A stretch of DNA of 64,000 nt from Rhodospirillaceae bacterium (GTDB lineage: Bacteria > Pseudomonadota > Alphaproteobacteria > Rhodospirillales > Rhodospirillaceae), in the NCBI GenBank assembly GCA_040219235.1, contig JAVJSV010000011.1, positions 744,001-808,000 on the forward strand. Reading direction: 5' to 3'. Within the stretch, counting starts at the first letter, position 1; each line of letters opens with the position of its first letter. The translations under genes were made by a program, and so were the position numbers. The notes under the pieces were generated by a model, which saw only the letters and a list, made by a program, of their open reading frames with translations, was not told where the DNA came from and searched no databases. Of the stretch, positions 1-64,000 are shown one piece after another.

Positions 1-1
1 T

Positions 2-1120
2 CTCAGCGCCCCCGGAAAAGGGTCTGTGTCGCTTGAGCCCGGTGGTCAGTTAGAACTTTCTGGGGCACCTCTTGAGACGGTGCATCAAACCTGCGGCGAG
101 GTTACGGAACATCGCAAGCAAGTCAAAGAAGTCGCCGAGGATCTTGGCATCGGTTTGCTTGGTCTGGGTATGACACCAAACTGGCGGCGCGAAGACGTGC
201 ATTGGATGCCCAAGGGGCGTTATAAAATCATGCGCGACTACATGCCAAAAGTTGGCAAACTTGGCCTCGATATGATGCTCCGCACCTGCACAGTACAGGT
301 CAATCTCGATTATTCCTCTGAAGCCGATATGGTCAAAAAGATGCGCGTATCTCTTGCGCTGCAACCGTTGGCAACGGCGTTATGGGCCAACTCTCCTTTT
401 ACAGAAGGCAAGCCCAACGGCAAGCTCAGCCAACGTGCCGCCATCTGGCATGATACCGACAAAGACCGCACGGGCATGATGCCCTTCGCCTTTGAAAGCG
501 GCATGGGATTTGAGCGTTATGTGGATTTCGTGCTCGATGCGCCTATGTATTTTGTCTATCGCAAGGGGTACGTCGATGCGGCGGGGCAGTCATTCCGCGA
601 TTTCATGAACGGCACGCTGCCCGCTCTGCCCGGCGAGGCACCCACCATCGCCGACTGGGAAGATCACCTTTCCACTGTTTTTCCAGAAGTCCGCCTGAAA
701 AAGTTCTTGGAAATGCGTGGCTCAGACTCTGGCCCTTGGGCGCGTTTGTGTGCCCTGCCAGCGTTCTGGATGGGATTGCTCTATGACGATCAGGCGCTTG
801 ACGCAGCTTGGGACCTTGTCAAAGGCTGGTCCGATGAAGACCGGGAGTCGCTTAATCGCATCGTCCCGACAACGGGTTTGAAATCAGAAATTGCAGGCCG
901 GTCTCTGCAGGATATCGCACTGCAGGTGCTTGATATTGCTCGCACGGGCCTCAGTCGCCGGGCACGGTTGGACTCTGCCGGAGAAGATGAAACCGGGTTC
1001 CTCAACCCCTTGCAAGAGATCGCCGCTTCAGGGATAACCCCCGCAGAGAAAATGCTCGAGGCGTTTCACACCAAGTGGAACGGCGACATTACCAAAGTCT
1101 TTTCAGAATATAGTTATTAG
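2..1120 (+). CDS. gshA: Glutamate-cysteine ligase, 5'-truncated by window edge
   Basis: This enzyme makes gamma-glutamylcysteine from glutamate and cysteine using ATP, the first step of glutathione synthesis in the cytoplasm. The reading frame is already open at base 2, and the first visible residues run directly into the family's SLEPGGQ substrate-binding stretch, so the true start lies upstream of the window. A GTG at base 26 is internal and not a start. About 372 residues are visible; the plant/alphaproteobacterial class is usually about 450, so roughly the first fifth is missing. Further family stretches are the MPKGRYKIM and [14 protein letters not shown] segments near visible residues 65-105. 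The chorismate mutase gene follows after 10 bases, suggesting co-transcription. Identification rests on motif recognition and is fairly sure. Confidence 0.93.
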
Positions 1121-1130
1121 CAGTTGCCCT

Positions 1131-1469
1131 ATGAATGATGTGAATGACCAGACCGAAACGGTGAGCCCAAAATTCCCAGAGTGTGAGTCTCTGGACGAAG
1201 TGCGCGAAAACATCGACCGCCTGGACAAAACAATCGTACCGTTGTTGGTCGAGCGTAATCACTTTGTGATGCAGGCCGCTAAACTCAAAGGCGATGTTGA
1301 CGCAGCACGCGTTCCATCCCGCATTGAAGATGTTGTGAAGAAAGTGCGTCGTGTTGCTGAAGAGCGCGGCAGCAACCCAGAAATTGTTGAAACGATTTAC
1401 CGGGCCATGATTGAAATCAACATTCAGCTCGAAGAAGAGCAAATTAAAAAGAGAACTGGTAAAGGTTAA
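1131..1469 (+). CDS. Chorismate mutase, AroQ type
   Basis: This is a 112-residue, all-helical protein of the AroQ chorismate mutase fold, which converts chorismate to prephenate for phenylalanine and tyrosine synthesis. The helix-1 pattern (IDRLDKTIVPLLVERNHFV, residues about 28-46) with its Arg, followed by AAKLKGD with the catalytic-type Lys and by the SRIEDVVKKVR and IYRAMIEINIQLEEEQ helices, fits the family. The length matches single-domain members. It sits 10 bases after gshA and its stop is 2 bases before the next gene's GTG, so the three probably form one transcript. An isochorismate-pyruvate lyase (PchB-like) is a possible alternative, but no siderophore genes are nearby. Confidence 0.85.
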   Translation: MNDVNDQTETVSPKFPECESLDEVRENIDRLDKTIVPLLVERNHFVMQAAKLKGDVDAARVPSRIEDVVKKVRRVAEERGSNPEIVETIYRAMIEINIQLEEEQIKKRTGKG

Positions 1470-1471
1470 GA

Positions 1472-2053
1472 GTGAAGACCTCGGACCAAGCCATCATACA
1501 AATTCCGGGCTACACGCTACGATCATTGCGTCTCAGTGATGCTAAAACGCTTTCAGAGTTCTCTGAAGACGAACGCTACTGGCAGTTCTTGGCCGATGGC
1601 GCGCTTGGACCAGCACAAGCTCATGTCTTTGTTTCTGACGCGGTATCGGCGTCGATGCGCAAGGATAGCGGCGACATGTGGTGGGCCATCGAAGAGCAAA
1701 GCACACAAAAATTTGTCGGGATGGCCAGCCTTAAGCGCAATGGCAAAGTTGAACATCGCAATTACTCTGTCGGATGTGCCTTTGCACCTCATGCCCAGGG
1801 CCAGGGACTTGGAACCTCTCTTGGATGGGCTCTGATCTCGTATGCCTTTGAGTCAGTCAACGCGCATCGCGTTGAATGCAGTTGTTCCATCGATAATGAC
1901 TCTTCAGTCCACATCATGAAAAACATCTTCGGCATGACGTACGAGGGCGTTCGCCGAGAGCACCGTCTCACCTCACGCGGTTGGTGGAGTTCGCATGTGT
2001 TTTCCATTCTTGAAGATGAATTCGCCGCTAAGGCGCAAAGCGAGAACGTTTAA
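1472..2053 (+). CDS. GNAT family N-acetyltransferase, RimJ/RimL type
   Basis: This 193-residue cytoplasmic enzyme probably transfers an acetyl group from acetyl-CoA to an amine, perhaps the N terminus of a protein. The start is GTG at 1472, two bases after the chorismate mutase stop. The acetyl-CoA loop is visible as HAQGQGLGTSLGWALI (about residues 108-123), followed by the RVECSCSIDNDSSVHIMKNIFGMTYEG stretch in which an Asn-x-x-Ser region precedes the usual final strand. Both are typical of RimJ/RimL-like members. Its last four bases overlap the end of the convergent DUF1838 gene. The substrate cannot be told from the sequence. Confidence 0.85.
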   Translation: MKTSDQAIIQIPGYTLRSLRLSDAKTLSEFSEDERYWQFLADGALGPAQAHVFVSDAVSASMRKDSGDMWWAIEEQSTQKFVGMASLKRNGKVEHRNYSVGCAFAPHAQGQGLGTSLGWALISYAFESVNAHRVECSCSIDNDSSVHIMKNIFGMTYEGVRREHRLTSRGWWSSHVFSILEDEFAAKAQSENV

Positions 2054-2952
2054 ATTCCAGATTCCGTAAAAAATTTCGGATGATCTGTGTCGATTCGTTT
2101 GCGCAGCCATGACGGTATTTCGTCGACAGTGGCGATTTTCTCGGCCAGATAACGCATCATCATATGACCCGGTCTGTCCTCCATATTTAACCAACCGGAC
2201 CACGGCGTTGTCGCGGCGATATAGGCAAAGCTTTTGGCGCTCATTAATTCAGGGTTCTGAACGTCACGGATGTCGGCTGAAAATGTGATCAGTTCGGTGA
2301 GGTGACGGCCAGGCGTGTTTTCCGGGCCTGGCGTGTACATCAGGATATCATCGTTAAAAAACACGCGCCCCTCGCCGAATAAGGGCGGTCCAACAGGATT
2401 CACGAAGGCGGCAGGTGGTTCTCTTTGAATGTCGGGTGTGAAGCCGCCAGTGGGATTAATACGCACCAGCGGCCCAGGCACCGGCGCTTGATGACGGATC
2501 GGGACAAGTTCGCCCGTCAATGGGTTGTCGTAGAAGTCGTCAATCAGCGCGCCGGTTTCTGGATGCTGTGTGTAGTTACATTCGACATATTGCAAATCCA
2601 ACGTGCGGTCTTTACGCACGGTCATGCGGTGCTGGCTGACTCCTTCGCGACGGAACATTAGTTGAGCGACACCACCTGCAGGCACGCCATAAACATGCGC
2701 CACGTAATGATAAAGCCCGACCTGACCATCTAAGCGTCCACGCACCTTTGCGTAAGCGGCGAGCCAATCATAAGGGTTGGTGAAGTTGTAGGGGCCGGTC
2801 AGTGGTGCTTCCGTCTCCTGGCTCTGTGCCAGCGCATACGGGGTCAACATTGAAGATCCAAGCCCTGCACCCGCGGTTGCGGCAGTTGCGGCAGACAAAA
2901 AGCGACGACGGCTGAGCGTTTTGTTGATCGGGCGATTGAGGGACGGAAACAT
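2050..2952 (-). CDS. DUF1838 family secreted protein, short subtype
   Basis: This 300-residue protein begins with a twin-arginine-type signal (SRRRFLSAA at residues 14-22, a hydrophobic stretch, then ALAQ as likely cleavage site), so it is probably exported folded. The body matches the DUF1838 family: FTNPYDWLAAYAKVRGRLDG, a GVPAGGVAQLMFRREG-like stretch, ETGALIDDFYDNPLTGE, and a TTPWSGWLNMEDRPGHMMMRYLAEK segment near the end. It lacks the C-terminal PGGV tail of the longer paralogues in the window. The family has no known function. It is divergent from the long DUF1838 gene at 3136, with 183 bases between them for promoters. The closest subtype relative in the window is the gene at 36204. 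Confidence 0.82.
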   Translation of the reverse strand: MFPSLNRPINKTLSRRRFLSAATAATAGAGLGSSMLTPYALAQSQETEAPLTGPYNFTNPYDWLAAYAKVRGRLDGQVGLYHYVAHVYGVPAGGVAQLMFRREGVSQHRMTVRKDRTLDLQYVECNYTQHPETGALIDDFYDNPLTGELVPIRHQAPVPGPLVRINPTGGFTPDIQREPPAAFVNPVGPPLFGEGRVFFNDDILMYTPGPENTPGRHLTELITFSADIRDVQNPELMSAKSFAYIAATTPWSGWLNMEDRPGHMMMRYLAEKIATVDEIPSWLRKRIDTDHPKFFTESGI

Positions 2953-3135
2953 CGGGGCCTCTTTAAAAAATGGCTTGTGTATCAGAATCAGTTGCAGGCG
3001 CTACAGTCTGCGAACTCTGAGGTTCTGTCCACCCTTTGAGCAGACGACCTATTGTGCGCTAGAGTGGTGGCCTGGCGCGCGTAGGGTGCGTCTCAGAATT
3101 TACTAAACTTCATAACCCGATAGAGGGAGACATTC

Positions 3136-4149
3136 ATGACACTCAAGGCAATCAGCATGCCGCTCGTCAATCGCCGCCAGGCCCTTCAATTTGCTTCTGG
3201 CGTTGGAATGGCGACTGCGGCCTCTGGTATTCTATCGACACCTGTTGAGGCAGTTGGCGGCATGGGGAATGATGCGCGTATCAACGGGCCATATCTTGAT
3301 CTCCGCACCAAAGAAGGCAACATGATCGCCAGTGGCCGTATTTACGGGAACACCGATGCCGGTGTGCCGAAGTTCGGCTGGTATGATGGCTATGTCATGG
3401 GCGTTGCGCCCGGTGGTCCGGTTAAAAATATCTGCGGCTTTAAAGGTATGAGCTCAGCCAAGCTGATTCCGAATGAGGGCAAGCCCGGATGGCGCAAAGT
3501 GTTGCGCGAAGTTGGCTATTACTACGACCTCAAAACCGGTGAAATTTTAGAAGAAATGGTCAACCCATACACCGATGAAAAAGTGCGTGTCGTTCATGTG
3601 GCCAACGATCCGTTTAACCAGACCATCGAGCCGTATTATCCGCCACCGCCCAACTACGGTGGATTGAATGAGCAGACAGAGCCGATGCCGCAAATTCCAA
3701 TTATTCTGGAATGGAACGTCTCGGGCGATAATCGTTTGTTGATGGAGCGCCATATTCACCTGTTTTATCCGTCGGCGCTTGAACCCGGAAAATGGGTTAG
3801 GGAAAGTGCTGGCCCGATGAATCGCGTGTCAGAGATGTTCTTCTTTAACATGTCGTTGGAAGATATGCAGAACCCGGAGCTCACCTCAGTTGAATATTCC
3901 GGCACTTGGGCACGCATTACGCCGTGGTTGCCGTGGATGCTGATGGGCCAAGCGCCTGGCAATGTTGTCTATCAAACCTTCATGGGCGGCTACGACAGCC
4001 TTGAGGACATTCCCAGTGATATCGTTGAGTACACCGCCAAAAACTATCCGAAGTACCTGACACCGCCACCGGAAGACTATGGCCCTTCTTTATCCAGCCT
4101 GGAAAATTACGCGCGCGAGCAAGAGCCAGTTCAGCCTGGAGGCGTTTAA
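3136..4149 (+). CDS. DUF1838 family secreted protein, long subtype
   Basis: This is a 337-residue exported protein. It starts at an ATG with a good ribosome site (GAGGGAG) and a twin-arginine-like signal (NRRQALQFA, residues 12-20) ending near TPVEAVGG. Segments shared with three paralogues at 18591-21903 are FGWYDGYVMGVAPGGPV, ICGFKGM, GEILEEMVNPYTDEKVR, ANDPFN, ESAGPMNRVSEMF, ARITPWLPWMLMGQAPG and a C-terminal SLSS-x-E-x-YAREQEP-x-x-PGGV signature. Function is unknown. A strong terminator follows 20 bases after the stop, so it appears monocistronic and is divergent from the short-subtype DUF1838 gene at 2050. Confidence 0.85.
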   Translation: MTLKAISMPLVNRRQALQFASGVGMATAASGILSTPVEAVGGMGNDARINGPYLDLRTKEGNMIASGRIYGNTDAGVPKFGWYDGYVMGVAPGGPVKNICGFKGMSSAKLIPNEGKPGWRKVLREVGYYYDLKTGEILEEMVNPYTDEKVRVVHVANDPFNQTIEPYYPPPPNYGGLNEQTEPMPQIPIILEWNVSGDNRLLMERHIHLFYPSALEPGKWVRESAGPMNRVSEMFFFNMSLEDMQNPELTSVEYSGTWARITPWLPWMLMGQAPGNVVYQTFMGGYDSLEDIPSDIVEYTAKNYPKYLTPPPEDYGPSLSSLENYAREQEPVQPGGV

Positions 4150-4169
4150 GGCGCTCCTAGCCGTTTCTT

Positions 4170-4199
4170 AAAAGAGGCGCTTTTAAGCGCCTCTTTTTT
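4170..4199 (+). terminator. Rho-independent terminator after DUF1838 gene
   Basis: An 8-bp stem (AGAGGCGC with GCGCCTCT) and a six-base loop are followed by six T residues. It lies 20 bases past the stop of the DUF1838 gene at 3136. Confidence 0.85.
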
Positions 4200-4281
4200 G
4201 TCTAAATTGTTGATTATATGGATATGATTGAAACTTTATTGGGCTGTTAGCGTTTACGCTAAAGGTGCATTTTCATTGAAT

Positions 4282-4309
4282 GAGGCGTCTCTGAGCGCCT
4301 CTTTTTTTT
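4282..4309 (+). terminator. Second terminator-like hairpin just before tamA
   Basis: A GAGGCG/CGCCTC stem with an eight-base loop is followed by eight T residues. It uses the same stem as the terminator at 4170 and lies immediately in front of tamA, so it either backs up the first terminator or sits in the tamA leader. Which one holds cannot be decided from sequence. Confidence 0.6.
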
Positions 4310-4313
4310 ACCA

Positions 4314-6254
4314 ATGCTAGGGCAACTCCGCTTCAAATATATGCTATGCCGCCATCCTATGAAGGGAATATCCACATATCGCGTGATGGCATTGGCCACT
4401 TTGGCCTGTGTGAGCGTGTTTGTAATTCTTGTTTCTGTGCCAGCGGTGGCTCAAGAGGCGGTGAACGCCATGCCTGCAGAGATTCCCTATGACGTCTCTT
4501 TTTCTGGTCTTCCTACTCCAGAGTTGGAGGCCGATATTAAAGAGGCATCTCAACTATTGCGGCTGAAAGACTCACCGCCTGCCAGTATCTTAGGGCTACG
4601 CCGCCGCATAAGAGCGGACGTTCAGAGATTTACTGAGATCATGAAATCCCAAGGGTACTACGGTAGCCGTGTAACAATGGACATGAACCGCCCTGGCACT
4701 CAAGAGGCTGTGCAAAATGACAATGTGGCCAGGGCCTCAACCACAAAAACACAGGTCGCCATTCAGGTGTTGCCAGGGCCGCGTTACAACTTTGCACCAC
4801 CGGTTGTGTCTCTCACCACGCCGCTTTCTGTTGAAAATACAGGCTATCAATTGCCGCTTGATATTCTGGCCGGGCAACCAGCTTTGGCATCAGAAGTTAT
4901 CGACGCTGAGCACAGAGCAATTCAAATGCTTGCCAACGCAGGCTACCCGTTTGCTAAAATTTTGCCGCGCCGGGCCGAGGTTGATCATGGTCGGAGCACC
5001 ATCGCGGTCTTCGTCAATATTGACCCGGGTTTATATCATAGCTTTGGACGCATCGTGTTTTCGGGCCTTCAAACGGTCGAGGAAATTTATCTGACGCGGT
5101 TGCTACCGTGGGTTCAGGGTGTGCCCTTTGATCTTTCAAAATTGGCTGCCTATCGTCAAAGCTTGATTGACACGCGTCTTTTTACCTCAGTTAAAGTTGA
5201 GCCCGTGACAGCCAGCGCGGTGCCAGGCGGTCAATCGGTCGATACGTCAGGCAAGCCTCTCGATATTTTGGTGACTGTGGAGCAGGGCGCGTTGCGCACC
5301 ATTGGAACATCTTTAAGCTACGCGCGGGATGAGGGGTTCGGCGGCAGTGTGACATGGCAGCACCGCAACATTTTTGGTCAGGGCGAGACTCTCGATCTGC
5401 TGACAGAGGTAACGGAGTTGAATCAGCTTGCCTCTGCCAGCCTCACCAAACCGGCCTTCCGCCGACCAGACCAGGTTTTGAAAACGGGACTGTCTTTGTT
5501 GCATGAAGACAGCGACGCTTTCGAAGAATACTCAGCCACTGTGCAGGCGGGAGTCACCCGTGACCTGTGGTCGTCTTGGCGTGCTGGGGTTGGTGTCTCC
5601 GTTGAAGCCGCTGAACTGACCGATGCGTTTGGCACCCAGCAATCATACTTGCTCGGTCTGCCACTAAGTCTCACCCGAGACCAGACCGATAGCCTTCTGG
5701 ACCCCAAACGGGGCTATCGTTTGGGGTTTGAGGTAACCCCTTATGCGGGTGAGTTCGGTGGTACAGCACTGTTTACACGTGCGTCTGCCACTGGCACCTA
5801 CTACTACCCCTGGTCTGATGATGTACGACCGGTGGTTCTCGCTGCGCGCTTGAAAGTGGGCAGCGTGATTGGCGAGCAATCCCAGAATGTGCCAGCCAAC
5901 AAAAGGTTTTACTCTGGCGGTGGTGGATCAGTGCGCGGTTTTGGCTATCAGCTGCTTGGGGCGTTAGATGCCGACAATGATCCAATTGGCGGACGCTCGG
6001 TCATTGAAACCGGGCTTGAGGCGCGCGTGCCGGTTACGGATGCCTTGTCTGTGGTTCCGTTTGTTGATGGCGGCCTCGTTTCGCCCTCTGTTACGCCATC
6101 ACTGTCAGAAAAGTTTCGGGTGGGCGCTGGTCTGGGCGTCCGTTATGCAACACCGGTTGGTCCGCTCCGGCTGGATGTTGCGATCCCCGTTAACCGCAGA
6201 AAAGCCGTGGATTCAAGCTTCCAGTTCTACATCAGCTTCGGACAGGCGTTTTAA
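4314..6254 (+). CDS. tamA: Outer-membrane assembly factor TamA (Omp85 family)
   Basis: TamA is the outer-membrane half of the translocation and assembly module and works with the inner-membrane-anchored TamB. The protein has an N-terminal signal peptide (hydrophobic stretch VMALATLACVSVFVILVSVPAVAQ), POTRA-type repeats from about residue 50 to 330 (for example GYYGSRVTM, LPGPRYNF, GYPFAKILPRRAEVDH), and a C-terminal Omp85 barrel starting near RTIGTSLSYARDEGFG. The barrel carries the family's VRGF motif near residue 540 and ends in an aromatic residue (QAF). Starts at 4314, 4359 and 4386 are possible; 4359 places the Met directly before the signal peptide, but none has a clear ribosome site. 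tamB follows after one base. Confidence 0.9.
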   Translation: MLGQLRFKYMLCRHPMKGISTYRVMALATLACVSVFVILVSVPAVAQEAVNAMPAEIPYDVSFSGLPTPELEADIKEASQLLRLKDSPPASILGLRRRIRADVQRFTEIMKSQGYYGSRVTMDMNRPGTQEAVQNDNVARASTTKTQVAIQVLPGPRYNFAPPVVSLTTPLSVENTGYQLPLDILAGQPALASEVIDAEHRAIQMLANAGYPFAKILPRRAEVDHGRSTIAVFVNIDPGLYHSFGRIVFSGLQTVEEIYLTRLLPWVQGVPFDLSKLAAYRQSLIDTRLFTSVKVEPVTASAVPGGQSVDTSGKPLDILVTVEQGALRTIGTSLSYARDEGFGGSVTWQHRNIFGQGETLDLLTEVTELNQLASASLTKPAFRRPDQVLKTGLSLLHEDSDAFEEYSATVQAGVTRDLWSSWRAGVGVSVEAAELTDAFGTQQSYLLGLPLSLTRDQTDSLLDPKRGYRLGFEVTPYAGEFGGTALFTRASATGTYYYPWSDDVRPVVLAARLKVGSVIGEQSQNVPANKRFYSGGGGSVRGFGYQLLGALDADNDPIGGRSVIETGLEARVPVTDALSVVPFVDGGLVSPSVTPSLSEKFRVGAGLGVRYATPVGPLRLDVAIPVNRRKAVDSSFQFYISFGQAF

Positions 6255-6255
6255 A

Positions 6256-9200
6256 ATGGCGCCTAAAAACCAAGTTGTAGAAGCCTCAAGCCTGCCCACT
6301 TGGCTAAGGCGCATTTTATACAGCATCGGCTTTGTGATCGTGCTCATTGGTCTTGGCGTGGCGACGGCTTGGCTGTTTATAAAATCACCCTTTGGTGAGG
6401 CCCTGGTGCTTGATGCCATAGTTGGCACCGTGAATGAAAGTCGCGACATCCAGGTGGAAATCGACGGCATCACGGGTGATTTACCAAGCGTGATTGTTCT
6501 CACAGATATTTTAATCCGCCAGCGAGATGCACCGTGGATCACCATTAATGAACTGACACTCTCTTGGCAGCCTTGGGCGCTGCTCACTGGGAAAGTGGTT
6601 ATAGATTCACTGGTGTTGGGCAAGGTGTCTGTTCAGGACGTGGCGTTCCCTAGCAGTGACTCCTCGGAGTCTGACGTTATTGATTTAGATGCTTTGGCAG
6701 ATCAGTTGATCCGGGTTCAACTTAAGTCACTGACGGTTGACCGCATAAACGTAGCCCCCGAGGTGGTCGGCCTCCCCATTTCTGTTTCTTTGGCCGGAAG
6801 ATTAGCGCCCAATGAGGCACGTCGCCCCGCGTTGCGCCTGGAACTCACGGACCTTGATCAAGAAGGCCGGGTCGAAATTGACCTGACCCTCGAAAACCAA
6901 GACGCTATTGGGTTTGGTGGGGTTGCGACCAGTGGCGAGTCTGCCTTTGATCTCAGAGGGCGCCTGAATGTCCGCACCAATGCCCTTTCTGCCCGCGGGG
7001 AAGGCGCGGTTGACCGTGTGTTCTTGCAACGGGTCAACCAACCGCCGTTCGAAAGCGCAACATTCACTGTTCTGGTCTCTGGCACAGTGGATACGCCTGA
7101 AGTTCTACTGGGCTATGACATCAAAGCGGTCCAAATCGGTGCGGAGCAGCTTGAGCGGGTTGAAGGCACCGCTGAACTTGGGTGGGATGGACGCCTTATC
7201 TCGGCTGACGTTGCGGGCGGCGCGAGAAATGTGTTGGCCTTGATTCCGGCATTAGCTCCGGCGCTGGAGCCGCTCATCAAACCAGATGCGCTTTACGCTC
7301 TCACGGCCACTCTGGATACAAACGCCGAGGGTCTGCTGGTCGATGTTGCCGAAGTCTCACTCGAAAGTGGCGACCTGACCATCAAAGCTTCCGGCACGGT
7401 TGATCTGGAAGATGTGTCGGGCAGCGGTCAGGCGATAATTTCGGCCCAAGGCATCGGCCGCTTGGCGGGTTGGAGCGAAGATGCCTCGGTCAGCATCCTT
7501 GAGCTTGATATCTCGGAAGCTTCTATGTCGCGGGTTGTGGCGGGGCTCAGTGGCCGCAGTGAGTCTCTCAACACCTCGTCAGATGCGTTGGCCCAATTGC
7601 TCGCTGGACCTATTCAATACACCGCAAATGTGTCGGCCTCGTCTGATCGCATCGACATTTTAGACTTCAAGGTTGAGGGGCAAAACATAGCCTCGTCGGC
7701 CAAGGCAACTCTGTCCTTGCCAACACAAGTGATTGCCGCTGAGTTTGAGTCAGGGCGGGTAAACCTCTCATCGCTTTCGCAAGAGATTGAGGGCGTACTG
7801 TCTTTTGCGGGGTCTGCAACGGGCGCAATTTTTGCGCCGACCGTAGATCTTAAGTTGACCAGTGATGTCGTTTCCATCCGGCGCGAAACCCTCAGAGATG
7901 TTGGCTTTACCGTTGTCAGCGATCTGGCGCAATCGCCGCAAAGTGTTGCGGTGGATGGCACCATGACTGTGGCCGAAGGGCCGCTGAACGTCTCTGCAAC
8001 GGCGACATTGAACGAGGATCAGACGTTAAAGGTTGCGCCATTAAAAATATCAGGGGCAGGCGTGTCAGCGTCGGCGGATCTTGCCATATCGCTTCAAGAG
8101 ATGTTGGTGGAAGGTACCCTCTCGGTCGCTTTGGACTCTTATGCCTTACCAGCAGCCCTGGCCGGGCTTCAGCTTTCTGGAGTGGGCGATCTTGACGTAC
8201 GTTTTTCACAGGAAGCCGGGGCGCAGGTGGTGCAGCTTCAGTCCACGTCTCGTGATCTTCGCTATGCAGGGTCAGTTGCAGGACTCAACACCCTTGAGGT
8301 TGCAGGCACCTGGAAGAACACCCCCGAATCTAGCGCGTCTCAATCTAGCACTTCTCAGTCCCGTGCCTCTCAGTCCCGTGCCTCTCAGTCTGAAGTGTCA
8401 CTGAGAGTGACTGGCGGCAATGGCTTTGTCGGTACCCAATCTATCGCCTCGGTAAAGGCGGATGTCTCTGGTCCATTGTCGGATCTGCAGCTGGGCCTTA
8501 TTGCAACGACGCCAGACGATGGCTTTACCGTCGCAACAGAGGCGCGCGTCACCACCACAACAGACACCAACAACACAGAAACACGCTCTGTTCTGATTGA
8601 CTCGCTCCAATATGCCGAGGCTTGGGGCGCGCTTAACCTCGTCAACCCGGCCCGTGTAGATGTGTCGCCGACGGGTGTGTCTGTTCAGACCATAGAGTTT
8701 GAAGCTAACGGTGGTCGCCTCACGGCCCAACTCACCCTTGATCGTGAGGCCAGCACCATATCTGCGGCACTGACCGGAGAAGGTTTACCCTTTGAAGTGC
8801 TGCAAACCCTTGATCCCGATCTGTCGATCTCTGGACAGTTTGCATTGGACGCCAATTTAAAGGGCGACCTTGCCGCGCCGACCGGCCAAATAAACTTAAG
8901 CACGTCAGATATCTCATTACCGGATACGGGGCTTTCCGGCATTCAGGCAAACGTCACCGCCGACCTTGATGGTCAGGCGTTGAATCTGGACGCTTCCATC
9001 AATGGTATATCGGACGTGCCGGCCCGCATCACTGGAACCCTTCCGCTGACGTTAAATTTACCAGAAGGCCAGATCCGCATGCCGTTGGATCAGCCCATTG
9101 ATCTGAAAATGAAATGGAGCGGTGCTATAGATCCGCTGTGGGCCGTTCTGCCTGCCGTGAGTCACAGGCTGACCGGTCAGGCAGATGTCGACCTGACCCT

Positions 9201-10365
9201 CACCGGGTCACTCGACGTGCCAAACGTGTCTGGTTATGTCCGGTTGAATGAAAGTGTTTATGAAAATCTAGACCTCGGCACCTTGGTCCATAATCTTGAT
9301 GTTGAGTTGTCGGCCAGCGATGCCTCCAATGTTGCGTTTGCGCTCTCTGGAACAGATGGCGATGATGGTCGTGTTACGGGCGAGGGCAACCTTCAGCGTT
9401 CGTTTGGCAATGAACTCGCGGGCGGTATGTCTGTCACGCTTAAGGGCGCACGGCTCGTGCGGCGTGATGATGTGCGGATCAAAGGCTCCGGCGTGTTGAC
9501 CTATGACCTCAGCCCCGACCGTGACCGCTTGCATGGTGACATTCAGGTGGACTCCGCTTCTGTCAGTTTGGCAGCCACCTATGTTGAAGCTGTGCCGACG
9601 CTTGATGTGGTTGATCCCAGTGCACCTGTTGCTCAGGCCCGGGCGCAGCGCCCCGGCAAAGAAACCGACCTGGATATTTCTTTGACTGCGCCCAACAGCA
9701 TCGATGTGGTTGGCCGCGGCTTGGACTCTGAATGGGCTGCAGATGTGAAGGTGGGCGGAACATTATCCACCCCTGAGTTGACGGGCGATTTGACCGTCTC
9801 GCGGGGCGAGTTTGCTTTTCTGGGTGAGATCTTTGAGCTCACCCGAGGACAAGTGACCTTCACCGGCGGCGGGCAGATAGATCCCGACCTGTCTGTGGTG
9901 GCCGCCCGCAATGCCGGAGGAGTCACAGCCCGAGTTGAAGTTGGTGGTCGCGCGTCAGCACCGACCATAACCCTGGCCTCAGACCCGCCCTTGCCTCAGG
10001 ATGAAATTCTTTCGCGCATCATCTTCGGAAAGTCAGCAGGGCAATTGGGGCCACTGGAAGCGGTGCAACTGGCCAACGCGGCAGCAGAGTTATCTGGTCT
10101 TGTCGGGCGTGGTGGTGTTGTGGGCACGCTGCGCCGCACGGTCGGACTCGATGTCTTCCGCTTTGGCTCAGACGCGGATGGCAGCACCTTTGTTGTGGGC
10201 GAACGTTTGTCGAAAAACATTTTCGTCGGGGTTGAGCAGGGTCTGGAAGGGCAGGGGAGCCAGTTCATTGTGGAATGGCAACTCACCGATGACCTGTCAC
10301 TAAACTCGACAACGCGGCAAGATACCGGGTCGGATATTGGCCTGCGTTGGAGCCGAGATTACTAA
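6256..10365 (+). CDS. tamB: Translocation and assembly module inner-membrane protein TamB
   Basis: This 1369-residue protein has one N-terminal membrane anchor (about residues 17-40) and a long periplasmic beta-rich body. It belongs to the bridge-like AsmA/TamB group that links inner and outer membranes and helps insert outer-membrane proteins or move phospholipids. The C-terminal DUF490/TamB domain is clear: a GQVTFTGGGQIDPDLSV stretch, then SAPTITLASDPPLPQDEILSRIIFG, the signature segment. The ATG at 6256 is chosen because it is one base after the tamA stop; the open frame extends 96 codons further into tamA but that part does not resemble TamB. A Ser/Gln-rich repeat interrupts the body near residues 690-715. 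The last four bases overlap the convergent VOC gene. Confidence 0.93.
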   Translation: MAPKNQVVEASSLPTWLRRILYSIGFVIVLIGLGVATAWLFIKSPFGEALVLDAIVGTVNESRDIQVEIDGITGDLPSVIVLTDILIRQRDAPWITINELTLSWQPWALLTGKVVIDSLVLGKVSVQDVAFPSSDSSESDVIDLDALADQLIRVQLKSLTVDRINVAPEVVGLPISVSLAGRLAPNEARRPALRLELTDLDQEGRVEIDLTLENQDAIGFGGVATSGESAFDLRGRLNVRTNALSARGEGAVDRVFLQRVNQPPFESATFTVLVSGTVDTPEVLLGYDIKAVQIGAEQLERVEGTAELGWDGRLISADVAGGARNVLALIPALAPALEPLIKPDALYALTATLDTNAEGLLVDVAEVSLESGDLTIKASGTVDLEDVSGSGQAIISAQGIGRLAGWSEDASVSILELDISEASMSRVVAGLSGRSESLNTSSDALAQLLAGPIQYTANVSASSDRIDILDFKVEGQNIASSAKATLSLPTQVIAAEFESGRVNLSSLSQEIEGVLSFAGSATGAIFAPTVDLKLTSDVVSIRRETLRDVGFTVVSDLAQSPQSVAVDGTMTVAEGPLNVSATATLNEDQTLKVAPLKISGAGVSASADLAISLQEMLVEGTLSVALDSYALPAALAGLQLSGVGDLDVRFSQEAGAQVVQLQSTSRDLRYAGSVAGLNTLEVAGTWKNTPESSASQSSTSQSRASQSRASQSEVSLRVTGGNGFVGTQSIASVKADVSGPLSDLQLGLIATTPDDGFTVATEARVTTTTDTNNTETRSVLIDSLQYAEAWGALNLVNPARVDVSPTGVSVQTIEFEANGGRLTAQLTLDREASTISAALTGEGLPFEVLQTLDPDLSISGQFALDANLKGDLAAPTGQINLSTSDISLPDTGLSGIQANVTADLDGQALNLDASINGISDVPARITGTLPLTLNLPEGQIRMPLDQPIDLKMKWSGAIDPLWAVLPAVSHRLTGQADVDLTLTGSLDVPNVSGYVRLNESVYENLDLGTLVHNLDVELSASDASNVAFALSGTDGDDGRVTGEGNLQRSFGNELAGGMSVTLKGARLVRRDDVRIKGSGVLTYDLSPDRDRLHGDIQVDSASVSLAATYVEAVPTLDVVDPSAPVAQARAQRPGKETDLDISLTAPNSIDVVGRGLDSEWAADVKVGGTLSTPELTGDLTVSRGEFAFLGEIFELTRGQVTFTGGGQIDPDLSVVAARNAGGVTARVEVGGRASAPTITLASDPPLPQDEILSRIIFGKSAGQLGPLEAVQLANAAAELSGLVGRGGVVGTLRRTVGLDVFRFGSDADGSTFVVGERLSKNIFVGVEQGLEGQGSQFIVEWQLTDDLSLNSTTRQDTGSDIGLRWSRDY
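8328..8399 (+). repeat. Short Ser/Gln repeat tract inside tamB
   Basis: A tract encoding repeated S-x-SQS units contains two exact 15-base copies of a CTCAGTCCCGTGCCT unit plus degenerate copies on either side. It probably forms a flexible loop between beta segments of TamB and is prone to length change by slippage. Confidence 0.7.
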
Positions 10366-10793
10366 GTTGTCTTTTCGCTGAGTGCAAAATCCACATGGAT
10401 GTGATTGCCGTCCGGGTCACGGAAGTTGACCTGTACCAGACCAACCTCTGGCACTTCAGCCAAGGTGTAGTTGCACTCAACATCATCAAGGCGGGCCAAA
10501 AACCCTTTCATCCCCTGCGCCGTAAACGCGAAGTGTTCGATTTGCACTGTGCCCGGGTCACCATGGGTCTTAGGCACTTCAATGAAATGCACCCAGGCCG
10601 CGCGATAGTCTGCTTTCACATCCTCTAAACTATCCGCGATGCGCTCTTCCGCATAAAGCCATGCGCCGCCAGCGCCGCCGAAATGAGGACGCGGCCCTGG
10701 TTTGAGGTCTAGCACCTGGCTGTAAAAACCCAGCATTTTGGCCAAATTTGCCGTACGGATATTGATATGATCAAGGGTAAGGTTGAGTCCCAT
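10362..10793 (-). CDS. VOC family protein (glyoxalase/dioxygenase fold)
   Basis: This is a 143-residue single-domain protein of the vicinal oxygen chelate superfamily. Metal-ligand positions appear at LDHINIRTANL (His9), in the EHFAF segment (about residue 86), and in the final FRDPDGNHIHVDF motif, where HVDF replaces the more usual Glu-containing ending. Such proteins act as dioxygenases, isomerases, lyases or resistance proteins, and the substrate is not evident here. It lies 6 bases downstream of the MBL hydrolase gene on the same strand, so the two are probably co-transcribed and may act in one degradation route. Its 3' end overlaps the end of tamB by four bases. Confidence 0.8.
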   Translation of the reverse strand: MGLNLTLDHINIRTANLAKMLGFYSQVLDLKPGPRPHFGGAGGAWLYAEERIADSLEDVKADYRAAWVHFIEVPKTHGDPGTVQIEHFAFTAQGMKGFLARLDDVECNYTLAEVPEVGLVQVNFRDPDGNHIHVDFALSEKTT

Positions 10794-10799
10794 ACCGGC

Positions 10800-11693
10800 T
10801 CACAGAGCCTCCGGCGCGATTTTAAATCTGCGGCGGTCGCTGCCCATCTGCGAGACAATCCGCCCGGCGGTTGGGCCGGCAAAATGCGCGGGTAATAGCG
10901 TCACATCTTGATCCGTGAGGCTGTCCACCAAGGCCGCGCGCGTGGCGTTTGATTTCACTTTGTCTTCGCAGAAGGCGGTCGACCATTCCGGATGAGCAAT
11001 GCCCACCGCACTGTGCAGCACATCGCCCGTCAGGATGCCTTTGCGCCCGCCTGAATTAATCTGCACACAGTAATGCCCAGGCGTGTGGCCATGGGTTGGT
11101 AAGATGGTCAATGCGTCATCTAAGGCAAACTCGGTATCAATAATTTCGGCCTGCTGGGCTTCAATCACCGGCAACACGCTCTCTTGAAACGAGGGCGCAA
11201 TGTATGCTGTTTGAGTGTTCTTCGCCCGCTCTCTCGACGCATCCAGATCGTTTTTCGAGAACACATATTTAGCCCGCGGAAAGGTTGGCACCCAGCGCCC
11301 ATCCTTGAGTTGGGTGTTCCAACCTACATGATCAGCGTGCAGATGTGTGCACATCACATAGTCGACCTCTTGGGGGCTGACACCCGCAGCAGCCAAATTG
11401 TCGAGAAACGGGCCGTCTCGTTTGCCCCAGTTCTGGAGCATCCCGTTGAAGGTCTTGTGGTTGCCCACACAGGTGTCCACCAGAATGGTGTGATAGGGCG
11501 TGCGAATAACATAGCTGTGGAAGCTGAGAATAATGGCTTGCGCGTCGAAGTCGTAGAAGTGCGGTGCCAGCCAACTTTTGTGCTGAGCCGCAGCGCTCAG
11601 ATCTTCATTGGGATACGCCCGTGCCGCATCAAAGGGTTCGATCATATCGATGATCTTCTCAACCCGGACATCGCCAAACAGTTGCGGTTTCAT
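10800..11693 (-). CDS. MBL-fold metallo-hydrolase
   Basis: This is a 297-residue metallo-beta-lactamase-fold hydrolase. The zinc motif HLHADH is at residues 117-122, followed by the THGHTPGHY segment and a GILTGDV segment carrying the bridging Asp. No signal peptide is seen, so it is cytoplasmic. Members with this layout include lactonases and esterases; a link to quorum-signal breakdown is possible but unsupported. A good ribosome site (AAGGAG) precedes the ATG. The VOC gene follows 6 bases after, suggesting a two-gene operon. Confidence 0.85.
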   Translation of the reverse strand: MKPQLFGDVRVEKIIDMIEPFDAARAYPNEDLSAAAQHKSWLAPHFYDFDAQAIILSFHSYVIRTPYHTILVDTCVGNHKTFNGMLQNWGKRDGPFLDNLAAAGVSPQEVDYVMCTHLHADHVGWNTQLKDGRWVPTFPRAKYVFSKNDLDASRERAKNTQTAYIAPSFQESVLPVIEAQQAEIIDTEFALDDALTILPTHGHTPGHYCVQINSGGRKGILTGDVLHSAVGIAHPEWSTAFCEDKVKSNATRAALVDSLTDQDVTLLPAHFAGPTAGRIVSQMGSDRRRFKIAPEAL

Positions 11694-11800
11694 AGCGGCT
11701 CCTTCTCAATAGGCATGCTATTCCTAAAGGGGGAGTATCGCCAATAATGTGGCTGGGTGCCAGGCATCTTGATTTATCGGCAGGCTGAGAGGATAGAACG

Positions 11801-12244
11801 ATGATTCTCGATAAACGAGAGGAATTTGAAGTCGATGACGAGAAGTCGAGACTCGACCTCAATGTTATCCATGCTTTTCTCAACGAGTCCTATTGGGCCG
11901 TTGGGATTCCAATGGAGGTCGTGGTGCAGTCCATAGCGGGGTCTGATTGTTTTGGGGTCTACAGAGAAGACGCGCAAATTGGTTTTGCCCGTGTGGTGAC
12001 AGATAACGCAACTTTCGCCTATCTTTGCGATGTATTCGTACTGCCAGATTATCGAGACCAAGGGCTCGGCAAATGGCTGGTTGAAACTGTGATGCAATAT
12101 TCAAACTATCAGAGCTTCCGCCGCTGGCTGTTGGCCACTCGGGACGCCCATGAATTGTATCGCCCGTTTGGGTTTACGGATTTGGAAACACCCGCCAAAT
12201 TCATGGAGATTAAGCGGAAGGATGTTTACATGTCTGAAGGTTAA
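11801..12244 (+). CDS. GNAT family N-acetyltransferase
   Basis: This 147-residue single-domain acetyltransferase has the core motif YLCDVFVLPDYRDQGLGKWLVETVM near residues 75-99, where the DQGLGKWL loop binds the acetyl-CoA pyrophosphate, and the LYRPFGFTDL segment typical of the final strand. A GAGAGGA ribosome site precedes the ATG. It stands alone, divergent from the MBL gene and convergent with a binding-protein gene. It resembles small-molecule or amino-acid acetyltransferases, but the substrate is unknown. Confidence 0.85.
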   Translation: MILDKREEFEVDDEKSRLDLNVIHAFLNESYWAVGIPMEVVVQSIAGSDCFGVYREDAQIGFARVVTDNATFAYLCDVFVLPDYRDQGLGKWLVETVMQYSNYQSFRRWLLATRDAHELYRPFGFTDLETPAKFMEIKRKDVYMSEG

Positions 12245-12261
12245 AAGTGTGAACTGGAACC

Positions 12262-13782
12262 TTACCGCGGCTCTACATCAATCAAGTGCGGGTTCAGTAT
12301 GTCGTTCCAGGGTTCCCAATGGGTGACGCGCTTGTGCACACCATCTAATCCCACAACGGGGAATAGGAACAAACTTGAGGCTTGGTCCCGGTAGTGGCGG
12401 ATCACCTGTTGTGTCAGGGCTTTCCTTTTGTCGAGGTCGAGTGTCACCTCGGCTTCACCAATCACCGCTTGAATTTCTGCATCGCAATACCAGGGTTTCA
12501 ATCCGCCGCAGGCATGATTGGTGGTCGGCAGCATCGGGCGCAACGCATCGCCGGAGTTATTGAAGAAGTCCGCCAGTAAGGCTTGTCCACCCAGTTCACC
12601 GCCCAGGGTCGAGCGCACCAACTGCGGATAGGTGATCAGCCGTATGTCCAAGTCTACGCCGACACGCTTCAGATCACTGGCAATCTGCTGCAGAATTGCC
12701 GCGTCATTGGGCATGAATCCGGCGACGGTTTCCAGCGTGAACGCAAAGCCGTCCGGGTACCCGGCGTCCGCCAGCAGTTGCCGTGCTTTATCGGGGTCGT
12801 ACGCGTAGGGCTCCAGGGTGGGGTCGTACCCCAGGCCCATCGGTACAGCCGGTTGACTCGCGGGTTGAACCAAATCCGCAAGCAGAATTTGCGTAATCAC
12901 CGCGCGGTTGACGGCATAATTCAGGGCCTGCCGCACACGCACGTCGGCCAGCGGCAATGCCGGGTCCTGGGTTTGCAGCGCCACCACCAGCAGCCGCGAT
13001 GGATTGCGCATTACCGCGCGATGTCCGTTCCTCTCCAGCAGGCCAATCTGGTCCGTGCTGATGACCGCAGCCACATCAACCTGATTGGTTTCCAGGGCCT
13101 GTAACCGGGCCGAGGCATCCGGCACGAACACGGCCTCAAATTGGTCGACTTTCGGCGGATTCCACGACTGCGGGTTGGCGCTAAAGGTGGCCCGGTCAGC
13201 GCCCCAGCGGTCCATCACAAAGGGGCCGGTGCCGACAGGATCGTTGAACAGGCCCTGAAACCCAACCTCTGCCGTGTGCGCGGGTGCGGTAAAGTAGAGT
13301 GTTGTCAGATAGGCGGCCATCATCGCGTTTGGTTTGTCCGTGTGGATCGCCACGGTCATGTCGTCCACGAGGTCCACACGGGGGTAGTAAGTCGCTTGGC
13401 GGTTCCACAGGTAGCCTTGCGCATCATCAGTGCGTAAGCGATCGAAGGTGGCTTTTACGGCCGCCGCATTAAACGGCTCGCCATTGGAAAACGTGACGCC
13501 TGGACGCAGTTTGAAATGCCACTCCGTGTCGGTCACATGTTGCCAGCTTAACGCCAGCCAAGGTTGCACGGTGCCGTTGTTATCAATGCGGGTGAGCGAA
13601 TCATAGATCGTCGGCCAGACAAAATTCGCCGTGGTTGCGCCGCCCGGATAGGGATTCCCCTGGCTGGGTGGCCCGGCAGATAGAGCGATCCTAAAGGTCG
13701 TTTCAGCCTGGGCCGGACTGGTCAGCCCAGCGCCAAGCGCGAGCACAACACCCGAAAGGGCGAGCGTAAGATAAGTTTTCAT
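12262..13782 (-). CDS. ABC transporter substrate-binding protein, peptide/nickel family (SBP_bac_5)
   Basis: This 506-residue periplasmic binding protein has a clear Sec signal peptide (TLALSGVVLALGAGLTSPAQA). The body matches the oligopeptide/dipeptide binding family: IYDSLTRIDNNGTVQPWLALSWQ, WHFKLRPGVTFSNGEPF, DPVGTGPFVMDRW, VRVRQALNYAVNRAVI, and AYDPDKARQLLADAGYPDGF. It would deliver peptides or similar ligands to an inner-membrane ABC importer, but no permease or ATPase genes are adjacent. The next gene upstream is a close paralogue on the same strand, 27 bases away, so this is a tandem duplication. Confidence 0.9.
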   Translation of the reverse strand: MKTYLTLALSGVVLALGAGLTSPAQAETTFRIALSAGPPSQGNPYPGGATTANFVWPTIYDSLTRIDNNGTVQPWLALSWQHVTDTEWHFKLRPGVTFSNGEPFNAAAVKATFDRLRTDDAQGYLWNRQATYYPRVDLVDDMTVAIHTDKPNAMMAAYLTTLYFTAPAHTAEVGFQGLFNDPVGTGPFVMDRWGADRATFSANPQSWNPPKVDQFEAVFVPDASARLQALETNQVDVAAVISTDQIGLLERNGHRAVMRNPSRLLVVALQTQDPALPLADVRVRQALNYAVNRAVITQILLADLVQPASQPAVPMGLGYDPTLEPYAYDPDKARQLLADAGYPDGFAFTLETVAGFMPNDAAILQQIASDLKRVGVDLDIRLITYPQLVRSTLGGELGGQALLADFFNNSGDALRPMLPTTNHACGGLKPWYCDAEIQAVIGEAEVTLDLDKRKALTQQVIRHYRDQASSLFLFPVVGLDGVHKRVTHWEPWNDILNPHLIDVEPR

Positions 13783-13809
13783 AACGCGATGATACAGCCT
13801 TAGGCAGGT

Positions 13810-15339
13810 TCAGTCTGCGACTTCAATCAGATGATACATAAATCTGTCATTGCGCGGCTGCCAGGTGGTGACGCGCTTGTGCACGCCATCCAGTCCGGCA
13901 ATCGGAAACAGAAACAGAGATTGTGCAACATTCCGGTAGTGGCGCACCACCTGTTGCGTCAGGCGTGTGCGTTCTTCCAGATCAAACGTGCGCTCCGCAC
14001 GGTCAATCACCTTTTGAATCTCCGGATCGCAGAACCACGGACCCGTGCCAGTGCAGGCATGGTTGGTGATGAGCATTGGCTTGAGGGCGTCAGCGAAGCG
14101 GTTGGTGAAGTCCATCAAAAATCCATCGCCGCCCAAATCGCCCAGAGTCGTACGTCGCAACAATTGGGGATAGGTAATCAGCCGCACGTCCATGTCCATG
14201 CCCGCGACAGAAACGTCTGCGGCAATTTGCTGCAAGATTGCCGTGTCATTGGGTAATGTGCCAGACGGCGATTCAATGACGAACGACACACCATCGGCAT
14301 ATCCGGCTTCGGCCAGCAGGGCGCGGGCTTTGTCTGGGTCGTAGGGATAGGGGTCCAGCGCAGGGTCGTAGCCAACGGAAAACGGTAAAGCAGGCTGGCT
14401 TGCAGGTTTGACCAGGCCCGCCAGCAGCACGGCGGTGATCGCCTCTTTATTGACGGCATAATTAAACGCCTGTCGCACGCGCACATCAGAAAAAGGCGAA
14501 TTTGGGTCGTTAGATTTCAGAGCGAACACCAGCACGCGCGTTGGATTGCGCATCACGGCGCGATGTCCATTCAAGTCCAGCATATCTATTTGATCTGTGC
14601 TGATGGCTACGGCAACATCCACCTGCCCCGTTTCGAGGGCCTGCAAGCGCGCTGTGGAATCGGGCACAAAATAGACTTCCATGCGGTCGACGCGCGGCGC
14701 CCGCCATGAGGTCCTGTTGGCGCGCAACGTCACCTTGTCAGAATCCCAGCGGTCCACCACAAAAGGTCCACTGCCGATCGGTTCATTAATCAAGCCGGCA
14801 ATGCCGTTCTCTTTTACGTGATCGGGTGGGGCAATCGGCAAGGCCGACAAATAGGCCGGCGTCAAAATGTTTGGCTCTGAGGTATGAATGGCGATGGTGA
14901 GCTCATCGACGACTTCAACGCGCGGATAGCGCACTCTCTCGCGAAACCAATACAGGGCGTTGACGGGATCATCTCGCGCGATATCGAAGACCGTTTTGAT
15001 GCCCTGGGCCGTTAGTTTTTCGCCATTAGAGAACACCACGTTGGGCCGCAGCTTGAAGTGCCACTCCGTTTCGGAAACCGGTTCCCAGGAGAGTGCGATC
15101 TCGGGCACCACCTCACCATTCTCATCGATATCGGTCAGGCGGTCGTAAATCGCGGTCCAGAATAAGGTTGGGGTGATGCCGGTGGTGAAGAAGGGGTTGC
15201 CCTTTGTGGGGGGCGCGGCATTCAAGGCGAGGCGGAACGTGGACTCAGCCTGGGCTCCCGGCGTGATCAGGAGTAACGGTACAGCCATAGCCACAGCAAC
15301 AGCGGTAAAAAGGGTCTGGCGGAGGTGTGCGATGTTCAT
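13810..15339 (-). CDS. ABC transporter substrate-binding protein, peptide/nickel family (tandem paralogue)
   Basis: This is a paralogue of the gene at 12262, with the same order of motifs (WHFKLRPNVVFSNGEKL, EPIGSGPFVVDRWDSD, VRVRQAFNYAVNKEAI, YPYDPDKARALLAEAGYADG) and nearly the same C terminus (SLFLFPIAGLDGVHKRVT). The ATG at 15339 is preferred over a GTG at 15363, because it places a standard signal peptide (ending PGAQA) at the N terminus. About 509 residues. The two probably bind related ligands and may share a permease encoded elsewhere. The upstream gap to the GFA gene is about 120 bases and may hold the promoter. Confidence 0.9.
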   Translation of the reverse strand: MNIAHLRQTLFTAVAVAMAVPLLLITPGAQAESTFRLALNAAPPTKGNPFFTTGITPTLFWTAIYDRLTDIDENGEVVPEIALSWEPVSETEWHFKLRPNVVFSNGEKLTAQGIKTVFDIARDDPVNALYWFRERVRYPRVEVVDELTIAIHTSEPNILTPAYLSALPIAPPDHVKENGIAGLINEPIGSGPFVVDRWDSDKVTLRANRTSWRAPRVDRMEVYFVPDSTARLQALETGQVDVAVAISTDQIDMLDLNGHRAVMRNPTRVLVFALKSNDPNSPFSDVRVRQAFNYAVNKEAITAVLLAGLVKPASQPALPFSVGYDPALDPYPYDPDKARALLAEAGYADGVSFVIESPSGTLPNDTAILQQIAADVSVAGMDMDVRLITYPQLLRRTTLGDLGGDGFLMDFTNRFADALKPMLITNHACTGTGPWFCDPEIQKVIDRAERTFDLEERTRLTQQVVRHYRNVAQSLFLFPIAGLDGVHKRVTTWQPRNDRFMYHLIEVAD

Positions 15340-15460
15340 GGGCTGTATCGTAGCCCTGAACACACGGCAAAATGAAGGGGGAGTTGCCCGTGTTCATATA
15401 TCGAGCTTGTTTTGCCTGGCTTTTAACAGAAATCGGCATTTAATCAGTAAAGTCACACTT

Positions 15461-15892
15461 TTAGAGTTGGTTTACCTTAACCGTTCCAATCCAACTCGCG
15501 GTTCGTCTGGCCAACCTGTCGACCTCAGATTCGGAATCGACGTCGAACGGTACTGCTTTTTCAAGATTAATAGTTGGTCGCTCAATCATGCGTGCGTTCA
15601 AGACAGCTCTTATCTTTTTATCAATTACGGCCGTGATCACTGGCATACAGCCGCAGACGGGGCAAAAGTGAAACTCTGCCGTCTGGTGGCCAAACCTATA
15701 CACTGCCGCATTAGCAAACGTTACCGTGAGTTTGCCCTTTGGATCAGATGTGTAAAGTCCACCAATGCGCTTGCAGAAACTACAGGAACATTGCCTCAAC
15801 GGCAGTGACGCTGGGGAGTGTGCGGTTTCAAAAGTGAAAGTGATATTGCCGCAGTGACACTGGCCAGAAAAGTGAGTCACATTTTTGACCAA
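15461..15892 (-). CDS. GFA family protein (glutathione-dependent formaldehyde-activating fold)
   Basis: This is a protein of about 143 residues of the GFA/CENP-V fold, a zinc-binding beta-tent. Cysteine ligands are visible as GQCHCGNITF (residues 10-19), QCSCSFCKRIGGLY (about 34-47) and the FCPVCGCMPV segment. Family members include formaldehyde-binding proteins and many of unknown role. The frame opens with TTG at 15892; a GTG at 15880 is an alternative start and would fit the usual short lead before GQCHCG. It lies one base after the DUF1761 gene on the same strand, implying co-transcription. Confidence 0.83.
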   Translation of the reverse strand: MVKNVTHFSGQCHCGNITFTFETAHSPASLPLRQCSCSFCKRIGGLYTSDPKGKLTVTFANAAVYRFGHQTAEFHFCPVCGCMPVITAVIDKKIRAVLNARMIERPTINLEKAVPFDVDSESEVDRLARRTASWIGTVKVNQL

Positions 15893-15893
15893 A

Positions 15894-16280
15894 CTATTTC
15901 ACCAGACCAATCACCAAGCCCATCGCGCCGTACAGCACGATGGTATAGCCGCCATCGATATACAGCAGGCGGCGGGGGCGGGCGGCAAACATATAATTAA
16001 TGCCGAGCGCTGCGGCGGCGGCAACACCAATGATAACTCCACCACTGAGGTGGGCCGCAAGCCCACTGACGCGATCCAGCAGCAAGGAGAGCGCCAGAGC
16101 GCCAATCAGAGCATGAACAGCCGCTCCGCCGAATACTTTGACCGGTGGCCCCCGTTTGTCATCGGTCATGCCAGTATCGGCCATCCAGGCTTTTTGAAAC
16201 AGCGGGCCGTACCAGAGTCCGCCAATACCGAAGGCCAAAATGACGCAAAGGGGAAGGCTCACCCAAACAATTTCACCCAT
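15894..16280 (-). CDS. DUF1761 family membrane protein
   Basis: This is a 128-residue protein with four predicted membrane helices. The N-terminal helix is followed by GGLWYGPLFQKAWM, the hallmark of DUF1761, then further helices around ALIGALALSLLL, GVIIGVAAAAALGINYMFAA and GGYTIVLYGAMGLVIGLV. Function is unknown. A strong AGGAGG ribosome site precedes the ATG. It is first in a two-gene unit with the GFA gene and divergent from the persulfide dioxygenase gene. Confidence 0.8.
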   Translation of the reverse strand: MGEIVWVSLPLCVILAFGIGGLWYGPLFQKAWMADTGMTDDKRGPPVKVFGGAAVHALIGALALSLLLDRVSGLAAHLSGGVIIGVAAAAALGINYMFAARPRRLLYIDGGYTIVLYGAMGLVIGLVK

Positions 16281-16391
16281 GACCGGCTCCTCCTGGTTGT
16301 CTCATGTTATGTTCTATTTGTTTGACTCTAATCATGGCTGGAAAAACCTGTCTGTCTAGACTGTCTGAATGCTTAATACAGGAGAATGGTG

Positions 16392-17294
16392 ATGGCCGCT
16401 GAACATCGCACGACGGAACAAACCCCAAACGTCAAAGCCTTCTTTGACTCTGAGACCAACACCATCAGCTATGTGGTGCGCGATCCCGCCAGTTCGGCAG
16501 CCGCAATTATCGACTCAGTTCTGGATTATGACCCCAAGTCGGGGCGGACTTCGACCACCTCGGCGGACAAAATCATCACTTATATCCAGGAGCACGGGTT
16601 GAACGTGCGGTGGATTTTAGAAACCCATGTCCATGCGGATCACGTAACAGCCGCACCTTATTTAAAAGGTAAGCTTGGTGGGCAGACCGCCATCGGATCA
16701 CAGATCACTAAAGTCCAACAGGTGTTCAAAAAACTGTTCAATGTGGAAGACAGTTTTAAAACCGATGGCTCACAATTCGACGTGCTGTTGGCGGAGGGTG
16801 ATACCTTTGAAATCGGCAATCTAACGGGGCGCGTGATACATACCCCCGGTCATACGCCCGCCTGCTCCACCTATGTGATTGGCGATGCGGCGTTTGTTGG
16901 CGATACACTGTTCATGCCCGACTACGGCACAGCCCGGTGTGATTTTCCCGGAGGTGACGCAGCCACCTTGTATCAGTCCATTCAGAAAGTGTTTGCCCTT
17001 CCGCCGGAGACGCGCCTGTTTATGTGCCATGACTATTTGCCCGAGGGCCGAGAGACCTACCAGTGGGAAACCACGGTGGCGCAAGAACAAGCCACCAATG
17101 TGCATGTTGGCGCGGCGGCTCCGAGTGGCAGCACTGAATCAGCCTTTGTTGCCATGCGTCAAAAACGCGATGCCACTTTGGACATGCCCGTGCTGCTGCT
17201 GCCGTCGGTTCAGGTCAACATGCGCGCTGGTGCGATGCCGCCTCCAGAAGATAATGGCATCTCTTATCTTAAAATACCGCTCAACGCTGTTTAG
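16392..17294 (+). CDS. MBL-fold persulfide dioxygenase-like hydrolase
   Basis: This 300-residue enzyme resembles the ETHE1/Blh group, which oxidises glutathione persulfide to sulfite and glutathione during sulfide detoxification. Visible motifs are ETHVHADH (metal ligands at residues 79-84), HTPGHTPAC, GDTLFMPDYGTARCDFPGG and the late CHDY His. The ATG at 16392 is chosen over one at 16386 because the AGGAG site is seven bases upstream of it. Two YeeE/YedE genes follow, the arrangement known for Blh-PmpAB sulfur loci in alphaproteobacteria. No BigR-like regulator gene is next to it. The activity is inferred from family and context. Confidence 0.88.
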   Translation: MAAEHRTTEQTPNVKAFFDSETNTISYVVRDPASSAAAIIDSVLDYDPKSGRTSTTSADKIITYIQEHGLNVRWILETHVHADHVTAAPYLKGKLGGQTAIGSQITKVQQVFKKLFNVEDSFKTDGSQFDVLLAEGDTFEIGNLTGRVIHTPGHTPACSTYVIGDAAFVGDTLFMPDYGTARCDFPGGDAATLYQSIQKVFALPPETRLFMCHDYLPEGRETYQWETTVAQEQATNVHVGAAAPSGSTESAFVAMRQKRDATLDMPVLLLPSVQVNMRAGAMPPPEDNGISYLKIPLNAV

Positions 17295-17385
17295 GCTGGG
17301 CAGGCCCCAATGAGGGGCAGAGACTGACTGTTTGTTGATCCTTGTCAGCCGAAGGTGCCCGCTGCCAAGATAAAGGAGAAAACCG

Positions 17386-17826
17386 ATGCATACTTCAATC
17401 ACAACATTTACCCCCGTCAGTGCGCTTGTGGGCGGGATTCTCATTGGCGCTGCGGCTGTTTTGCTGATGCTTTTCCTCGGCCGGATTGCTGGCATAAGTG
17501 GCATCGTTGGGGGCGTTTTGAAACCGAGCCAAAACGATGTGGCTTGGCGGCTTGCCTTTGTTTTTGGCCTGCTCATCGCTCCCATTGGTGTGTGGGCTGT
17601 GACGGGCAGTCAGCCGATCGTCACCGTTCAGGCTTCGACGCCACTGTTGATGGCCGCCGGGCTTCTGGTCGGTCTGGGCACCCGCATTGGGTCAGGCTGC
17701 ACCAGCGGACATGGGGTCTGCGGGATGGCGCGTTTGTCTCGCCGGTCAATTTTAGCGACCTTCACTTTTTTAGCCGCCGGTGTGGCGACGGTCAGTGTGA
17801 TGCGTCATGTCCTCGGAGGGCTGTGA
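17386..17826 (+). CDS. pmpA: YeeE/YedE family sulfur transporter, first half
   Basis: This is a 146-residue membrane protein with about four helices, from the YeeE/YedE (DUF395) family that moves thiosulfate or related sulfur species. The hallmark Cys motif is GLGTRIGSGCTSGHGVCGMARLSRRS near residues 95-120, matching the first repeat of the family. Family members exist as full-length fused proteins or as two half-size proteins; here it is split, with the partner starting one base after this stop. A good AAAGGAG site precedes the ATG. The symbol follows the half-size pair described beside Blh. Confidence 0.85.
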   Translation: MHTSITTFTPVSALVGGILIGAAAVLLMLFLGRIAGISGIVGGVLKPSQNDVAWRLAFVFGLLIAPIGVWAVTGSQPIVTVQASTPLLMAAGLLVGLGTRIGSGCTSGHGVCGMARLSRRSILATFTFLAAGVATVSVMRHVLGGL

Positions 17827-17827
17827 T

Positions 17828-18283
17828 ATGAAACGCGTTGTAATAGCTTTGATCTGCGGCAGTGTTTTTGGGGTTGGGTTAACACTGTCAGAGATGGTGA
17901 ACCCTGCAAAAGTACTCAATTTTCTGGACGTCTTCGGCACATGGGACCCCAGCCTGATTTTGGTCTTGGGTGGGGCCGTTGTCACAACTTTTATTGGCTA
18001 TCAATTGGTTCTCAAGCGCGCGTCACCGATTTTCTCTGATGCCTTCCAACTCCCGACCGCAAAGGATTTTGACTCCCGCCTTGTGACCGGCGCAATCCTC
18101 TTTGGTGTTGGGTGGGGGCTGGTCGGCTTTTGTCCTGGCCCAGCCCTCACAGCTTTGCTGATTGGCGGTGAGCCTGTCGTCTATCTTGTTTTATCGATGA
18201 TTGTCGGCATGTTTTTGGCGGATCAACTGTTCTCCCCAAAGGTCCAAAAACCACATCATCGTCACTCCAAAAGCCGACCTTAG
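17828..18283 (+). CDS. pmpB: YeeE/YedE family sulfur transporter, second half
   Basis: This 151-residue membrane protein is the second half of the split YeeE/YedE transporter. The signature GLTLSEMVNPAKVLNFLDVFGTWDPSL is near residues 15-42, and GWGLVGFCPGPALTAL (about 97-112) carries the second conserved Cys. It starts one base after pmpA, and an open frame beginning at 17807 overlaps pmpA but only the ATG at 17828 gives a normal helix start. Together with pmpA and the persulfide dioxygenase it should handle uptake or export of sulfane sulfur. The charged, His-rich C-terminal tail is not part of the conserved family. Confidence 0.85.
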   Translation: MKRVVIALICGSVFGVGLTLSEMVNPAKVLNFLDVFGTWDPSLILVLGGAVVTTFIGYQLVLKRASPIFSDAFQLPTAKDFDSRLVTGAILFGVGWGLVGFCPGPALTALLIGGEPVVYLVLSMIVGMFLADQLFSPKVQKPHHRHSKSRP

Positions 18284-18590
18284 AGTCCGTCCAACATCCC
18301 GGCGAGGTCGCCGTCACCGATCCAGCGGATTTTTTACAGGCCGGTTTTGAAGGACTGTTTGACGGCCTATTTGACGGTCATGGAGTCTGATCCTTCTGAT
18401 GATGTGCGTGTTTGTTTGATTTATTAATATTAGAATCATTCCAGTCTAGCTTGTGAGGTGGGGTCAAGCCCCGGCGTTTGCAGTATATTTGGATCAACAG
18501 GTGAACATCTTTTGAGGCCCGTTTAAGGGGACTCAGTGCCGCCTCCAACGTATGGTAGCGTATTCGCGTCTTTGAGAGGGAGCACACGCA
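18284..18590 (+). other. Non-coding stretch between pmpB and DUF1838 array
   Basis: 307 bases with no convincing gene. The first 100 bases read as coding-like sequence in a different frame from pmpB (ending around a repeated GLFDG segment at about 18390), which may be a relic of a longer C terminus. The second half is AT-richer and probably holds the promoter of the DUF1838 array; its last bases carry a GAGAGGGAG ribosome site. Confidence 0.5.
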
Positions 18591-19691
18591 ATGACAGATG
18601 CAACGGGGCCAAACGGCAATATAGAAGTCCGCACCGGTTTGGTGGTCGAGGATTACGATAGTCTCGGCGGTCCGGCCACCAGCCTCAGCCGCCGTCAGGC
18701 CTTGGGAGCAGGCATGGCGGGAGCGGGCCTAGCTGGAGCCGGCATGGGCGGCGCAATGGCCGGCCTCGGCATGGCAAGTGGCGCAAGCGCGGCCACGCCT
18801 GATCTTAACAAACGGATTGAGAACGCGTCGCTAACCGGTCCTTACCTCGATCTCACCACGCCCGAAGGCAATATGATCGCCATGGCGCGAATCGATTCCG
18901 ACATCGACATGAAAACCACCACTTATGGCTGGTACGACGGCTTGGTCATGGGGGTTGCCCCGGGCGGTCCCGTCAAAAACATCTGCGGCTTTAAAGGCAT
19001 GAGTTGCAAGCGTCTGATTCCCTATGAAGAAGGCACCGGCTATCGCAAATTGCTGCGCGAAGTGGGCTTCTACTACGACCTCGCCACCGGTGAGATTTTA
19101 GAAGAAATGGTCAACCCCTACACCGATGAAAAAGTCCGTGTCGTGCATGTGGCCAATGATCCCTTTAACGGCATCATCCGCGATGTGGTGCCGCCCGGCC
19201 CATCTTACGGCGGTCTCAATGCAGAGAAGCGCGAACCCAAGCCGTTCCTGTTGGACTGGCAGATCAAGGACGAGTGGTTACTGTTCCAGCGCCACATTCA
19301 TCTTTACTACAAGAACGCCCTCGATCCCGAAAAATGGGTGCGGGAAAGTGCCGGTCCCATGAACCGGGTGTCAGAATTGTTCTATCATGTGCATTCGCTG
19401 GATCAGGTGCAGAACGAAGAATTGACCCATGTTTACGGCACCGGCACCTGGGCGCGCATTACGCCCTGGTTGCCGTGGATGCTGATGGGGCAAGCGCCAG
19501 GGCATGTGGTGTATCAAACCTTTATGGGCAGCCGTCATTCGCTGGATGATATTCCTCAGGACATTGTTGAATATACGGCGAAAAATTATCCGAAATATTT
19601 AGAAGCGCCGGATGTGTGGGAAGAACCATCACTCTCCTCCATTGAGCGTTACTCCCGCGAGCAGGAACCTGCGTTGCCGGGTGGTGTTTAG
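18591..19691 (+). CDS. DUF1838 family secreted protein, long subtype (array member 1)
   Basis: A 366-residue exported protein and the first of three tandem paralogues. The twin-arginine-like signal is unusually far in (SLSRRQALGAG, residues 32-42) and is followed by a Gly/Ala/Met-rich hydrophobic stretch ending near ASAATP. The body shares with the gene at 3136 TTYGWYDGLVMGVAPGGPV, ICGFKGM, GEILEEMVNPYTDEKVRVV, ESAGPMNRVSE and ARITPWLPWMLMGQAPG. It ends in the SLSSIERYSREQEPALPGGV signature. Of the array it is closest to the gene at 3136, both keeping NPYTDEK where the other two have NPFTGEK. A palindromic repeat separates it from the second member. Confidence 0.86.
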   Translation: MTDATGPNGNIEVRTGLVVEDYDSLGGPATSLSRRQALGAGMAGAGLAGAGMGGAMAGLGMASGASAATPDLNKRIENASLTGPYLDLTTPEGNMIAMARIDSDIDMKTTTYGWYDGLVMGVAPGGPVKNICGFKGMSCKRLIPYEEGTGYRKLLREVGFYYDLATGEILEEMVNPYTDEKVRVVHVANDPFNGIIRDVVPPGPSYGGLNAEKREPKPFLLDWQIKDEWLLFQRHIHLYYKNALDPEKWVRESAGPMNRVSELFYHVHSLDQVQNEELTHVYGTGTWARITPWLPWMLMGQAPGHVVYQTFMGSRHSLDDIPQDIVEYTAKNYPKYLEAPDVWEEPSLSSIERYSREQEPALPGGV

Positions 19692-19703
19692 GATAAATTC
19701 AAA

Positions 19704-19798
19704 CTGTCATGCTCGGATTTAGTCCGAGCATCCAGGGTCATTAACGAAAATCGTGGTTGTTGTCCTGGACCCTCGGAACAAGCCCGAGGGTGACATAG
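19704..19798. repeat. Palindromic intergenic repeat with two hairpins
   Basis: Two strong hairpins, GCTCGGA-TTTAG-TCCGAGC (19711-19728) and CCCTCGG-AACAAG-CCCGAGGG (about 19770-19790), are enclosed by TGTCA (19705) and TGACA (19793-19797) ends. This resembles a class of palindromic units scattered between genes in many alphaproteobacteria. If read as protein it gives the familiar VVVLDPRNKPEG nonsense, so it should not be added to the next gene. Confidence 0.75.
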
Positions 19799-19815
19799 TG
19801 AGAAGAGGAAATATT

Positions 19816-20838
19816 ATGACCAAATCAAATCAGCCGAATGAAGCCGCCGCCATCGAAGGTGCGCCCATCGAAGTCGCAATCGACCGCCGAGCAGCATTAG
19901 CAACTGGCCTCGCTGCCGGGTTCCTTCCCGCCGCAGCCATGGCCGCGACCGATGCCACCGGCGGTGCCTCGCTTACGGGGCCGACCTATGATCTCACAAC
20001 AGCCTATGGCAACGTCGAAGCCTACGCCAAGGCGACCTCAAATCTGGATATGAAATCCACGCACTACGGTTGGATTGACGGGCATGTCATGGGCGTTGCG
20101 CCCGGCGGGCCGATCCGCACCTTCTGTGGCTTTCGCGGTTTGGGCGTGACGCGCTTGATCCCGCTGGAAGGCGAGCACGGTTATCGTCGTTTGCTGCGTG
20201 AGGTTGTGTTTTACACTGATCTGGAAACCGGCGAGATTCTGGAAGAGATGGAAAATCCGTTCACCGGCGAAAAAGTGCGTGTGGTGCCCGTCGCCAACGA
20301 TCCGTTTAACCGCATCATCAGAGAGTCTGAACTGAGCCGGCCGACCTTTGGTGGCCTCAACACCGATGAAAAGTTGGAGCCGAAGCCATTCATCCTCAAC
20401 TGGAAAGCCTTTGGCGACCGGCTGATGATGGAGCGTCACATCAACCTCTATTATCCCAATGCGCTCGATCCCAAAACATGGGTGCGCGAAAGTGCCGGGC
20501 CGATGAACCAGGTGACAGAAACCTATGTGATGAACATGAGTCTCAAGGATATTCAGAATCCAGACCTGACCACCGTCGACAGCACCACCGTCTGGGGCCG
20601 CCATACGCCGTGGCTACCGTGGATGCTCATGGGCCAAGCCCCCGGTCATTGCTTGTACAACGTGATGGCTGCCAGCATGCACTCGCTCGAGGAAGCGCCA
20701 GACCAGCGCATCATCGAATATATTGCTAAGAACTACACCAAATTCCTGGACGCCCCGACCGAGTGGGAAGAGCCTTCCCTGTCGTCTCTGGAATGGTATG
20801 CCCGAGAGCAAACTCCCGCACCCCCAGGCGGTGTCTAA
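19816..20838 (+). CDS. DUF1838 family secreted protein, long subtype (array member 2)
   Basis: A 340-residue exported protein. The ATG at 19816 is chosen because AGAAGAGGA lies just upstream; the open frame extends back through a palindromic repeat to a GTG at 19753, which is not a credible start. The signal has DRRAALATGLAAG (residues 23-35) and ends near AAMAATD. The body carries HYGWIDGHVMGVAPGGPI, FCGFRGLG, GEILEEMENPFTGEKVRVVPVANDPFN, ESAGPMNQVTETY, HTPWLPWMLMGQAPGHCLYN and the SLSSLEWYAREQTPAPPGGV ending. It is closest to array member 3, sharing MENPFTGEK and HCLYN. Function is unknown. Confidence 0.87.
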   Translation: MTKSNQPNEAAAIEGAPIEVAIDRRAALATGLAAGFLPAAAMAATDATGGASLTGPTYDLTTAYGNVEAYAKATSNLDMKSTHYGWIDGHVMGVAPGGPIRTFCGFRGLGVTRLIPLEGEHGYRRLLREVVFYTDLETGEILEEMENPFTGEKVRVVPVANDPFNRIIRESELSRPTFGGLNTDEKLEPKPFILNWKAFGDRLMMERHINLYYPNALDPKTWVRESAGPMNQVTETYVMNMSLKDIQNPDLTTVDSTTVWGRHTPWLPWMLMGQAPGHCLYNVMAASMHSLEEAPDQRIIEYIAKNYTKFLDAPTEWEEPSLSSLEWYAREQTPAPPGGV

Positions 20839-20889
20839 GCTCTGACCTGAACTATTTGATTCACAGCCAGTCTTGAAAGGCCAATTGTA

Positions 20890-21903
20890 ATGTCTGAGAA
20901 AAAACTCATCGAAAGTGTGCTGGACCGCAGATCCGCACTCGCCGCGGGAATGGCCTTTACCGGCCTGCCAGCTCTGAATGCCGTTATATCGCCGAGTGCC
21001 GCAAATGCCGCTACGGCCGGTCCCGACAGTTCTTGGTTGCGTGGCCCAACCCATGACCTGACGACGGGACGCGGTAACGTTGATGCCTACCTCAAGCTCA
21101 CGTCTAACCTGGATATGGAATCCACACACTTCGGTTGGATCGAAGGCTACGTCATGGGGGTCGCACCAGGTGGCGCGGTCAGAAACATTTGCGGCTTCCG
21201 GGGACTCGGCTGTAACCGCTTGCTCCCTTACGAAGGCGATGAGTACGGATATCGGCGTGTGTTACGTGAAATCGTGTTTTACACCGATCTCGAAACCGGT
21301 GAGATTCTGGAGGAAATGGAGAACCCGTTCACCGGAGAAAAGGTGCGCGTGGTGCCGGTCGCCAACGATCCCTTCAACGCAATCTTCAAAGATGTCTGGC
21401 CAGACCCACCGTCATACGGTGGCCTCAACACAGAGAAGCGTGAGCCACGTCCGTTCATTCTCAACTGGCAGCAAATCGGCCAGCACGCGATGATGGAAAT
21501 CCACGTGCATCTTTATTACCCCAACGCTCTTGATCCTCAGAAGTGGGTACGCGAGAGCTCTGGCCCGATGAACCGGGTGACAGAAACCTTTAACTATTCG
21601 TTCTCTCAAGCGGATCTGCAGAACCCTGACCTGACCACGATTCCCAGCACGGGTGTTTGGGGGCGGGTCACGCCATGGCTCCCATGGATGTTGATGGGGC
21701 AGGCCCCAGGTCATTGCCTTTACAACTGCAACTTTGCGGATGTGAAGAGCCCTGAAGAAATGCCGGATCAGAAGATCATAGAGCATATCGCCAAGAACTA
21801 TCCGAAGTTCTTAGATGCGCCGACAGAATGGGAAGAGCCATCTTTGTCCTCCCTGGAATGGTACGCCCGCGAGCAAGAACCCGCCCCACCGGGAGGTGTT
21901 TAA
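20890..21903 (+). CDS. DUF1838 family secreted protein, long subtype (array member 3)
   Basis: A 337-residue exported protein, 51 bases after array member 2 and probably on the same transcript. The twin-arginine-like signal is DRRSALAAGMAFTG (residues 12-25), ending near ANAATA. It shares FGWIEGYVMGVAPGGAV, ICGFRGLGCNRLLP, MENPFTGEKVRVVPVANDPFN, ESSGPMNRVTETF, RVTPWLPWMLMGQAPGHCLYN and SLSSLEWYAREQEPAPPGGV with its neighbours, making members 2 and 3 the youngest-looking duplication. A large imperfect stem-loop follows the stop. Function is unknown. Confidence 0.87.
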   Translation: MSEKKLIESVLDRRSALAAGMAFTGLPALNAVISPSAANAATAGPDSSWLRGPTHDLTTGRGNVDAYLKLTSNLDMESTHFGWIEGYVMGVAPGGAVRNICGFRGLGCNRLLPYEGDEYGYRRVLREIVFYTDLETGEILEEMENPFTGEKVRVVPVANDPFNAIFKDVWPDPPSYGGLNTEKREPRPFILNWQQIGQHAMMEIHVHLYYPNALDPQKWVRESSGPMNRVTETFNYSFSQADLQNPDLTTIPSTGVWGRVTPWLPWMLMGQAPGHCLYNCNFADVKSPEEMPDQKIIEHIAKNYPKFLDAPTEWEEPSLSSLEWYAREQEPAPPGGV

Positions 21904-21905
21904 CA

Positions 21906-21979
21906 GCGCACGCATAGTGAAATTGCAGCCAAGTGTGGGCGTGCTTAACACGGCTGCAATTTCAGGGCGTGGCGTGCGC
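21906..21979. promoter_or_regulatory. Large interrupted inverted repeat after the DUF1838 array
   Basis: A perfect 13-bp inverted repeat (TGAAATTGCAGCC at 21918-21930 with its complement at 21952-21964, 21-base loop) is framed by a second perfect 8-bp pair (GCGCACGC at 21906-21913 and GCGTGCGC at 21972-21979). No T-run follows on the plus strand, so it is not a standard terminator. It may be an mRNA-stabilising structure, a processing site or a small repeat element. Confidence 0.6.
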
Positions 21980-22028
21980 AAAAACAAAAGGCTGCATGTG
22001 TTAAAATAAAGTCATGGAGGGCGGCGTC

Positions 22029-23036
22029 ATGAAGCTAAGATCAATCGTGATGACTCCTTTGGCCGCACAGTCTGGCGCGGCACTGGTTGCGCTGGTCTTG
22101 GGGGTGATCTCAGGGCCAGCGTGTGTTGAGGCCGCTGCACCGGGTGAGTCTTTCCAAGACTGCGATACCTGCCCGGAGATGGTCGTCGTGCCCGCCGGGC
22201 AGTTCATTATGGGGACCGCAGAGTCAGAGGCCGGGCGGCTGAGCAATGAAGGCCCGCAGCGCGAAGTCACGATTTCAAGGGCCTTCGCGGTTTCCAAATA
22301 TGAAATCACCATTGGTCAATACCGGCAATTTAGCGAAGAAACCAATCGCGGCGTTAGAAACAACAATTGTGTGGTTGTGACCGGCCTGCGCGGCGGTGAG
22401 CCGGTGCAAGGTAAAAGCTGGGAAGACCCAAATTATGTGGTCGGCGAAGATCACCCCGTTGCCTGTATCAGTTGGAATGACTCCCAAGATTTTGTCGACT
22501 GGCTGACCAAAAAAACCGGCAAGCCCTATCGACTGTTAAGCGAAGCCGAATGGGAGTATGCGGCGCGCGCGGGCACCAGCACGCGGTATTCCTTTGGGAA
22601 TGATGAAGTTGAGCTTTGCGACTACGGCAATGTTCCAGACCTGACGGCAAAAGCGGAGATGGCAACAAAAGACGGCTGGTCCCCTTGGCTGTATGTTGAC
22701 TGTGACGATGGCTATGGCCTGCGGTCAGCGCCTGTCGGAACGTACAAGCCAAACGCTTTTGGCCTCTACGATATGCATGGCAACGTGTGGGAGTGGGTGG
22801 AAGATTGCTACTATGAGAGTTTTGCCGGTGCGCCGAAAGACGGCTCTGTTTGGGGCTCAGACGACGCCTGTGTGCATGTCGTGCGGGGCGGAAGTTTAAG
22901 TGCACCTGTGAGCGCGAGCCGTTCGGCCATGCGCTTCGGGGGTACGACAGAGCTGCGCGGACCTGCGGCAGAGAAAGCGCCTAAAGAGTGGCACAACTTT
23001 AATTTGGGTTTACGCATTGCCAGAGGCGTTAACTAA
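22029..23036 (+). CDS. SUMF1/FGE-like secreted protein (formylglycine-generating enzyme fold)
   Basis: A 335-residue protein with a signal peptide (hydrophobic stretch to about CVEAAAPG). The body is the FGE-sulfatase fold: MVVVPAGQFIMGTAESEAGR, ISRAFAVSKYEITIGQYRQF, HPVACISWNDSQDFVDWLTKKTGKPYRLLSEAEWEYAARAG, DMHGNVWEWVEDCYYES and a final VRGGSLSAPVSASRSAMRFG with GLRIARG. True FGEs convert a sulfatase Cys to formylglycine; many homologues have other roles, and no sulfatase gene is nearby. The ATG at 22029 is preferred over 22014 because GGAGGG lies seven bases upstream. It may share the DUF1838 array transcript. Confidence 0.87.
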   Translation: MKLRSIVMTPLAAQSGAALVALVLGVISGPACVEAAAPGESFQDCDTCPEMVVVPAGQFIMGTAESEAGRLSNEGPQREVTISRAFAVSKYEITIGQYRQFSEETNRGVRNNNCVVVTGLRGGEPVQGKSWEDPNYVVGEDHPVACISWNDSQDFVDWLTKKTGKPYRLLSEAEWEYAARAGTSTRYSFGNDEVELCDYGNVPDLTAKAEMATKDGWSPWLYVDCDDGYGLRSAPVGTYKPNAFGLYDMHGNVWEWVEDCYYESFAGAPKDGSVWGSDDACVHVVRGGSLSAPVSASRSAMRFGGTTELRGPAAEKAPKEWHNFNLGLRIARGVN

Positions 23037-23085
23037 GGGCGCGAGACCCGGCTGCGTCACCAACAGTAATAACAATTCGCATCTA

Positions 23086-23114
23086 AAAAGGGCCACTCAA
23101 AGAGCGGCCCTTTT
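23086..23114 (+). terminator. Terminator after the FGE-like gene
   Basis: A perfect 9-bp stem (AAAAGGGCC with GGCCCTTTT) and an 11-base loop, ending in four T residues, 50 bases past the stop of the FGE-like gene. The A-rich left arm means it could also act on the other strand. Confidence 0.75.
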
Positions 23115-23254
23115 GATTCGTGCGGACGCTAACGGGCTTAAGAAACGCCGCGCGAACTACAGGTTTTCTACACGGTGGAGCCGGGGGAAGCAAAGGGGGA
23201 TGTGGGAACAAACCCAAATAAATTCCTTGCAATATCAATGTTGTACAGGTTCGC

Positions 23255-23285
23255 AAAAGGGCCGCCCTTTGTGGGGGCGGCCCTT
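23255..23285 (-). terminator. Terminator after the TonB receptor gene
   Basis: A perfect 11-bp stem (AAGGGCCGCCC with GGGCGGCCCTT, seven-base loop) is followed on the minus strand by a short T-run. It lies about 100 bases past the receptor stop. Confidence 0.75.
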
Positions 23286-23381
23286 CCCGTGTCGATCCGG
23301 CGGGTGGTCCATCACGACAGCGGTAACACGGTTACGTGCTCCGTGTGTGGCGAATCGTGGTGATGCCCTGGGCGCCGGCGC

Positions 23382-26198
23382 TTAGTAGGTAAACCGCACA
23401 CCCGCTTTCGCTGTGAACGAGTATTCTTCGTACTGCAGCAAGCGGTCGGAGACCGGGCCGCGCTGGAAGGCCACATAAGGTTCGTCGGTGATGTTGATCA
23501 ACTCGGCAAACACCTGGAACTGATCGGTCACGCGGTACTTGGCGCTGGCATCCAGTTGGAAATGGCTCTTCACAAAGCGGTCTTCATCCGGGCTGCCGGC
23601 CAACTCGTCCAGGTAGCTTGAACGGTAGGCTCCGGCCAAGCGCAACGACAGCGGGCCTTTCTCATAGCCCAATGTGGTGTTGAAGGTATGCTTGGAACTG
23701 GCCGGCAGATCAATCTTGCGGCCGTCAACCGTTCCTTCGCTGTCGGTGAAGGTGTAGTTAAAGCCCACCAGCACGCCGTCCCATGGCCCGGGCAGGAAGT
23801 CCATGACCTGCTGATAACCGAACTCTGCACCAAACACTTCAGCGGACTCGCCGTTCACCGGAATGGTGGCTTCATCGGCAAAGATGCCGTTAAAGGTCAG
23901 GTTGTCCACTTCGGTGATGGCGATGAAGTCTTTGATGTCTTTGTAGAACAGGCCGCCCTGCAAAACCCCGGCGTTGTTAAAGTACCACTCAACGCTGACG
24001 TCGCCGTTCCAGGCTTTGTAGGGGCGTAAGTTGGGGTCGCCAAACTCGCCTTCACGTTCGCCGTCATCGTTTTCCTCAATCACAAACCGCGGCGCGATCT
24101 GGCCGATGTTCGGGCGCACCACACTGCGATAGAGGCCGGCGCGCAGCAGCACGTCATTCTCGGTTTCGTAGGTCAGGTTCACACTTGGCAGCCAGTTGGT
24201 GTAGCTGTTGTCAAAGGTGTTTGGCGTGACGAACACGGTGTCCTCATCCAACTCAACACCGTTGCGGGTGCCGCCTTCTTCCACCAGCTCAACAAGGCTG
24301 CCGTTGATGTCATCTTTGGTGTGTTCAACGCGCACACCGCCGATGGCCTTCAAAGACCCATTGTCGTAGCGGCCCATGATGTAGCCGGCGTAGATGTCTT
24401 CATCGACACTAAAGTCCGCCGTGGCAGAGTCGAACACGCCGTCAATGTCGTCATTGTCAAACGCCGACAGGTTGCCGTTGATCAGCTCACGCAGGGCGAG
24501 CGGATCAACTTGCGGCGCAATGTTCGCCAGGCCGTAAGTGCCGGAGGTGGCAAATTGGGCCAGGGTGGTGTCTTCCAACGGACCATCGCTGAGGAATTCC
24601 ACATTAAAGTCGTACTGCTTTTGACGCAGGCGCGCCTTGCCGCCGAATTTGAGGTCCATCACGGCGCCATCGTCGAGCACAAATTGACGCGTTAAGTCCA
24701 GCTTTGCACCCCATTCCTCGTCGGTTGAGTCGGACAGGATTGTGCGCTCAATCTGATCGAACTCATAAGTGTTGGGGTCGGCAAAAGCCGCTTGACCGGC
24801 GATGATATTAAAGGACGGCAGTTTGTAATCGGAGTAATCGAAGGTCACGCCGAGCTGGCCTGGTTCTTCAAACGCAGCCACATAGGTGGTGGGATCAAGC
24901 GAGCCGTTTTCCAGTTCGCTGGCCTTGGAGTATGAGCCTGAGTATTCAAACGTCCAGGCGTCTTTGAACGTCTCACCGCCGGTGACCAGGGAGTAAATTT
25001 TCTGCACTTCAAAGCGGTCTTTGATGTCCCGCTCGATTTCAATTTCGCCATCGTCGGACAGGAAGGTCGCGGTGGTTGCCGTGCCGCTTGAGGGCTCTTC
25101 GTCCAGCTTAAAGATCAGGCGGCCGCGGAATTCCTGATCGCCGAAACGGCTGTAGAGGCCGCGCGCGTACAACTCAGTGTTTTCGCTGGGGCGCAGGTCC
25201 ATCGACAGCGAAGCCCCAAGGCGCGAGCGGCGCACGTCATAGTCACGATATTGAATTTCATCGGCATAGGTCACGCCGTCGTCAGTGGTGTCCCAGCCTT
25301 CCGGCTCGATGTTGTCGGTCGAGAACGAGCGGCGGTAGTATGACAGACCGCCGGACACGCCGAACTTTTCACTGAACGCATGGCTGAAGTCGACGCCGCC
25401 TTTGGGCGACAGCTTATCATTCAGGTCGTTGTAAGAGCCTTCCAGCGTGCCGCCGAAAAAGGTGCCCTCGCGATCAAACGCGCTGGTGGTGTTGATTTCA
25501 ATGGACGCACCGATGGTGTCGGCATCCATGTCCGGGGTCAGGGTTTTGGTAATCTCAATGGACTCAATCAGTTCAGAGGGAATCACGTCCAGCGCCACCG
25601 AGCGCACGTCGCTCTCCGGGGCCGGCACGCGCGCACCGTTGATGGACGCGGAGTTCAGGTTAGGGTCAAGCCCGCGCACGGCAATAAACCGGCCTTCGCC
25701 CTGGTCATTCAGCACGTTCACACCGGTCACTCGGCGCACGGATTCCGCCACGTTCTGGTCCGGGAACTGGCCGATGGAATCGCGGGTCAGGATTGACTTA
25801 ACCGTATCAGCCGCACGCTGCCGCGACAGGGAGTTAGAAACATTCGCGATCTGGCCGACGACGATCACTTCTTCAATGGCCGTGCCTAAGCTGGCGTCTG
25901 CCGTGGTGATGCCGTCGCCGCTCACCACAAGCTGCTGCTCCAGAACATCCGCATTAATATAAGTAATGCGCAAGGTGTAAGTGCCGGGCTCGACATCCGC
26001 AAAGCGGTAGCTGCCGTTTTGAGCTGTTGATGTGCGGCGGTTGAGCTCAACAATTTCAACCCGTGCGCCGGACAATGACGTAACGCCCGCCGTGTCACTC
26101 ACCCGCCCGATGACGGTGGCCGCCTCAGCCGCAAATGGAACACCAGCAAACAATGCGATGGCTGCGGCAGACGCCCGCAACGAAGTCTTAAACGACAT
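23382..26198 (-). CDS. TonB-dependent receptor (Xanthomonas/Caulobacter type) with carboxypeptidase-like N-terminal domain
   Basis: A 938-residue outer-membrane active transporter. In order: signal peptide (ending AAEAAT), a carboxypeptidase regulatory-like beta-sandwich (about residues 28-105, ISGARVEIVELNR to LRITYIN), the TonB plug (EEVIVVGQ near residue 110, then SIGQFPDQNVAESVRRVTGV, FIAVRGLDPNLNSASING, IESIEITKTLTPDMDADTIGASIEI) and a 22-strand-type barrel ending in aromatic FTY. This subfamily imports organic ligands. It is divergent from a phytase gene, the pairing seen for phytate use in related bacteria, so phytate or its breakdown products are the likely substrate (inferred). Confidence 0.93.
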   Translation of the reverse strand: MSFKTSLRASAAAIALFAGVPFAAEAATVIGRVSDTAGVTSLSGARVEIVELNRRTSTAQNGSYRFADVEPGTYTLRITYINADVLEQQLVVSGDGITTADASLGTAIEEVIVVGQIANVSNSLSRQRAADTVKSILTRDSIGQFPDQNVAESVRRVTGVNVLNDQGEGRFIAVRGLDPNLNSASINGARVPAPESDVRSVALDVIPSELIESIEITKTLTPDMDADTIGASIEINTTSAFDREGTFFGGTLEGSYNDLNDKLSPKGGVDFSHAFSEKFGVSGGLSYYRRSFSTDNIEPEGWDTTDDGVTYADEIQYRDYDVRRSRLGASLSMDLRPSENTELYARGLYSRFGDQEFRGRLIFKLDEEPSSGTATTATFLSDDGEIEIERDIKDRFEVQKIYSLVTGGETFKDAWTFEYSGSYSKASELENGSLDPTTYVAAFEEPGQLGVTFDYSDYKLPSFNIIAGQAAFADPNTYEFDQIERTILSDSTDEEWGAKLDLTRQFVLDDGAVMDLKFGGKARLRQKQYDFNVEFLSDGPLEDTTLAQFATSGTYGLANIAPQVDPLALRELINGNLSAFDNDDIDGVFDSATADFSVDEDIYAGYIMGRYDNGSLKAIGGVRVEHTKDDINGSLVELVEEGGTRNGVELDEDTVFVTPNTFDNSYTNWLPSVNLTYETENDVLLRAGLYRSVVRPNIGQIAPRFVIEENDDGEREGEFGDPNLRPYKAWNGDVSVEWYFNNAGVLQGGLFYKDIKDFIAITEVDNLTFNGIFADEATIPVNGESAEVFGAEFGYQQVMDFLPGPWDGVLVGFNYTFTDSEGTVDGRKIDLPASSKHTFNTTLGYEKGPLSLRLAGAYRSSYLDELAGSPDEDRFVKSHFQLDASAKYRVTDQFQVFAELINITDEPYVAFQRGPVSDRLLQYEEYSFTAKAGVRFTY

Positions 26199-26468
26199 GT
26201 AGGAAACCCCTTAATAGTCAAACCACAATGGTGGACACAGTGCGCGTGATACCAGCGCGTCCATTAGGGTTCCCGTTAATGTTTGAGGTCGAATTTATGA
26301 CTGAACAAAGTCATATCCGTTACGGTTTCATGTCGTCGGCCAAAGCCGCAGATTTTGATGACGATAAGGCTGGACGCCGCGGGTGCCCTCTGCCATCACT
26401 GGCCGCAAGACCTTCGCTCTCGCAGATTATTTTCGCTCTCGCAGATCATTAAAGGGTTGTTGCTCACT
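26199..26468. promoter_or_regulatory. Divergent promoter region, TonB receptor / phytase
   Basis: 270 bases between two divergent genes must hold both promoters. It contains a small dyad ATGACT-GAACAA-AGTCAT (26296-26313) and a 19-base tandem repeat near the phytase (listed separately). A PhoB site would make sense for phosphate control, but I found no clear pair of CTGTCAT-like boxes. Confidence 0.55.
26413..26450 (+). repeat. 19-base tandem repeat upstream of phytase
   Basis: Two adjacent copies of TTCGCTCTCGCAGATTATT, differing at one base (T to C at position 16), end 18 bases before the phytase ATG. Their position fits a regulator-binding site, or an mRNA leader element. Confidence 0.65.
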
Positions 26469-27635
26469 ATGTCTAAATGCGTCTCTCCGTTCAGTGCTTC
26501 CCCATTAAGTGCTTTAATTGTTGCGCCGGTTCTGGCGATTACACTTGCCGCCTGCGAGTCAGAAGACGGCCCAGCCCCCATCGCGCCGGATACGGTCAAT
26601 GTCATGCCCAAAGCCGAAACGGTTCCCGTGGCCAGTGGTGACGATGCCGCCGATGACCCGGCCATTTGGGTCAACCCGGTTGAACCGTTGAAAAGTTTGA
26701 TCGTCGGCACCGATAAGAAAAACGGCCTGATGGTCTATGACCTTTCGGGTGCGATCGTGTACCAGAACAGTGACGGCTTCATGAATAACGTCGATCTGCG
26801 CGCGGACTATCCCATCACCATCAACAACGGCGATCCCGCAACCGCCACGCCGACCATCATTGTCGCCGCCACCAACCGCACTGACAAAACCATCGCTGTC
26901 TATAAAATGGACCCTGACTCCGGTGAGTTGAGCAACGTGATGGTCGATCCCATTCCATCGAATTTTGAAGACCCCTATGGCCTGTGCCTGTATCGCAGTG
27001 CCGACACCGGCAAGCTTTATGTTTATGCCAACGACAAAGATGGCGACGTCAGCCAGTGGCAACTGTACGACAATGGCCTGGGTCAAATGCGCGCCACCAT
27101 TCAGCGCAGTTGGGATATTGGCACGCAGCCCGAAGGCTGTGTCGGTGATGACGCCACAGGTGAAATTTTCATGGGCGAAGAAGCGGTCGGCATCTGGCGC
27201 TACGGGGCCGAGCCCGGCGATTCCATGACCGAGCGCGTGTCTGTGGATACCACCGGCCTTGGCACGTCAGGCGGCGGGCGTCTGTCTGCCGATGTGGAAG
27301 GTCTGGCCATTTACGCGCCGCCTGGATCAGATCTAAACACCGGTTATTTGATCGCCTCCAGCCAGGGCAACTTTACTTATGTGGTGTACGACCGTGCTGC
27401 GCCACATGCCTATCGCGGCACGTTTCAAATAGTTGATAACACGGACCTGAAGATCGACGGCGTGCAGGAAACCGATGGTCTGGATGTGGTGTCCGCGCCG
27501 CTGGGGCCGGATTATCCCGCCGGCATGCTGGTGGTGCAGGACGGCTACAACAAAAACCCGGACGGCTCCGACGCCAACCAGAACTTTAAGTATGTCTCCT
27601 GGGCCGATATCGCCGCCGCCTTGAAACTGGAATAA
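26469..27635 (+). CDS. Beta-propeller phytase (3-phytase), lipoprotein
   Basis: A 388-residue enzyme that removes phosphate from phytate. The ATG at 26469 begins a lipoprotein signal with lipobox LAAC (Cys near residue 29); the longer open frame from 26355 has no signal and is rejected. Beta-propeller phytase signatures include DDAADDPAIWVNP, SLIVGTDKKNGLMVYDLSG, NNVDLR, PYGLCLYRS, YVYANDKDGDVSQW, QPEGCVGDDATGEIFMGEEAVGIWRY, ADVEGLAIY and ETDGLDVVS, whose acidic residues bind Ca2+ and phosphate. The lipid anchor would hold it at a membrane facing the periplasm or surface. It is divergent from the TonB receptor, which probably works with it in phosphorus scavenging. Confidence 0.9.
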   Translation: MSKCVSPFSASPLSALIVAPVLAITLAACESEDGPAPIAPDTVNVMPKAETVPVASGDDAADDPAIWVNPVEPLKSLIVGTDKKNGLMVYDLSGAIVYQNSDGFMNNVDLRADYPITINNGDPATATPTIIVAATNRTDKTIAVYKMDPDSGELSNVMVDPIPSNFEDPYGLCLYRSADTGKLYVYANDKDGDVSQWQLYDNGLGQMRATIQRSWDIGTQPEGCVGDDATGEIFMGEEAVGIWRYGAEPGDSMTERVSVDTTGLGTSGGGRLSADVEGLAIYAPPGSDLNTGYLIASSQGNFTYVVYDRAAPHAYRGTFQIVDNTDLKIDGVQETDGLDVVSAPLGPDYPAGMLVVQDGYNKNPDGSDANQNFKYVSWADIAAALKLE

Positions 27636-27697
27636 CCGTTTTCCCAAACGGCAACGAGCAGCGGGCGGCTTTGGCAGGGGGCCTGCGATGAAAGCGC

Positions 27698-28834
27698 TTA
27701 GTCCAAAGTGCGCCGGTAGCGCAGCATGGCGACGGCCCCTGCAACCACTGTAAACGCGAGCATGGCGTATATCTCCTGTTGAACGTCGGCAAAGCCACCC
27801 CCTTTCAACATGACACTGCGGATCACGCGCAGGAAGTGGGTGAGGGGCAGAACTTCCCCGACGGCTTGTGCCCAGTCCGGCATGCCTCGGAAGGGAAACA
27901 TGAAGCCAGACAGCAACAACGACGGCAGAAAAAAGAAGTATGTTAACTGCATGGCCTGCATTTGGGACTTGGCGATGGTCGAAAACGTAAACCCAACGGC
28001 GAGGTTGGCAATGATGAAAATCGTCAAGCCAATGACAAAGGGCGCCGCCCCACCGATAAACGGTACAGCGAACAGATAGTGTCCCGCCAGCAACACCACA
28101 AGGGTTTGAATGATGCCCAGTCCAACATAGGGCGTGATTTTTCCGATCATGACCTCGAACGGCCGCGCGGGCATGGCCATGAGGTTTTCCATGGAGCCTC
28201 GCTCGACTTCGCGAGTCATCGACATCCCCGTAATCATAACCAGAGTCATCGTGATGATGACGCCCAGCAGTCCCGGAACAATATTATACTGCGTAATACC
28301 TTCCGGATTATAGCGCGGGTGGATCACGATTTCGACGGGGGACGGGTGCTGAGCCAGAGAGGCTAACGGCCCCTTTAGGTCATGTCTGAGCGCTTGCGTG
28401 ATGATTGTCTCCGCGCGGTTTAATGCATTCGAGGCCGCAGCTGGGTCACTGGCATCCGCCTCAATCAAAAGCTGCGGCCGGTCACCGCGGACCAGACGTT
28501 CGGTAAACCCAGATGGGATCGTAATCACAAAGGCGACGTCACCGGCGGCCAGCAACGTCGCGCTGACTCTGGGGTCGCTATGATGCGATACCATCTTGAA
28601 GTACCCCGACGTTTCAAGCCCGGTCAGCAGGGTGCGCACAATCGGGCTCTGCTCTTCGCTGATCACCGCTGTCGGCAGGCCTTTCGGATCGGTGTTAATC
28701 GCAAAGCCGAAGAGAATGAGCATAATCAAAGGCACGCCAAGCATCATTGCCGCCGTCAAGCGGTCCCGTCTCATTTGAATGAGCTCTTTGAGGAAAATCG
28801 CGGTCATTCGCGACCAGGTTTCTGCTCCTCTCAT
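27698..28834 (-). CDS. ABC-2 type transporter permease
   Basis: A 378-residue inner-membrane protein with one N-terminal helix (MMLGVPLIMLILFGFAI), a large external domain, and five C-terminal helices, the YbhR/YhhJ layout of ABC-2 exporters. The stretch MTLVMITGMSMTREVERGSMENLMAMPARPFEVMIGKITPY, central here, is a family hallmark. Its ATG overlaps the stop of the ATP-binding subunit in an ATGA arrangement, so the two are translationally coupled. It is the last gene of a tetR-adaptor-ATPase-permease operon and probably exports a toxic compound. The substrate is unknown. Confidence 0.9.
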   Translation of the reverse strand: MRGAETWSRMTAIFLKELIQMRRDRLTAAMMLGVPLIMLILFGFAINTDPKGLPTAVISEEQSPIVRTLLTGLETSGYFKMVSHHSDPRVSATLLAAGDVAFVITIPSGFTERLVRGDRPQLLIEADASDPAAASNALNRAETIITQALRHDLKGPLASLAQHPSPVEIVIHPRYNPEGITQYNIVPGLLGVIITMTLVMITGMSMTREVERGSMENLMAMPARPFEVMIGKITPYVGLGIIQTLVVLLAGHYLFAVPFIGGAAPFVIGLTIFIIANLAVGFTFSTIAKSQMQAMQLTYFFFLPSLLLSGFMFPFRGMPDWAQAVGEVLPLTHFLRVIRSVMLKGGGFADVQQEIYAMLAFTVVAGAVAMLRYRRTLD

Positions 28835-29763
28835 CAGGCGTGGCTCCTGACGTCGGCGCCCGCTTGCGTCATGAGTTCAATGAAAACGTCTTCGAGCTTT
28901 GGCCGCACCGGCTCCCAAACCAAACCAGGGTCGCCGACAGTGGCGGTGGCTTTGTCCAGCAACGCCCGGTCGGTTCCACTGACGTGCAAGGCGGATTCCA
29001 TATAAGCGGCATGGGCGACGCCAGGCTGTTTGAGCATCGCATCGGTCAATTCACGCGCGCCGTCGCTGGCGCAACGGAGTGTCACCAAGCCCGACCGTTC
29101 AATAATGGCGTCGACCCGACCCTGGATCAGGATCTTACCGTTGGCCAGATAGACAATGCGGTCGCAACGTTCAGCTTCATCCATGTAGTGCGTAGAGACC
29201 AGAACAGTGACGCCCGCGTTGGAGAGGTGGTGAATCTCATCCCAGAATTCTCGTCGCGCTTTCGGGTCGACACCCGCGGTTGGTTCATCCAGTAACAACA
29301 GTTGAGGGTGATGCATGGTCACAGCGGCCAAGGCCAGGCGTTGTTTCCAGCCACCGGACAACTCACCGGCCAATTGCGTTTGTCGCTTGGTCAGCCCAAG
29401 GGTTTCGATGGTTTCATCGACCTGCGTTTTGAGGTGCGGCAGATGATAAAGCCGCGCGACAAATTCCAAATTCTCGCGGATTGTTAAGTCCGTCCAGAAC
29501 GAGAATTTTTGGGTCATGTACCCGGTCATCCGCCGGATCAAAGGGGCGTCTTTCAGGATATCCAATCCCAGGCACTGCCCAGTGCCGCTGCTTGGTTTTA
29601 ACAGACCACAAATCATCCGAATTGTAGTGGTCTTGCCTGACCCGTTGGGGCCAAGAAATCCCCACACCTGTCCTTTGGGCATCTGGAGATCGACCCCATC
29701 CACGGCGGTCTTTGTCCCGAAGTGCTTGACGAGTCCATGAACATCAATTGCGGTTTCGGTCAT
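28834..29763 (-). CDS. ABC transporter ATP-binding protein
   Basis: A 309-residue ATPase subunit. Walker A is GPNGSGKTTTIRM (about residues 40-52), the signature ELSGGWKQRLALA, Walker B LLLLDEPTAGVDP and the switch VLVSTHYMDEAERCD. The C-terminal extension resembles the regulatory tail of drug/ABC-2 ATPases. The ATG at 29763 is preferred over a TTG at 29793, because the TTG start would overlap the adaptor gene and give an unusual N terminus. It pairs with the ABC-2 permease encoded immediately downstream. Confidence 0.92.
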   Translation of the reverse strand: MTETAIDVHGLVKHFGTKTAVDGVDLQMPKGQVWGFLGPNGSGKTTTIRMICGLLKPSSGTGQCLGLDILKDAPLIRRMTGYMTQKFSFWTDLTIRENLEFVARLYHLPHLKTQVDETIETLGLTKRQTQLAGELSGGWKQRLALAAVTMHHPQLLLLDEPTAGVDPKARREFWDEIHHLSNAGVTVLVSTHYMDEAERCDRIVYLANGKILIQGRVDAIIERSGLVTLRCASDGARELTDAMLKQPGVAHAAYMESALHVSGTDRALLDKATATVGDPGLVWEPVRPKLEDVFIELMTQAGADVRSHA

Positions 29764-29773
29764 GGTGACTGGA

Positions 29774-30739
29774 TCATGGCAGATGCACGTCAACGGGCTG
29801 TCCGGGGCGCAGGGTAACTCGGCTATCGAAGGTGCCTTCGACCAGGAACATTAGTTTCTCGCGCACGCCGACGCTGTAAATGACAGGCGGTGTAAATTCA
29901 GCTTCTGTGGCGATGAAACGAATGTGCGCTGTGACCCTGTTCGGCAGGCCATCACTTGAAACCTCAATCATCTGACCCGGTGCCACCAAGTTTAAGTCTG
30001 CCTGTGGTACAAAAAAGCGCAGCTTGAGACCGTCTGGGGGCAAGAGTGCCACAACCGGTGCCCCCGATGTCACGTATTCGCCAGGGCGATGAAAGATCTC
30101 TTCGACGCGTCCGGCAACACCCGCTGTAACACTGCGTTGAGACAGGCGCCACTCCGCCTGGGTCATGGCCGCCGCCGCCGCCTCCCGTGCTGCAATGGCG
30201 GCGTCCCGTGCCGCGTCCCGTCCGGCGAGGCGTGCAACATCAATGTTCTGTTTTAGGGATTGCACCCGCGCTTGTGCTTTTTCCTCGTCCGCGACGACCT
30301 GGTCTCTCCGGGAGAGGGGGGCCACACCTTGTTCAGCCAACTGCGTCCAACGTTTGCGTTCCGCACGTGCCAAGGTCAGGCTTGCCTGGGCCTCTTGCAA
30401 TTCAGACCTGAGGACCTCCAGTTCCGCGTCCCGGGCGCCCGTTTCCAAGTCACGTTCCAGGGCCGCCGCTTGGTCGTAGCGGCTTTTTGCTTCCGCCAGG
30501 GCTGCGACTTCTAAACCCTGTTCAAGCGTGAACATGATACGCCCCTGTTCAACGTCTTCTCCTTCGCGGAGGTCATTGTCTTCCAGCCACCCAGCCGCGG
30601 GAGCAGAGACATAAATATAATCGGCTTCAACATAGCCAGTGTACGAACCGCTCACGTCCTGTGAATCACAGGCGCTCAGGAGACTTAGAACGACGATTGC
30701 AACAGTCGCGAGCGGTAGTGACTTAAGAAGCGGCGTCAT
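29774..30739 (-). CDS. HlyD-family efflux adaptor, lipoprotein-like
   Basis: A 321-residue periplasmic adaptor. The ATG at 30739 has an AGGAGG site six bases upstream and begins a lipoprotein-like signal (VVLSLLSAC, lipobox Cys near residue 24). The lipoyl half-motifs flank a long Ala/Glu/Arg-rich coiled coil (about residues 70-190), followed by the barrel segment GRVEEIFHRPGEYVTSGAPVVALLPP. This YhiI/EmrA-like layout joins an inner-membrane ABC exporter to an outer-membrane channel, which is not encoded nearby. The start overlaps the end of tetR by 17 bases. Confidence 0.88.
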   Translation of the reverse strand: MTPLLKSLPLATVAIVVLSLLSACDSQDVSGSYTGYVEADYIYVSAPAAGWLEDNDLREGEDVEQGRIMFTLEQGLEVAALAEAKSRYDQAAALERDLETGARDAELEVLRSELQEAQASLTLARAERKRWTQLAEQGVAPLSRRDQVVADEEKAQARVQSLKQNIDVARLAGRDAARDAAIAAREAAAAAMTQAEWRLSQRSVTAGVAGRVEEIFHRPGEYVTSGAPVVALLPPDGLKLRFFVPQADLNLVAPGQMIEVSSDGLPNRVTAHIRFIATEAEFTPPVIYSVGVREKLMFLVEGTFDSRVTLRPGQPVDVHLP

Positions 30740-31388
30740 GGTGGTCCTCCTGATGTTGAGAGGGCTGTGTCTCATGGCGGGGAGCCAACGCGCGTATCAC
30801 GTGGGCACCGTGCAAGGCGAACAGGGCGTTCAGATCCATATGGTCCTCCGGTTTTTTCTCAAACAGGATGTGCCACAACATCGAAAACACCAGAGGGGCG
30901 ATAAACAGGCGGGCTGTTAAATCAGAGTCCTCAAAGGCGAAATCGCCCTCCCGTCGACCACGTTCCAATAGTCCGGCAATCAGCGCAAGGCCGCGATCAA
31001 TAACAGCCTCTTTGTAAGTCGTTGCGACTTCAGGAAATCGGTTGCCATCCGCGATCATGACTTTGACAACGCGGGGCAGCATCGACTGCCGAATCATTTC
31101 AGGCGCAAATTTCAGGAGGCCTTCAATGGCCATGCGCGCAGAAGGCGCAGACGTGGTCAGTCCCTCCATGTACTCAAGTTTGGGGACGGCGATTGTGTCC
31201 ACCAGACCTTTAAACATCGCCTCTTTGGACTCGAAATAGAGGTACAAGGTGCCCTTCGAAAAACCCGCGCGTTTTGCGATGTCATCGACTCTGGCAGCGG
31301 CAAAGCCTTTGTCGAAAAACTCGTCCATAGCGGCGTTCAGAAAGGCCGCCCGGCGTTGATCTTTTGCTTCTTCGGTGCGAGCCCGCAT
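30723..31388 (-). CDS. TetR/AcrR family transcriptional regulator
   Basis: A 221-residue repressor-type regulator. The N-terminal helix-turn-helix is RVDDIAKRAGFSKGTLYLYFESKEAMF (about residues 33-59), a very typical TetR motif; the C-terminal domain (from about 75) would bind an inducer. It is the first gene of the efflux operon and overlaps the adaptor by 17 bases, so it probably represses its own operon. A 48-bp near-perfect palindrome covers the promoter and ribosome site right before the ATG and is the obvious operator. Confidence 0.92.
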   Translation of the reverse strand: MRARTEEAKDQRRAAFLNAAMDEFFDKGFAAARVDDIAKRAGFSKGTLYLYFESKEAMFKGLVDTIAVPKLEYMEGLTTSAPSARMAIEGLLKFAPEMIRQSMLPRVVKVMIADGNRFPEVATTYKEAVIDRGLALIAGLLERGRREGDFAFEDSDLTARLFIAPLVFSMLWHILFEKKPEDHMDLNALFALHGAHVIRALAPRHETQPSQHQEDHHDAAS

Positions 31389-31435
31389 ACCAACCCCTTA
31401 TATAACTGACCAGTCAGTTATATAAGGGGTTGGTA
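31388..31435. promoter_or_regulatory. 48-bp palindrome: likely TetR operator and mRNA hairpin
   Basis: Two perfectly complementary 23-base arms (31388-31410 and 31413-31435) are separated by CA. The core reads ACTGAC-CA-GTCAGT, a common type of TetR-family operator half-site. The distal left arm holds the AAGGGG ribosome site of tetR and touches its start codon, so the same element could also hide the ribosome site in mRNA. Confidence 0.8.
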
Positions 31436-31821
31436 CAAATAGGCAAGACGCGGTGTCATTACGCTTTCCATAAGTCAGCGAAAGAGGTCGCTAGATTGAA
31501 TGCGCCAAGCCACGAAACAATGTTGTGCATGGGCTGGTTTCAAGGTCTGAGCTACCAGTTCAGGCATTTGGTAATGATACAGCGGCCCTCACCAGCGCGG
31601 GACCGCTTACTTTTTTTGGGTTTGGCAGTGACCTCATGCCGTGGGGCTGAAGCTGAAGGTCGACAAAACTAAGCGGGAATATCCAGTCAATGATTAGAAT
31701 AAGTTCCCAACAACTTTCTCATGATGGTCTTCAACGCAAAACTGTATTCTCATTCACCCTAGGTGGAGGCAGCATTAAAGCTTCGTAAGCTCACATTAGA
31801 GATTAGGTATATACTGATAAA
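31436..31821. other. Non-coding stretch between tetR and MFS gene
   Basis: About 390 bases without a supported gene. It contains a hairpin (AGCGGCCC with GGGACCGCT, 31581-31609) followed by seven T residues that looks like an orphan plus-strand terminator, and a 23-base segment (31525-31547) that recurs with two changes at 33177 on the other side of the MFS gene. The part nearest 31821 is AT-rich and is the likely MFS promoter. Confidence 0.5.
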
Positions 31822-33075
31822 ATGACGGCCTCCCTCGCGCCTATCGCGGCCCTGCTTCTGAGCGTCGCCTTTCTTCTTACGGGCAATGGTCTTCTCGGTA
31901 CGCTATTGCCCATTCGCGCTAGTATTGAAATGTTCTCAACTCTAGAAATCGGCATTCTGGGCTCGTCGTACTATCTCGGCTTCGCCGCTGGGTGTATTTT
32001 TGGTCCACGCTTGGTGCACCGGGTCGGTCATATTCGGGCGTTCACGGCGATGGTCGCAATCGTCTCGGCTGCGGCGCTTGTCCACGCCATGGTTTCTAAT
32101 CCTCTTATATGGTGGTTGCTCAGAGCTGCAACCGGGTTCTGTTTCGCAGCGCTGTTCGTGATCATCGAGAGTTGGTTAAATGAGCGCTCAACGAACACGA
32201 CGCGCGGCACCATTTTTTCCATTTACACCATTATCAATCTGTCAGTGATCACGCTGGGACAATTGATGATCATCCTCTACGATCCTGCCACGTTCTCGCT
32301 CTTTGCGATTGCGTCCATTCTTGTTTCCATTGCGGCCGTGCCGGTTGCGATGAGTGTGGCGCAAGCCCCTAACCAGATTGAGAGCACCAAAATCCGCATT
32401 CCGCACTTATTCAAATTATCGCCTGTCGGTTTTTGTGGGTGTTTGGTGGTGGGACTGGCTAACGGCTCTTTCTGGGCGCTTGGTCCGATCTTTGCTCAGC
32501 AAAGCGGTATGCGTATTTCAGATATCGCCATTTTCATGAGTGTAACGGTTATTGCTGGTGCACTCAGCCAATGGCCGCTTGGCCGAATGTCAGACACGTA
32601 CGACCGCCGCACGGTCATACTTGGGGTCTGTCTGGGGGGTGTTCTATCTGGGATTTTTATGATTCTATTCGGCCAAACCTGGGAGAGCGGAATACTCGTA
32701 TTCTCATTTTTCTTCGGTGCCTTTGCCTTGCCCCTCTATGCGATCTCAGTCGCCCATACGAATGACTTTGCGGCGCCGGAAGATTACGTGGAGGTGGGCA
32801 GCGGTCTTCTCCTCGCCTACGCTGTCGGCGCGGTGATTGGACCCTTCGTTGCCTCCGGTTTTATGACCTACGCGGGGCCGAACGGGCTGTTCGGCTTCAC
32901 GGTGCTTGTTCACGCGGCCCTGGCAGTCTTCACCGTTTACAGTTTGCGAATGCACGCACGGCCCCCAGAAGACGCGCGCGCCACGTTTAACGAATCGCTG
33001 CTGATTGCGAACACAACGTCGGCCATCAATCCTGCATCTGAACAATCAAGCACGCCAGAAACTTCACGGTCATGA
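31822..33075 (+). CDS. MFS transporter, YcaD-like
   Basis: A 417-residue inner-membrane carrier with about 12 helices. It starts with a helix at residues 5-30 (LLLSVAFLLTGNGLLGTLLPI), and shows GILGSSYYLGFAAGCIFGPRLVHRVGHIRAF (motif A position), FVIIESWLNERS, and a mid-protein LGRMSDTYDRRTVI. The WLNE segment and the ending pattern fit the YcaD-like group of MFS carriers, whose substrates are mostly unknown. The C-terminal tail is hydrophilic. It stands alone between two non-coding gaps. I cannot assign a substrate. Confidence 0.85.
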   Translation: MTASLAPIAALLLSVAFLLTGNGLLGTLLPIRASIEMFSTLEIGILGSSYYLGFAAGCIFGPRLVHRVGHIRAFTAMVAIVSAAALVHAMVSNPLIWWLLRAATGFCFAALFVIIESWLNERSTNTTRGTIFSIYTIINLSVITLGQLMIILYDPATFSLFAIASILVSIAAVPVAMSVAQAPNQIESTKIRIPHLFKLSPVGFCGCLVVGLANGSFWALGPIFAQQSGMRISDIAIFMSVTVIAGALSQWPLGRMSDTYDRRTVILGVCLGGVLSGIFMILFGQTWESGILVFSFFFGAFALPLYAISVAHTNDFAAPEDYVEVGSGLLLAYAVGAVIGPFVASGFMTYAGPNGLFGFTVLVHAALAVFTVYSLRMHARPPEDARATFNESLLIANTTSAINPASEQSSTPETSRS

Positions 33076-33417
33076 TGTATCGTCTGATGCATCACCTCTA
33101 CCCCCACGAAATAATATTATACATGGGCTCGTTTCGATCTCCCTTAAGTCCTTGATTTCATTCAATACAGGCGGGCGTGCATGGGCTCGTTCCAAGGTCG
33201 GGGCGGGGATGGTTTTTTTGACCCGCCAATAACAGCTGTTTTCAGTGCCTTGTGTTGTCCTGGGTCTTCACTCCAGGTTCGCCCCCAACATCGTCCATTG
33301 ATCCAAAGCAATTCGCTTTTCGTAAAGTTGTTATATGAGTATGATGTTTGTTCTAATGGTCGCATTTACACGCACCTTGACGTGCGGCGGCTCTAAGATA
33401 CGGGGAGGACTTGTCTC
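33076..33417. other. Non-coding stretch between MFS gene and Rieske oxygenase gene
   Basis: 342 bases without a convincing gene. Short open frames exist on both strands but lack ribosome sites and family features. It holds two copies of a CATGGGCTCGTT(T/C)C segment (about 33122 and 33180), the second being part of a 23-base repeat also seen at 31525. The last 40 bases contain the Rieske gene's GGGGAGG ribosome site. Confidence 0.5.
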
Positions 33418-34563
33418 ATGTTGATGAACAACTGGTATGTCGCAGCCACCAGCGAAGATGTCACCGATACGCCCTACCGCAGCCGTATGCTGGGCGTTGA
33501 TTTCGTGTTGTACCGTGATGAGACCGGCAAGCTGTATTGTATGTCTGATGTCTGCTGCCATCGTGGCGCGGCGCTGCATCGCGGCCAGGTCAAAGACGGC
33601 TGTATCGCCTGTCCCTATCACGGCTGGGAATTCAATGGCGAGGGCACCTGCGTTAAAATTCCGGCCATGGAGGGGGACATCACCATCCCCAAGCGCGCTC
33701 GCATTGATGCCTATGCCGTCGAAGAACGCCTCGGCCTGATCTGGGTGTTTGTTGGCGATCAGGCCGAAGCTGACCGCCCTGAGATTCCCGATTGGTTTCA
33801 GCCGTATCTGGACAATCCAGAGTGGCGGGTGCTGCGCTACAACTACGAATGGACCGATTGCAACTGGGAACGTCTGTGCGAGAATTCTCTGGATACCTCG
33901 CATCCGTCCTTTGTGCACAAACGCTTCGGCAATCGGATTGCCCCGAAGGCCACCATTGTGCCCATCGAGCCGACGGAATACGGCGCTAAAGTGACCCGCG
34001 TGCGGGCCGCCCCCGCCGCCAGTCAGAAGCGCGGCGCGATTGCCGATCTGCTGCCCAAGGATCGCAAAACCACCAAGGTCACCGTTGAGTGGAGCATGAT
34101 CGCCCTGGTGGAAATGCTCTACCAGGAGATGACCACCGAAATCACACAGGTGTTGTTTTCGGCGCGCACGCCGGTCGATGAGCACACCGTCATGTCCTAC
34201 GGCTTTCAGGCCCGCAACTTCCTGATGGAGCCAGAGCACGACGCCGATCGCCTTGAGGGGCTGTATGAGGCCGTCGCCGAGGACCACGACATCGTCAAGC
34301 ACCTCAAGCCTCAGCATACCGTGACGTCGAATGCGCGCGAAATGCTGGTCGAGTCCGATGGCATGGAATTGGCGTTTCGCAATATGGTCGCCAAGTGGCG
34401 CGATATGGGCCGCTATATTGATGGCGAGACCTTAGCGCGCGACAGCAAACGCGAAGTGTTTGTGGTGCCGTCCTACGCCCGGGCCGCTGATCCCAAGGGC
34501 TGGGTCCACCAGACCGTGCCGATGCTCTCGGGCAAGAAGGCTGTGTCAGAAGCCGCTGAATAG
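33418..34563 (+). CDS. Rieske-type aromatic ring-hydroxylating oxygenase, alpha subunit
   Basis: A 381-residue non-haem iron oxygenase. The Rieske [2Fe-2S] ligands are C46-x-H48 and C65-x-x-H68 (CPYHGWEF), and the catalytic iron site is D-T-S-H162-x4-H167 inside ENSLDTSHPSFVH. This single-component size and the NWYVAA start resemble the vanillate O-demethylase/PaO-like group, which demethylate or hydroxylate aromatic or cyclic compounds using a separate reductase. No reductase gene is adjacent. A GGGGAGG site lies eight bases before the ATG. The substrate is unknown. Confidence 0.9.
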   Translation: MLMNNWYVAATSEDVTDTPYRSRMLGVDFVLYRDETGKLYCMSDVCCHRGAALHRGQVKDGCIACPYHGWEFNGEGTCVKIPAMEGDITIPKRARIDAYAVEERLGLIWVFVGDQAEADRPEIPDWFQPYLDNPEWRVLRYNYEWTDCNWERLCENSLDTSHPSFVHKRFGNRIAPKATIVPIEPTEYGAKVTRVRAAPAASQKRGAIADLLPKDRKTTKVTVEWSMIALVEMLYQEMTTEITQVLFSARTPVDEHTVMSYGFQARNFLMEPEHDADRLEGLYEAVAEDHDIVKHLKPQHTVTSNAREMLVESDGMELAFRNMVAKWRDMGRYIDGETLARDSKREVFVVPSYARAADPKGWVHQTVPMLSGKKAVSEAAE

Positions 34564-34698
34564 TGGGGTTTCTCGATTCTAGCGTAATCCAACCTGCGGC
34601 GGGTCAGTTAATTGTTGGGCATTTATCTGTTTTCAAGCGTGACTCCCTGGAAACCAGCGTGATTTAATCTTCTCAGTGTTGAGGGAGGATATCGGATC

Positions 34699-35571
34699 AT
34701 GCTGGGGAAGTTTTACCGTCCACCATTTGTTGGCATGATTGCCTTCATCACGGTCCTGATGGCACAGCCACTGGGGCACACGCTGTTCGTCATGCTGAAG
34801 CCACTTTTTGGCTCAGCGGATGAGGCCTCCTTTCCGGCAAGCTTTCTCTGCGGGCTGATCGGGTTTGTGATGGTTTGGATCGGCCTCAAGAAGCAGGAAA
34901 CGGCGGCCACCTGGCTGGGATTTGTCGGTGCCATTCTCATCTGGACGGGCTGGTTTGAGTATTCCTGGGAGCTGTTTGCCCACCTCCTCAATGTTCAACC
35001 GCTGTATACTGGCGCAGGTGACTTGGCGATGAGCCCCGGCCTTCAGGTGATCCAAGCGTCTGGTATTATTATGCTCGCGGTCACCGTTCTTTTGTACTTC
35101 AACCGCGAAACCCGCTGCACGGCTTTCAAATGGCTGCATCGCAAAGCCCATATGAACCCGGGTAAGGCCAGCTCGGGTAAAGACCGGGACTATGCCCGCA
35201 TCACGGCACTGGAAACCATTTTTGTGATTTGGTTTATCTACGTGATCAATCTCACCTTGTATGATGAGCGCATTCTGGGCGCGGATCACCCTGTGACCTA
35301 TGCCGTGTTCTTCGGGTTTCTAATCTGGGCGATTTATCTGAATACGCGACTGATTAAATATGCCCGCATGGCACCCGCCGTGCGTTACGCCATTCCGACG
35401 ACTGTGATCACCTGGCTTTGTGTTGAAGTGTTGAGCCGTTGGGGCATCTTGACAGAATTCTGGTTGATGCCAGCTGACTATGCGCTGGAAATGGGACTGG
35501 TTGTTGGGGCCTTCATTGTTGCCGGAATCGCCATCTACCTGACGCCTGAACGTGGTGAGGAAAAGGCTTAG
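34699..35571 (+). CDS. Uncharacterised eight-helix membrane protein
   Basis: A 290-residue protein with about eight hydrophobic helices, a cytoplasmic-type basic loop (RKAHMNPGKASSGKDRDYAR, residues 148-167) in the middle, and no signal peptide. I do not recognise the family. Conserved-looking features are WIGLKKQETAATWLGFVGA and the WFEYSWELF stretch. A strong GAGGGAGGA ribosome site precedes the ATG. It follows the Rieske gene by 135 bases and could be co-expressed with it, although the gap allows its own promoter. Confidence 0.7.
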   Translation: MLGKFYRPPFVGMIAFITVLMAQPLGHTLFVMLKPLFGSADEASFPASFLCGLIGFVMVWIGLKKQETAATWLGFVGAILIWTGWFEYSWELFAHLLNVQPLYTGAGDLAMSPGLQVIQASGIIMLAVTVLLYFNRETRCTAFKWLHRKAHMNPGKASSGKDRDYARITALETIFVIWFIYVINLTLYDERILGADHPVTYAVFFGFLIWAIYLNTRLIKYARMAPAVRYAIPTTVITWLCVEVLSRWGILTEFWLMPADYALEMGLVVGAFIVAGIAIYLTPERGEEKA

Positions 35572-35672
35572 TCGAAGCAGGCGCTTTAGTGTTGGTCGCG
35601 TGCTTTTTCTTGCACTTTTTCATCAGCAGTCTATGACCTAACTGTGCTGAACCGACCGTGAGAAGAGGCGTT

Positions 35673-36200
35673 ATGCGGAATTCAATTTTTGGCGTTATGG
35701 CCGCGGTTGTCTGGTGTTTGGCTGTGCCATCACTGGCGCAGGACGTCACATTCCCAACGCTTGAGGCGCGTACCCTCAATAAGGACCGCATCACGGTGCC
35801 TGAAGATTTCAGTGCGGCCCGGAATGTGCTTTTGATTTCCTTTGGCCGCGATATGCAGGAGCCGGTTGACGCTTGGGAGGCAGCCCTGACACCGCTGCGC
35901 GAGCAGTCAGACAGCGTACAAGTCTATAATACGCCGCTTATTCCCAATCCCGGCGCGCTGGTGCGCGGATTTATCAACGGTGGCTTTCGCGGCATCTACA
36001 AAGATGAGGCTTTGCGCGATCGGGTTATCATTCTCTATGTGGAGGAAGACGAAGTTTTTCCACTGCTGCGCATCAGCGAAGACACCAAGACTCAGCCCCT
36101 GGTGTTGGTCACCGATCAGGCCGGAGGGATTCTCGGGAGAGTCTCCGGCCTTGCCGATCAGGCGAACGTTGCGGCAGTGACCGCCCTCGCCACGCAGTAG
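35673..36200 (+). CDS. Secreted protein of possible thioredoxin-like fold
   Basis: A 175-residue protein with a signal peptide (to about SLAQD). The mature part contains ARNVLLISFGRDMQEPVDAWEAAL, then FINGGFRGIYKDEALRDRVIILYVEEDEVFPLLRISEDTKTQPLVLVTDQAGGILGRVSG, a strand-helix order that resembles thioredoxin-like periplasmic proteins of the YtfJ kind but lacks a CxxC motif. The ATG at 35673 follows an AGAAGAGG site, and a GTG at 35658 is less likely. Function is unknown, and the fold guess is weak. Confidence 0.65.
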   Translation: MRNSIFGVMAAVVWCLAVPSLAQDVTFPTLEARTLNKDRITVPEDFSAARNVLLISFGRDMQEPVDAWEAALTPLREQSDSVQVYNTPLIPNPGALVRGFINGGFRGIYKDEALRDRVIILYVEEDEVFPLLRISEDTKTQPLVLVTDQAGGILGRVSGLADQANVAAVTALATQ

Positions 36201-36203
36201 GTT

Positions 36204-37052
36204 TTACGCCCACGGGTCGTCTATAAAGCCCGGGCGACGATCATCTAAAAATGCTTTCACACGCGCCGGAATTTCAGCCGTGCTCGCCAATTTGCGACCG
36301 ACCAGTTCAAAGCTGCAAACGCCAGCCCGTTGCCCCATGCGCATCCATGGGTACCATCCGCCAATAGATTGATAATGCAAAGAGGTGGGCACGAAATCTT
36401 GATCAAGGTCGTTCAACTCGGCGCGATAGGTCGCGAGGGAAGTGCTGGACTGCACAGGACCCTGATAGGTCAGAGGGTCAGCAGCCGGGTTCGGTTCTGG
36501 CCGAATGGATTTTGTGATCAGACGCTCCTGCGACCAAATCACCGGTCCATTGATAATGGGCTCTGTGATTTCGCCCTCAATGTGGCGCATCTTTGCCATG
36601 CGGTCGACCGGGACGTCCCATTGACCGTTCGCATCAAAGGATAACTCTTGCGAGGACTTAAAATGTGTTGGTTCGCAGGCTAGTCCATTCATGGGGTTTA
36701 CCCAGCTATCGGCCAGTTCACCGGTTTTGGGGTCTTGCCAAAATCCGCACTCGATCATCTTTTGGTCAACGCCGCCGTTATCGCGCAGGGTCATGGTGTT
36801 GAAGCTAAGACCATCAACCCTAAACAGTTGGCGGGCAATCTCGCCCTCTGGTTTGCCCCAGTACGCCCCGCTGTAGGCCCAGAGGCCATCGCTGCCATCC
36901 AGGTTGCCACGCAGTTGAACATAGAGTTTGTTCTTGTTGATTTCGCTTTGTGCGAAGGCTTTTGCTGATGAAAGCCCCAAAAGTCCCATGCTGGTCAGTC
37001 CACCAGCCAAAGCCGTGCGGCGGGTCAGGGGTGTGAGCGGTCGAAGCGTCAT
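36204..37052 (-). CDS. DUF1838 family secreted protein, short subtype
   Basis: A 282-residue exported protein with a twin-arginine-like signal (TRRTALAGGLT, residues 10-20, ending near AFAQSE). The body shows the family pattern in a shorter form: LYVQLRGNLDGSDGLWAYSGAYWGKPEG, QLFRVDGLSFN, DPKTGELADSWVNPMNG and a YQSIGGWYPWMRMGQRAG segment that corresponds to the TPWLPWMLMGQAPG block of the long paralogues. It lacks the C-terminal PGGV tail. It is convergent with the thioredoxin-like gene, 3 bases apart, and is the most isolated DUF1838 member here. Function is unknown. Confidence 0.8.
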   Translation of the reverse strand: MTLRPLTPLTRRTALAGGLTSMGLLGLSSAKAFAQSEINKNKLYVQLRGNLDGSDGLWAYSGAYWGKPEGEIARQLFRVDGLSFNTMTLRDNGGVDQKMIECGFWQDPKTGELADSWVNPMNGLACEPTHFKSSQELSFDANGQWDVPVDRMAKMRHIEGEITEPIINGPVIWSQERLITKSIRPEPNPAADPLTYQGPVQSSTSLATYRAELNDLDQDFVPTSLHYQSIGGWYPWMRMGQRAGVCSFELVGRKLASTAEIPARVKAFLDDRRPGFIDDPWA

Positions 37053-37082
37053 AGAAATGCTCTTTCTAGGTCGAAAAGCTGT

Positions 37083-37481
37083 TTATAGAAGGGCCATCAC
37101 GGTGCCAACCAGAGCACCAAGAATAAGCACGATTGTTGTCAGTGATGAGACAGCAAAGCCGCCGCTGCGTTTTTCTGGCGCTTTGTAATACCCCTGAGCG
37201 TAGAGGATGCGGCCGATGGCAAAAATAGCGCCGAGCACGCCCGCTGCTAAATCTCCCCAGGCAAAGGCAAACAGCCACAACGCCGGGAAAAACATGATCA
37301 GTTGTTCCAGCATGTTTTGGTGCACGCGGTTGATCCGCTGAAATTCTTCTGGTCCATCAACGGACGGCGGTTTGACGTCATACTTAAAGCGGGCGCGCCC
37401 TACCTGGATCATGCAATAGAAATACACAAAGAGCGCGCCAATCGTCGCCAGGGCCGTTAAAGTATAATCTTCGAGTATCAT
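37083..37481 (-). CDS. MAPEG family membrane protein
   Basis: A 132-residue protein with four helices, of the membrane-associated eicosanoid/glutathione metabolism family. The RARFKYDVKPPSVDGPEEFQRINRVHQNMLEQLIMF segment (about residues 29-63) holds the family's conserved Arg/Asn/Glu positions that bind glutathione. Bacterial members may act as glutathione transferases or peroxidases on lipophilic substrates. It lies upstream of the DUF1838 gene at 36204 on the same strand, 30 bases away, so the two may form one transcript. Confidence 0.87.
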   Translation of the reverse strand: MILEDYTLTALATIGALFVYFYCMIQVGRARFKYDVKPPSVDGPEEFQRINRVHQNMLEQLIMFFPALWLFAFAWGDLAAGVLGAIFAIGRILYAQGYYKAPEKRSGGFAVSSLTTIVLILGALVGTVMALL

Positions 37482-37570
37482 GATAAACCTCGTGTGTAAT
37501 TTGTCTGCCGCTCTGTCATTATAGAGCCATTATGAGAGTAGGCTGTGTCACCGGCAATGGGGAAAGCAAA

Positions 37571-38062
37571 ATGACTGAACGCACAAGTCCCGTGAAACGG
37601 ACAACGATTTTCTGCCGCGATATCGAGAAATCCTTGAGTTTATACCGGGATATCCTGGGGTTTTCTGTCGCCGAGGACAAGAACGTCGCTGGCCCGGCGA
37701 TGGCCAAGATGATCGGTCTGACCGATTGCTCCATGCATATTTGCCATCTCAGAGCCAACAACAGCGAAGATGGCCTGATCGGGTTATATGAGATCACGGC
37801 CGATGATGTGCCGGAAACGTCTCCGCCACCGCCGGGCGTTATTCACCTGGGGCAGGTCGCGATCGTCGTAAATACAGACCAGCCGGATGAGATATATGCG
37901 GATCTGGAGGCCAAGGGATATCCGTTCCTCACGCCGCCGACCAAGTACGTCAAAGAAGAAGACAGCGATTATATGAAAGCCGGCACCTACACAGAGATGA
38001 TTTTCTATGATCCAGATGGGGTGTTAGTAAGTGTCATGGGGTACGAGCCCAAGGTTGGCTAA
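37571..38062 (+). CDS. VOC family protein
   Basis: A 163-residue protein of the vicinal oxygen chelate fold. Features are TTIFCRDIEKSLSLYRDILGFSV at the N terminus and the closing EMIFYDPDGVLVSVMGYEP. The ATG at 37571 has a GGGGAAAG site nearby and is preferred over 37532. The usual Glu/His ligands are partly replaced, so it may not bind a metal in the standard way. It precedes the CpcT-like gene by 29 bases and is probably co-transcribed with it. Substrate unknown. Confidence 0.78.
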   Translation: MTERTSPVKRTTIFCRDIEKSLSLYRDILGFSVAEDKNVAGPAMAKMIGLTDCSMHICHLRANNSEDGLIGLYEITADDVPETSPPPPGVIHLGQVAIVVNTDQPDEIYADLEAKGYPFLTPPTKYVKEEDSDYMKAGTYTEMIFYDPDGVLVSVMGYEPKVG

Positions 38063-38091
38063 AAATACAAGTTCAATAGGGAGGTCAGGTC

Positions 38092-39093
38092 ATGCGGATG
38101 ATTTTGATTGCGACTATATCGCTGCTGATGTCGATGTTTGCAGCGGCTTCAGCCCAGGCGCAAACGTTTAGTAAGGGCGAGCTTGAAGGCCATCTGCGGT
38201 TAATCATGCAATGGTGGCCCGGTGAGTATGACAATCACGAACAGATCGTGCGTCAATCCGGTGGTGGTATTTCTGTCCACGTTTACGAACCAGTGTTCCG
38301 CATCCATTCCCATTACGTCACGCTGGATATGCCTGAGTTGGGCGATAACGTCCTGTATGTGGAAGAATATCTGAACAACGACCCGGCAAATATTTCACGG
38401 ATCCGGATTTATAATCTCAGTGTCGACGAGGCGGAGCAGGCCGTAAAAGTGCAGCTCTATGCGTTCAAAGAGGGTCATGATCACATGGTTGGGGCACGCC
38501 TTGACCCTGAGCGTTTGTCTGACATTAAACTTGATGAACTGCGGGCGTTCTCTGAGCCATGCACAGTTTATATGCGCTATGAGGGCGGGCAGTTTAATGG
38601 CGGCATGAAGCGGGACTCCTGCGGTGATAAAGAATGGTTTGAATACCAAGTCGTGCTCGGTTCCGACTACAACTGGACTCGTGACCGACTGATCAGCCGT
38701 GAGACCGGTGAGGTGACTTGGGATCAGACAGAAGGCGCGAACTATGCCTGGGTTCAAATGCGCAAAGCGCGCTGGTTTGTCTGCACCGTGAATTACAATC
38801 TTGAAGGTGACATGCGTAAGACAGAGTTTCTGACCGAGATCGAAGTGCATGACCAGGGTGGCCAGACCGATATCGCGTGGCCCGATGGGCGGACCTTGGA
38901 ATTTCAATTGCATACGCGCGAGTTTTCATCGCCCTCCGAACGTGAGTTTCCGTTGTTCCGGATTCATGAAAAAGGTAACTACGTTCCTATCGGTTATGGT
39001 TATGCCGTTGATGATGCTGACCGCTTTGGCCTAAATCTGGGATGGTTTTATACGCTCTGCCGTCTCAAAGACCAGGGAGCGCCGCGGCCATAA
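38092..39093 (+). CDS. CpcT/CpeT-like secreted protein
   Basis: A 333-residue protein with a signal peptide (SAQAQ, about residue 24). The region LIMQWWPGEYDNHEQIV through HVYEPVFRI, DNVLYVEEYLNN, ISRIRIYNLS and VKVQLYAFKEGH (about residues 38-130) follows the CpcT/CpeT beta-barrel family. In cyanobacteria CpcT is a phycobilin-protein lyase; here there is no phycobiliprotein and the protein is exported, so the role must differ (inferred: binds a hydrophobic ligand). Cys residues at the SCGDKEW and FVCTVNY segments may form a disulfide. A GGGAGG ribosome site precedes the ATG. Confidence 0.75.
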   Translation: MRMILIATISLLMSMFAAASAQAQTFSKGELEGHLRLIMQWWPGEYDNHEQIVRQSGGGISVHVYEPVFRIHSHYVTLDMPELGDNVLYVEEYLNNDPANISRIRIYNLSVDEAEQAVKVQLYAFKEGHDHMVGARLDPERLSDIKLDELRAFSEPCTVYMRYEGGQFNGGMKRDSCGDKEWFEYQVVLGSDYNWTRDRLISRETGEVTWDQTEGANYAWVQMRKARWFVCTVNYNLEGDMRKTEFLTEIEVHDQGGQTDIAWPDGRTLEFQLHTREFSSPSEREFPLFRIHEKGNYVPIGYGYAVDDADRFGLNLGWFYTLCRLKDQGAPRP

Positions 39094-39111
39094 GGGCTGT
39101 CGCAGGTACGT

Positions 39112-40512
39112 ATGGATGATGGTAGCAACCCCCTATTGCGCATAATCTCGGCACTTCAGGAGCGTTTCCCGGAGCAATGCAGCATCAATAGAGATGTTCT
39201 GGAGCGCCATGGGCGCGGGGAGTCGTGGCATCCCTCGGCTGCCCCCGATCTTGTGGTGTTTCCAAAGTCGACGGCAGAAGTGGCCGAGGTTGTGCAACTG
39301 TGCGCAGAGACGAATACACCGATCGTTCCATTTGGGGCAGGGACGTCATTAGAAGGCCAGGTCCAAGCGGTCGAAGGTGGTGTGTGTGTTGACCTGACGC
39401 ACATGAACCAGATTGTCGATGTTCATCCTGAAGATATGGATTGCGTCATACAGTCCGGGGTGATGCGCAGCGATCTCAATGCGCATCTCAGAGATACCGG
39501 CCTGTTTTTCCCCATTGACCCAGGGGCAGAGTGCACCCTGGGCGGCATGGTGGCGACCCGCGCTTCAGGCACCAATGCGGTGCGGTACGGCACCATGCGT
39601 GAGAACGTATTAGGGCTGACAGTTGTGTTGGCCGATGGTTCTATTGTTAAAACCGGCGGTCGTGCGCGCAAGTCTGCGGCGGGATACGATCTTACGCGGT
39701 TGTTCACGGGGTCCGAGGGTACGCTCGGTATTATCACCGAGATCACACTGCGCTTGCACGGCATCCCTGAGGCGACCGCAGCTGCGGTTGTCAGCTTCCC
39801 CTCGATTGATGCCGCCGTAGAAACTGTCATTGAGGTGATCCAGCTTGGCACACCAATCGCCCGCATTGAGTTGATGGATGAGGTCAGTATAGATGCAGTA
39901 AACCGTTACGCTGGCTTATCGTTGGAGGTCGCACCAACCCTGTTCCTCGAGTTCCATGGGTCTCACGCTGGCGTTGCAGAACAAGCAGGCACTGTTGAAG
40001 CTATAGCGAGCGATCATGGATGCGACGCTTTTCAATGGTCTGACAAGCCGGAAGACCGCACCAAGTTGTGGCAGGCGCGACACAATGCCTATTACGCCGG
40101 GTTGGCGCTCAAGCCGGACTCACTTGGGCTGGTTACAGATGTTTGTGTGCCGATTTCCCGACTCGCCGATTGTATTCGGGAAACCAAGGCCGACTTGGAC
40201 GCCAGCGAACTTCCAGCACCGTTGCTGGGCCACGTCGGCGATGGAAATTTTCACGTGTGTTTTATCCTGGACCAGGATGCGCCGGAGCAGATTGAGGAGG
40301 CCGAGCATCTTCATCGCCGTATGGTCGAGCGCGCCCTCAAGATGGGCGGCACCTGCACTGGCGAGCATGGCATCGGGCTTGGAAAAAAAGATCTCTTGAT
40401 TGAAGAAGCCGGGGCAGGTGTTGATGTTATGGCGCGTATCAAGCAGGCGCTGGATCCGCAAAACCTCTTTAATCCTGGAAAGGTTTTCGACCAAGGACCA
40501 CGAGAGGAATGA
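39112..40512 (+). CDS. FAD-binding oxidase, D-lactate dehydrogenase/glycolate oxidase GlcD-like
   Basis: A 466-residue flavoprotein of the PCMH FAD-binding type. The FAD-binding region contains PIVPFGAGTSLEGQVQA (about residues 71-87), FFPIDPGAECTLGGMVATRASG and GRARKSAAGYDLTRLFTGSEGTLGIITE. The C-terminal FAD-oxidase domain has GHVGDGNFH and GTCTGEHGIGLGK, the substrate-side motifs of D-lactate dehydrogenase and GlcD. It oxidises a 2-hydroxy acid such as D-lactate, passing electrons to the respiratory chain. It is the first gene of a coupled operon and overlaps the next by four bases (ATGA). Confidence 0.88.
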   Translation: MDDGSNPLLRIISALQERFPEQCSINRDVLERHGRGESWHPSAAPDLVVFPKSTAEVAEVVQLCAETNTPIVPFGAGTSLEGQVQAVEGGVCVDLTHMNQIVDVHPEDMDCVIQSGVMRSDLNAHLRDTGLFFPIDPGAECTLGGMVATRASGTNAVRYGTMRENVLGLTVVLADGSIVKTGGRARKSAAGYDLTRLFTGSEGTLGIITEITLRLHGIPEATAAAVVSFPSIDAAVETVIEVIQLGTPIARIELMDEVSIDAVNRYAGLSLEVAPTLFLEFHGSHAGVAEQAGTVEAIASDHGCDAFQWSDKPEDRTKLWQARHNAYYAGLALKPDSLGLVTDVCVPISRLADCIRETKADLDASELPAPLLGHVGDGNFHVCFILDQDAPEQIEEAEHLHRRMVERALKMGGTCTGEHGIGLGKKDLLIEEAGAGVDVMARIKQALDPQNLFNPGKVFDQGPREE

Positions 40513-41495
40513 CCATCCAGAAAATATGTATTGTTGGCCCGGGTGCGATTGGCGGGATGATGGCCGTCAAACTCATCTCCGCCGGATACGATGTGTCGGC
40601 CTTGGTAAGAACAAGTCGCGTTGACGCCATGAACCGGGATGGCATTACGCTCCATGATGAAGGCGAGACCTTTCATCATACGCCGCTTGCGGCGGCGAAC
40701 GCGGCGGATATTGGCCCCCAAGACTTGGTCATCATCACGGTCAAAGAGACTGGTCTGAGCGATGTCGCCCCGGCTATATCGAATTTGTGTGGGCCAAAAA
40801 CGCAAGTTGTGCAGGTGATGAATGGCATTCCCTGGTGGTTCTTTATGGATCGTGAGGGGCCGTATTCGGGAACATGTTTAGAAAGCGTTGATCCCAAAGG
40901 TTGTGTGTCCGAGCATTTTGAGGTCGAGCGGCACATTGGGGCCGTCATCAATTGCGGCGTGTCTTGGCGCGAGGACGGATCACTCAGCCATGATCATTCC
41001 AACCAGCTCTTTTTAGGCCGCCCAAGTGGTGCGCTTGGAGGCGTTGAAGCCGTCGCCGATGTTTTTCGCGCTTCTGGGTACAACGCGGAAGCAACATCGA
41101 ATATACAACAGCAGGTGATGACCAAGCTGCTGGCCAACATGAGCTTTAATCCGTTGAGCGCTTTATCGATGGGCACGACGGATTTGCTCATTGGCGATGA
41201 TTATGTTGCTGAGACGCTGGCGGGTTTGATGAACGAGGGGCGTGCCATCATCAAGGCTTTGGGCCTCGACCCTGGGCCTGATCCGATCGAAACCCTGAAG
41301 CGAGGGCAGAGGTTGAACGCATCTAAAACGTCTATGCTGCAAGATGTAGAAGCTGGGAAGCCCTTAGAATTAGAAGGGATCCTTGGCTCGGTCATAGAGG
41401 TGGCGTCGCTGGTTAAAGTGCCAGTGCCGCTGCTGCGAACGGTTTATGGTTTATTACGCGTGCGCCAACAAACGATGCAGGCAGCGTCCTCATGA
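40509..41495 (+). CDS. 2-dehydropantoate 2-reductase family protein (ApbA/PanE)
   Basis: A 328-residue NADP-dependent reductase. The nucleotide motif is CIVGPGAIGGMMAVKL (about residues 6-21), and the C-terminal domain shows KLLANMSFNPLSALSMGT and ASMLQDVEAG-like SKTSMLQDVEAGKPLELEGILG, typical of the family. PanE makes pantoate for CoA synthesis, but paralogues in catabolic operons reduce other 2-oxo acids. The coupling with a 2-hydroxy acid oxidase suggests a linked 2-oxo/2-hydroxy acid route (inferred). It overlaps both neighbours by four bases. Confidence 0.85.
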   Translation: MTIQKICIVGPGAIGGMMAVKLISAGYDVSALVRTSRVDAMNRDGITLHDEGETFHHTPLAAANAADIGPQDLVIITVKETGLSDVAPAISNLCGPKTQVVQVMNGIPWWFFMDREGPYSGTCLESVDPKGCVSEHFEVERHIGAVINCGVSWREDGSLSHDHSNQLFLGRPSGALGGVEAVADVFRASGYNAEATSNIQQQVMTKLLANMSFNPLSALSMGTTDLLIGDDYVAETLAGLMNEGRAIIKALGLDPGPDPIETLKRGQRLNASKTSMLQDVEAGKPLELEGILGSVIEVASLVKVPVPLLRTVYGLLRVRQQTMQAASS

Positions 41496-43990
41496 GCGGT
41501 GCGATCATTGATCAGCGGCTCAAACCGCTGGCTGCAGAGTTGAAAGCGGGGCGCTACAAAGTTCTCTCGCTCGATATCTTTGACACGCTGTTGTGGCGAC
41601 GTGTGCCGAATCCAGTTGACGTTTTTCTTTCTGTTGGCGAGTTGCTGCGAGACGGAGATTTATTGGCACCCTGGATATCTGTGGTTCAGTTTTCGGAGTT
41701 ACGTGCCGCCGCAGAAAAGGCTGCGCGGGCCAAAGCAGAGGCGGCAACAGGTTCTCGCGAAGTCTTGCTTGCCGATATCTATGCGGCCTTACCAGATCAC
41801 GCTTGGATTAGGCCAGACGCTGCAAGCGCGGCAGCGATGATTGAAGCGGCCACCGAGGCGGACGTGATGATTCTGGATCAGGAAATTGTCACTTTAATGG
41901 ACTTGGCACGAGACTCTGATGTCCGTGTGGTGTTTACGTCTGACACTTATTTCACACGCGATGAACTTCTGGGTTTTCTGGCCCGTGCCGGTTTGCCCCC
42001 CGAAAAACTGCCCGGGACCGTCTATATTTCTAATGAACAAGGGCGACCGAAATGGCGGGACTTGTTCGATATTATTCTTAAAGACTTGGATATTGCTCCA
42101 GAGCTACTGGTCCATGTTGGGGACAATGTTGACGCAGACGTGAAGCCCTGCACTGCGCGTGGCATCGCACATGTCTTTTATGACAAGTGGGGTGGGCTAC
42201 CGCGGGCGCAACACAGAGAACTGCTTGAAAACGTGAAACGCGATGCGGTTTGGTTCAGTGCAGAGGGCGATGCCGGTCTCACCGGCTTGCGTTCGCGCCT
42301 TGTCTATCGAGCCCCAGAGGATGTGCCAGATCATCACAAGTCTTATTGGGTGTATGGGGCTGTGACGTTGGCGCCACTTTTTTGTGCCTATGCGCAATGG
42401 GTTGTAGATACGGCGGCACAAAATAAGTCGGTAGTGTTTGGTATCATGCGTGAAGGACGGTTCCTCGCACGTTTGGTCTCTCATGTGTCTCGATGCCTGA
42501 GCAGTGAAGTGACGGTGGGAGAACTCTGGTTGTCCCGGCGTGCGGTTGTGCGCGCTGCCTTGTGGCCAGACGATCTCTCTCTGCTTGGTCAGGCGGTTTC
42601 CTACTGCCCAGGTCCTTCAACAGATGATGTGTTGTCGCAATTGGGAGTATCCCGCTCTGATCTTGTCGGCGTGTTTCAAGATCCGAATGCGTTTGACCTT
42701 CACGTTCCAGGAGGGATGAACGCATTTCTAACAGCTGTGTCTCGTACGCCGGCTTTACAGCAAAAATTAGCCGATGCGAGCGCACTACGGCGTAAAGCCC
42801 TTGTAAAGTATGCTGCAGAGCAATTTGAGTCCGCCAACGGTGATGAAGTTATTTTGCTCGATTTAGGGTATGCGGGCACCATCCAAACCGTTCTGCAGAA
42901 AATCCTCATCAGAGAGTCTAAACCGCAGGTGTTGTCAGGCTTGTACATTGCCATCAACGCTAAGGGGCGGGAGAATATTCTGGCGGGGAGTGACCTTAGG
43001 GCTCTTGCGGGGCGTGGTGGTTTTCAGTCTACGCTGACTCGCTTGCTGGAGCGTACACCGGATATTTTGGAGCATGCGTGTATGTGTCCAGAGGGCAGCT
43101 TGGATGGGTTTGGCGAAGATGGTCAACCGGAGTTGTTGCCGAGTCAAAGGTCTCCCGACCAGATCACACAAATGGAAATGGTGCAGCAGGGAATTCTTGA
43201 TGGGGTAACCACTATTTTTGAAACGCTCGGTCGAGACGCTGTCGCCTCTGATGCATTTCTCGAAACGGCGACTGATGTTGTGCAACAGGCCATGTTGTAC
43301 CCTTCGCCAGAGGAGGTTTCTTCCATCGGGGGATGGTTACACGAAGCGAATTTTGACCTCAAAGATCAACGCACGTTGATCGACCTACGTGTGGATGCGA
43401 CACGCCTTGAATACAGCGATGCCTCTCTATGGGCTTCCTTGGGGCGGGAAGAAGTGTATTGGCCTCAGGCCGCGCTTTCTGAGGTTGCGCCTGATCTCAT
43501 AGATGTGAACGCAGCCGTAAGCAAAGGCTTTCTGGCTGCTGATCATATGGGAGCAAAAACCGCAATTGGCGCGTTGACCTTAACACCGGATATTGGTGTC
43601 GGATTGGATCATCGAAATGCGATCCAAATACCTGTCACATTAACTGCGCATGGGCGTGGCGAGATTCAAGCTGCGGTCAAGCCCTTCAATCCATCCGCCT
43701 ATCAAGAAATTGAGATTAAATTTCCGGAGTCAGCCGCTGCGATCGTGATTGATCAATGCGCTGTCCTGTATCGCGGCGAGGCCGAGCAGAAGGTTCTTGA
43801 TGTAACACGCAACATTAAACTTAATGAAACTATGGCGATTGCAGGCCAGGTTGCTATTTCAGACCCGAGCGCGGGAAAAATGATGCTCGACCTTAACGCT
43901 ACAATTCCGCCCTGGCCTCATAGCTTGGAGCTTCTGTTACGCTTTAAGTACTTACGTTTGGACCCTGTTTATTCGTCGCGCACAAAGTAG
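41492..43990 (+). CDS. Large HAD-superfamily hydrolase-domain protein
   Basis: An 832-residue cytoplasmic protein. The N-terminal HAD domain has the DIFDTLL motif (Asp28 as nucleophile; the n+2 position is Phe, as in dehalogenase-like members), the VFTSDTYF Ser/Thr motif near residue 147, and the VHVGDNVDADV acidic motif near residue 206. The remaining 550 residues form one or more unrecognised domains. Proteins of this kind often sit in surface polysaccharide loci, and a glycosyltransferase and capsule-type gene follow. Its ATG overlaps the PanE-like stop, and its last 22 bases overlap the end of the convergent glycosyltransferase gene. Confidence 0.75.
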   Translation: MSGAIIDQRLKPLAAELKAGRYKVLSLDIFDTLLWRRVPNPVDVFLSVGELLRDGDLLAPWISVVQFSELRAAAEKAARAKAEAATGSREVLLADIYAALPDHAWIRPDAASAAAMIEAATEADVMILDQEIVTLMDLARDSDVRVVFTSDTYFTRDELLGFLARAGLPPEKLPGTVYISNEQGRPKWRDLFDIILKDLDIAPELLVHVGDNVDADVKPCTARGIAHVFYDKWGGLPRAQHRELLENVKRDAVWFSAEGDAGLTGLRSRLVYRAPEDVPDHHKSYWVYGAVTLAPLFCAYAQWVVDTAAQNKSVVFGIMREGRFLARLVSHVSRCLSSEVTVGELWLSRRAVVRAALWPDDLSLLGQAVSYCPGPSTDDVLSQLGVSRSDLVGVFQDPNAFDLHVPGGMNAFLTAVSRTPALQQKLADASALRRKALVKYAAEQFESANGDEVILLDLGYAGTIQTVLQKILIRESKPQVLSGLYIAINAKGRENILAGSDLRALAGRGGFQSTLTRLLERTPDILEHACMCPEGSLDGFGEDGQPELLPSQRSPDQITQMEMVQQGILDGVTTIFETLGRDAVASDAFLETATDVVQQAMLYPSPEEVSSIGGWLHEANFDLKDQRTLIDLRVDATRLEYSDASLWASLGREEVYWPQAALSEVAPDLIDVNAAVSKGFLAADHMGAKTAIGALTLTPDIGVGLDHRNAIQIPVTLTAHGRGEIQAAVKPFNPSAYQEIEIKFPESAAAIVIDQCAVLYRGEAEQKVLDVTRNIKLNETMAIAGQVAISDPSAGKMMLDLNATIPPWPHSLELLLRFKYLRLDPVYSSRTK

Positions 43991-44883
43991 CGTTTTTCTG
44001 CCTCATTGTAGCGTATCGTCTTCAGGGGTGGCACGTGAGATTCGTCGAGTCTATGTTGTAATTTTTTGAGCTGTATAACTTTAAATCTCTTTCCAGTAGC
44101 CCGCGCTCTTAGAATTGTCGCGTTGTCTGGATCTTTAATCCATTCAGGAAATTCAGAGTTGTATCTAGTCAACACCTCAACACATTCGTCGCTATAGTCC
44201 TGTCGATTAGCAATTGCCTTGTTGTCTCCATGCGCTCTGTAAATGCTGAGCGGTGTTGGCACCGTGTACAACTCTGCATGCTGCAGAAACCGCGACCAAA
44301 GTTCAAAGTCACATGCGAGTTCTAGTGAGTCGTCAAATTTACCCCCGACTTCGTCCCAGAGATCACGCCGCCAAAATGTAGCATCCTGTGTGATCCACCC
44401 GTTGTGAGGGCGACCGAGGGTCTTGATGTGTTCGCCATGGGCAAAGCCCCAGGCATCAACGCCTGGCATGATCTCGGTGCTGATGACGGTGCCGTCTTCG
44501 CGCGCAATCAATGGAAACCGAGATGTGATCCATCTGACCCCAGGAAGTTGGTCAAATATTTCTAGGACCGTTCTCAAGGCCCACGGTGTCAGCATGTCAT
44601 CTGAGTTGAGCCAGCCCATATAGGGCGCGTCGGATTTTGCAAAGCCATTAGCAACGGCATCATAATTGCCTTTGTCTGGTGCGCTCTGCCAATGATGCAG
44701 GTGAGGACTGAGTTCCTCAATAATCTCTACTGAATTGTCTGTTGAGCCGCCATCCATTACGACGTAATCCACGCGATCAAAATCGGGCTGGGAGATAATG
44801 GATTGCATGCACTCTCGTAGATACTTGCCGTAATTATAATTTACGGTCACCATCGTCATGCGGGCAGGAGGACGTTCAGGCAT
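43969..44883 (-). CDS. Glycosyltransferase family 2
   Basis: A 304-residue GT-A glycosyltransferase. The nucleotide-sugar site is TVNYNYGKYLRECMQS, VVMDGGSTDNSVEII (residues 41-55), the metal-binding LNSDDML near residue 95, and the acceptor-side ATFWRRDLWDEVGG with an ELACDFELWSRF segment around residue 190. It would add a sugar to a polysaccharide or lipid-linked chain. The capsule-type gene lies upstream on the same strand and both probably serve surface glycan synthesis. A charged C-terminal tail of about 60 residues extends past the core domain. Confidence 0.88.
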   Translation of the reverse strand: MPERPPARMTMVTVNYNYGKYLRECMQSIISQPDFDRVDYVVMDGGSTDNSVEIIEELSPHLHHWQSAPDKGNYDAVANGFAKSDAPYMGWLNSDDMLTPWALRTVLEIFDQLPGVRWITSRFPLIAREDGTVISTEIMPGVDAWGFAHGEHIKTLGRPHNGWITQDATFWRRDLWDEVGGKFDDSLELACDFELWSRFLQHAELYTVPTPLSIYRAHGDNKAIANRQDYSDECVEVLTRYNSEFPEWIKDPDNATILRARATGKRFKVIQLKKLQHRLDESHVPPLKTIRYNEAEKRYFVRDE

Positions 44884-44961
44884 ATGAGAATTCTAGCTCT
44901 CTGGTTGATCTTAGTATTGTATAAAAGATAAGCCACCCTAAGTAACACGCCAAGGCGGGGA

Positions 44962-46260
44962 TTACTTGTAAATTGGAATTCCAGGCCGTCCCGACTCGTG
45001 AATAACCCGTTCGATGACGGCGGGATGATCTATGCGCTCAAAAAACTCCAGCCCGCGTACACCATCCCGCCACTTATCGAGGGATTTCTGCAAGTGTGCC
45101 ATAATCCAATCGGGGTCATGTAAGTAAAGTCCCGGTATGTGATAGTGGCTCAGAAGCCACCCTAGCATGGATACCTTTTGGTCATCATCAACTTGCGGCC
45201 CTTGCTGCTGGAGCGCATCAATACCTTCATAATCAGCGATGGCATTAATATGCGAGTTGCCCACCGCATAGATCGTGTGACCCCAGAGCAACCCTTGCAG
45301 CGCGACGCTGGAGGATACACTTGCAACAGAATCCATATGCGCCAGCATAAACTGTGACGGGAAGATAATGCGGCTCATTTCAGCATTCATAAATAGGTTT
45401 TCATTCTCAGCGATGAGCGATTCCAGAAGTTTAGGGTCTGGAAATTCCCGGGTCATGTGAATTGCCGTCGAATGCGGCAAGGCGACAACACACGTGCTGT
45501 CGGGAACATTCTCAATGACATCTTGCAGGAGGCCATCTTGCGATGTGTACGTGCTGGTGCCCTCAAACCCATAATGGCCGCTGAATTGAAGGGGTAGTAG
45601 CATCAGATGCTCGAATTTTCTCCGCAGGCCATCACACATATCTTTGAAGGGTGAGTTTGGCTTTAGGATGTCATCCAGATACCGCTTCCTAAAATTCTTA
45701 ACCAGATTCCGTTCGCTCCCTTTTGCCTGATAGCTTCTGAGGTCATCCACATACTGTGACAATGTGCTGTTGCCAAATTTTCCCAGGGGGTCGAGGTAAA
45801 AACTTTCTGGGAAAGGGGGTCTGGAGTAGAGCCCGTATTCCATATGAAAGATGAGGGCGTCGGGAAATGCTGTTCGGAGCCAAGGGGCAGTTGTGTATGT
45901 AATCACAACGTCAGGTTTAAACTTATCAAGGGCTTTCAGGAGAACGGCCGCCGCCTTTTCTAGTTCCGTCTCAGTGAGTTCGCCTCGATAGCCACGTATC
46001 GTTGCTGCTAAGTAGTTCTCGCCAAAAACATCCAGAAGATCCTGTTCCTGAATCTCAGTGAGCAGATCACCTTCGAACCCATAGGTGGGGGCGACTTTCC
46101 CCAATGATGTGTTGGTGAGCATCCGCAGGCGGTGACCCTTGGTGACAAACCCGCCATTGTAGAGTGCCCCAGCGACATTGGCAGAAAACTTGATCCAAGC
46201 TTCATGGAAAAGCGGCTGTTCCAGCTCGGTCAGCGGCTCGACATAAAACAGTAATTTAAT
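44962..46260 (-). CDS. Capsule/polysaccharide-type protein, apparent ATT start
   Basis: About 432 residues of the capsule polysaccharide or glycerophosphotransferase-like type (inferred from layout: CVVALPHSTAIH, a VASVSSSVALQGLLWGHTIYAVGNSH segment of the kind that binds nucleotide sugar in GT-B enzymes). The first ATG is at 46122, but the frame continues upstream with clearly protein-like sequence (KLLFYVEPLTELEQP then HEAWIKFSANVAGALYNGG), and the only plausible start is ATT at 46258-46260, with GGGGAG about eight bases upstream. An in-frame stop lies at 46291. This may be a real ATT start or a base error in an ATG. Followed by the GT2 gene, 78 bases downstream. Confidence 0.6.
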   Translation of the reverse strand: MKLLFYVEPLTELEQPLFHEAWIKFSANVAGALYNGGFVTKGHRLRMLTNTSLGKVAPTYGFEGDLLTEIQEQDLLDVFGENYLAATIRGYRGELTETELEKAAAVLLKALDKFKPDVVITYTTAPWLRTAFPDALIFHMEYGLYSRPPFPESFYLDPLGKFGNSTLSQYVDDLRSYQAKGSERNLVKNFRKRYLDDILKPNSPFKDMCDGLRRKFEHLMLLPLQFSGHYGFEGTSTYTSQDGLLQDVIENVPDSTCVVALPHSTAIHMTREFPDPKLLESLIAENENLFMNAEMSRIIFPSQFMLAHMDSVASVSSSVALQGLLWGHTIYAVGNSHINAIADYEGIDALQQQGPQVDDDQKVSMLGWLLSHYHIPGLYLHDPDWIMAHLQKSLDKWRDGVRGLEFFERIDHPAVIERVIHESGRPGIPIYK

Positions 46261-46367
46261 GGTCCCGCTCCCCAGCAGAAATCTGTACAGCTATTAGCCA
46301 CAGTATCCCTATTCCAAGGTGCACTGTCTATAAAACGCTCTACCCTTCGTGTCCGCCACCTTACGAA

Positions 46368-46396
46368 AAACGGCGGCCTAACTAAGGCCGCCGTTT
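46368..46396 (-). terminator. Terminator after peroxiredoxin gene
   Basis: A perfect 12-bp stem (AAACGGCGGCCT with AGGCCGCCGTTT) and five-base loop lies between the peroxiredoxin gene and the capsule-type gene. Read on the minus strand it is followed by a five-T run. Confidence 0.85.
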
Positions 46397-46419
46397 CAAA
46401 ATATCTCAGGTCGCTGTGA

Positions 46420-46896
46420 CTAGACCGCGCAGGTTTTTTCCGCGCTGGTCAGGTCGTAGCCGCCCTCATCAATGTTGACTTGCTCTGCTACGCCGTTGTT
46501 GACGACAACAGAAAAACGCTTGCCGCGTGTGCCAAGGCCAAAACCGGAAGCGTCGAGCTCTAGGCCGAGAGCCTTAGTGTAATCTCCGTTACCGTCAGCG
46601 AGCATCACGATTTTATCACCAACGCCACGGTCTTCGCCCCAAGCCTTCATCACGAAGGCATCGTTCACGGCCATACAGGCTATGGTGTCGAAGCCCTTGG
46701 CTTTAATGGCGTCATAGTTTTTCAAGTAGCTGGGCAGGTGTTGATTGGAGCAGGTTGGAGTAAAGGCCCCAGGCACTGAAAACAGAGCGACTTTCTTTCC
46801 GTTAAACAAGTCGTCCGTACTCATGTCTTTTACACCATCGCTGGTCATAACCTTGAAGCTGCCGCTTGGCATCTTGTCACCGTTGCTGATTGTCAT
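46420..46896 (-). CDS. Peroxiredoxin, Prx5/AhpC-TSA type
   Basis: A 158-residue thiol peroxidase that reduces hydrogen peroxide and organic peroxides. The peroxidatic cysteine is C49 in VPGAFTPTCS, the Prx5 signature; other cysteines are C74 and C156, either of which could act in a disulfide with a reductant. It lacks a glutaredoxin domain. An AGGAG site precedes the ATG. A 14-base tandem repeat and the AT-rich bases just upstream may control its expression. The terminator follows on the same strand, so it is monocistronic. Confidence 0.92.
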   Translation of the reverse strand: MTISNGDKMPSGSFKVMTSDGVKDMSTDDLFNGKKVALFSVPGAFTPTCSNQHLPSYLKNYDAIKAKGFDTIACMAVNDAFVMKAWGEDRGVGDKIVMLADGNGDYTKALGLELDASGFGLGTRGKRFSVVVNNGVAEQVNIDEGGYDLTSAEKTCAV

Positions 46897-46914
46897 TTTG
46901 ATTTTCTCCTCGTT

Positions 46915-46954
46915 GGTTCGAATAATGGGGTTCGAATAATGGGGTTCGAATATT
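46915..46954. repeat. 14-base tandem repeat upstream of peroxiredoxin gene
   Basis: Two exact copies of GGTTCGAATAATGG and a third, slightly changed copy lie 18 to 58 bases before the peroxiredoxin start codon. TTCGAA is a perfect palindrome within each unit, so the array could bind a regulator in a phased manner. Confidence 0.75.
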
Positions 46955-47093
46955 GCGCGTCCCTTGCGCTGGGTTCAAAGATTAATGGGTTGTAGGCTAT
47001 CGCATTACTCTAACCTAAGCATTGGTTGAGCATTTTCCAATCGCGGAATTGAAAAGAGATGCACATATTTCCCTAGTCTAAGGCCCAGAACAT

Positions 47094-47444
47094 CTAGTTC
47101 TTATAGGTCTCATGTAAAACATAGATACCGTCATCCACTTCATTGAAGTAATCAGGAATATCTGGATGCATGACCGGGTCTCCCGTTTCGTCCTCCAACA
47201 AGTTCTGCTGAGACACATAGGCGACATAGTGTGAGGAGTCGTTCTCAGCAAAGACGTGATAAAACGGCTGGTCTTTGCGGGGTCGAGCCTTTTCTGGAAT
47301 AGACTGCCACCACTCCTCGGTGTTGTTAAACTCCGGGTCTACATCAAAAATAACGCCCCGAAACGGGAATAGGCGATGGCGCACCACCTGCCCAATGCGA
47401 AATTTGGCTTCTCTCGACTGATGTGAAGACCATGCCATCGACAT
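47094..47444 (-). CDS. hspQ: HspQ heat-shock/hemimethylated-DNA-binding protein
   Basis: A 116-residue protein of the YccV/HspQ family. The pattern KFRIGQVVRHRLFPFRGVIFDVDPEF, EEWWQSIPE, QPFYHVFAENDSSHYVAYVSQQNLLED is diagnostic. HspQ is linked to control of the Lon protease and to stress responses in enterobacteria. The ATG at 47444 has an AAAGGA site just upstream; the frame extends 27 codons further but without features. Its start region is 150 bases from the divergent methyltransferase gene. Confidence 0.9.
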   Translation of the reverse strand: MSMAWSSHQSREAKFRIGQVVRHRLFPFRGVIFDVDPEFNNTEEWWQSIPEKARPRKDQPFYHVFAENDSSHYVAYVSQQNLLEDETGDPVMHPDIPDYFNEVDDGIYVLHETYKN

Positions 47445-47597
47445 GTCTGTTCCTTTCGCTATCGCGGGCCGGCCCGGTAAGGTTTTAACAGCATACCAAA
47501 TGGGGTATGGCGCAGCTGTTAACAAGGCTCCAGACCCTTTTCTGACCGGAAGGAAGCTCCTAAACTATTCCGCGTTAATTGAAAACAGGAGGACTCG

Positions 47598-48692
47598 GTG
47601 CCTGAGTCTTTGAGAAACGATCCAGATGTTTTGGAAATCCCGGAAAGTCGCGATTTTCGAGCCTATCATGCCTTTTTGCGATCATCCCGTAATTTTATGG
47701 ATGGTCCGCTGGTGCGGCAGATGAGCAAAAACTATGACGCAGCCATTGAGGGCGATATAGCGCCCAAAACGGCTGACGAAGCCTTTCAAGTTTTAGACGA
47801 CTTGCTGGAGTTCCAGCTTTATTCCTGGTGTTTTAGGCATTTTCAAAGATTTAAGTATCACCGGCCAGACTTCGGGATATTCGACGTAGTAAACAAAGAC
47901 CGTCAGCATATCATCGCAGTGTTAGAAGAAGCGGCCAAAGGTGCCGGAGAAAGTCTTCGGCTAAATGATGATTTGGAATTACCTGAGTATTATCGTTTCG
48001 TAGATTTTCATCAGCATACAGGTGGGGTTTACTCAGATACAACAGATGGGGTGGTCTATGAGTTTGGTCGCCGTACAACCAATCCAGCGCATATGGATCC
48101 GAATCTGATCTATCGCTTGTCTTATAGTCAGTTTCCAGATCGTGCCTTTGATAAGGTACTGGATTGGGGCACGGGCCACGGTGCGGGCCTGATAGAATGG
48201 CAAAAACTTCATCCAGAGTCCGAGTGTTATGGTGTCGATCTTTCGGCTCCGTGTCTCAAATTGGCGCATAAAAGGGCACAAGAACACGGCTTCCAATTCA
48301 AGCTGTCACAGCAGGATGTTGAGCATCTCGATTTTGAAGATGATACCTTCGACTGTATTTTTCATCTTTTTATGTTTCACGAAATTCCACCAGTGAATCT
48401 TAAGAATGCGCTCAAAGAAGCCTATCGCGTTCTGAAACCAGGAGGTGTTTTTGTTGGGCCCGAGTTTGGTAAGGGTGCGGACTCGCCCATGCTTGAAGCT
48501 GTTCAGTTGTCTCATGCTTGGAACAACAACGAGACCTACACGGCGGCCTGGATTGATTTTGATATGGAAAAGGCAGCACGCGATGTTGGTTATAAAAAGG
48601 TAACCATAGAACCCTTTAAGCCATACACTTCCACACCTTCAAAAAAGGAATCAGAGGTCATATCGTGGCGTTTCTACCAATTTGAAAAGTAA
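47598..48692 (+). CDS. Class I SAM-dependent methyltransferase (paralogue of the one at 53210)
   Basis: A 364-residue enzyme with a GTG start. The helical N-terminal region (residues 1-140) precedes a Rossmann methyltransferase domain with motif I VLDWGTGHGAGLIEWQ (about 188-203), motif II YGVDLSAPCLKLAHKRA, DVEHLDFEDDTFDCIFHL and the ALKEAYRVLKPGG motif. The stretch YG-[VL]-D-[LV]-SAPCLK-x-AH and the same N-terminal length recur in the gene at 53210, so they are paralogues. The substrate is probably a small molecule (inferred). It is followed by a small hypothetical gene nine bases downstream. Confidence 0.88.
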   Translation: MPESLRNDPDVLEIPESRDFRAYHAFLRSSRNFMDGPLVRQMSKNYDAAIEGDIAPKTADEAFQVLDDLLEFQLYSWCFRHFQRFKYHRPDFGIFDVVNKDRQHIIAVLEEAAKGAGESLRLNDDLELPEYYRFVDFHQHTGGVYSDTTDGVVYEFGRRTTNPAHMDPNLIYRLSYSQFPDRAFDKVLDWGTGHGAGLIEWQKLHPESECYGVDLSAPCLKLAHKRAQEHGFQFKLSQQDVEHLDFEDDTFDCIFHLFMFHEIPPVNLKNALKEAYRVLKPGGVFVGPEFGKGADSPMLEAVQLSHAWNNNETYTAAWIDFDMEKAARDVGYKKVTIEPFKPYTSTPSKKESEVISWRFYQFEK

Positions 48693-48700
48693 AAAATTAA

Positions 48701-49051
48701 GTGACTAAGAACAATTATAAAGCGGTCAAGACCGGGCCGGTGACCGGTGAAGAGCCAGATTGGGTGCATGATTTACCCGTGGACAATCTGGTTGGCGCAA
48801 TCACGGCCTTGTCGGGAGAGGTTTATATTCTGCGCGAGCGGATGCGGGCCATGGAGCGTGAACTGGTGCGCCGAGATGTTTTATCAGACTGTGCGGTAGA
48901 AGATCACGAACCGACTATTGAAGAGCGCGAATCTGATCAAAAGGATCTTGACGCCTTCGTAAATCGTATTTGGTCTGAGATCATGCGTGACCGCACAACC
49001 GTCGCCAAAGTCGATCCTGGGGCGGTTAATTATTTTAAACAACCAGAGTGA
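48701..49051 (+). CDS. Small conserved-looking protein with coiled coil
   Basis: A 116-residue protein starting at GTG, eight bases after the methyltransferase stop, so almost certainly co-translated with it. I do not recognise a family. Visible are a short VHDLPVDNLVGAITALSGEVYILRERMRAMERELVRRD helix (about residues 22-60) with coiled-coil character, and an acidic middle. It may be a partner of the methyltransferase. No signal or membrane segment. Confidence 0.65.
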   Translation: MTKNNYKAVKTGPVTGEEPDWVHDLPVDNLVGAITALSGEVYILRERMRAMERELVRRDVLSDCAVEDHEPTIEERESDQKDLDAFVNRIWSEIMRDRTTVAKVDPGAVNYFKQPE

Positions 49052-49057
49052 TCCGAA

Positions 49058-50425
49058 TCAGGCTTTTTCAGCCCATTCTTGAGCTTCATCAGCCGCAGCG
49101 GCATAATACTTTAAGCCCCAGGCAATCAGCAGGATCGCTGGCACACCGACGACAAGTGGTATAACGGCCATTGAGTATTTTAACATACTCGGGTCGCCCA
49201 ACAGGTCGGTGATAAGCCCAACGGATGTCGGCCCTAACATCAGACCGACAACGTTGATGATCAACCAATATATGGCAGTTGCCTGCGCGCGCACCTGGTT
49301 GGGTGCAATATGTACCACAGCGGCTGCGCCACAAGCTGATGCGGCGGCCCCACCAAGAAGGGAAGGAATATACACAACGGTTGCCCAAACCCCTGTTGGC
49401 ATGAGGGGGTAAGCAATGTTGGTTATGACCGTAAGAATTACGCCATAAAACATGGCACGCATGGGGCCATCTTTGCCGCCCATCTTGGTCAATTTGTCCG
49501 CAAGCCATCCCCCCGCATTGGCACCGATTGGACCAAATATTAGACTAGCTGTTCCAAGTGTGATGCCAATTCTAGCGATGTCCCATCCCCAGGTGCGTTC
49601 GAAAAGAGGCGCATTCCAAAACCCTGTGTAGCCAACCAATGTGACAACAGACATGCCGAAGAAAAGGCTGCCATAAGCTTTCCAGCGTACAAACAAAAAG
49701 GCCATGCCATCTTTAAAACTCACTTCTCTGCTTGTGCTGGCGCTTGAAGACTTAATTTCAATTAAGCCGCGCCGCAGAGGTTCTTTTACCGTCAGCATGA
49801 GGAGTGCCAGCAGGAGGCCAGGAAGGCCAACAATCATAAATGCTGTCTGCCAGGCTTGTAGTTCGCCAACGATGGGGAAAACGAGAGGAGGTATGGAAAG
49901 TAGAAAAGCAATCAGTGGGCCTCCCAGAAGGTTCGCAAGTCCTTGCCCTAGTGAAATGCCAGACATGTAGAGGCTAACTGCGCGAGCCCGTTTTTTCTGC
50001 GGGAAGTAATCACTGATGAGAGACAGTGCGCTTGGCGTTAAAACAGCTTCACCGGCACCAACGCCAATGCGGGCCATAAAGAGTTGCGGGAAATTTTTGG
50101 CTAGGCCGCAAGCTGCCGTCATGAGGCACCAAACAGTAATGCCGAGACCTATAATATTGCGCCGGCTTTTGCGGTCGGCTAGCCACCCAATTGGAATGCC
50201 AAGTGTGACGTAAAAGATAGCGAAGGCTGGGCCGAGAATGAGCCCGATCTGTAAGTCGGTGAGTTCGAGGTCTGCTTTGATCGGCTCGATTAACAGACTC
50301 ATAATCTGACGGTCTATGAACGAAAGAATATACGCAAGCAGCATCAAAGACGTGACGTACCATGCATATTTAGAGTTTGGATACGGCGGCTGCGTTGTCC
50401 GTGCCTCATTAACTGTGTCGCTCAT
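49058..50425 (-). CDS. MFS transporter, spinster-like
   Basis: A 455-residue carrier with 12 helices. The N-terminal LSFIDRQIMSLLIEPIKADLELTDLQIGLILGPAFAIFYVTLGIPIGWLADRKSRR is typical of the spinster/anion:cation symporter-like group, with motif A GWLADRKSRR. The ATG at 50425 is preferred over a TTG at 50440 because a GGGGAAAG site lies just upstream of it. It is convergent with the methyltransferase-small protein pair and divergent from the histidine kinase. The substrate is not visible; related carriers move organic anions or lipids. Confidence 0.87.
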   Translation of the reverse strand: MSDTVNEARTTQPPYPNSKYAWYVTSLMLLAYILSFIDRQIMSLLIEPIKADLELTDLQIGLILGPAFAIFYVTLGIPIGWLADRKSRRNIIGLGITVWCLMTAACGLAKNFPQLFMARIGVGAGEAVLTPSALSLISDYFPQKKRARAVSLYMSGISLGQGLANLLGGPLIAFLLSIPPLVFPIVGELQAWQTAFMIVGLPGLLLALLMLTVKEPLRRGLIEIKSSSASTSREVSFKDGMAFLFVRWKAYGSLFFGMSVVTLVGYTGFWNAPLFERTWGWDIARIGITLGTASLIFGPIGANAGGWLADKLTKMGGKDGPMRAMFYGVILTVITNIAYPLMPTGVWATVVYIPSLLGGAAASACGAAAVVHIAPNQVRAQATAIYWLIINVVGLMLGPTSVGLITDLLGDPSMLKYSMAVIPLVVGVPAILLIAWGLKYYAAAADEAQEWAEKA

Positions 50426-50729
50426 CGCTGCTTTCCCCAATATGCAACATTGTGCTTACACAACAGTGTTTACCGAAAGTTTGGTGATGACAAGTGCCCC
50501 AATTTATTAGGAGTCCCAGCGCCTCAATTTCAGATCTAAACATGCCGTCATTTTATTAGGCACGACTCCTTAACCCAAGTCTTCAAGAGGTGATTAAATG
50601 ACAAAATGCCTGATTGACTTGAGGTGACGGCGGGAATGAGACAAAGTTGCTGTTATTCACGCTGCTGCCAGCTTTGGCGTATCAAGGTTACTTAACGTCA
50701 CGTCTGAACAATACAGAAGCAAAGCCATC
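50426..50729. other. Divergent promoter region, MFS / histidine kinase
   Basis: 304 bases. It contains an AGGAGTC/GACTCCT inverted pair (50509-50515 and 50564-50570), two ATTTATTAGG or ATTTTATTAGG copies (about 50500 and 50550), and a 19-codon cysteine-rich open frame just before the kinase (listed separately). No other gene seen. Confidence 0.5.
50636..50695 (+). CDS. Possible cysteine-rich leader peptide of histidine kinase
   Basis: A 19-codon frame with ATG at 50636, reading MRQSCCYSRCCQLWRIKVT, ends 34 bases before the kinase ATG. Four of its first 11 residues are Cys in two pairs, the kind of coding that could slow ribosomes when cysteine is short. A GAGGTG site lies about ten bases before the ATG. 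This is a guess from composition and position; a chance frame is quite possible. Confidence 0.25.
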   Translation: MRQSCCYSRCCQLWRIKVT

Positions 50730-53204
50730 ATGGGTCTTTCAAAAGGACAAGCGAAGCTCTGGGCTATTGCACTGTTTTCAATCTCGACTCTGGTTTTCGG
50801 TGTTGTATGGCAGGTCGCTAAAGACCGTACTTCTGCGCTTGAAGGGTCAGGGCGCGTAACCCAGCAACTCTCTCTAACGCTTGAGGCCAGCATTGTCGGT
50901 GGGTTACGGTCAGCTGAACTTGCCGCAGATCATGTTGCGACCGTAACCGCAGGTCACCTTAAACCTGATGGCGACCCGGATGATACGGCGATTGCCTTTT
51001 GGGTTGAGACCCTTAGAGAATTAAACTTTCTCCATGGCATTTCTTACATCAAAGCTGACGGAAGCATTCCGAGTACAGCCGTGCGTATGGATGCTGAATC
51101 TGTCCAGGTGATAAAGCGGTTGTTCGATGGCAGTGAATGGCCAGCTTATACGATGCACCTTCAAAAGGGAGAGGATAGGATTTTCCTGGGAGACCCAATT
51201 CGAAGCTTCTTTGTCGAAGGCGAATGGATTTTGCCATTAACGCAGGCCATACGTGACGCAAATGGTGACCTTGTTGGTGTCGTTTATATTGATATAGCCC
51301 TTAAAACATTCTTGAGTTTGTTCGAGGAAGTTTTGCCGCCTGGAATGAACTCTGTGGCTTTGTTCCATGATGATGGCAGGCTTTTGTTTGCATATCCCTT
51401 TGTCGATGCGGTTATCGGCAAATCGTATAAAGACCTGAATTTATTTAAAGTGCGGTTGGCGGAGTCTAACGCTGGAACCTATCAGGCACAGTCACAACTC
51501 AACCGTGACATGCGTGTCTTGAGCTATAGGTCTGTTGGCGGATGGCCTTTGGTTCTTACCGTTGACCTTTCTAATGCTGAGGTATTAGCGCCTTGGCGCA
51601 AGAGCGCCTTTGCCTATGGTTTGGCCGCCACAGGTGCAGCAACTGTAATCCTTACTTTGACGCTCTGGCTCACACTGCAATTCCGACGCGATGATGAAAA
51701 CCGCAGAACATTATTGTTAAAAGAACGCAGCCTTGAAGAGTCACAGCGCTTGGCAGAGATCGGGCATTTTGAGCGTGATATCCTGACGTCTGAAATCATC
51801 TGGGGCGAGAATATGTATGCCATTCATGGTGTGGAGCCAGAGGAATTCGCGCCCAGCCGGCCAGCTTTTCTAGATCTCGTTGTTGAAGAATCCCGTGAAG
51901 ATGTTGTTCGCAACGTTGGTGCTTTTGATAACCCTCCAGCGGACGGTCATTTTGAAGCACGTATCTGCCGTCCATGTGACGGTGCGGTAAGAACGATGAC
52001 ATATGATTGGAGAATCATTCGTGATCAAGACGGGCGTGCGATCAAGGCGTTTGGTGTGGCCCAAGACGTCACAGATTTAAGGCGGACAGAGCGCAAGGTT
52101 AGAGAAAACGAGATTAGGTTGCGAGATATCACGGAATGTATGAGCGATTTTATATGGGAAGTCGACGAGAACGGAGTGATTACTTATTTTGAAAGTGGGT
52201 CCCATAATCCCATGCTCAATATTCAGATTGGCGTTACGAAAGATCAGAACATTGATCTGACCGAAGGGCTAACAGATCGTTCAATGATGTTACAGGCTAT
52301 GGCCCAGCAGGAACCGTTCAGAAATCTGATAATTGCGTTGCGGGATAAGCAGGATGAAGCGCGCTGGGTCCGTATATCCGCTAACCCGATGTATGACTCA
52401 AAGAATACGTTTATTGGTTACCGTGGGGCTGGCGCAGACGTAACGGAGCAGCGACGACAGCGATTGCAGCAGGCGGAACGTGAAAAATCCGATGCGTTAG
52501 ATCGCTTGGCAGGTGGTATCGCCCATGAAATCAACAATCTTCTCCAGCCTGTCGTTGTTTATTCGGCCATGGGAGAAACAGAAGCCCCCGAGATTGAGAG
52601 AACACAAGGATATTTTAGAAAAATATACATGGCATCACAGCAGGCAATTCGGATTGTCCAAGATATTTTAACATTTGCGCGAGAGGGGCGTGCCAAAGTT
52701 GAGACCATTTCGCTATCAAGTGCAGTAAAAGACGGTTTGGATCTCATGAGGCCAACTTTGCCGAGCACGTTAATTTTAGATCAATTTTGGTTTGATGAGG
52801 AAGTGAATGTATCGGCGAACGCAGGTGGTGTGCATCAAGTGTTGTTCAACTTGGTTCGGAATGCTGTCGATGCCGCAGGGCCAAATGGCACTGTCATAAT
52901 CGAAACTGGAACATCTGTACTGTACTCAAAAGATTCTGATCCCTGGACGGTTTTACCCGGACGGTATGGCTTTTTCTCTGTAGCGGACAACGGCCCGGGT
53001 TTGGATGAGCAAACTCTGAGTAAAATCTTTGATCCGTTTTTCACAACCAAACCCCGAGGCGTTGGGACTGGCTTAGGGTTGTCTGTCGTGGCGGGTTTAG
53101 TGCGTGAGTGGGGTGGGGCTGTCGATGTTGTGTCGTTTAAGGGTAAAACGACGTTTACGGTTTTTGTGCCGTTGGTTGGCGCTTTAAAGCAAGCGGCTGA
53201 ATGA
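50730..53204 (+). CDS. Membrane histidine kinase with Cache-like sensor and PAS domains
   Basis: An 824-residue sensor kinase. It has a first membrane helix (about residues 9-29), a periplasmic dCache-like sensor (about 30-290, with DLVGVVYIDIALKTF), a second helix (about 293-315), two PAS domains (about 340-460 with an HGVEPEEF start; 465-580), then HisKA with H599 in GGIAHEINNLLQP and an HATPase with VHQVLFNLVRNAVDAAG, DNGPGLDE and GTGLGLSVVAG. It lacks a receiver domain. The H-box closely resembles that of the kinase at 61527 (GGVAHEINNLLQP), so both may share the response regulator at 63464 (inferred). It is convergent with the methyltransferase gene at 53210. Confidence 0.92.
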   Translation: MGLSKGQAKLWAIALFSISTLVFGVVWQVAKDRTSALEGSGRVTQQLSLTLEASIVGGLRSAELAADHVATVTAGHLKPDGDPDDTAIAFWVETLRELNFLHGISYIKADGSIPSTAVRMDAESVQVIKRLFDGSEWPAYTMHLQKGEDRIFLGDPIRSFFVEGEWILPLTQAIRDANGDLVGVVYIDIALKTFLSLFEEVLPPGMNSVALFHDDGRLLFAYPFVDAVIGKSYKDLNLFKVRLAESNAGTYQAQSQLNRDMRVLSYRSVGGWPLVLTVDLSNAEVLAPWRKSAFAYGLAATGAATVILTLTLWLTLQFRRDDENRRTLLLKERSLEESQRLAEIGHFERDILTSEIIWGENMYAIHGVEPEEFAPSRPAFLDLVVEESREDVVRNVGAFDNPPADGHFEARICRPCDGAVRTMTYDWRIIRDQDGRAIKAFGVAQDVTDLRRTERKVRENEIRLRDITECMSDFIWEVDENGVITYFESGSHNPMLNIQIGVTKDQNIDLTEGLTDRSMMLQAMAQQEPFRNLIIALRDKQDEARWVRISANPMYDSKNTFIGYRGAGADVTEQRRQRLQQAEREKSDALDRLAGGIAHEINNLLQPVVVYSAMGETEAPEIERTQGYFRKIYMASQQAIRIVQDILTFAREGRAKVETISLSSAVKDGLDLMRPTLPSTLILDQFWFDEEVNVSANAGGVHQVLFNLVRNAVDAAGPNGTVIIETGTSVLYSKDSDPWTVLPGRYGFFSVADNGPGLDEQTLSKIFDPFFTTKPRGVGTGLGLSVVAGLVREWGGAVDVVSFKGKTTFTVFVPLVGALKQAAE

Positions 53205-53209
53205 TATTA

Positions 53210-54355
53210 TTAGGTTTTGACCGCGCCGGTAAAGTAGTAGGTCGCTGCAAAACCGGGTGTCGCATTTGGGTTAATTAAGTGAGATTGGATGTATCGTCCT
53301 GGCACTGTTGTCTCGATATAAGATGACTCGTCAAAACCACAGTTCGAATAAAGGTCTTGTAAGGACATGCTGTAGACGGTCGTCATGAAGGGCTCGTTAT
53401 TGCACGTCGCATCCCAATCTCTGAGCGAAGCTTGGTAGGGCGAGAGGGACTCAAACTGAGGTGCGTCTGAGTGAATCATCATGCCTCCGGGTTTCAACAA
53501 CCTATGACACTCTTTTATGATGTTCGGCAGAGCTTTTGCAGAGGTCTCGTGTAGTAAGATGCGAGAGACGATAAGGTCAAAGCTCTCGTTGTTAAATTTT
53601 GTGTTCTCGGCATTGGCTTGGCAAAAATGAACGTCAATTCCTAGGGCACAAGCTCTCGCATGGGCATACTTCAAGCAAGGAGCGCTCACATCCAATCCAT
53701 ACACATCTGCTTCAGGAAAAACTTCTGCATAAGGAAGTGTATTGTTGCCGATGGTGCAGCCCAAATCCAGAATACGATTCGGCTTTAAACTTGGATAAGT
53801 AGTATTGATCCAATGTGCAATGCTTTGCCCAGGGTCATCATTGTTGATTCCTTGGCTTCCCATGTTATGCACGGCGATGGTCCGGTCATATTGAGCCCCT
53901 GGAGATACATCGTCTTTGAAGTTCTCCGCATGATAGCCACCGGGTTTCCTGTGAATATCCATAGCCGTCAGGTAGGACGGCATTTCCAAATTCGAGTCTA
54001 AGGTTAAAGATCCATGGGTGCCAGCTGCTTTCAAAACCTTTGTAGATATGTCTCTCGCTTGGCGTGAAATCATGTCGCCGGTCACAGCATACATACGGTC
54101 TTGATTGTCGGTGCGCAGCCGATACCACAGTTGGCTAGGTGTTGTCCGGCGCATCTCCCTAGCGATTTCCCTGAAGTCAGGGGGATGCCCATACTCTTCT
54201 TGAAAAGCTGGTCTGACTTCTGTTTCAAACAGCTTTTTTAGGCGTGGTCGAAGATCTGCCGCAAGTTTAACCGCGAGAACCCGGCAGAAATCTTCTCGTG
54301 CCTCTTCGTCATGAGTTCCGGTCGGCAAAAAATCATATGTTGGAAGCGGCAGCAT
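53210..54355 (-). CDS. Class I SAM-dependent methyltransferase (paralogue of the one at 47598)
   Basis: A 381-residue enzyme with a helical N-terminal domain (about 1-150) and a Rossmann domain: ILDLGCTIGNNTLPYAEVFPEADVYGLDVSAPCLKYAHARACALG (motifs I and II), ENTKFNNESFDLIVSRILLHET, and IIKECHRLLKPGGMMI. The SAPCLK-x-AH segment and the arrangement match the methyltransferase at 47598, 5.7 kb away. It is the last gene of a run with a bicupin and another methyltransferase, with short gaps, so they probably share one transcript. The substrate is unknown. Confidence 0.87.
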   Translation of the reverse strand: MLPLPTYDFLPTGTHDEEAREDFCRVLAVKLAADLRPRLKKLFETEVRPAFQEEYGHPPDFREIAREMRRTTPSQLWYRLRTDNQDRMYAVTGDMISRQARDISTKVLKAAGTHGSLTLDSNLEMPSYLTAMDIHRKPGGYHAENFKDDVSPGAQYDRTIAVHNMGSQGINNDDPGQSIAHWINTTYPSLKPNRILDLGCTIGNNTLPYAEVFPEADVYGLDVSAPCLKYAHARACALGIDVHFCQANAENTKFNNESFDLIVSRILLHETSAKALPNIIKECHRLLKPGGMMIHSDAPQFESLSPYQASLRDWDATCNNEPFMTTVYSMSLQDLYSNCGFDESSYIETTVPGRYIQSHLINPNATPGFAATYYFTGAVKT

Positions 54356-54381
54356 AAGGTTTTACCCGTTCCGACTGCGAC

Positions 54382-55224
54382 TTAGTAAGGTGTTGGTGGA
54401 GAAAATGGTTTGTCCTTCAAGTTGGCGAGGGACTCGGGCAAGTCTGGACTGTACTCAGGTGTCAGGCTGAAGGGCAGTTTCTCTTCGCCCCAGATGTTGA
54501 CGTGCTTACCTTCCATGAACCGAATGAGGCACAGGTTGCCGTTCCGAGAGCCGAAGGGGCCGTGCCAAATGTGAGGGGGCCGCCAAAAATAAGACCCTGC
54601 GTTCATGATGCCGCGGTCGGCAATAATGTCACCCGACAGCAAAAACATTTCTTCAACACACGGATGGGCAAGGGCGGCTTCCGCCCAATCAGTGGGGTGG
54701 CTTTGTGCGCCACAGTTTAAAATCATGGTTGTTTCGCCCAGGGTTTCGTCTTTACGAAGAATTTTGTGGGCGATCCGGAGGAAGTCCAGGTCAGGGTCCA
54801 CATCAGCTGAAGTCCATTTCATGTCGTGCAGATAAAGATAGGGAATAGCGTCTTCCGTCATGTTTCCTGGGCCTGGCGCGGAGACTAGTGTGGCGGAAAA
54901 GAAGGTGAGCACTACAGCGCCATCGTCAGTTTTCCAATTTTCGTGAGTCAGTCCGGCAGGAAGATAACCGTAACTGTCAAACGGGTAATGCTGATCATTT
55001 AAATCCATTGATCCTTCTAGAACCAAGAATTCATGGCCAGCATTAAAGTGTTGAGTATCCGAGGCCGACCATCCTTTCGGATACCTGAGTATGGTCGAGC
55101 AGGCGCCCGTTTCATCGTCCTGGCTCAGCATCTTACACTCAATGTCTGCGAATGGCGCTGGCAACAGACCCGTTTGCCAATCCAAGTTCTGAGCATGAAT
55201 AAACTCAATGTGTGGGCGTGCCAT
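54382..55224 (-). CDS. Bicupin-type protein
   Basis: A 280-residue cytoplasmic protein with two cupin-like barrels. The first has HFNAGHEFLVLEGSMDLNDQHYPFDSYGYLPAGLTHENWKTDDG (about residues 79-122), and the second PCVEEMFLLSGDIIADRGIMNAGSYFWRPPHIWHGPFGS (about 189-227). The His and Glu residues fit metal binding in each. It might be a dioxygenase or isomerase acting on the same small molecule as the flanking methyltransferases (inferred). The gaps to those genes are 26 and 30 bases, arguing for an operon. Confidence 0.78.
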   Translation of the reverse strand: MARPHIEFIHAQNLDWQTGLLPAPFADIECKMLSQDDETGACSTILRYPKGWSASDTQHFNAGHEFLVLEGSMDLNDQHYPFDSYGYLPAGLTHENWKTDDGAVVLTFFSATLVSAPGPGNMTEDAIPYLYLHDMKWTSADVDPDLDFLRIAHKILRKDETLGETTMILNCGAQSHPTDWAEAALAHPCVEEMFLLSGDIIADRGIMNAGSYFWRPPHIWHGPFGSRNGNLCLIRFMEGKHVNIWGEEKLPFSLTPEYSPDLPESLANLKDKPFSPPTPY

Positions 55225-55254
55225 GAGTAAGTGTCCTTCTTCTGTATCAGCGCG

Positions 55255-56004
55255 TTAGGCCGCTTTCGCAGCGATCACGCCAGCGTGTGTTTTTGAATTG
55301 GGTTGGTCGGGGCGCCCCGAGAACGCAGCTTGCTCGATCGTCAGGCCAGCCTCGCTACAGACGCGGGCGAGTGTCTCTGGATCCATCGGGTTGAGGTGCC
55401 GCATTTTTGCACCTGTGCGAGCTTGTTCTGGTAAGTAAACCGTGACATCGGGAATAAACCCCGGCCAAGGGTCTCCGGCTGCTTTGCGTTCTTCATACTT
55501 ATTCGCGCCCCGCGCCCAGAAGCCAGTATAGGGTGTGTCTGCGATCAAGAAGACCTTGCCGCCGGGTTCTAGCCATTCGGCCATCGCCTTAATTGTTTTA
55601 GTAACCCCTTCACCATCAAGAAAATGAAGGGCGCGTGAGCATAAAATGGCAGAAAAACTGTGTGGCCGAAACGCAATCTCTGGCATTTGTGCCACAATGC
55701 CTTTGGCTCGATTCAGATCGTCGGTAGGAACTTTTGATAGCAGAACCTGCACATGTCCAAGTTCCATATCGCACGCAATGATATTGGCGCCGTGGTCGAT
55801 TGCCGCCAAGGAGGCAACCCCATAAGCACATCCAACGTCTAAAGACCAGCCGCTAACCCTCCCGGCATACACTGTAAAGGCCGCCGAAACCGGGTCGAGC
55901 GAGGTCGACATAAAGCCCTTATTATTTAAAGTGGGCACCATACCTCTGTCTGTAGCTTCTGGCATGGTGGGGGGACTTATCGAAGATGGCTCATTCTGTG
56001 ACAC
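55255..56004 (-). CDS. Class I SAM-dependent methyltransferase
   Basis: A 249-residue methyltransferase. Motif I is WSLDVGCAYGVASLAAIDHGANIIACDME, and GGKVFLIADTPYTGFWARG follows the usual post-motif III position. The open frame reaches back to an ATG at 56145, but a GTG at 56004 with GGAG five bases upstream is a better start and leaves room for the divergent promoter of the permease gene. It is less similar to the other two methyltransferases and is first in the MT-bicupin-MT operon. Substrate unknown. Confidence 0.83.
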   Translation of the reverse strand: MSQNEPSSISPPTMPEATDRGMVPTLNNKGFMSTSLDPVSAAFTVYAGRVSGWSLDVGCAYGVASLAAIDHGANIIACDMELGHVQVLLSKVPTDDLNRAKGIVAQMPEIAFRPHSFSAILCSRALHFLDGEGVTKTIKAMAEWLEPGGKVFLIADTPYTGFWARGANKYEERKAAGDPWPGFIPDVTVYLPEQARTGAKMRHLNPMDPETLARVCSEAGLTIEQAAFSGRPDQPNSKTHAGVIAAKAA

Positions 56005-56091
56005 TATTACTCCGGAACTGTTGCATTCGTAGGGTAAGACGGGGCCTAATATGATCATGCTAATATGAGCATAGGAGAGGGGGAAAAAGCT

Positions 56092-57468
56092 ATGATGGAT
56101 AAAGTAAAAGAGTGGTGGACGCTTGATGAGGCCGCTGAAGCACAAACAGCAGATAATCCTTTTGCGCCTCTGAGACCAGATCAGCGTCAGGATACCCTGC
56201 CTATGCTAACCCTGGCGTTTGGATGGGGCTTCTTGATTACAGGTCTTCTGACAGGCGGGCAGTTGGGAGCGGGCGTGCCCTTTTGGCCAGATCTTATCGC
56301 GGCCACTTTTGTCGGCAACCTGATCAATTTTGTGATCGGTGGATTGGTAGCTTATATAGGATACAAAACAGCCTGTAATTCGGGCCTTTTGTATCAGTTT
56401 GTTTATGGCCGGATCGGCGTCTTTTTACCCGTTATTTTTCTAGCTCTGTTAACTACTGGCTGGCAGGCGATCGTTGTCGGCGCTTTTGGTTTTGCATGGG
56501 CGCAAGACTTTGATAGCCCCACATTCTACGCTGTCGCGATTTTTGGCGGACTGCTGTTTACGGTCACAACATATTATGGCGTTAAAGGGATCGAGAAGGT
56601 TAGTGTTCCATCAGTCGCCATTCTCGTTCTTGTCGGTTTATACGCTATCTATTTGAATGTTGATCAGGCGGGTGGCGGTGCAGCATTTCTGGCACTCTCT
56701 CAAGATACGGCTGCACAGAATCCAATCTCCTTTGTGACGGCCGTCAACCTCGTTGTCGGCTCGTGGATCGTGGGCGCTGTTGTTATGGCCGAGTACACCC
56801 GATTCGCAAAAAAGGCGTGGGTCGCTCTGGCTATTCCCTTCATTGTTATGATTATCGCACAATGGTTTTTGCAAATTGTTGGCGCGTTGGGGGGGGTAGT
56901 TTCTGGTTCTGCCGATTTCACGACCTATCTGCTTCAACAGGGCATGATTATCGGCGGCATTGGATTGATCGGTATGAGTCTGGCGCTCTGGACGACGGGT
57001 GATGCCAACCTTTACCTGCCTGTCATCCAAACGTCCGCCGTGTTTAAGCGCCCGAAACGAGTCATGGTTGTCATCTGGGGTGTGCTGGGAACCATCCTTG
57101 GCCTTGGGCTTTACCAATACTTTTTAGACTGGATTAACCTGCTGGCGGCCTTGGTGCCACCGCTCATTGGGCCGTTGGTTGTGGACTATTACATTGTCCA
57201 TAAAAAGCATTACAACACGGACGACCTCAAACGCTTGCACACCTGGAATTGGGCGGCTGTTCTGTCCTACGCAATCGGCGCATTCTTTGCTTATGGCGTG
57301 ACGTACGGCGTGTTGGACCTACCTGAGATTTTCATCCCGTCATTGCTGGGCCTGGTTGTGTCTATGATTGCGTATGCTGTTATTTATGCGGTGGCATCGG
57401 CGCTCAATATTAAGGTTGGGTATGCGGGTGTGACGTCTGAGGTATCTAAGGTAATGCCTGCGGAGTAG
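56092..57468 (+). CDS. Cytosine permease-like (NCS1) transporter
   Basis: A 458-residue inner-membrane transporter with 12 helices, of the nucleobase-cation-symport-1 family (CodB-like). LPMLTLAFGWGFLITGLLTGGQLGAG, a GYKTACNSGLLYQFVYGRIG stretch, and the VNLVVGSWIVGAVVMAEYTRFAK region fit cytosine/purine permeases, as does LWTTGDANLYLP. The ATG at 56092 has a GGAGAGGGGG site upstream and is preferred over 56065. No cytosine deaminase or other salvage gene is nearby. A secreted protein gene follows after eight bases. Confidence 0.87.
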   Translation: MMDKVKEWWTLDEAAEAQTADNPFAPLRPDQRQDTLPMLTLAFGWGFLITGLLTGGQLGAGVPFWPDLIAATFVGNLINFVIGGLVAYIGYKTACNSGLLYQFVYGRIGVFLPVIFLALLTTGWQAIVVGAFGFAWAQDFDSPTFYAVAIFGGLLFTVTTYYGVKGIEKVSVPSVAILVLVGLYAIYLNVDQAGGGAAFLALSQDTAAQNPISFVTAVNLVVGSWIVGAVVMAEYTRFAKKAWVALAIPFIVMIIAQWFLQIVGALGGVVSGSADFTTYLLQQGMIIGGIGLIGMSLALWTTGDANLYLPVIQTSAVFKRPKRVMVVIWGVLGTILGLGLYQYFLDWINLLAALVPPLIGPLVVDYYIVHKKHYNTDDLKRLHTWNWAAVLSYAIGAFFAYGVTYGVLDLPEIFIPSLLGLVVSMIAYAVIYAVASALNIKVGYAGVTSEVSKVMPAE

Positions 57469-57476
57469 GCACACGT

Positions 57477-58322
57477 ATGGTCAAGTCCTGTAATGATAAT
57501 ACGCAGAAGGTGGCGTCAGGCATGATGTCACCAACATTATCGCAGTGCGAGGTCTCACGGCGTTCCGTCATGATGTCTGCCGTTGCGGCAGGTGGCGCGT
57601 TGGCATTCGTGCCAATGCGCAAACCGACTGCGGATACTTCGTTTGTTCAAGATCTAAAGATCCAGCAACCTCGTGTCACGGCGTTTGCTGATGGCTCAGG
57701 GTTAGCAGCGTCCTCTCTGCCAATCCTGGAATTGATTGAAGCCTATACAGTTGATGCAGACTTAGTGATTGTTTCCATTGCAGATGAGAAACGATTAAAA
57801 CATTTCAACAGGTCGTTGGATCAGACTACCAATCTTTTACAAAAGCATCAAAGCTACGTTCTTGTGTTAAGTGAGTCGCCTGAAGTATCGACTCCGTTTA
57901 CATGGAATACGTTGATTGGGGCACAGGGTGTCATTGCGCCGTATTTAGACGAAGTTGATCTCGTGTCATGGCAAACTGAATTCGGTGTGATTAGCGCAAC
58001 GACCAGCGGAAAACTAACTGAGTTTGCTCGTTATTCTAGCGCGAATATTTTACCCGATCTTATCGTTTGCCACGGCGATTTGGGCGACACCTTCCAGGTG
58101 GAAGTTGATCACGCTTTAACGGCGTATAAGATCGATCTGCACGATCTTGATAACAAGGGTGCTAAAATTTACGCCTTGAACGGTGAGATTTTAACGCAGG
58201 CTGCACCGGGCTTTCAGCAAGGTGTGACAGCGAAGATAGATGTGATGGAGGCCAGACAGACTCGCACACGCTCTGCTGTTCCATTGGTGCTCAGTTATGT
58301 GGCCGCTAGCTTGCAGGTGTAG
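57477..58322 (+). CDS. Twin-arginine-type secreted protein, unknown function
   Basis: About 281 residues with an SRRSVMMSAVAAGGALAF signal (residues 27-44). An alternative ATG at 57522 with an AAGGTGG site upstream shortens the N terminus by 15 residues and looks equally good. The body shows a strand-rich, partly repeated fold (LVIVSIADEKRLKHFNRSLDQ; GLAASSLPILELIEAYTVDADLV) that I cannot place. It lies between the permease and the SpoIIAA-like gene on one strand, the latter two bases after its stop. Confidence 0.6.
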   Translation: MVKSCNDNTQKVASGMMSPTLSQCEVSRRSVMMSAVAAGGALAFVPMRKPTADTSFVQDLKIQQPRVTAFADGSGLAASSLPILELIEAYTVDADLVIVSIADEKRLKHFNRSLDQTTNLLQKHQSYVLVLSESPEVSTPFTWNTLIGAQGVIAPYLDEVDLVSWQTEFGVISATTSGKLTEFARYSSANILPDLIVCHGDLGDTFQVEVDHALTAYKIDLHDLDNKGAKIYALNGEILTQAAPGFQQGVTAKIDVMEARQTRTRSAVPLVLSYVAASLQV

Positions 58323-58324
58323 AG

Positions 58325-58684
58325 ATGCTTGAAATACTAGAAGAGAGCGATGGTAACCTCATTTGTTTCAAAGCCTCAGGAACTCTGACAGAGCAGGATT
58401 ATACAGAAATATTCGAACCAGCCATGCGTTATGTTCTTGGGGCGCACGAAACGTTTCGTTTTTATGCTGATTTATCTGTGCTCAAAGACATGGACGAAAA
58501 CAGTAAATGGGATAGCGGCGATATCTTGGCTGCCAATAGAGAGAAATGTGAAAAGGCAGCTGTTGTGGGCGGACCATCTTGGGCTGGCTTAGCGCTAATG
58601 CTCAGAGATTCTTTGCCGGAACAATCCTACGAGTTCTTTGTTGATGGTCGCCAGGATGATGCACTTTTATGGATCTGCGAGTAG
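58325..58684 (+). CDS. SpoIIAA-like (STAS-type) protein
   Basis: A 119-residue protein beginning MLEILEESDGNLICFKASGTLTEQDYTEIFEP, with the RFYADLSVLKDMD and GDILAANREKCEKAAVVGGPSWAGLALMLRD segments of the SpoIIAA-like family (PF11964-type). These small proteins resemble anti-sigma-factor antagonist or lipid-binding domains, but most are uncharacterised. Its start is two bases after the Tat protein's stop. It is convergent with the Crp gene, about 50 bases apart. Confidence 0.8.
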   Translation: MLEILEESDGNLICFKASGTLTEQDYTEIFEPAMRYVLGAHETFRFYADLSVLKDMDENSKWDSGDILAANREKCEKAAVVGGPSWAGLALMLRDSLPEQSYEFFVDGRQDDALLWICE

Positions 58685-58735
58685 AGAAAGATTTTTTAGG
58701 TAGATAAATATTCCACAGGTGTTTTGCACTAGCAC

Positions 58736-59416
58736 TCAGTCGACAACATCAGCGCGTGTGCGTAAGGCTTTAACGTCTAGCAATAAGACTTTGTCCGTAC
58801 TTGGCAGGGCAATGCATCCCTGTTCTTTAAGTTTCGTAAAGCTACGGCTCACTGTTTCAATGGTTAAGCCAAGAAAATCACCAATGTCCTGCCGTCCCAT
58901 TGGCAGGCTGATTTCAGGAACATGGCCAGAAAACCCCCCTTGTCGGAAGGAAAGATATAGTAGAAACGATGCGATGCGACCCACCGCGCTTTTGCGGCCA
59001 ATGGTGAAGGTTAACTCCATTGAACCGCGTAGAAACCTCCAGGTGACTTCGCTAACGGCGCGCCAGACTTCGGGATCCTTTGCGGCGAGGTCCTCGAGGA
59101 TAGCGTGGTCCAATCGCAGCAAACTGCATTTAGTAAGAGTTTCAGCACCAAGGCCGAATTTTTTTTCGAATGTGATTCCAAGGAAGTCGCCAGGGAAAAG
59201 AAAAGCCATGATTTGCCGTTCACCCGCAACACTATAGCGACTGAGGACCATAGTGCCTTCAGCAACACAGTATAGATACTGCACTGGGTCTCCCTCACGG
59301 AAGAGTGTTTCGTGAGCTCCAAGCGATATGGCTTCGCCTTGTTGTACAAGGTCGAGCAGCAATGGCGGCGCTCTAAAAAGTGGATGTAATGCTGCAGGTG
59401 AAGTGATGCCAGCCAT
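58736..59416 (-). CDS. Crp/Fnr family transcriptional regulator
   Basis: About 226 residues. The N-terminal cyclic-nucleotide-like beta-roll (LFREGDPVQYLYCVAEGTMVLSRY, about residues 37-60) is followed by a long helix and a winged helix with MGRQDIGDFLGLTIETVSRSFTKLKEQG (about 169-196). It lacks the N-terminal Cys cluster of Fnr, so it probably does not use that [4Fe-4S] site; the effector is unknown. ATG 59416 is preferred over 59446, which would overlap the radical SAM gene. It lies four bases downstream of that gene, on the same strand, so both are probably co-transcribed. Confidence 0.88.
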   Translation of the reverse strand: MAGITSPAALHPLFRAPPLLLDLVQQGEAISLGAHETLFREGDPVQYLYCVAEGTMVLSRYSVAGERQIMAFLFPGDFLGITFEKKFGLGAETLTKCSLLRLDHAILEDLAAKDPEVWRAVSEVTWRFLRGSMELTFTIGRKSAVGRIASFLLYLSFRQGGFSGHVPEISLPMGRQDIGDFLGLTIETVSRSFTKLKEQGCIALPSTDKVLLLDVKALRTRADVVD

Positions 59417-59420
59417 ATTT

Positions 59421-60365
59421 CTAACCTTGTGAACAAGATGCGCCACCCAAAACGCAAAACTGCGCGCAGTGGGGATGATTCAGAAATATATCTTTTTCCG
59501 CATCTTGCAAAGTAGGCCCAAGTTCGAATGCGCTATCGTAGGGTAATAAGGTACATGCCAGAACAACAGGCTGTATAGCTGATTTGCGTTTTACGACCAT
59601 TCGTGACGTCGCACACATTATTGAATTTGGGTCGACGTTTAAAATACCCCAACATGCCGTTGTTATTTCGGGGACGTCTAGCGTTGCGTTCATTTCTGGA
59701 AATAGTACTAGTTCAGCTGGGTTGTAAGCGTTGATCTTAAGACCTAGCCGAGAAAACAAAGCCTCATATCCAGCCCGTGCTGTGTCTTCTGACTCTTCAA
59801 TAAAAGTGCGACCGGCAACATTCAGGCGGAAGCCTTTATCATTTAGCCAGGATAACCCATCTAAGGCAGACTGCCAACTGCGGGCACCTCTCTCGGCTTC
59901 GTGGCCTTCTTTAGTGTGATGATCTAGCGAGATGCGCATGGTTAGAAGTTTCGTAAACTGTCGACCTATAGTTTCCAGTTGCGTCGCGCATTTCATCATT
60001 GGCTTCATCGCGTTGCTAAGCACTATGCATTGAAAACCGCGCGTGAGCGTTTCTGTCAGCATATCGATAAAGTCCGGATTCATGAAAGGCTCGCCGCCGG
60101 TAAACCCAATTCCAGTCGTGCCAAGAGTCCGGCGTTCTATTTCGTCTAGGTAGGTGAGTACTTCGGCCTTAGTTATGTACACAAGCCGGTCATTTTTTGG
60201 GGATGATTCTATATAGCAGTTCCGGCAGGTAAGATTGCAAAGCGTTCCGGTATTTATCCATAAAGTCTCAAGTTTTTTGAGCGGTACGTGTGCACGGTGC
60301 GCACCGTCAGCCGTCGTGGTCGCATGCTGAAACTTCTCAGGCATAAGTCGTGCTAAAGTCTTCAT
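59421..60365 (-). CDS. Radical SAM enzyme with C-terminal cysteine cluster
   Basis: A 314-residue radical SAM protein. The cluster ligands C43-x3-C47-x2-C50 (CNLTCRNC) bind the [4Fe-4S] that cleaves S-adenosylmethionine, and GIGFTGGEPFMNPDF is the GGE motif. Beyond the barrel are cysteines in TACWGIL, IMCATSR and LACTLLPYD, and a final C300-x3-C304-x6-C311 (CAQFCVLGGASC), which together could hold an auxiliary cluster. The target is unknown. It precedes the Crp gene by 4 bases, and a small possible promoter region of 100 bases separates it from a glycerate kinase pseudogene on the other strand. Confidence 0.87.
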   Translation of the reverse strand: MKTLARLMPEKFQHATTTADGAHRAHVPLKKLETLWINTGTLCNLTCRNCYIESSPKNDRLVYITKAEVLTYLDEIERRTLGTTGIGFTGGEPFMNPDFIDMLTETLTRGFQCIVLSNAMKPMMKCATQLETIGRQFTKLLTMRISLDHHTKEGHEAERGARSWQSALDGLSWLNDKGFRLNVAGRTFIEESEDTARAGYEALFSRLGLKINAYNPAELVLFPEMNATLDVPEITTACWGILNVDPNSIMCATSRMVVKRKSAIQPVVLACTLLPYDSAFELGPTLQDAEKDIFLNHPHCAQFCVLGGASCSQG

Positions 60366-60467
60366 AAAAAATTATATGCTCCGTGGGTGAAATCGCTACC
60401 TTAAGTGCTGTCGAATCCTATCTTTGTAAAGAAAACGTGATTCCCCTTTCTAGGGATTGTAACGCGG

Positions 60468-61111
60468 GTGTCCATTATTCCTCACATCTTATTGCAAGAA
60501 TTGTTTAGGAAAGCTCTGGCCGCTGTCGATCCAGCTGTTTTTATGCCTGAAGTTCTGTCGTCATTATCTAGAGGGCCAGTTGTGGTGATTGGGACTGGGA
60601 AAGGCTGCGGGGCTATGGCGCGGGCGATTGAAGATCACTGGAACGACCCTATCACTGGTTTGGTGATTATTAGGGATGGATACGCGAGACCCACACATTC
60701 CATGAAGTCTGTGAAGCATCTCATCCCATCCCTGATGATAGAGGGATCGCTGCTACCAAGCGTGTGTTAGAAATAATCGATAAAACTGATAAAGAAACAC
60801 AGATTATAGGTTTGTGATCTGGTGGCGCATCGTCGCTGCTGGTTCAATCTACAAAGGGACTCACGCTTCCCCAGAAACAAAGTATTTCACGAACCCTTTT
60901 GCAGTCAGGTGCGTGGATCCAAGAAATTAATACGGTGCGCAAACACCTGTCTTCTGTGAAAGGGGGGCGGCTTGCTGTTTCTGTTGGGCAAAGACACTTG
61001 CTCAATTTGTTCGTCTCAGATGTGGTTGGCGATGATCCAGCGGTGATCGGCTCAGGCCCGACAGGAACAAATGTGAATGATTTTCGAGCACTTTTGGTGC
61101 TACCGAAATGA
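60468..61111 (+). pseudogene. Glycerate 2-kinase (TtuD/GckA family), decayed and truncated
   Basis: The first frame reads LFRKALAAVDPAVFMPEVLSS, then PVVVIGTGKGCGAMARAIEDHW and GLVIIRDGYARPT, which is the glycerate kinase type-2 start. A one-base loss near 60712 shifts the frame: the continuation EASHPIPDDRGIAATKRVLE is in another frame. There, a TGA at 60815-60817 interrupts the L-x-SGGASSLL motif. Reading through gives VVGDDPAVIGSGPTGTN, then the coding stops at 61111. The C-terminal half of the roughly 420-residue family is absent. So the gene has at least a frameshift, a nonsense change and a 3' truncation. Confidence 0.85.
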
Positions 61112-61265
61112 ATCAGCGATACATCGAATAGTGTTGTTTAGGCCAATATGGCTCAACCGGTGCGGTTAGATTGTCGATAGTGGTGGAATCGACTATGACT
61201 CGTCGGCGAGAGGTCTAAAATAAAAGGTCGTATTAATAGGCCGGTTTTCGCCATAGGGAGGCGGC

Positions 61266-61511
61266 ATGTCTGAGGAAAAAGCATCAATTCTCGTAATGAA
61301 GGCAGCGGGTGAAGTTCGTCGGGCTGCTGAACTCGATAAAACGCGCCGGGTCGAGCTCACAAGCGTTGCAGATTATTTAGAGAGTATGATCTTTGAGGAT
61401 GAGTTGGGCGATGATCCTTTTATTGATGAAGAGTCGACTGTCGCAAAGCAATCCCAAGTCAGAGAAATTGAAAAATTGGTGACGCCGTTCAAAGTCAGGC
61501 TGACGCGCTGA
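61266..61511 (+). CDS. Small acidic protein upstream of histidine kinase
   Basis: An 81-residue soluble protein with a GGGAGG site before the ATG and its stop 16 bases before the kinase ATG. I do not recognise the family. An N-terminal helix (ASILVMKAAGEVRRAAELDK) and an acidic centre (FEDELGDDPFIDEE) are visible. Its tight linkage to the kinase-regulator pair suggests a role in that signal path (inferred). Confidence 0.6.
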   Translation: MSEEKASILVMKAAGEVRRAAELDKTRRVELTSVADYLESMIFEDELGDDPFIDEESTVAKQSQVREIEKLVTPFKVRLTR

Positions 61512-61526
61512 GAACGAGACTTTCCC

Positions 61527-63467
61527 ATGCCCAAAGAGTCTGAAAAAAAGACCCAACGAGTAGGCCCAATGTCGCATGTGACGCGTGACATGGCTATTGA
61601 GATGGTCAATCGCTCTCCTGCGCATGTCATCTTAATCGACAAAGACAATTATATTATCGATGTTAACCAACGCGCTGAGAGTCTTCTCATGCAGAAGGCG
61701 GAAGTATTAGTCGGCGGGCATCCTACAGACGTCTTTGCAGCTATTTTAGGACGCGTAACTTCGATTGGTGAGGAGCGAGCTGAACGCGGCTTTCAGTTGC
61801 AGTATGGGCCATATTGGTATGAGGCACAGGTCTTTCCAACGTCTGACTCGACCAGCGCTGACGGGGCAGTTTTTAGAGTCATACGTGCAATCGATATCAC
61901 CGACCGCAAAGCTGCTGAATTTGAGTTGCTAGAGAGTGAGGCGCGCCTCGAGGAGGCAACTCGCATAGCGCGCATGGGGACCTACAGGCTATACTGGGAT
62001 ACCCGGAAAATGATCTGGTCTCACCAGATGTACGAAATTCACGGCGTCGCACCAGGATCCATTGATCCTTCGTCGCCAAGCTACATTAAATTTCTGCACC
62101 CTGATGATGTGAACGTCGTTCGCGATATGATGGATGACCTCATCGTCGGGAAAGAGATCTCTGGAGCTGAGTACCGGATTATTCGAGGTGAGGGAGATAT
62201 CCGGTGGCTTAGCGTTGAGGGGCGGGTTTTATTTGATTCTGACGGAAAGCCATATGCTTCGTTTGGGACCGTGCAGGATGTAACCGAATCTAAAAACCGT
62301 GAAGAGAGGTTGCGCGATCTTGTTGCGCGCAACACCATTCTAACCGAGGCATTGCAGGCTTCGCCGGTTGGTGTGGCGGTGTTGACACCAGATTTAGAAC
62401 GGCCCACGTTCTTTTACGTAAATCCTGAGCTAGAGACGATTACAGGCTTCTCAGAAGGGTATCTCATAGGTAGTTCTGTCGAGGTGTTGCGGGGACCTGA
62501 AACTGACGCCTCGGGCTTTCAAGATTTGCTTGATGCTATTCAGTCGCGATTGTTGTTGTCGTGCGAGCTAACGCTTCATGGTGAAGGTGGTACCCCGTTC
62601 CTGAGCCAGATTGAACTGGCCCCTGTTACGGCGCAAGATCGAACCTCAGTCGTGGGGCTGACCCTTATCGTGCGTGACATCACAGATGATCGCCGCAGAA
62701 CTGAAGCTATGATGGACGCCCAGAAAATGGAGGCGCTTGGTAAGCTCTCAGGGGGGGTTGCCCATGAGATTAATAACCTCCTGCAGCCGATTATTACCCT
62801 ATCTGACCTGGGGTTTGAGGCATGTGCTCCTGACCAAGATAAGCTGCGCAAGTATTTTGAAGTGATTACCGGGAGCGGTCGCAAAGCGCGAGATGTCGTC
62901 CGTCAAATTTTGACCTTTTCCCGACAGGATGCGCCTTTGGTGGCCTCTCATTCCGTCGCACCTATCGTCGAGGATGCTGTGAAGTTAGCCCGAAGCGGCA
63001 TACCTCCCGGAATTGATCTGCAATGTAATATCGATGTTCAAGAAGCTTGCGCCATGGTCAATCCAACTCAGGTTTCGCAAGTTGTAATCAATCTTGTGCG
63101 CAATGCCGCTGATGCGATGGCTGGCCAGGGTTTGGTCGACCTATCTCTGGTGAGGCTCTCACCAGAGCAAATAATAACCTCGGCTGTTCCTCATCGCCAT
63201 AATGGATGGCTGCTGTTGTCGGTCTCGGATACCGGATGCGGTATCGATAATCAGAGCCGCCATAGAATTTTCGAGCCTTTTTTTACAACTAAACCGGTCG
63301 GTCAGGGCACAGGGCTAGGCTTATCGGTTGTGTACAGCATTGTTTTAGGGTGGGGTGGGGCAGTATCGCTTGAGAGCGAAGTTGATCAGGGAACAACGGC
63401 GATGGTATACATTCCAGAGTATGTTGAGGCTATCGACAGCACCAATGATATGGAGTCGCCCAGGTGA
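61527..63467 (+). CDS. Soluble PAS histidine kinase
   Basis: A 646-residue kinase without membrane helices, so a cytoplasmic sensor. Three PAS-type domains are seen (about residues 20-130, with ILIDKDNYIIDVNQRAE; 145-255, with HGVAPGSIDPSSP; and 265-390, with FFYVNPELETITGF). HisKA has H413 in SGGVAHEINNLLQP, and the HATPase has VVINLVRNAADAMAGQG, DTGCGIDN and GTGLGLSVVYS. The H-box and the catalytic domain resemble the kinase at 50730. The GTG of the response regulator overlaps its stop, so the two are coupled. An ATG at 61527 follows a TTTCCC-rich leader without a strong ribosome site. Confidence 0.92.
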   Translation: MPKESEKKTQRVGPMSHVTRDMAIEMVNRSPAHVILIDKDNYIIDVNQRAESLLMQKAEVLVGGHPTDVFAAILGRVTSIGEERAERGFQLQYGPYWYEAQVFPTSDSTSADGAVFRVIRAIDITDRKAAEFELLESEARLEEATRIARMGTYRLYWDTRKMIWSHQMYEIHGVAPGSIDPSSPSYIKFLHPDDVNVVRDMMDDLIVGKEISGAEYRIIRGEGDIRWLSVEGRVLFDSDGKPYASFGTVQDVTESKNREERLRDLVARNTILTEALQASPVGVAVLTPDLERPTFFYVNPELETITGFSEGYLIGSSVEVLRGPETDASGFQDLLDAIQSRLLLSCELTLHGEGGTPFLSQIELAPVTAQDRTSVVGLTLIVRDITDDRRRTEAMMDAQKMEALGKLSGGVAHEINNLLQPIITLSDLGFEACAPDQDKLRKYFEVITGSGRKARDVVRQILTFSRQDAPLVASHSVAPIVEDAVKLARSGIPPGIDLQCNIDVQEACAMVNPTQVSQVVINLVRNAADAMAGQGLVDLSLVRLSPEQIITSAVPHRHNGWLLLSVSDTGCGIDNQSRHRIFEPFFTTKPVGQGTGLGLSVVYSIVLGWGGAVSLESEVDQGTTAMVYIPEYVEAIDSTNDMESPR

Positions 63468-63859
63468 ACATTCTATTAGTTGAAGACTCTCCAGAAGTTA
63501 GTCTGTCAGTACGTGAGATATTGGCAAGTGCCGGTCATGATGTTGATGATGTGGCCAATGGCAAGGAAGCCTTAGCGAAGTTAGCAGAGCATTCTTATGA
63601 TATGGTTGTGAGCGACATTTGGATGCCAGAAATGGATGGTATCTCTCTCCTGAAAGAAATACGTGGCGCTGGTAATGATGTGCCGGTGGTTGTGATTTCA
63701 GGTGGTGCACCAAATGCACCTCTCACGTATACCGCACCATTAGCATCAACCTTTGGTGCAAAAGCTGTAGTTTACAAACCTTTCGAGAAAGAAGAACTGC
63801 TTAAGACGATTGATGCTGTGATGGCGGGGGAAACCGTCGCTCCAGGAGAGCAGGTTTAA
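63464..63859 (+). CDS. Single-domain response regulator
   Basis: A 131-residue CheY-like receiver starting at GTG, four bases inside the kinase gene. The acidic pocket is ED (residues 7-8), the phospho-acceptor D51 in VVSDIWMP, Ser79 in the Thr/Ser position, and K105 in VYKPF. No output domain is present, so it signals by protein contact or as part of a phosphorelay. The kinase encoded upstream is its probable partner. Confidence 0.92.
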   Translation: MNILLVEDSPEVSLSVREILASAGHDVDDVANGKEALAKLAEHSYDMVVSDIWMPEMDGISLLKEIRGAGNDVPVVVISGGAPNAPLTYTAPLASTFGAKAVVYKPFEKEELLKTIDAVMAGETVAPGEQV

Positions 63860-63874
63860 GCGCGTCTTAGGTCT

Positions 63875-64000
63875 TTATGCCTTGATGATTTGCCGCAAGA
63901 CTTTTTCCATGTTGACAGCCAAGGCCCATCGCTCTTGTTCTTCAAGCTGATCAACGGCGGAGGCGAGTGCTTGCAAGGGGTCCTGAGCGAGCAAGTTCTC
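63875..64000 (-). CDS. C-terminal end of an unidentified protein, cut by window edge
   Basis: A minus-strand frame open from base 64000 to a TAA at 63875-63877 encodes 41 residues, including LASAVDQLEEQERWALAVNMEKVLRQIIKA with a heptad-like pattern. The start lies beyond the window. It converges on the response regulator gene, 15 bases apart. The family is not recognisable from this tail. Confidence 0.55.
   Translation of the reverse strand, partial: ENLLAQDPLQALASAVDQLEEQERWALAVNMEKVLRQIIKA

Follow-up and report, generated by a model that had tools for sequence, protein, structure and literature searches.

The genes at the locus

The window, meaning the whole 64-kb stretch of DNA that was analysed, carries a tandem trio of DUF1838 genes followed by a gene for an exported FGE-like protein (Table 1). 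The source bacterium is uncultured and probably marine, the marine habitat being read from isolate names. A first-pass annotation of this DNA had listed six DUF1838 open reading frames (ORFs). All six are present, and their relatedness was confirmed by the profile PF08894, which every copy passed (6/6; 60.4-156.4 bits, cut-off 25 bits).

Table 1. Coordinates and profile scores of the window genes named in the text.
Feature	Coordinates	Strand	Score and remarks
DUF1838 long type, trio gene 1, 366 aa, SRRQAL signal	18591..19691	+	PF08894 152.5 bits
DUF1838 long type, trio gene 2	19816..20838	+	PF08894 140.8 bits; listed ORF from GTG 19753
DUF1838 long type, trio gene 3, mature part modelled	20890..21903	+	PF08894 155.8 bits
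Exported FGE/PvdO-like protein	22014..23036	+	PF03781 188.7 bits
DUF1838 long type, divergent pair with short 2050 copy	3136..4149	+	PF08894 156.4 bits
DUF1838 short type, 300 aa, SRRRFL signal	2050..2952	-	PF08894 60.4 bits, two stretches
DUF1838 short type, mature part modelled	36204..37052	-	PF08894 67.9 bits, two stretches
CpeT/CpcT-family protein, Sec-like leader	38092..39093	+	PF06206 67.5 bits
TonB-dependent receptor, convergent with trio-FGE group	23382..26198	-	PF00593 127.4, Plug 54.2 bits

The genes of the trio are separated by 124 and 51 bases, and the FGE-like gene begins 110 bases past them on the same strand. A sequence scan found no plus-strand terminator-like site within the trio. 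With its short gaps, this arrangement would fit a single transcript without proving one. The middle gene most likely starts at the ATG at 19816, because AGAGGA lies upstream of it and because the extension to the GTG at 19753 is an in-frame read-through of an intergenic repeat. Across the 64-kb window, no Rfam family reached its gathering score, and a promoter and terminator scan gave matches no more numerous than in shuffled sequences.

The division of the copies into subtypes was also recovered. Identity to the 20890 copy is 53-71% for the other long copies, and identity to the 18591 copy is 28% and 25% for the two short ones. All four long window copies have a C-terminal tail and a TPWLPWMLMGQAPG block in common, and in this genome the tail is found in these four alone (4 of 43 DUF1838 ORFs). 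The tail had been taken as a sign of a special role, such as anchoring. It is, in fact, widespread among long-type proteins outside this lineage (54/67 ORFs, in a sample that leans towards the tail as its loci were fetched with long-type patterns), and an anchor specific to the array is rejected. Because of this wide occurrence, and because its block pLDDT in the AlphaFold2 model is 84-96, the tail reads as a predicted part of the fold.

Copy number and distribution of DUF1838

The six copies, previously described as a local family, are 6 of the 43 DUF1838 ORFs found in the genome (3,972,475 bases, 99.85% complete), and the trio belongs to a multiplication specific to its lineage. A PF08894 search of this genome returned 46 stretches, 45 of them above the cut-off, which we collapsed to 40 genes. 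The count of 43 comes from our own profile of 54 members (thinned from 118 trimmed sequences, with matches under 200 aa dropped); the profile was run on 30 stretches of the genome only, and three of the 43 ORFs come from it without Pfam scores. Taking 43 ORFs over 4 Mb, we estimate that DUF1838 accounts for roughly 1% of the gene content. The copies are clustered beyond chance: 9 neighbouring pairs lie less than 2 kb apart, and random placement (2,000 runs) gave a mean of 1.4 and a maximum of 6 neighbours with starts less than 3 kb apart.

Six genus-mates have 28-47 PF08894 stretches each. Carriers make up 19 of 148 genomes among the relatives, the present genome included, and belong to one family and, by the tool's codes, six genera. 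Within the order they number 13 of 225. Among 397 genomes drawn evenly from the phylum and at least 90% complete, five are carriers, namely the present genome and four with one stretch each. The best 80 of 328 matches gave 78 named long-type loci, mostly from uncultured 'Rhodospirillaceae' and other alphaproteobacterial MAGs, Sphingomonadaceae/Sphingomonadales and Gammaproteobacteria. Two or more copies also occur in some other bacteria, and a plasmid of Novosphingobium sp. P6W has three DUF1838 places.

Age and ancestry of the trio

The ancestry of the trio was followed in a FastTree tree of 158 rows, whose deep joins are unsure and from which matches under 200 aa in loci of other genomes were dropped. 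The highest identity of the 18591 copy in the tree set is 95%, to locus L032, and its smallest starred set holds L032 and L021. The middle copy (19753 ORF) reaches 92%, also to L032, and shares a starred set with L032 and L013-L018. The 20890 copy groups with L019, L011 and with L009, L010 and L012, at a best identity of 87%. The genus-mates were sorted roughly into types by their identity to a single query. All three types share a contig in G003, where a stop breaks the third, and in G002, G004 and G006 the 20890 and 19753 types are on separate contigs. Judged by sequence, the trio brings together old paralogues from three separate lineages, because each copy groups with orthologues from other MAGs and because the types lie on split contigs in genus-mates. 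The idea of tandem copies as one co-evolved array is not supported, in view of these three lineages and of the separate contig of the 20890 type in 3/6 genus-mates. The divergent pair of a short gene on the minus strand and a long gene on the plus strand recurs in L013, L014, L016, L021 and L031.

The tandem placement, and the 71-72% identity between copies two and three, would suit an ordinary recent tandem amplification without functional divergence. This explanation is extremely improbable and is rejected by the tree, where the copies fall in separate starred sets; each is nearer to its orthologues elsewhere (87-95% identity) than to its tandem neighbours (58-71%).

Export signals

The window copies have twin-arginine-like signals, read from their sequences as SRRQAL, DRRAAL, DRRSAL, NRRQAL, SRRRFL and TRRTAL. 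Only the 2050 copy has the textbook RRxFL, and it matches the NCBIfam TAT signal domain (22.7 bits, cut-off 16.7). By a home-made rule that combines an RR motif, a hydrophobic stretch and an AxA-like site, Tat-like leaders were found in 34/43 DUF1838 ORFs of the genome, including all six window copies, and in 33/382 other ORFs of the same stretches. Of the nine DUF1838 ORFs outside the rule, three bear RRxF and differ at its fifth position, three are Sec-like by eye (two of these also by rule) and three are without a signal, one of them near a contig end. The RRxxL pattern is present in 76/118 sequences of relatives. DUF1838 proteins are presumably exported via Tat.

Tat-like leaders in the same stretches also precede a zinc alcohol dehydrogenase, further short-chain dehydrogenases (SDRs), an aldo-keto reductase, two SAM-methyltransferases and alpha/beta hydrolases. 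A precedent for Tat export of an NADP-containing enzyme is glucose-fructose oxidoreductase, which is reported to be exported with its cofactor pre-bound (work in the reference list of PMC6708511).

Predicted fold and conserved residues

AlphaFold2 models of the mature 20890 protein (mean pLDDT 95.5, pTM 0.90) and the mature 36204 protein (mean pLDDT 93.4, pTM 0.87) predict a barrel, putatively calycin-like (lipocalin/FABP type). By sequence, the search for solved relatives gave one chance-level row only, and a relation to DUF3598 found no support. Fold matches of the DUF1838 model include UnaG, a Riemerella haemophore, CpeS, CpcS-type lyases, nitrobindin and the OssO spirocyclase. CpcT itself and CrtC/AttH-type lipocalins are not among the 50 fold matches listed, by which no exclusion is meant. 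Two acidic residues, Glu127 and Glu232 (precursor numbering of the 20890 copy), and a Trp-rich loop, WxPWMxMGxxxG, are kept in 49-54 of 54 diverse DUF1838 members.

The barrels might handle scavenged tetrapyrroles, such as haem, bilins or chlorophyll breakdown products, as several top fold matches (CpeS, CpcS-type lyases, nitrobindin, UnaG and the haemophore) are tetrapyrrole proteins, and as the CpeT family, multiplied alongside, resembles T-type bilin lyases. We consider this very unlikely. The calycin fold binds many ligands, and no haem-uptake or bilin gene was noticed in passing beside the copies.

Companion families

The protein encoded at 22014 has a Sec-like leader, recognised by eye, and passes PF03781 far above the cut-off of 23.3 bits. 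It scores 243.4 bits with the NCBIfam PvdO model NF051459, below the cut-off of 500. Its segment after RGGS, RGGSLSAPVSASRSAMR, where the FGE active-site cysteine pair would be expected, contains no Cys. The genome has 19 FGE places (two stretches in one frame, C7, were merged and two of one 796-aa frame, C11, were kept apart). Five of the 19 lie within 3 kb of a DUF1838 gene (expected 1.28, P 0.007, the best of 12 tests), a modest physical link. FGE-family stretches have a median of 18.5 in 14 DUF1838 carriers against 2 in 47 non-carriers.

The CpeT/CpcT family (PF06206) is a second multiplied family, with 15 matches in the genome. It was found in 12/61 relatives, the present genome included, and all 12 are DUF1838 carriers (12/14 carriers against 0/47 others; Fisher P 5e-11). 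Among the 14 carriers, DUF1838 copy number correlates with both CpeT and FGE numbers (rho 0.70, P 0.006 each), where DUF1838 was counted as matches within the genus and as first-look candidates in the remaining carriers. These co-occurrence and correlation figures are inflated by shared ancestry. Even so, two carriers that share the genus code g2 (G007 and G029) differ in DUF1838, CpeT and FGE numbers together. Physical closeness gives a weaker signal. CpeT, with 3/15 within 3 kb (expected 0.97, P 0.07), was rejected as a physical neighbour, and so was SBP_bac_5 as a physical partner. The 48 SBP_bac_5 stretches were not enriched within 1.5-6 kb of DUF1838 (4/48 within 3 kb, P 0.4), and 14/48 lie within 10 kb (expected 7.9, P 0.02). 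Amine oxidases lie near DUF1838 in 3 of 14 places, 7 weakest of 22 rows having been left out (P 0.026 at 1.5 kb, 0.073 at 3 kb).

Neighbourhoods in other lineages

The long-type loci were divided, by our own reading of record titles, between the window's lineage (22) and other lineages (56). In the latter, genes adjoining DUF1838 were compared with genes three or more away, and enrichment was found for MFS transporters (22/117 vs 6/368, P 5e-10), TonB receptors (9/117 vs 7/368, P 0.005) and IclR regulators (6/117 vs 1/368, P 0.001); related loci are not independent in these P values. In the window's own lineage (22 loci), the same profiles gave no MFS or IclR gene adjoining DUF1838 (0/66 each). 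There, TonB receptors and serine hydrolases were each found in 5/121 genes within two positions of DUF1838 vs 0/145 beyond (P 0.019 each). Novosphingobium sp. P6W shows the order receptor-DUF1838-DUF1838, followed by a serine hydrolase gene on the other strand. Neither the methyltransferases of the Tat-leader cluster (in either of the two locus sets) nor beta-lactamase-fold hydrolases (in the other-lineage loci) were enriched beside DUF1838.

Receptor and MFS neighbours, together with the binders among the fold matches (UnaG and the Riemerella haemophore), would also suit exported lipocalin-like carriers that ferry hydrophobic ligands from a TonB receptor to an inner-membrane transporter or enzyme and are not enzymes themselves. 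That role appears unlikely, since the conservation of the two acidic residues and the Trp-rich loop is above our expectation for a carrier, and the members in Streptomyces, at a lanthipeptide locus and in the aurantimycin cluster, suit a periplasmic shuttle less well.

The Streptomyces members raise another explanation, in which the system serves synthesis rather than breakdown, by exported tailoring of secreted natural products in the manner of pyoverdine maturation by periplasmic PvdO. One DUF1838 member in Streptomyces lies beside class III lanthipeptide genes, another is ArtU in the aurantimycin cluster table (PMC5031334), the OssO spirocyclase is among the fold matches, and the FGE-like neighbour reaches 243 bits with the PvdO model. 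Still, the MFS, receptor and IclR neighbours in other lineages suit uptake better, the PvdO cut-off is not reached, and no NRPS or PKS was noticed in passing among the window genes annotated or read. Such tailoring is distinctly improbable.

In Gammaproteobacteria (L056, L069, L072 and L076), SDRs and amine oxidases with leaders are found close to DUF1838, as they are in the present genome (SDR, L110; amine oxidase, L114); the SDR and amine oxidase pairs compared between the two are 35% and 41% identical. The normally cytoplasmic enzyme types that bear leaders near DUF1838 comprise short-chain and zinc alcohol dehydrogenases, an aldo-keto reductase, amine oxidases, SAM-methyltransferases and alpha/beta hydrolases. 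Because such enzymes lie near DUF1838 copies with Tat- or Sec-like leaders, the lineage might run an exported metabolism, in which the DUF1838 (43), CpeT-like (15) and PvdO/FGE-like (19) proteins would serve as catalysts or scaffolds in a periplasmic pathway that handles diverse organics, with cofactors pre-bound via Tat. This wider proposal is a speculative one that we hold to be unlikely as it stands.

Proposed role of the DUF1838 set

The analysis establishes the number, spread, age and co-multiplication of the copies and predicts their export and fold; substrate, catalysis and direction of the pathway are what we infer. The reading preferred here, tentatively and with a confidence a little short of even, is that the DUF1838 set consists of Tat-exported calycin-like barrels that bind and, in at least some cases, transform small organic compounds and that have multiplied to widen the substrate range. 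The precursors would fold in the cytoplasm before Tat export. Each mature protein would form a calycin-like barrel with a pocket for a small and largely hydrophobic organic molecule; Glu127, Glu232 and the WxPWMxMGxxxG loop would line or close this pocket, and at least some of the proteins would transform the bound molecule. Substrates may cross the outer membrane via TonB receptors and be processed in the periplasm by DUF1838 proteins and exported amine oxidases, short-chain dehydrogenases, serine hydrolases and FGE-like proteins, after which MFS or solute-binding systems may take in the products. The paralogues would differ in their pockets and so cover a wider range of substrates.

The first-pass interpretation thus survives in part: the trio, the long/short split, the RR signals and the FGE neighbour hold, and the six-member family, the special tail and the co-evolved array do not. 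Its idea of sub-specialised paralogues in exported work is supported. Should the barrels prove to be enzymes or selective binders, the 40-odd copies in this lineage would amount to a natural library of pocket variants, and DUF1838 expression or deletion would give a direct handle on the use of chemically diverse dissolved organic matter by uncultivated bacteria. The predicted fold offers a route from a domain without known activity to testable ligands.

Comparison with known systems

The DUF1838 family is lacking in most bacteria, is tied to multiplied CpeT-like and FGE-like families and is nearly absent from the open-licence PMC literature searched, 5.39 million papers. This literature gave no entry for 'PF08894' and none for gene family expansion of periplasmic calycins in bacteria. 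For DUF1838, the only entry found there was that of ArtU of Streptomyces aurantiacus, likewise annotated DUF1838, a 248-aa protein within a biosynthetic cluster whose table entry gives no function (PMC5031334).

Calycins of the nitrobindin, Rv2717c and UnaG type are small single barrels with 9-12% identity to DUF1838 in the aligned parts. Compared with the CpcS/CpeS and CpcT/CpeT lyases, DUF1838 has no detectable sequence relation among the few CpeT sequences compared (hhalign probability 0.5% with only 3 sequences on the CpeT side). It differs from phycobilin lyases also in the Tat-like signals of most copies, and no phycobiliprotein partner was noticed here in passing. PvdO is a periplasmic protein of pyoverdine maturation. 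The locus resembles that system in the exported FGE-like protein by the trio, at 243 bits with the PvdO model, and departs from it in the unreached cut-off and in that no other Pvd partner was noticed in passing.

The widening of substrate range proposed here for DUF1838 has a parallel in SAR202 (Chloroflexota), where ancient and diverse enzyme paralogues have been proposed to broaden the set of organic molecules that can be used (PMC6946804). The SAR202 families are known enzymes (flavin monooxygenases, enolase-superfamily racemases and ring-hydroxylating dioxygenases), whereas DUF1838 is without known activity and most of its members look exported. Common to both are an uncultivated lineage (marine in SAR202), ancient and diverse paralogues and the linked expansion of several families (PMC6946804).

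The trio and its upstream genes

The first two genes of the tandem DUF1838 trio are separated by a repeat in which palindromic stems were recognized by eye. The mechanically called ORF translates this repeat in frame, giving LDPRNKPEGD. A repeat consensus matched the window once with three mismatches and was not matched in any of 100 shuffles. In relatives, the third gene of the trio was found to be interrupted in two cases, one in the MAG locus L032 and one in the genus-mate genome G003. These two may represent the same genome, and the interruption may be an assembly error. Immediately upstream of the trio, two ORFs in different frames overlap between the metallo-beta-lactamase-fold and DUF6691 genes.

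Other families in the genome

Tat-like leaders were also observed on dehydrogenases (one zinc alcohol dehydrogenase and two of the short-chain type), on an aldo-keto reductase and on a pair of methyltransferase-like proteins, one of which was covered by the Pfam scan. The amine-oxidase family occupies about 14 strong places in this genome (including contigs C8, C11, C12, C16 and others), some of which are tandem pairs, and DUF1838 copies lie close to three of them. SBP_bac_5 stretches number 48 genome-wide; no permease-like gene was seen adjoining the pair in the window. The gene order surrounding the short DUF1838 copy at 36204 was found again in part in four loci of other MAGs (L013-L016).

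Coordinates of the features discussed (window positions unless a locus is named)
Feature	Position	Strand
Intergenic repeat	19710-19795	
Interrupted third trio gene	L032:7908-8953; G003:C23:13357-13917	
Tat-like-leader proteins, own-genome stretches	L100:9098-10243; L108:12687-13499; L113:9412-10326; L119:2460-3500; L110:9908-12324	
SBP_bac_5 genes	12262-13782; 13810-15363	minus
Metallo-beta-lactamase-fold and DUF6691 proteins	16386-18283	
Overlapping ORFs	17355-17831; 17386-17826	
Rieske/VanA-type oxygenase, MAPEG protein, glyoxalase-fold protein, CpeT-like protein and FAD-linked oxidase, flanking short DUF1838	33418-40509
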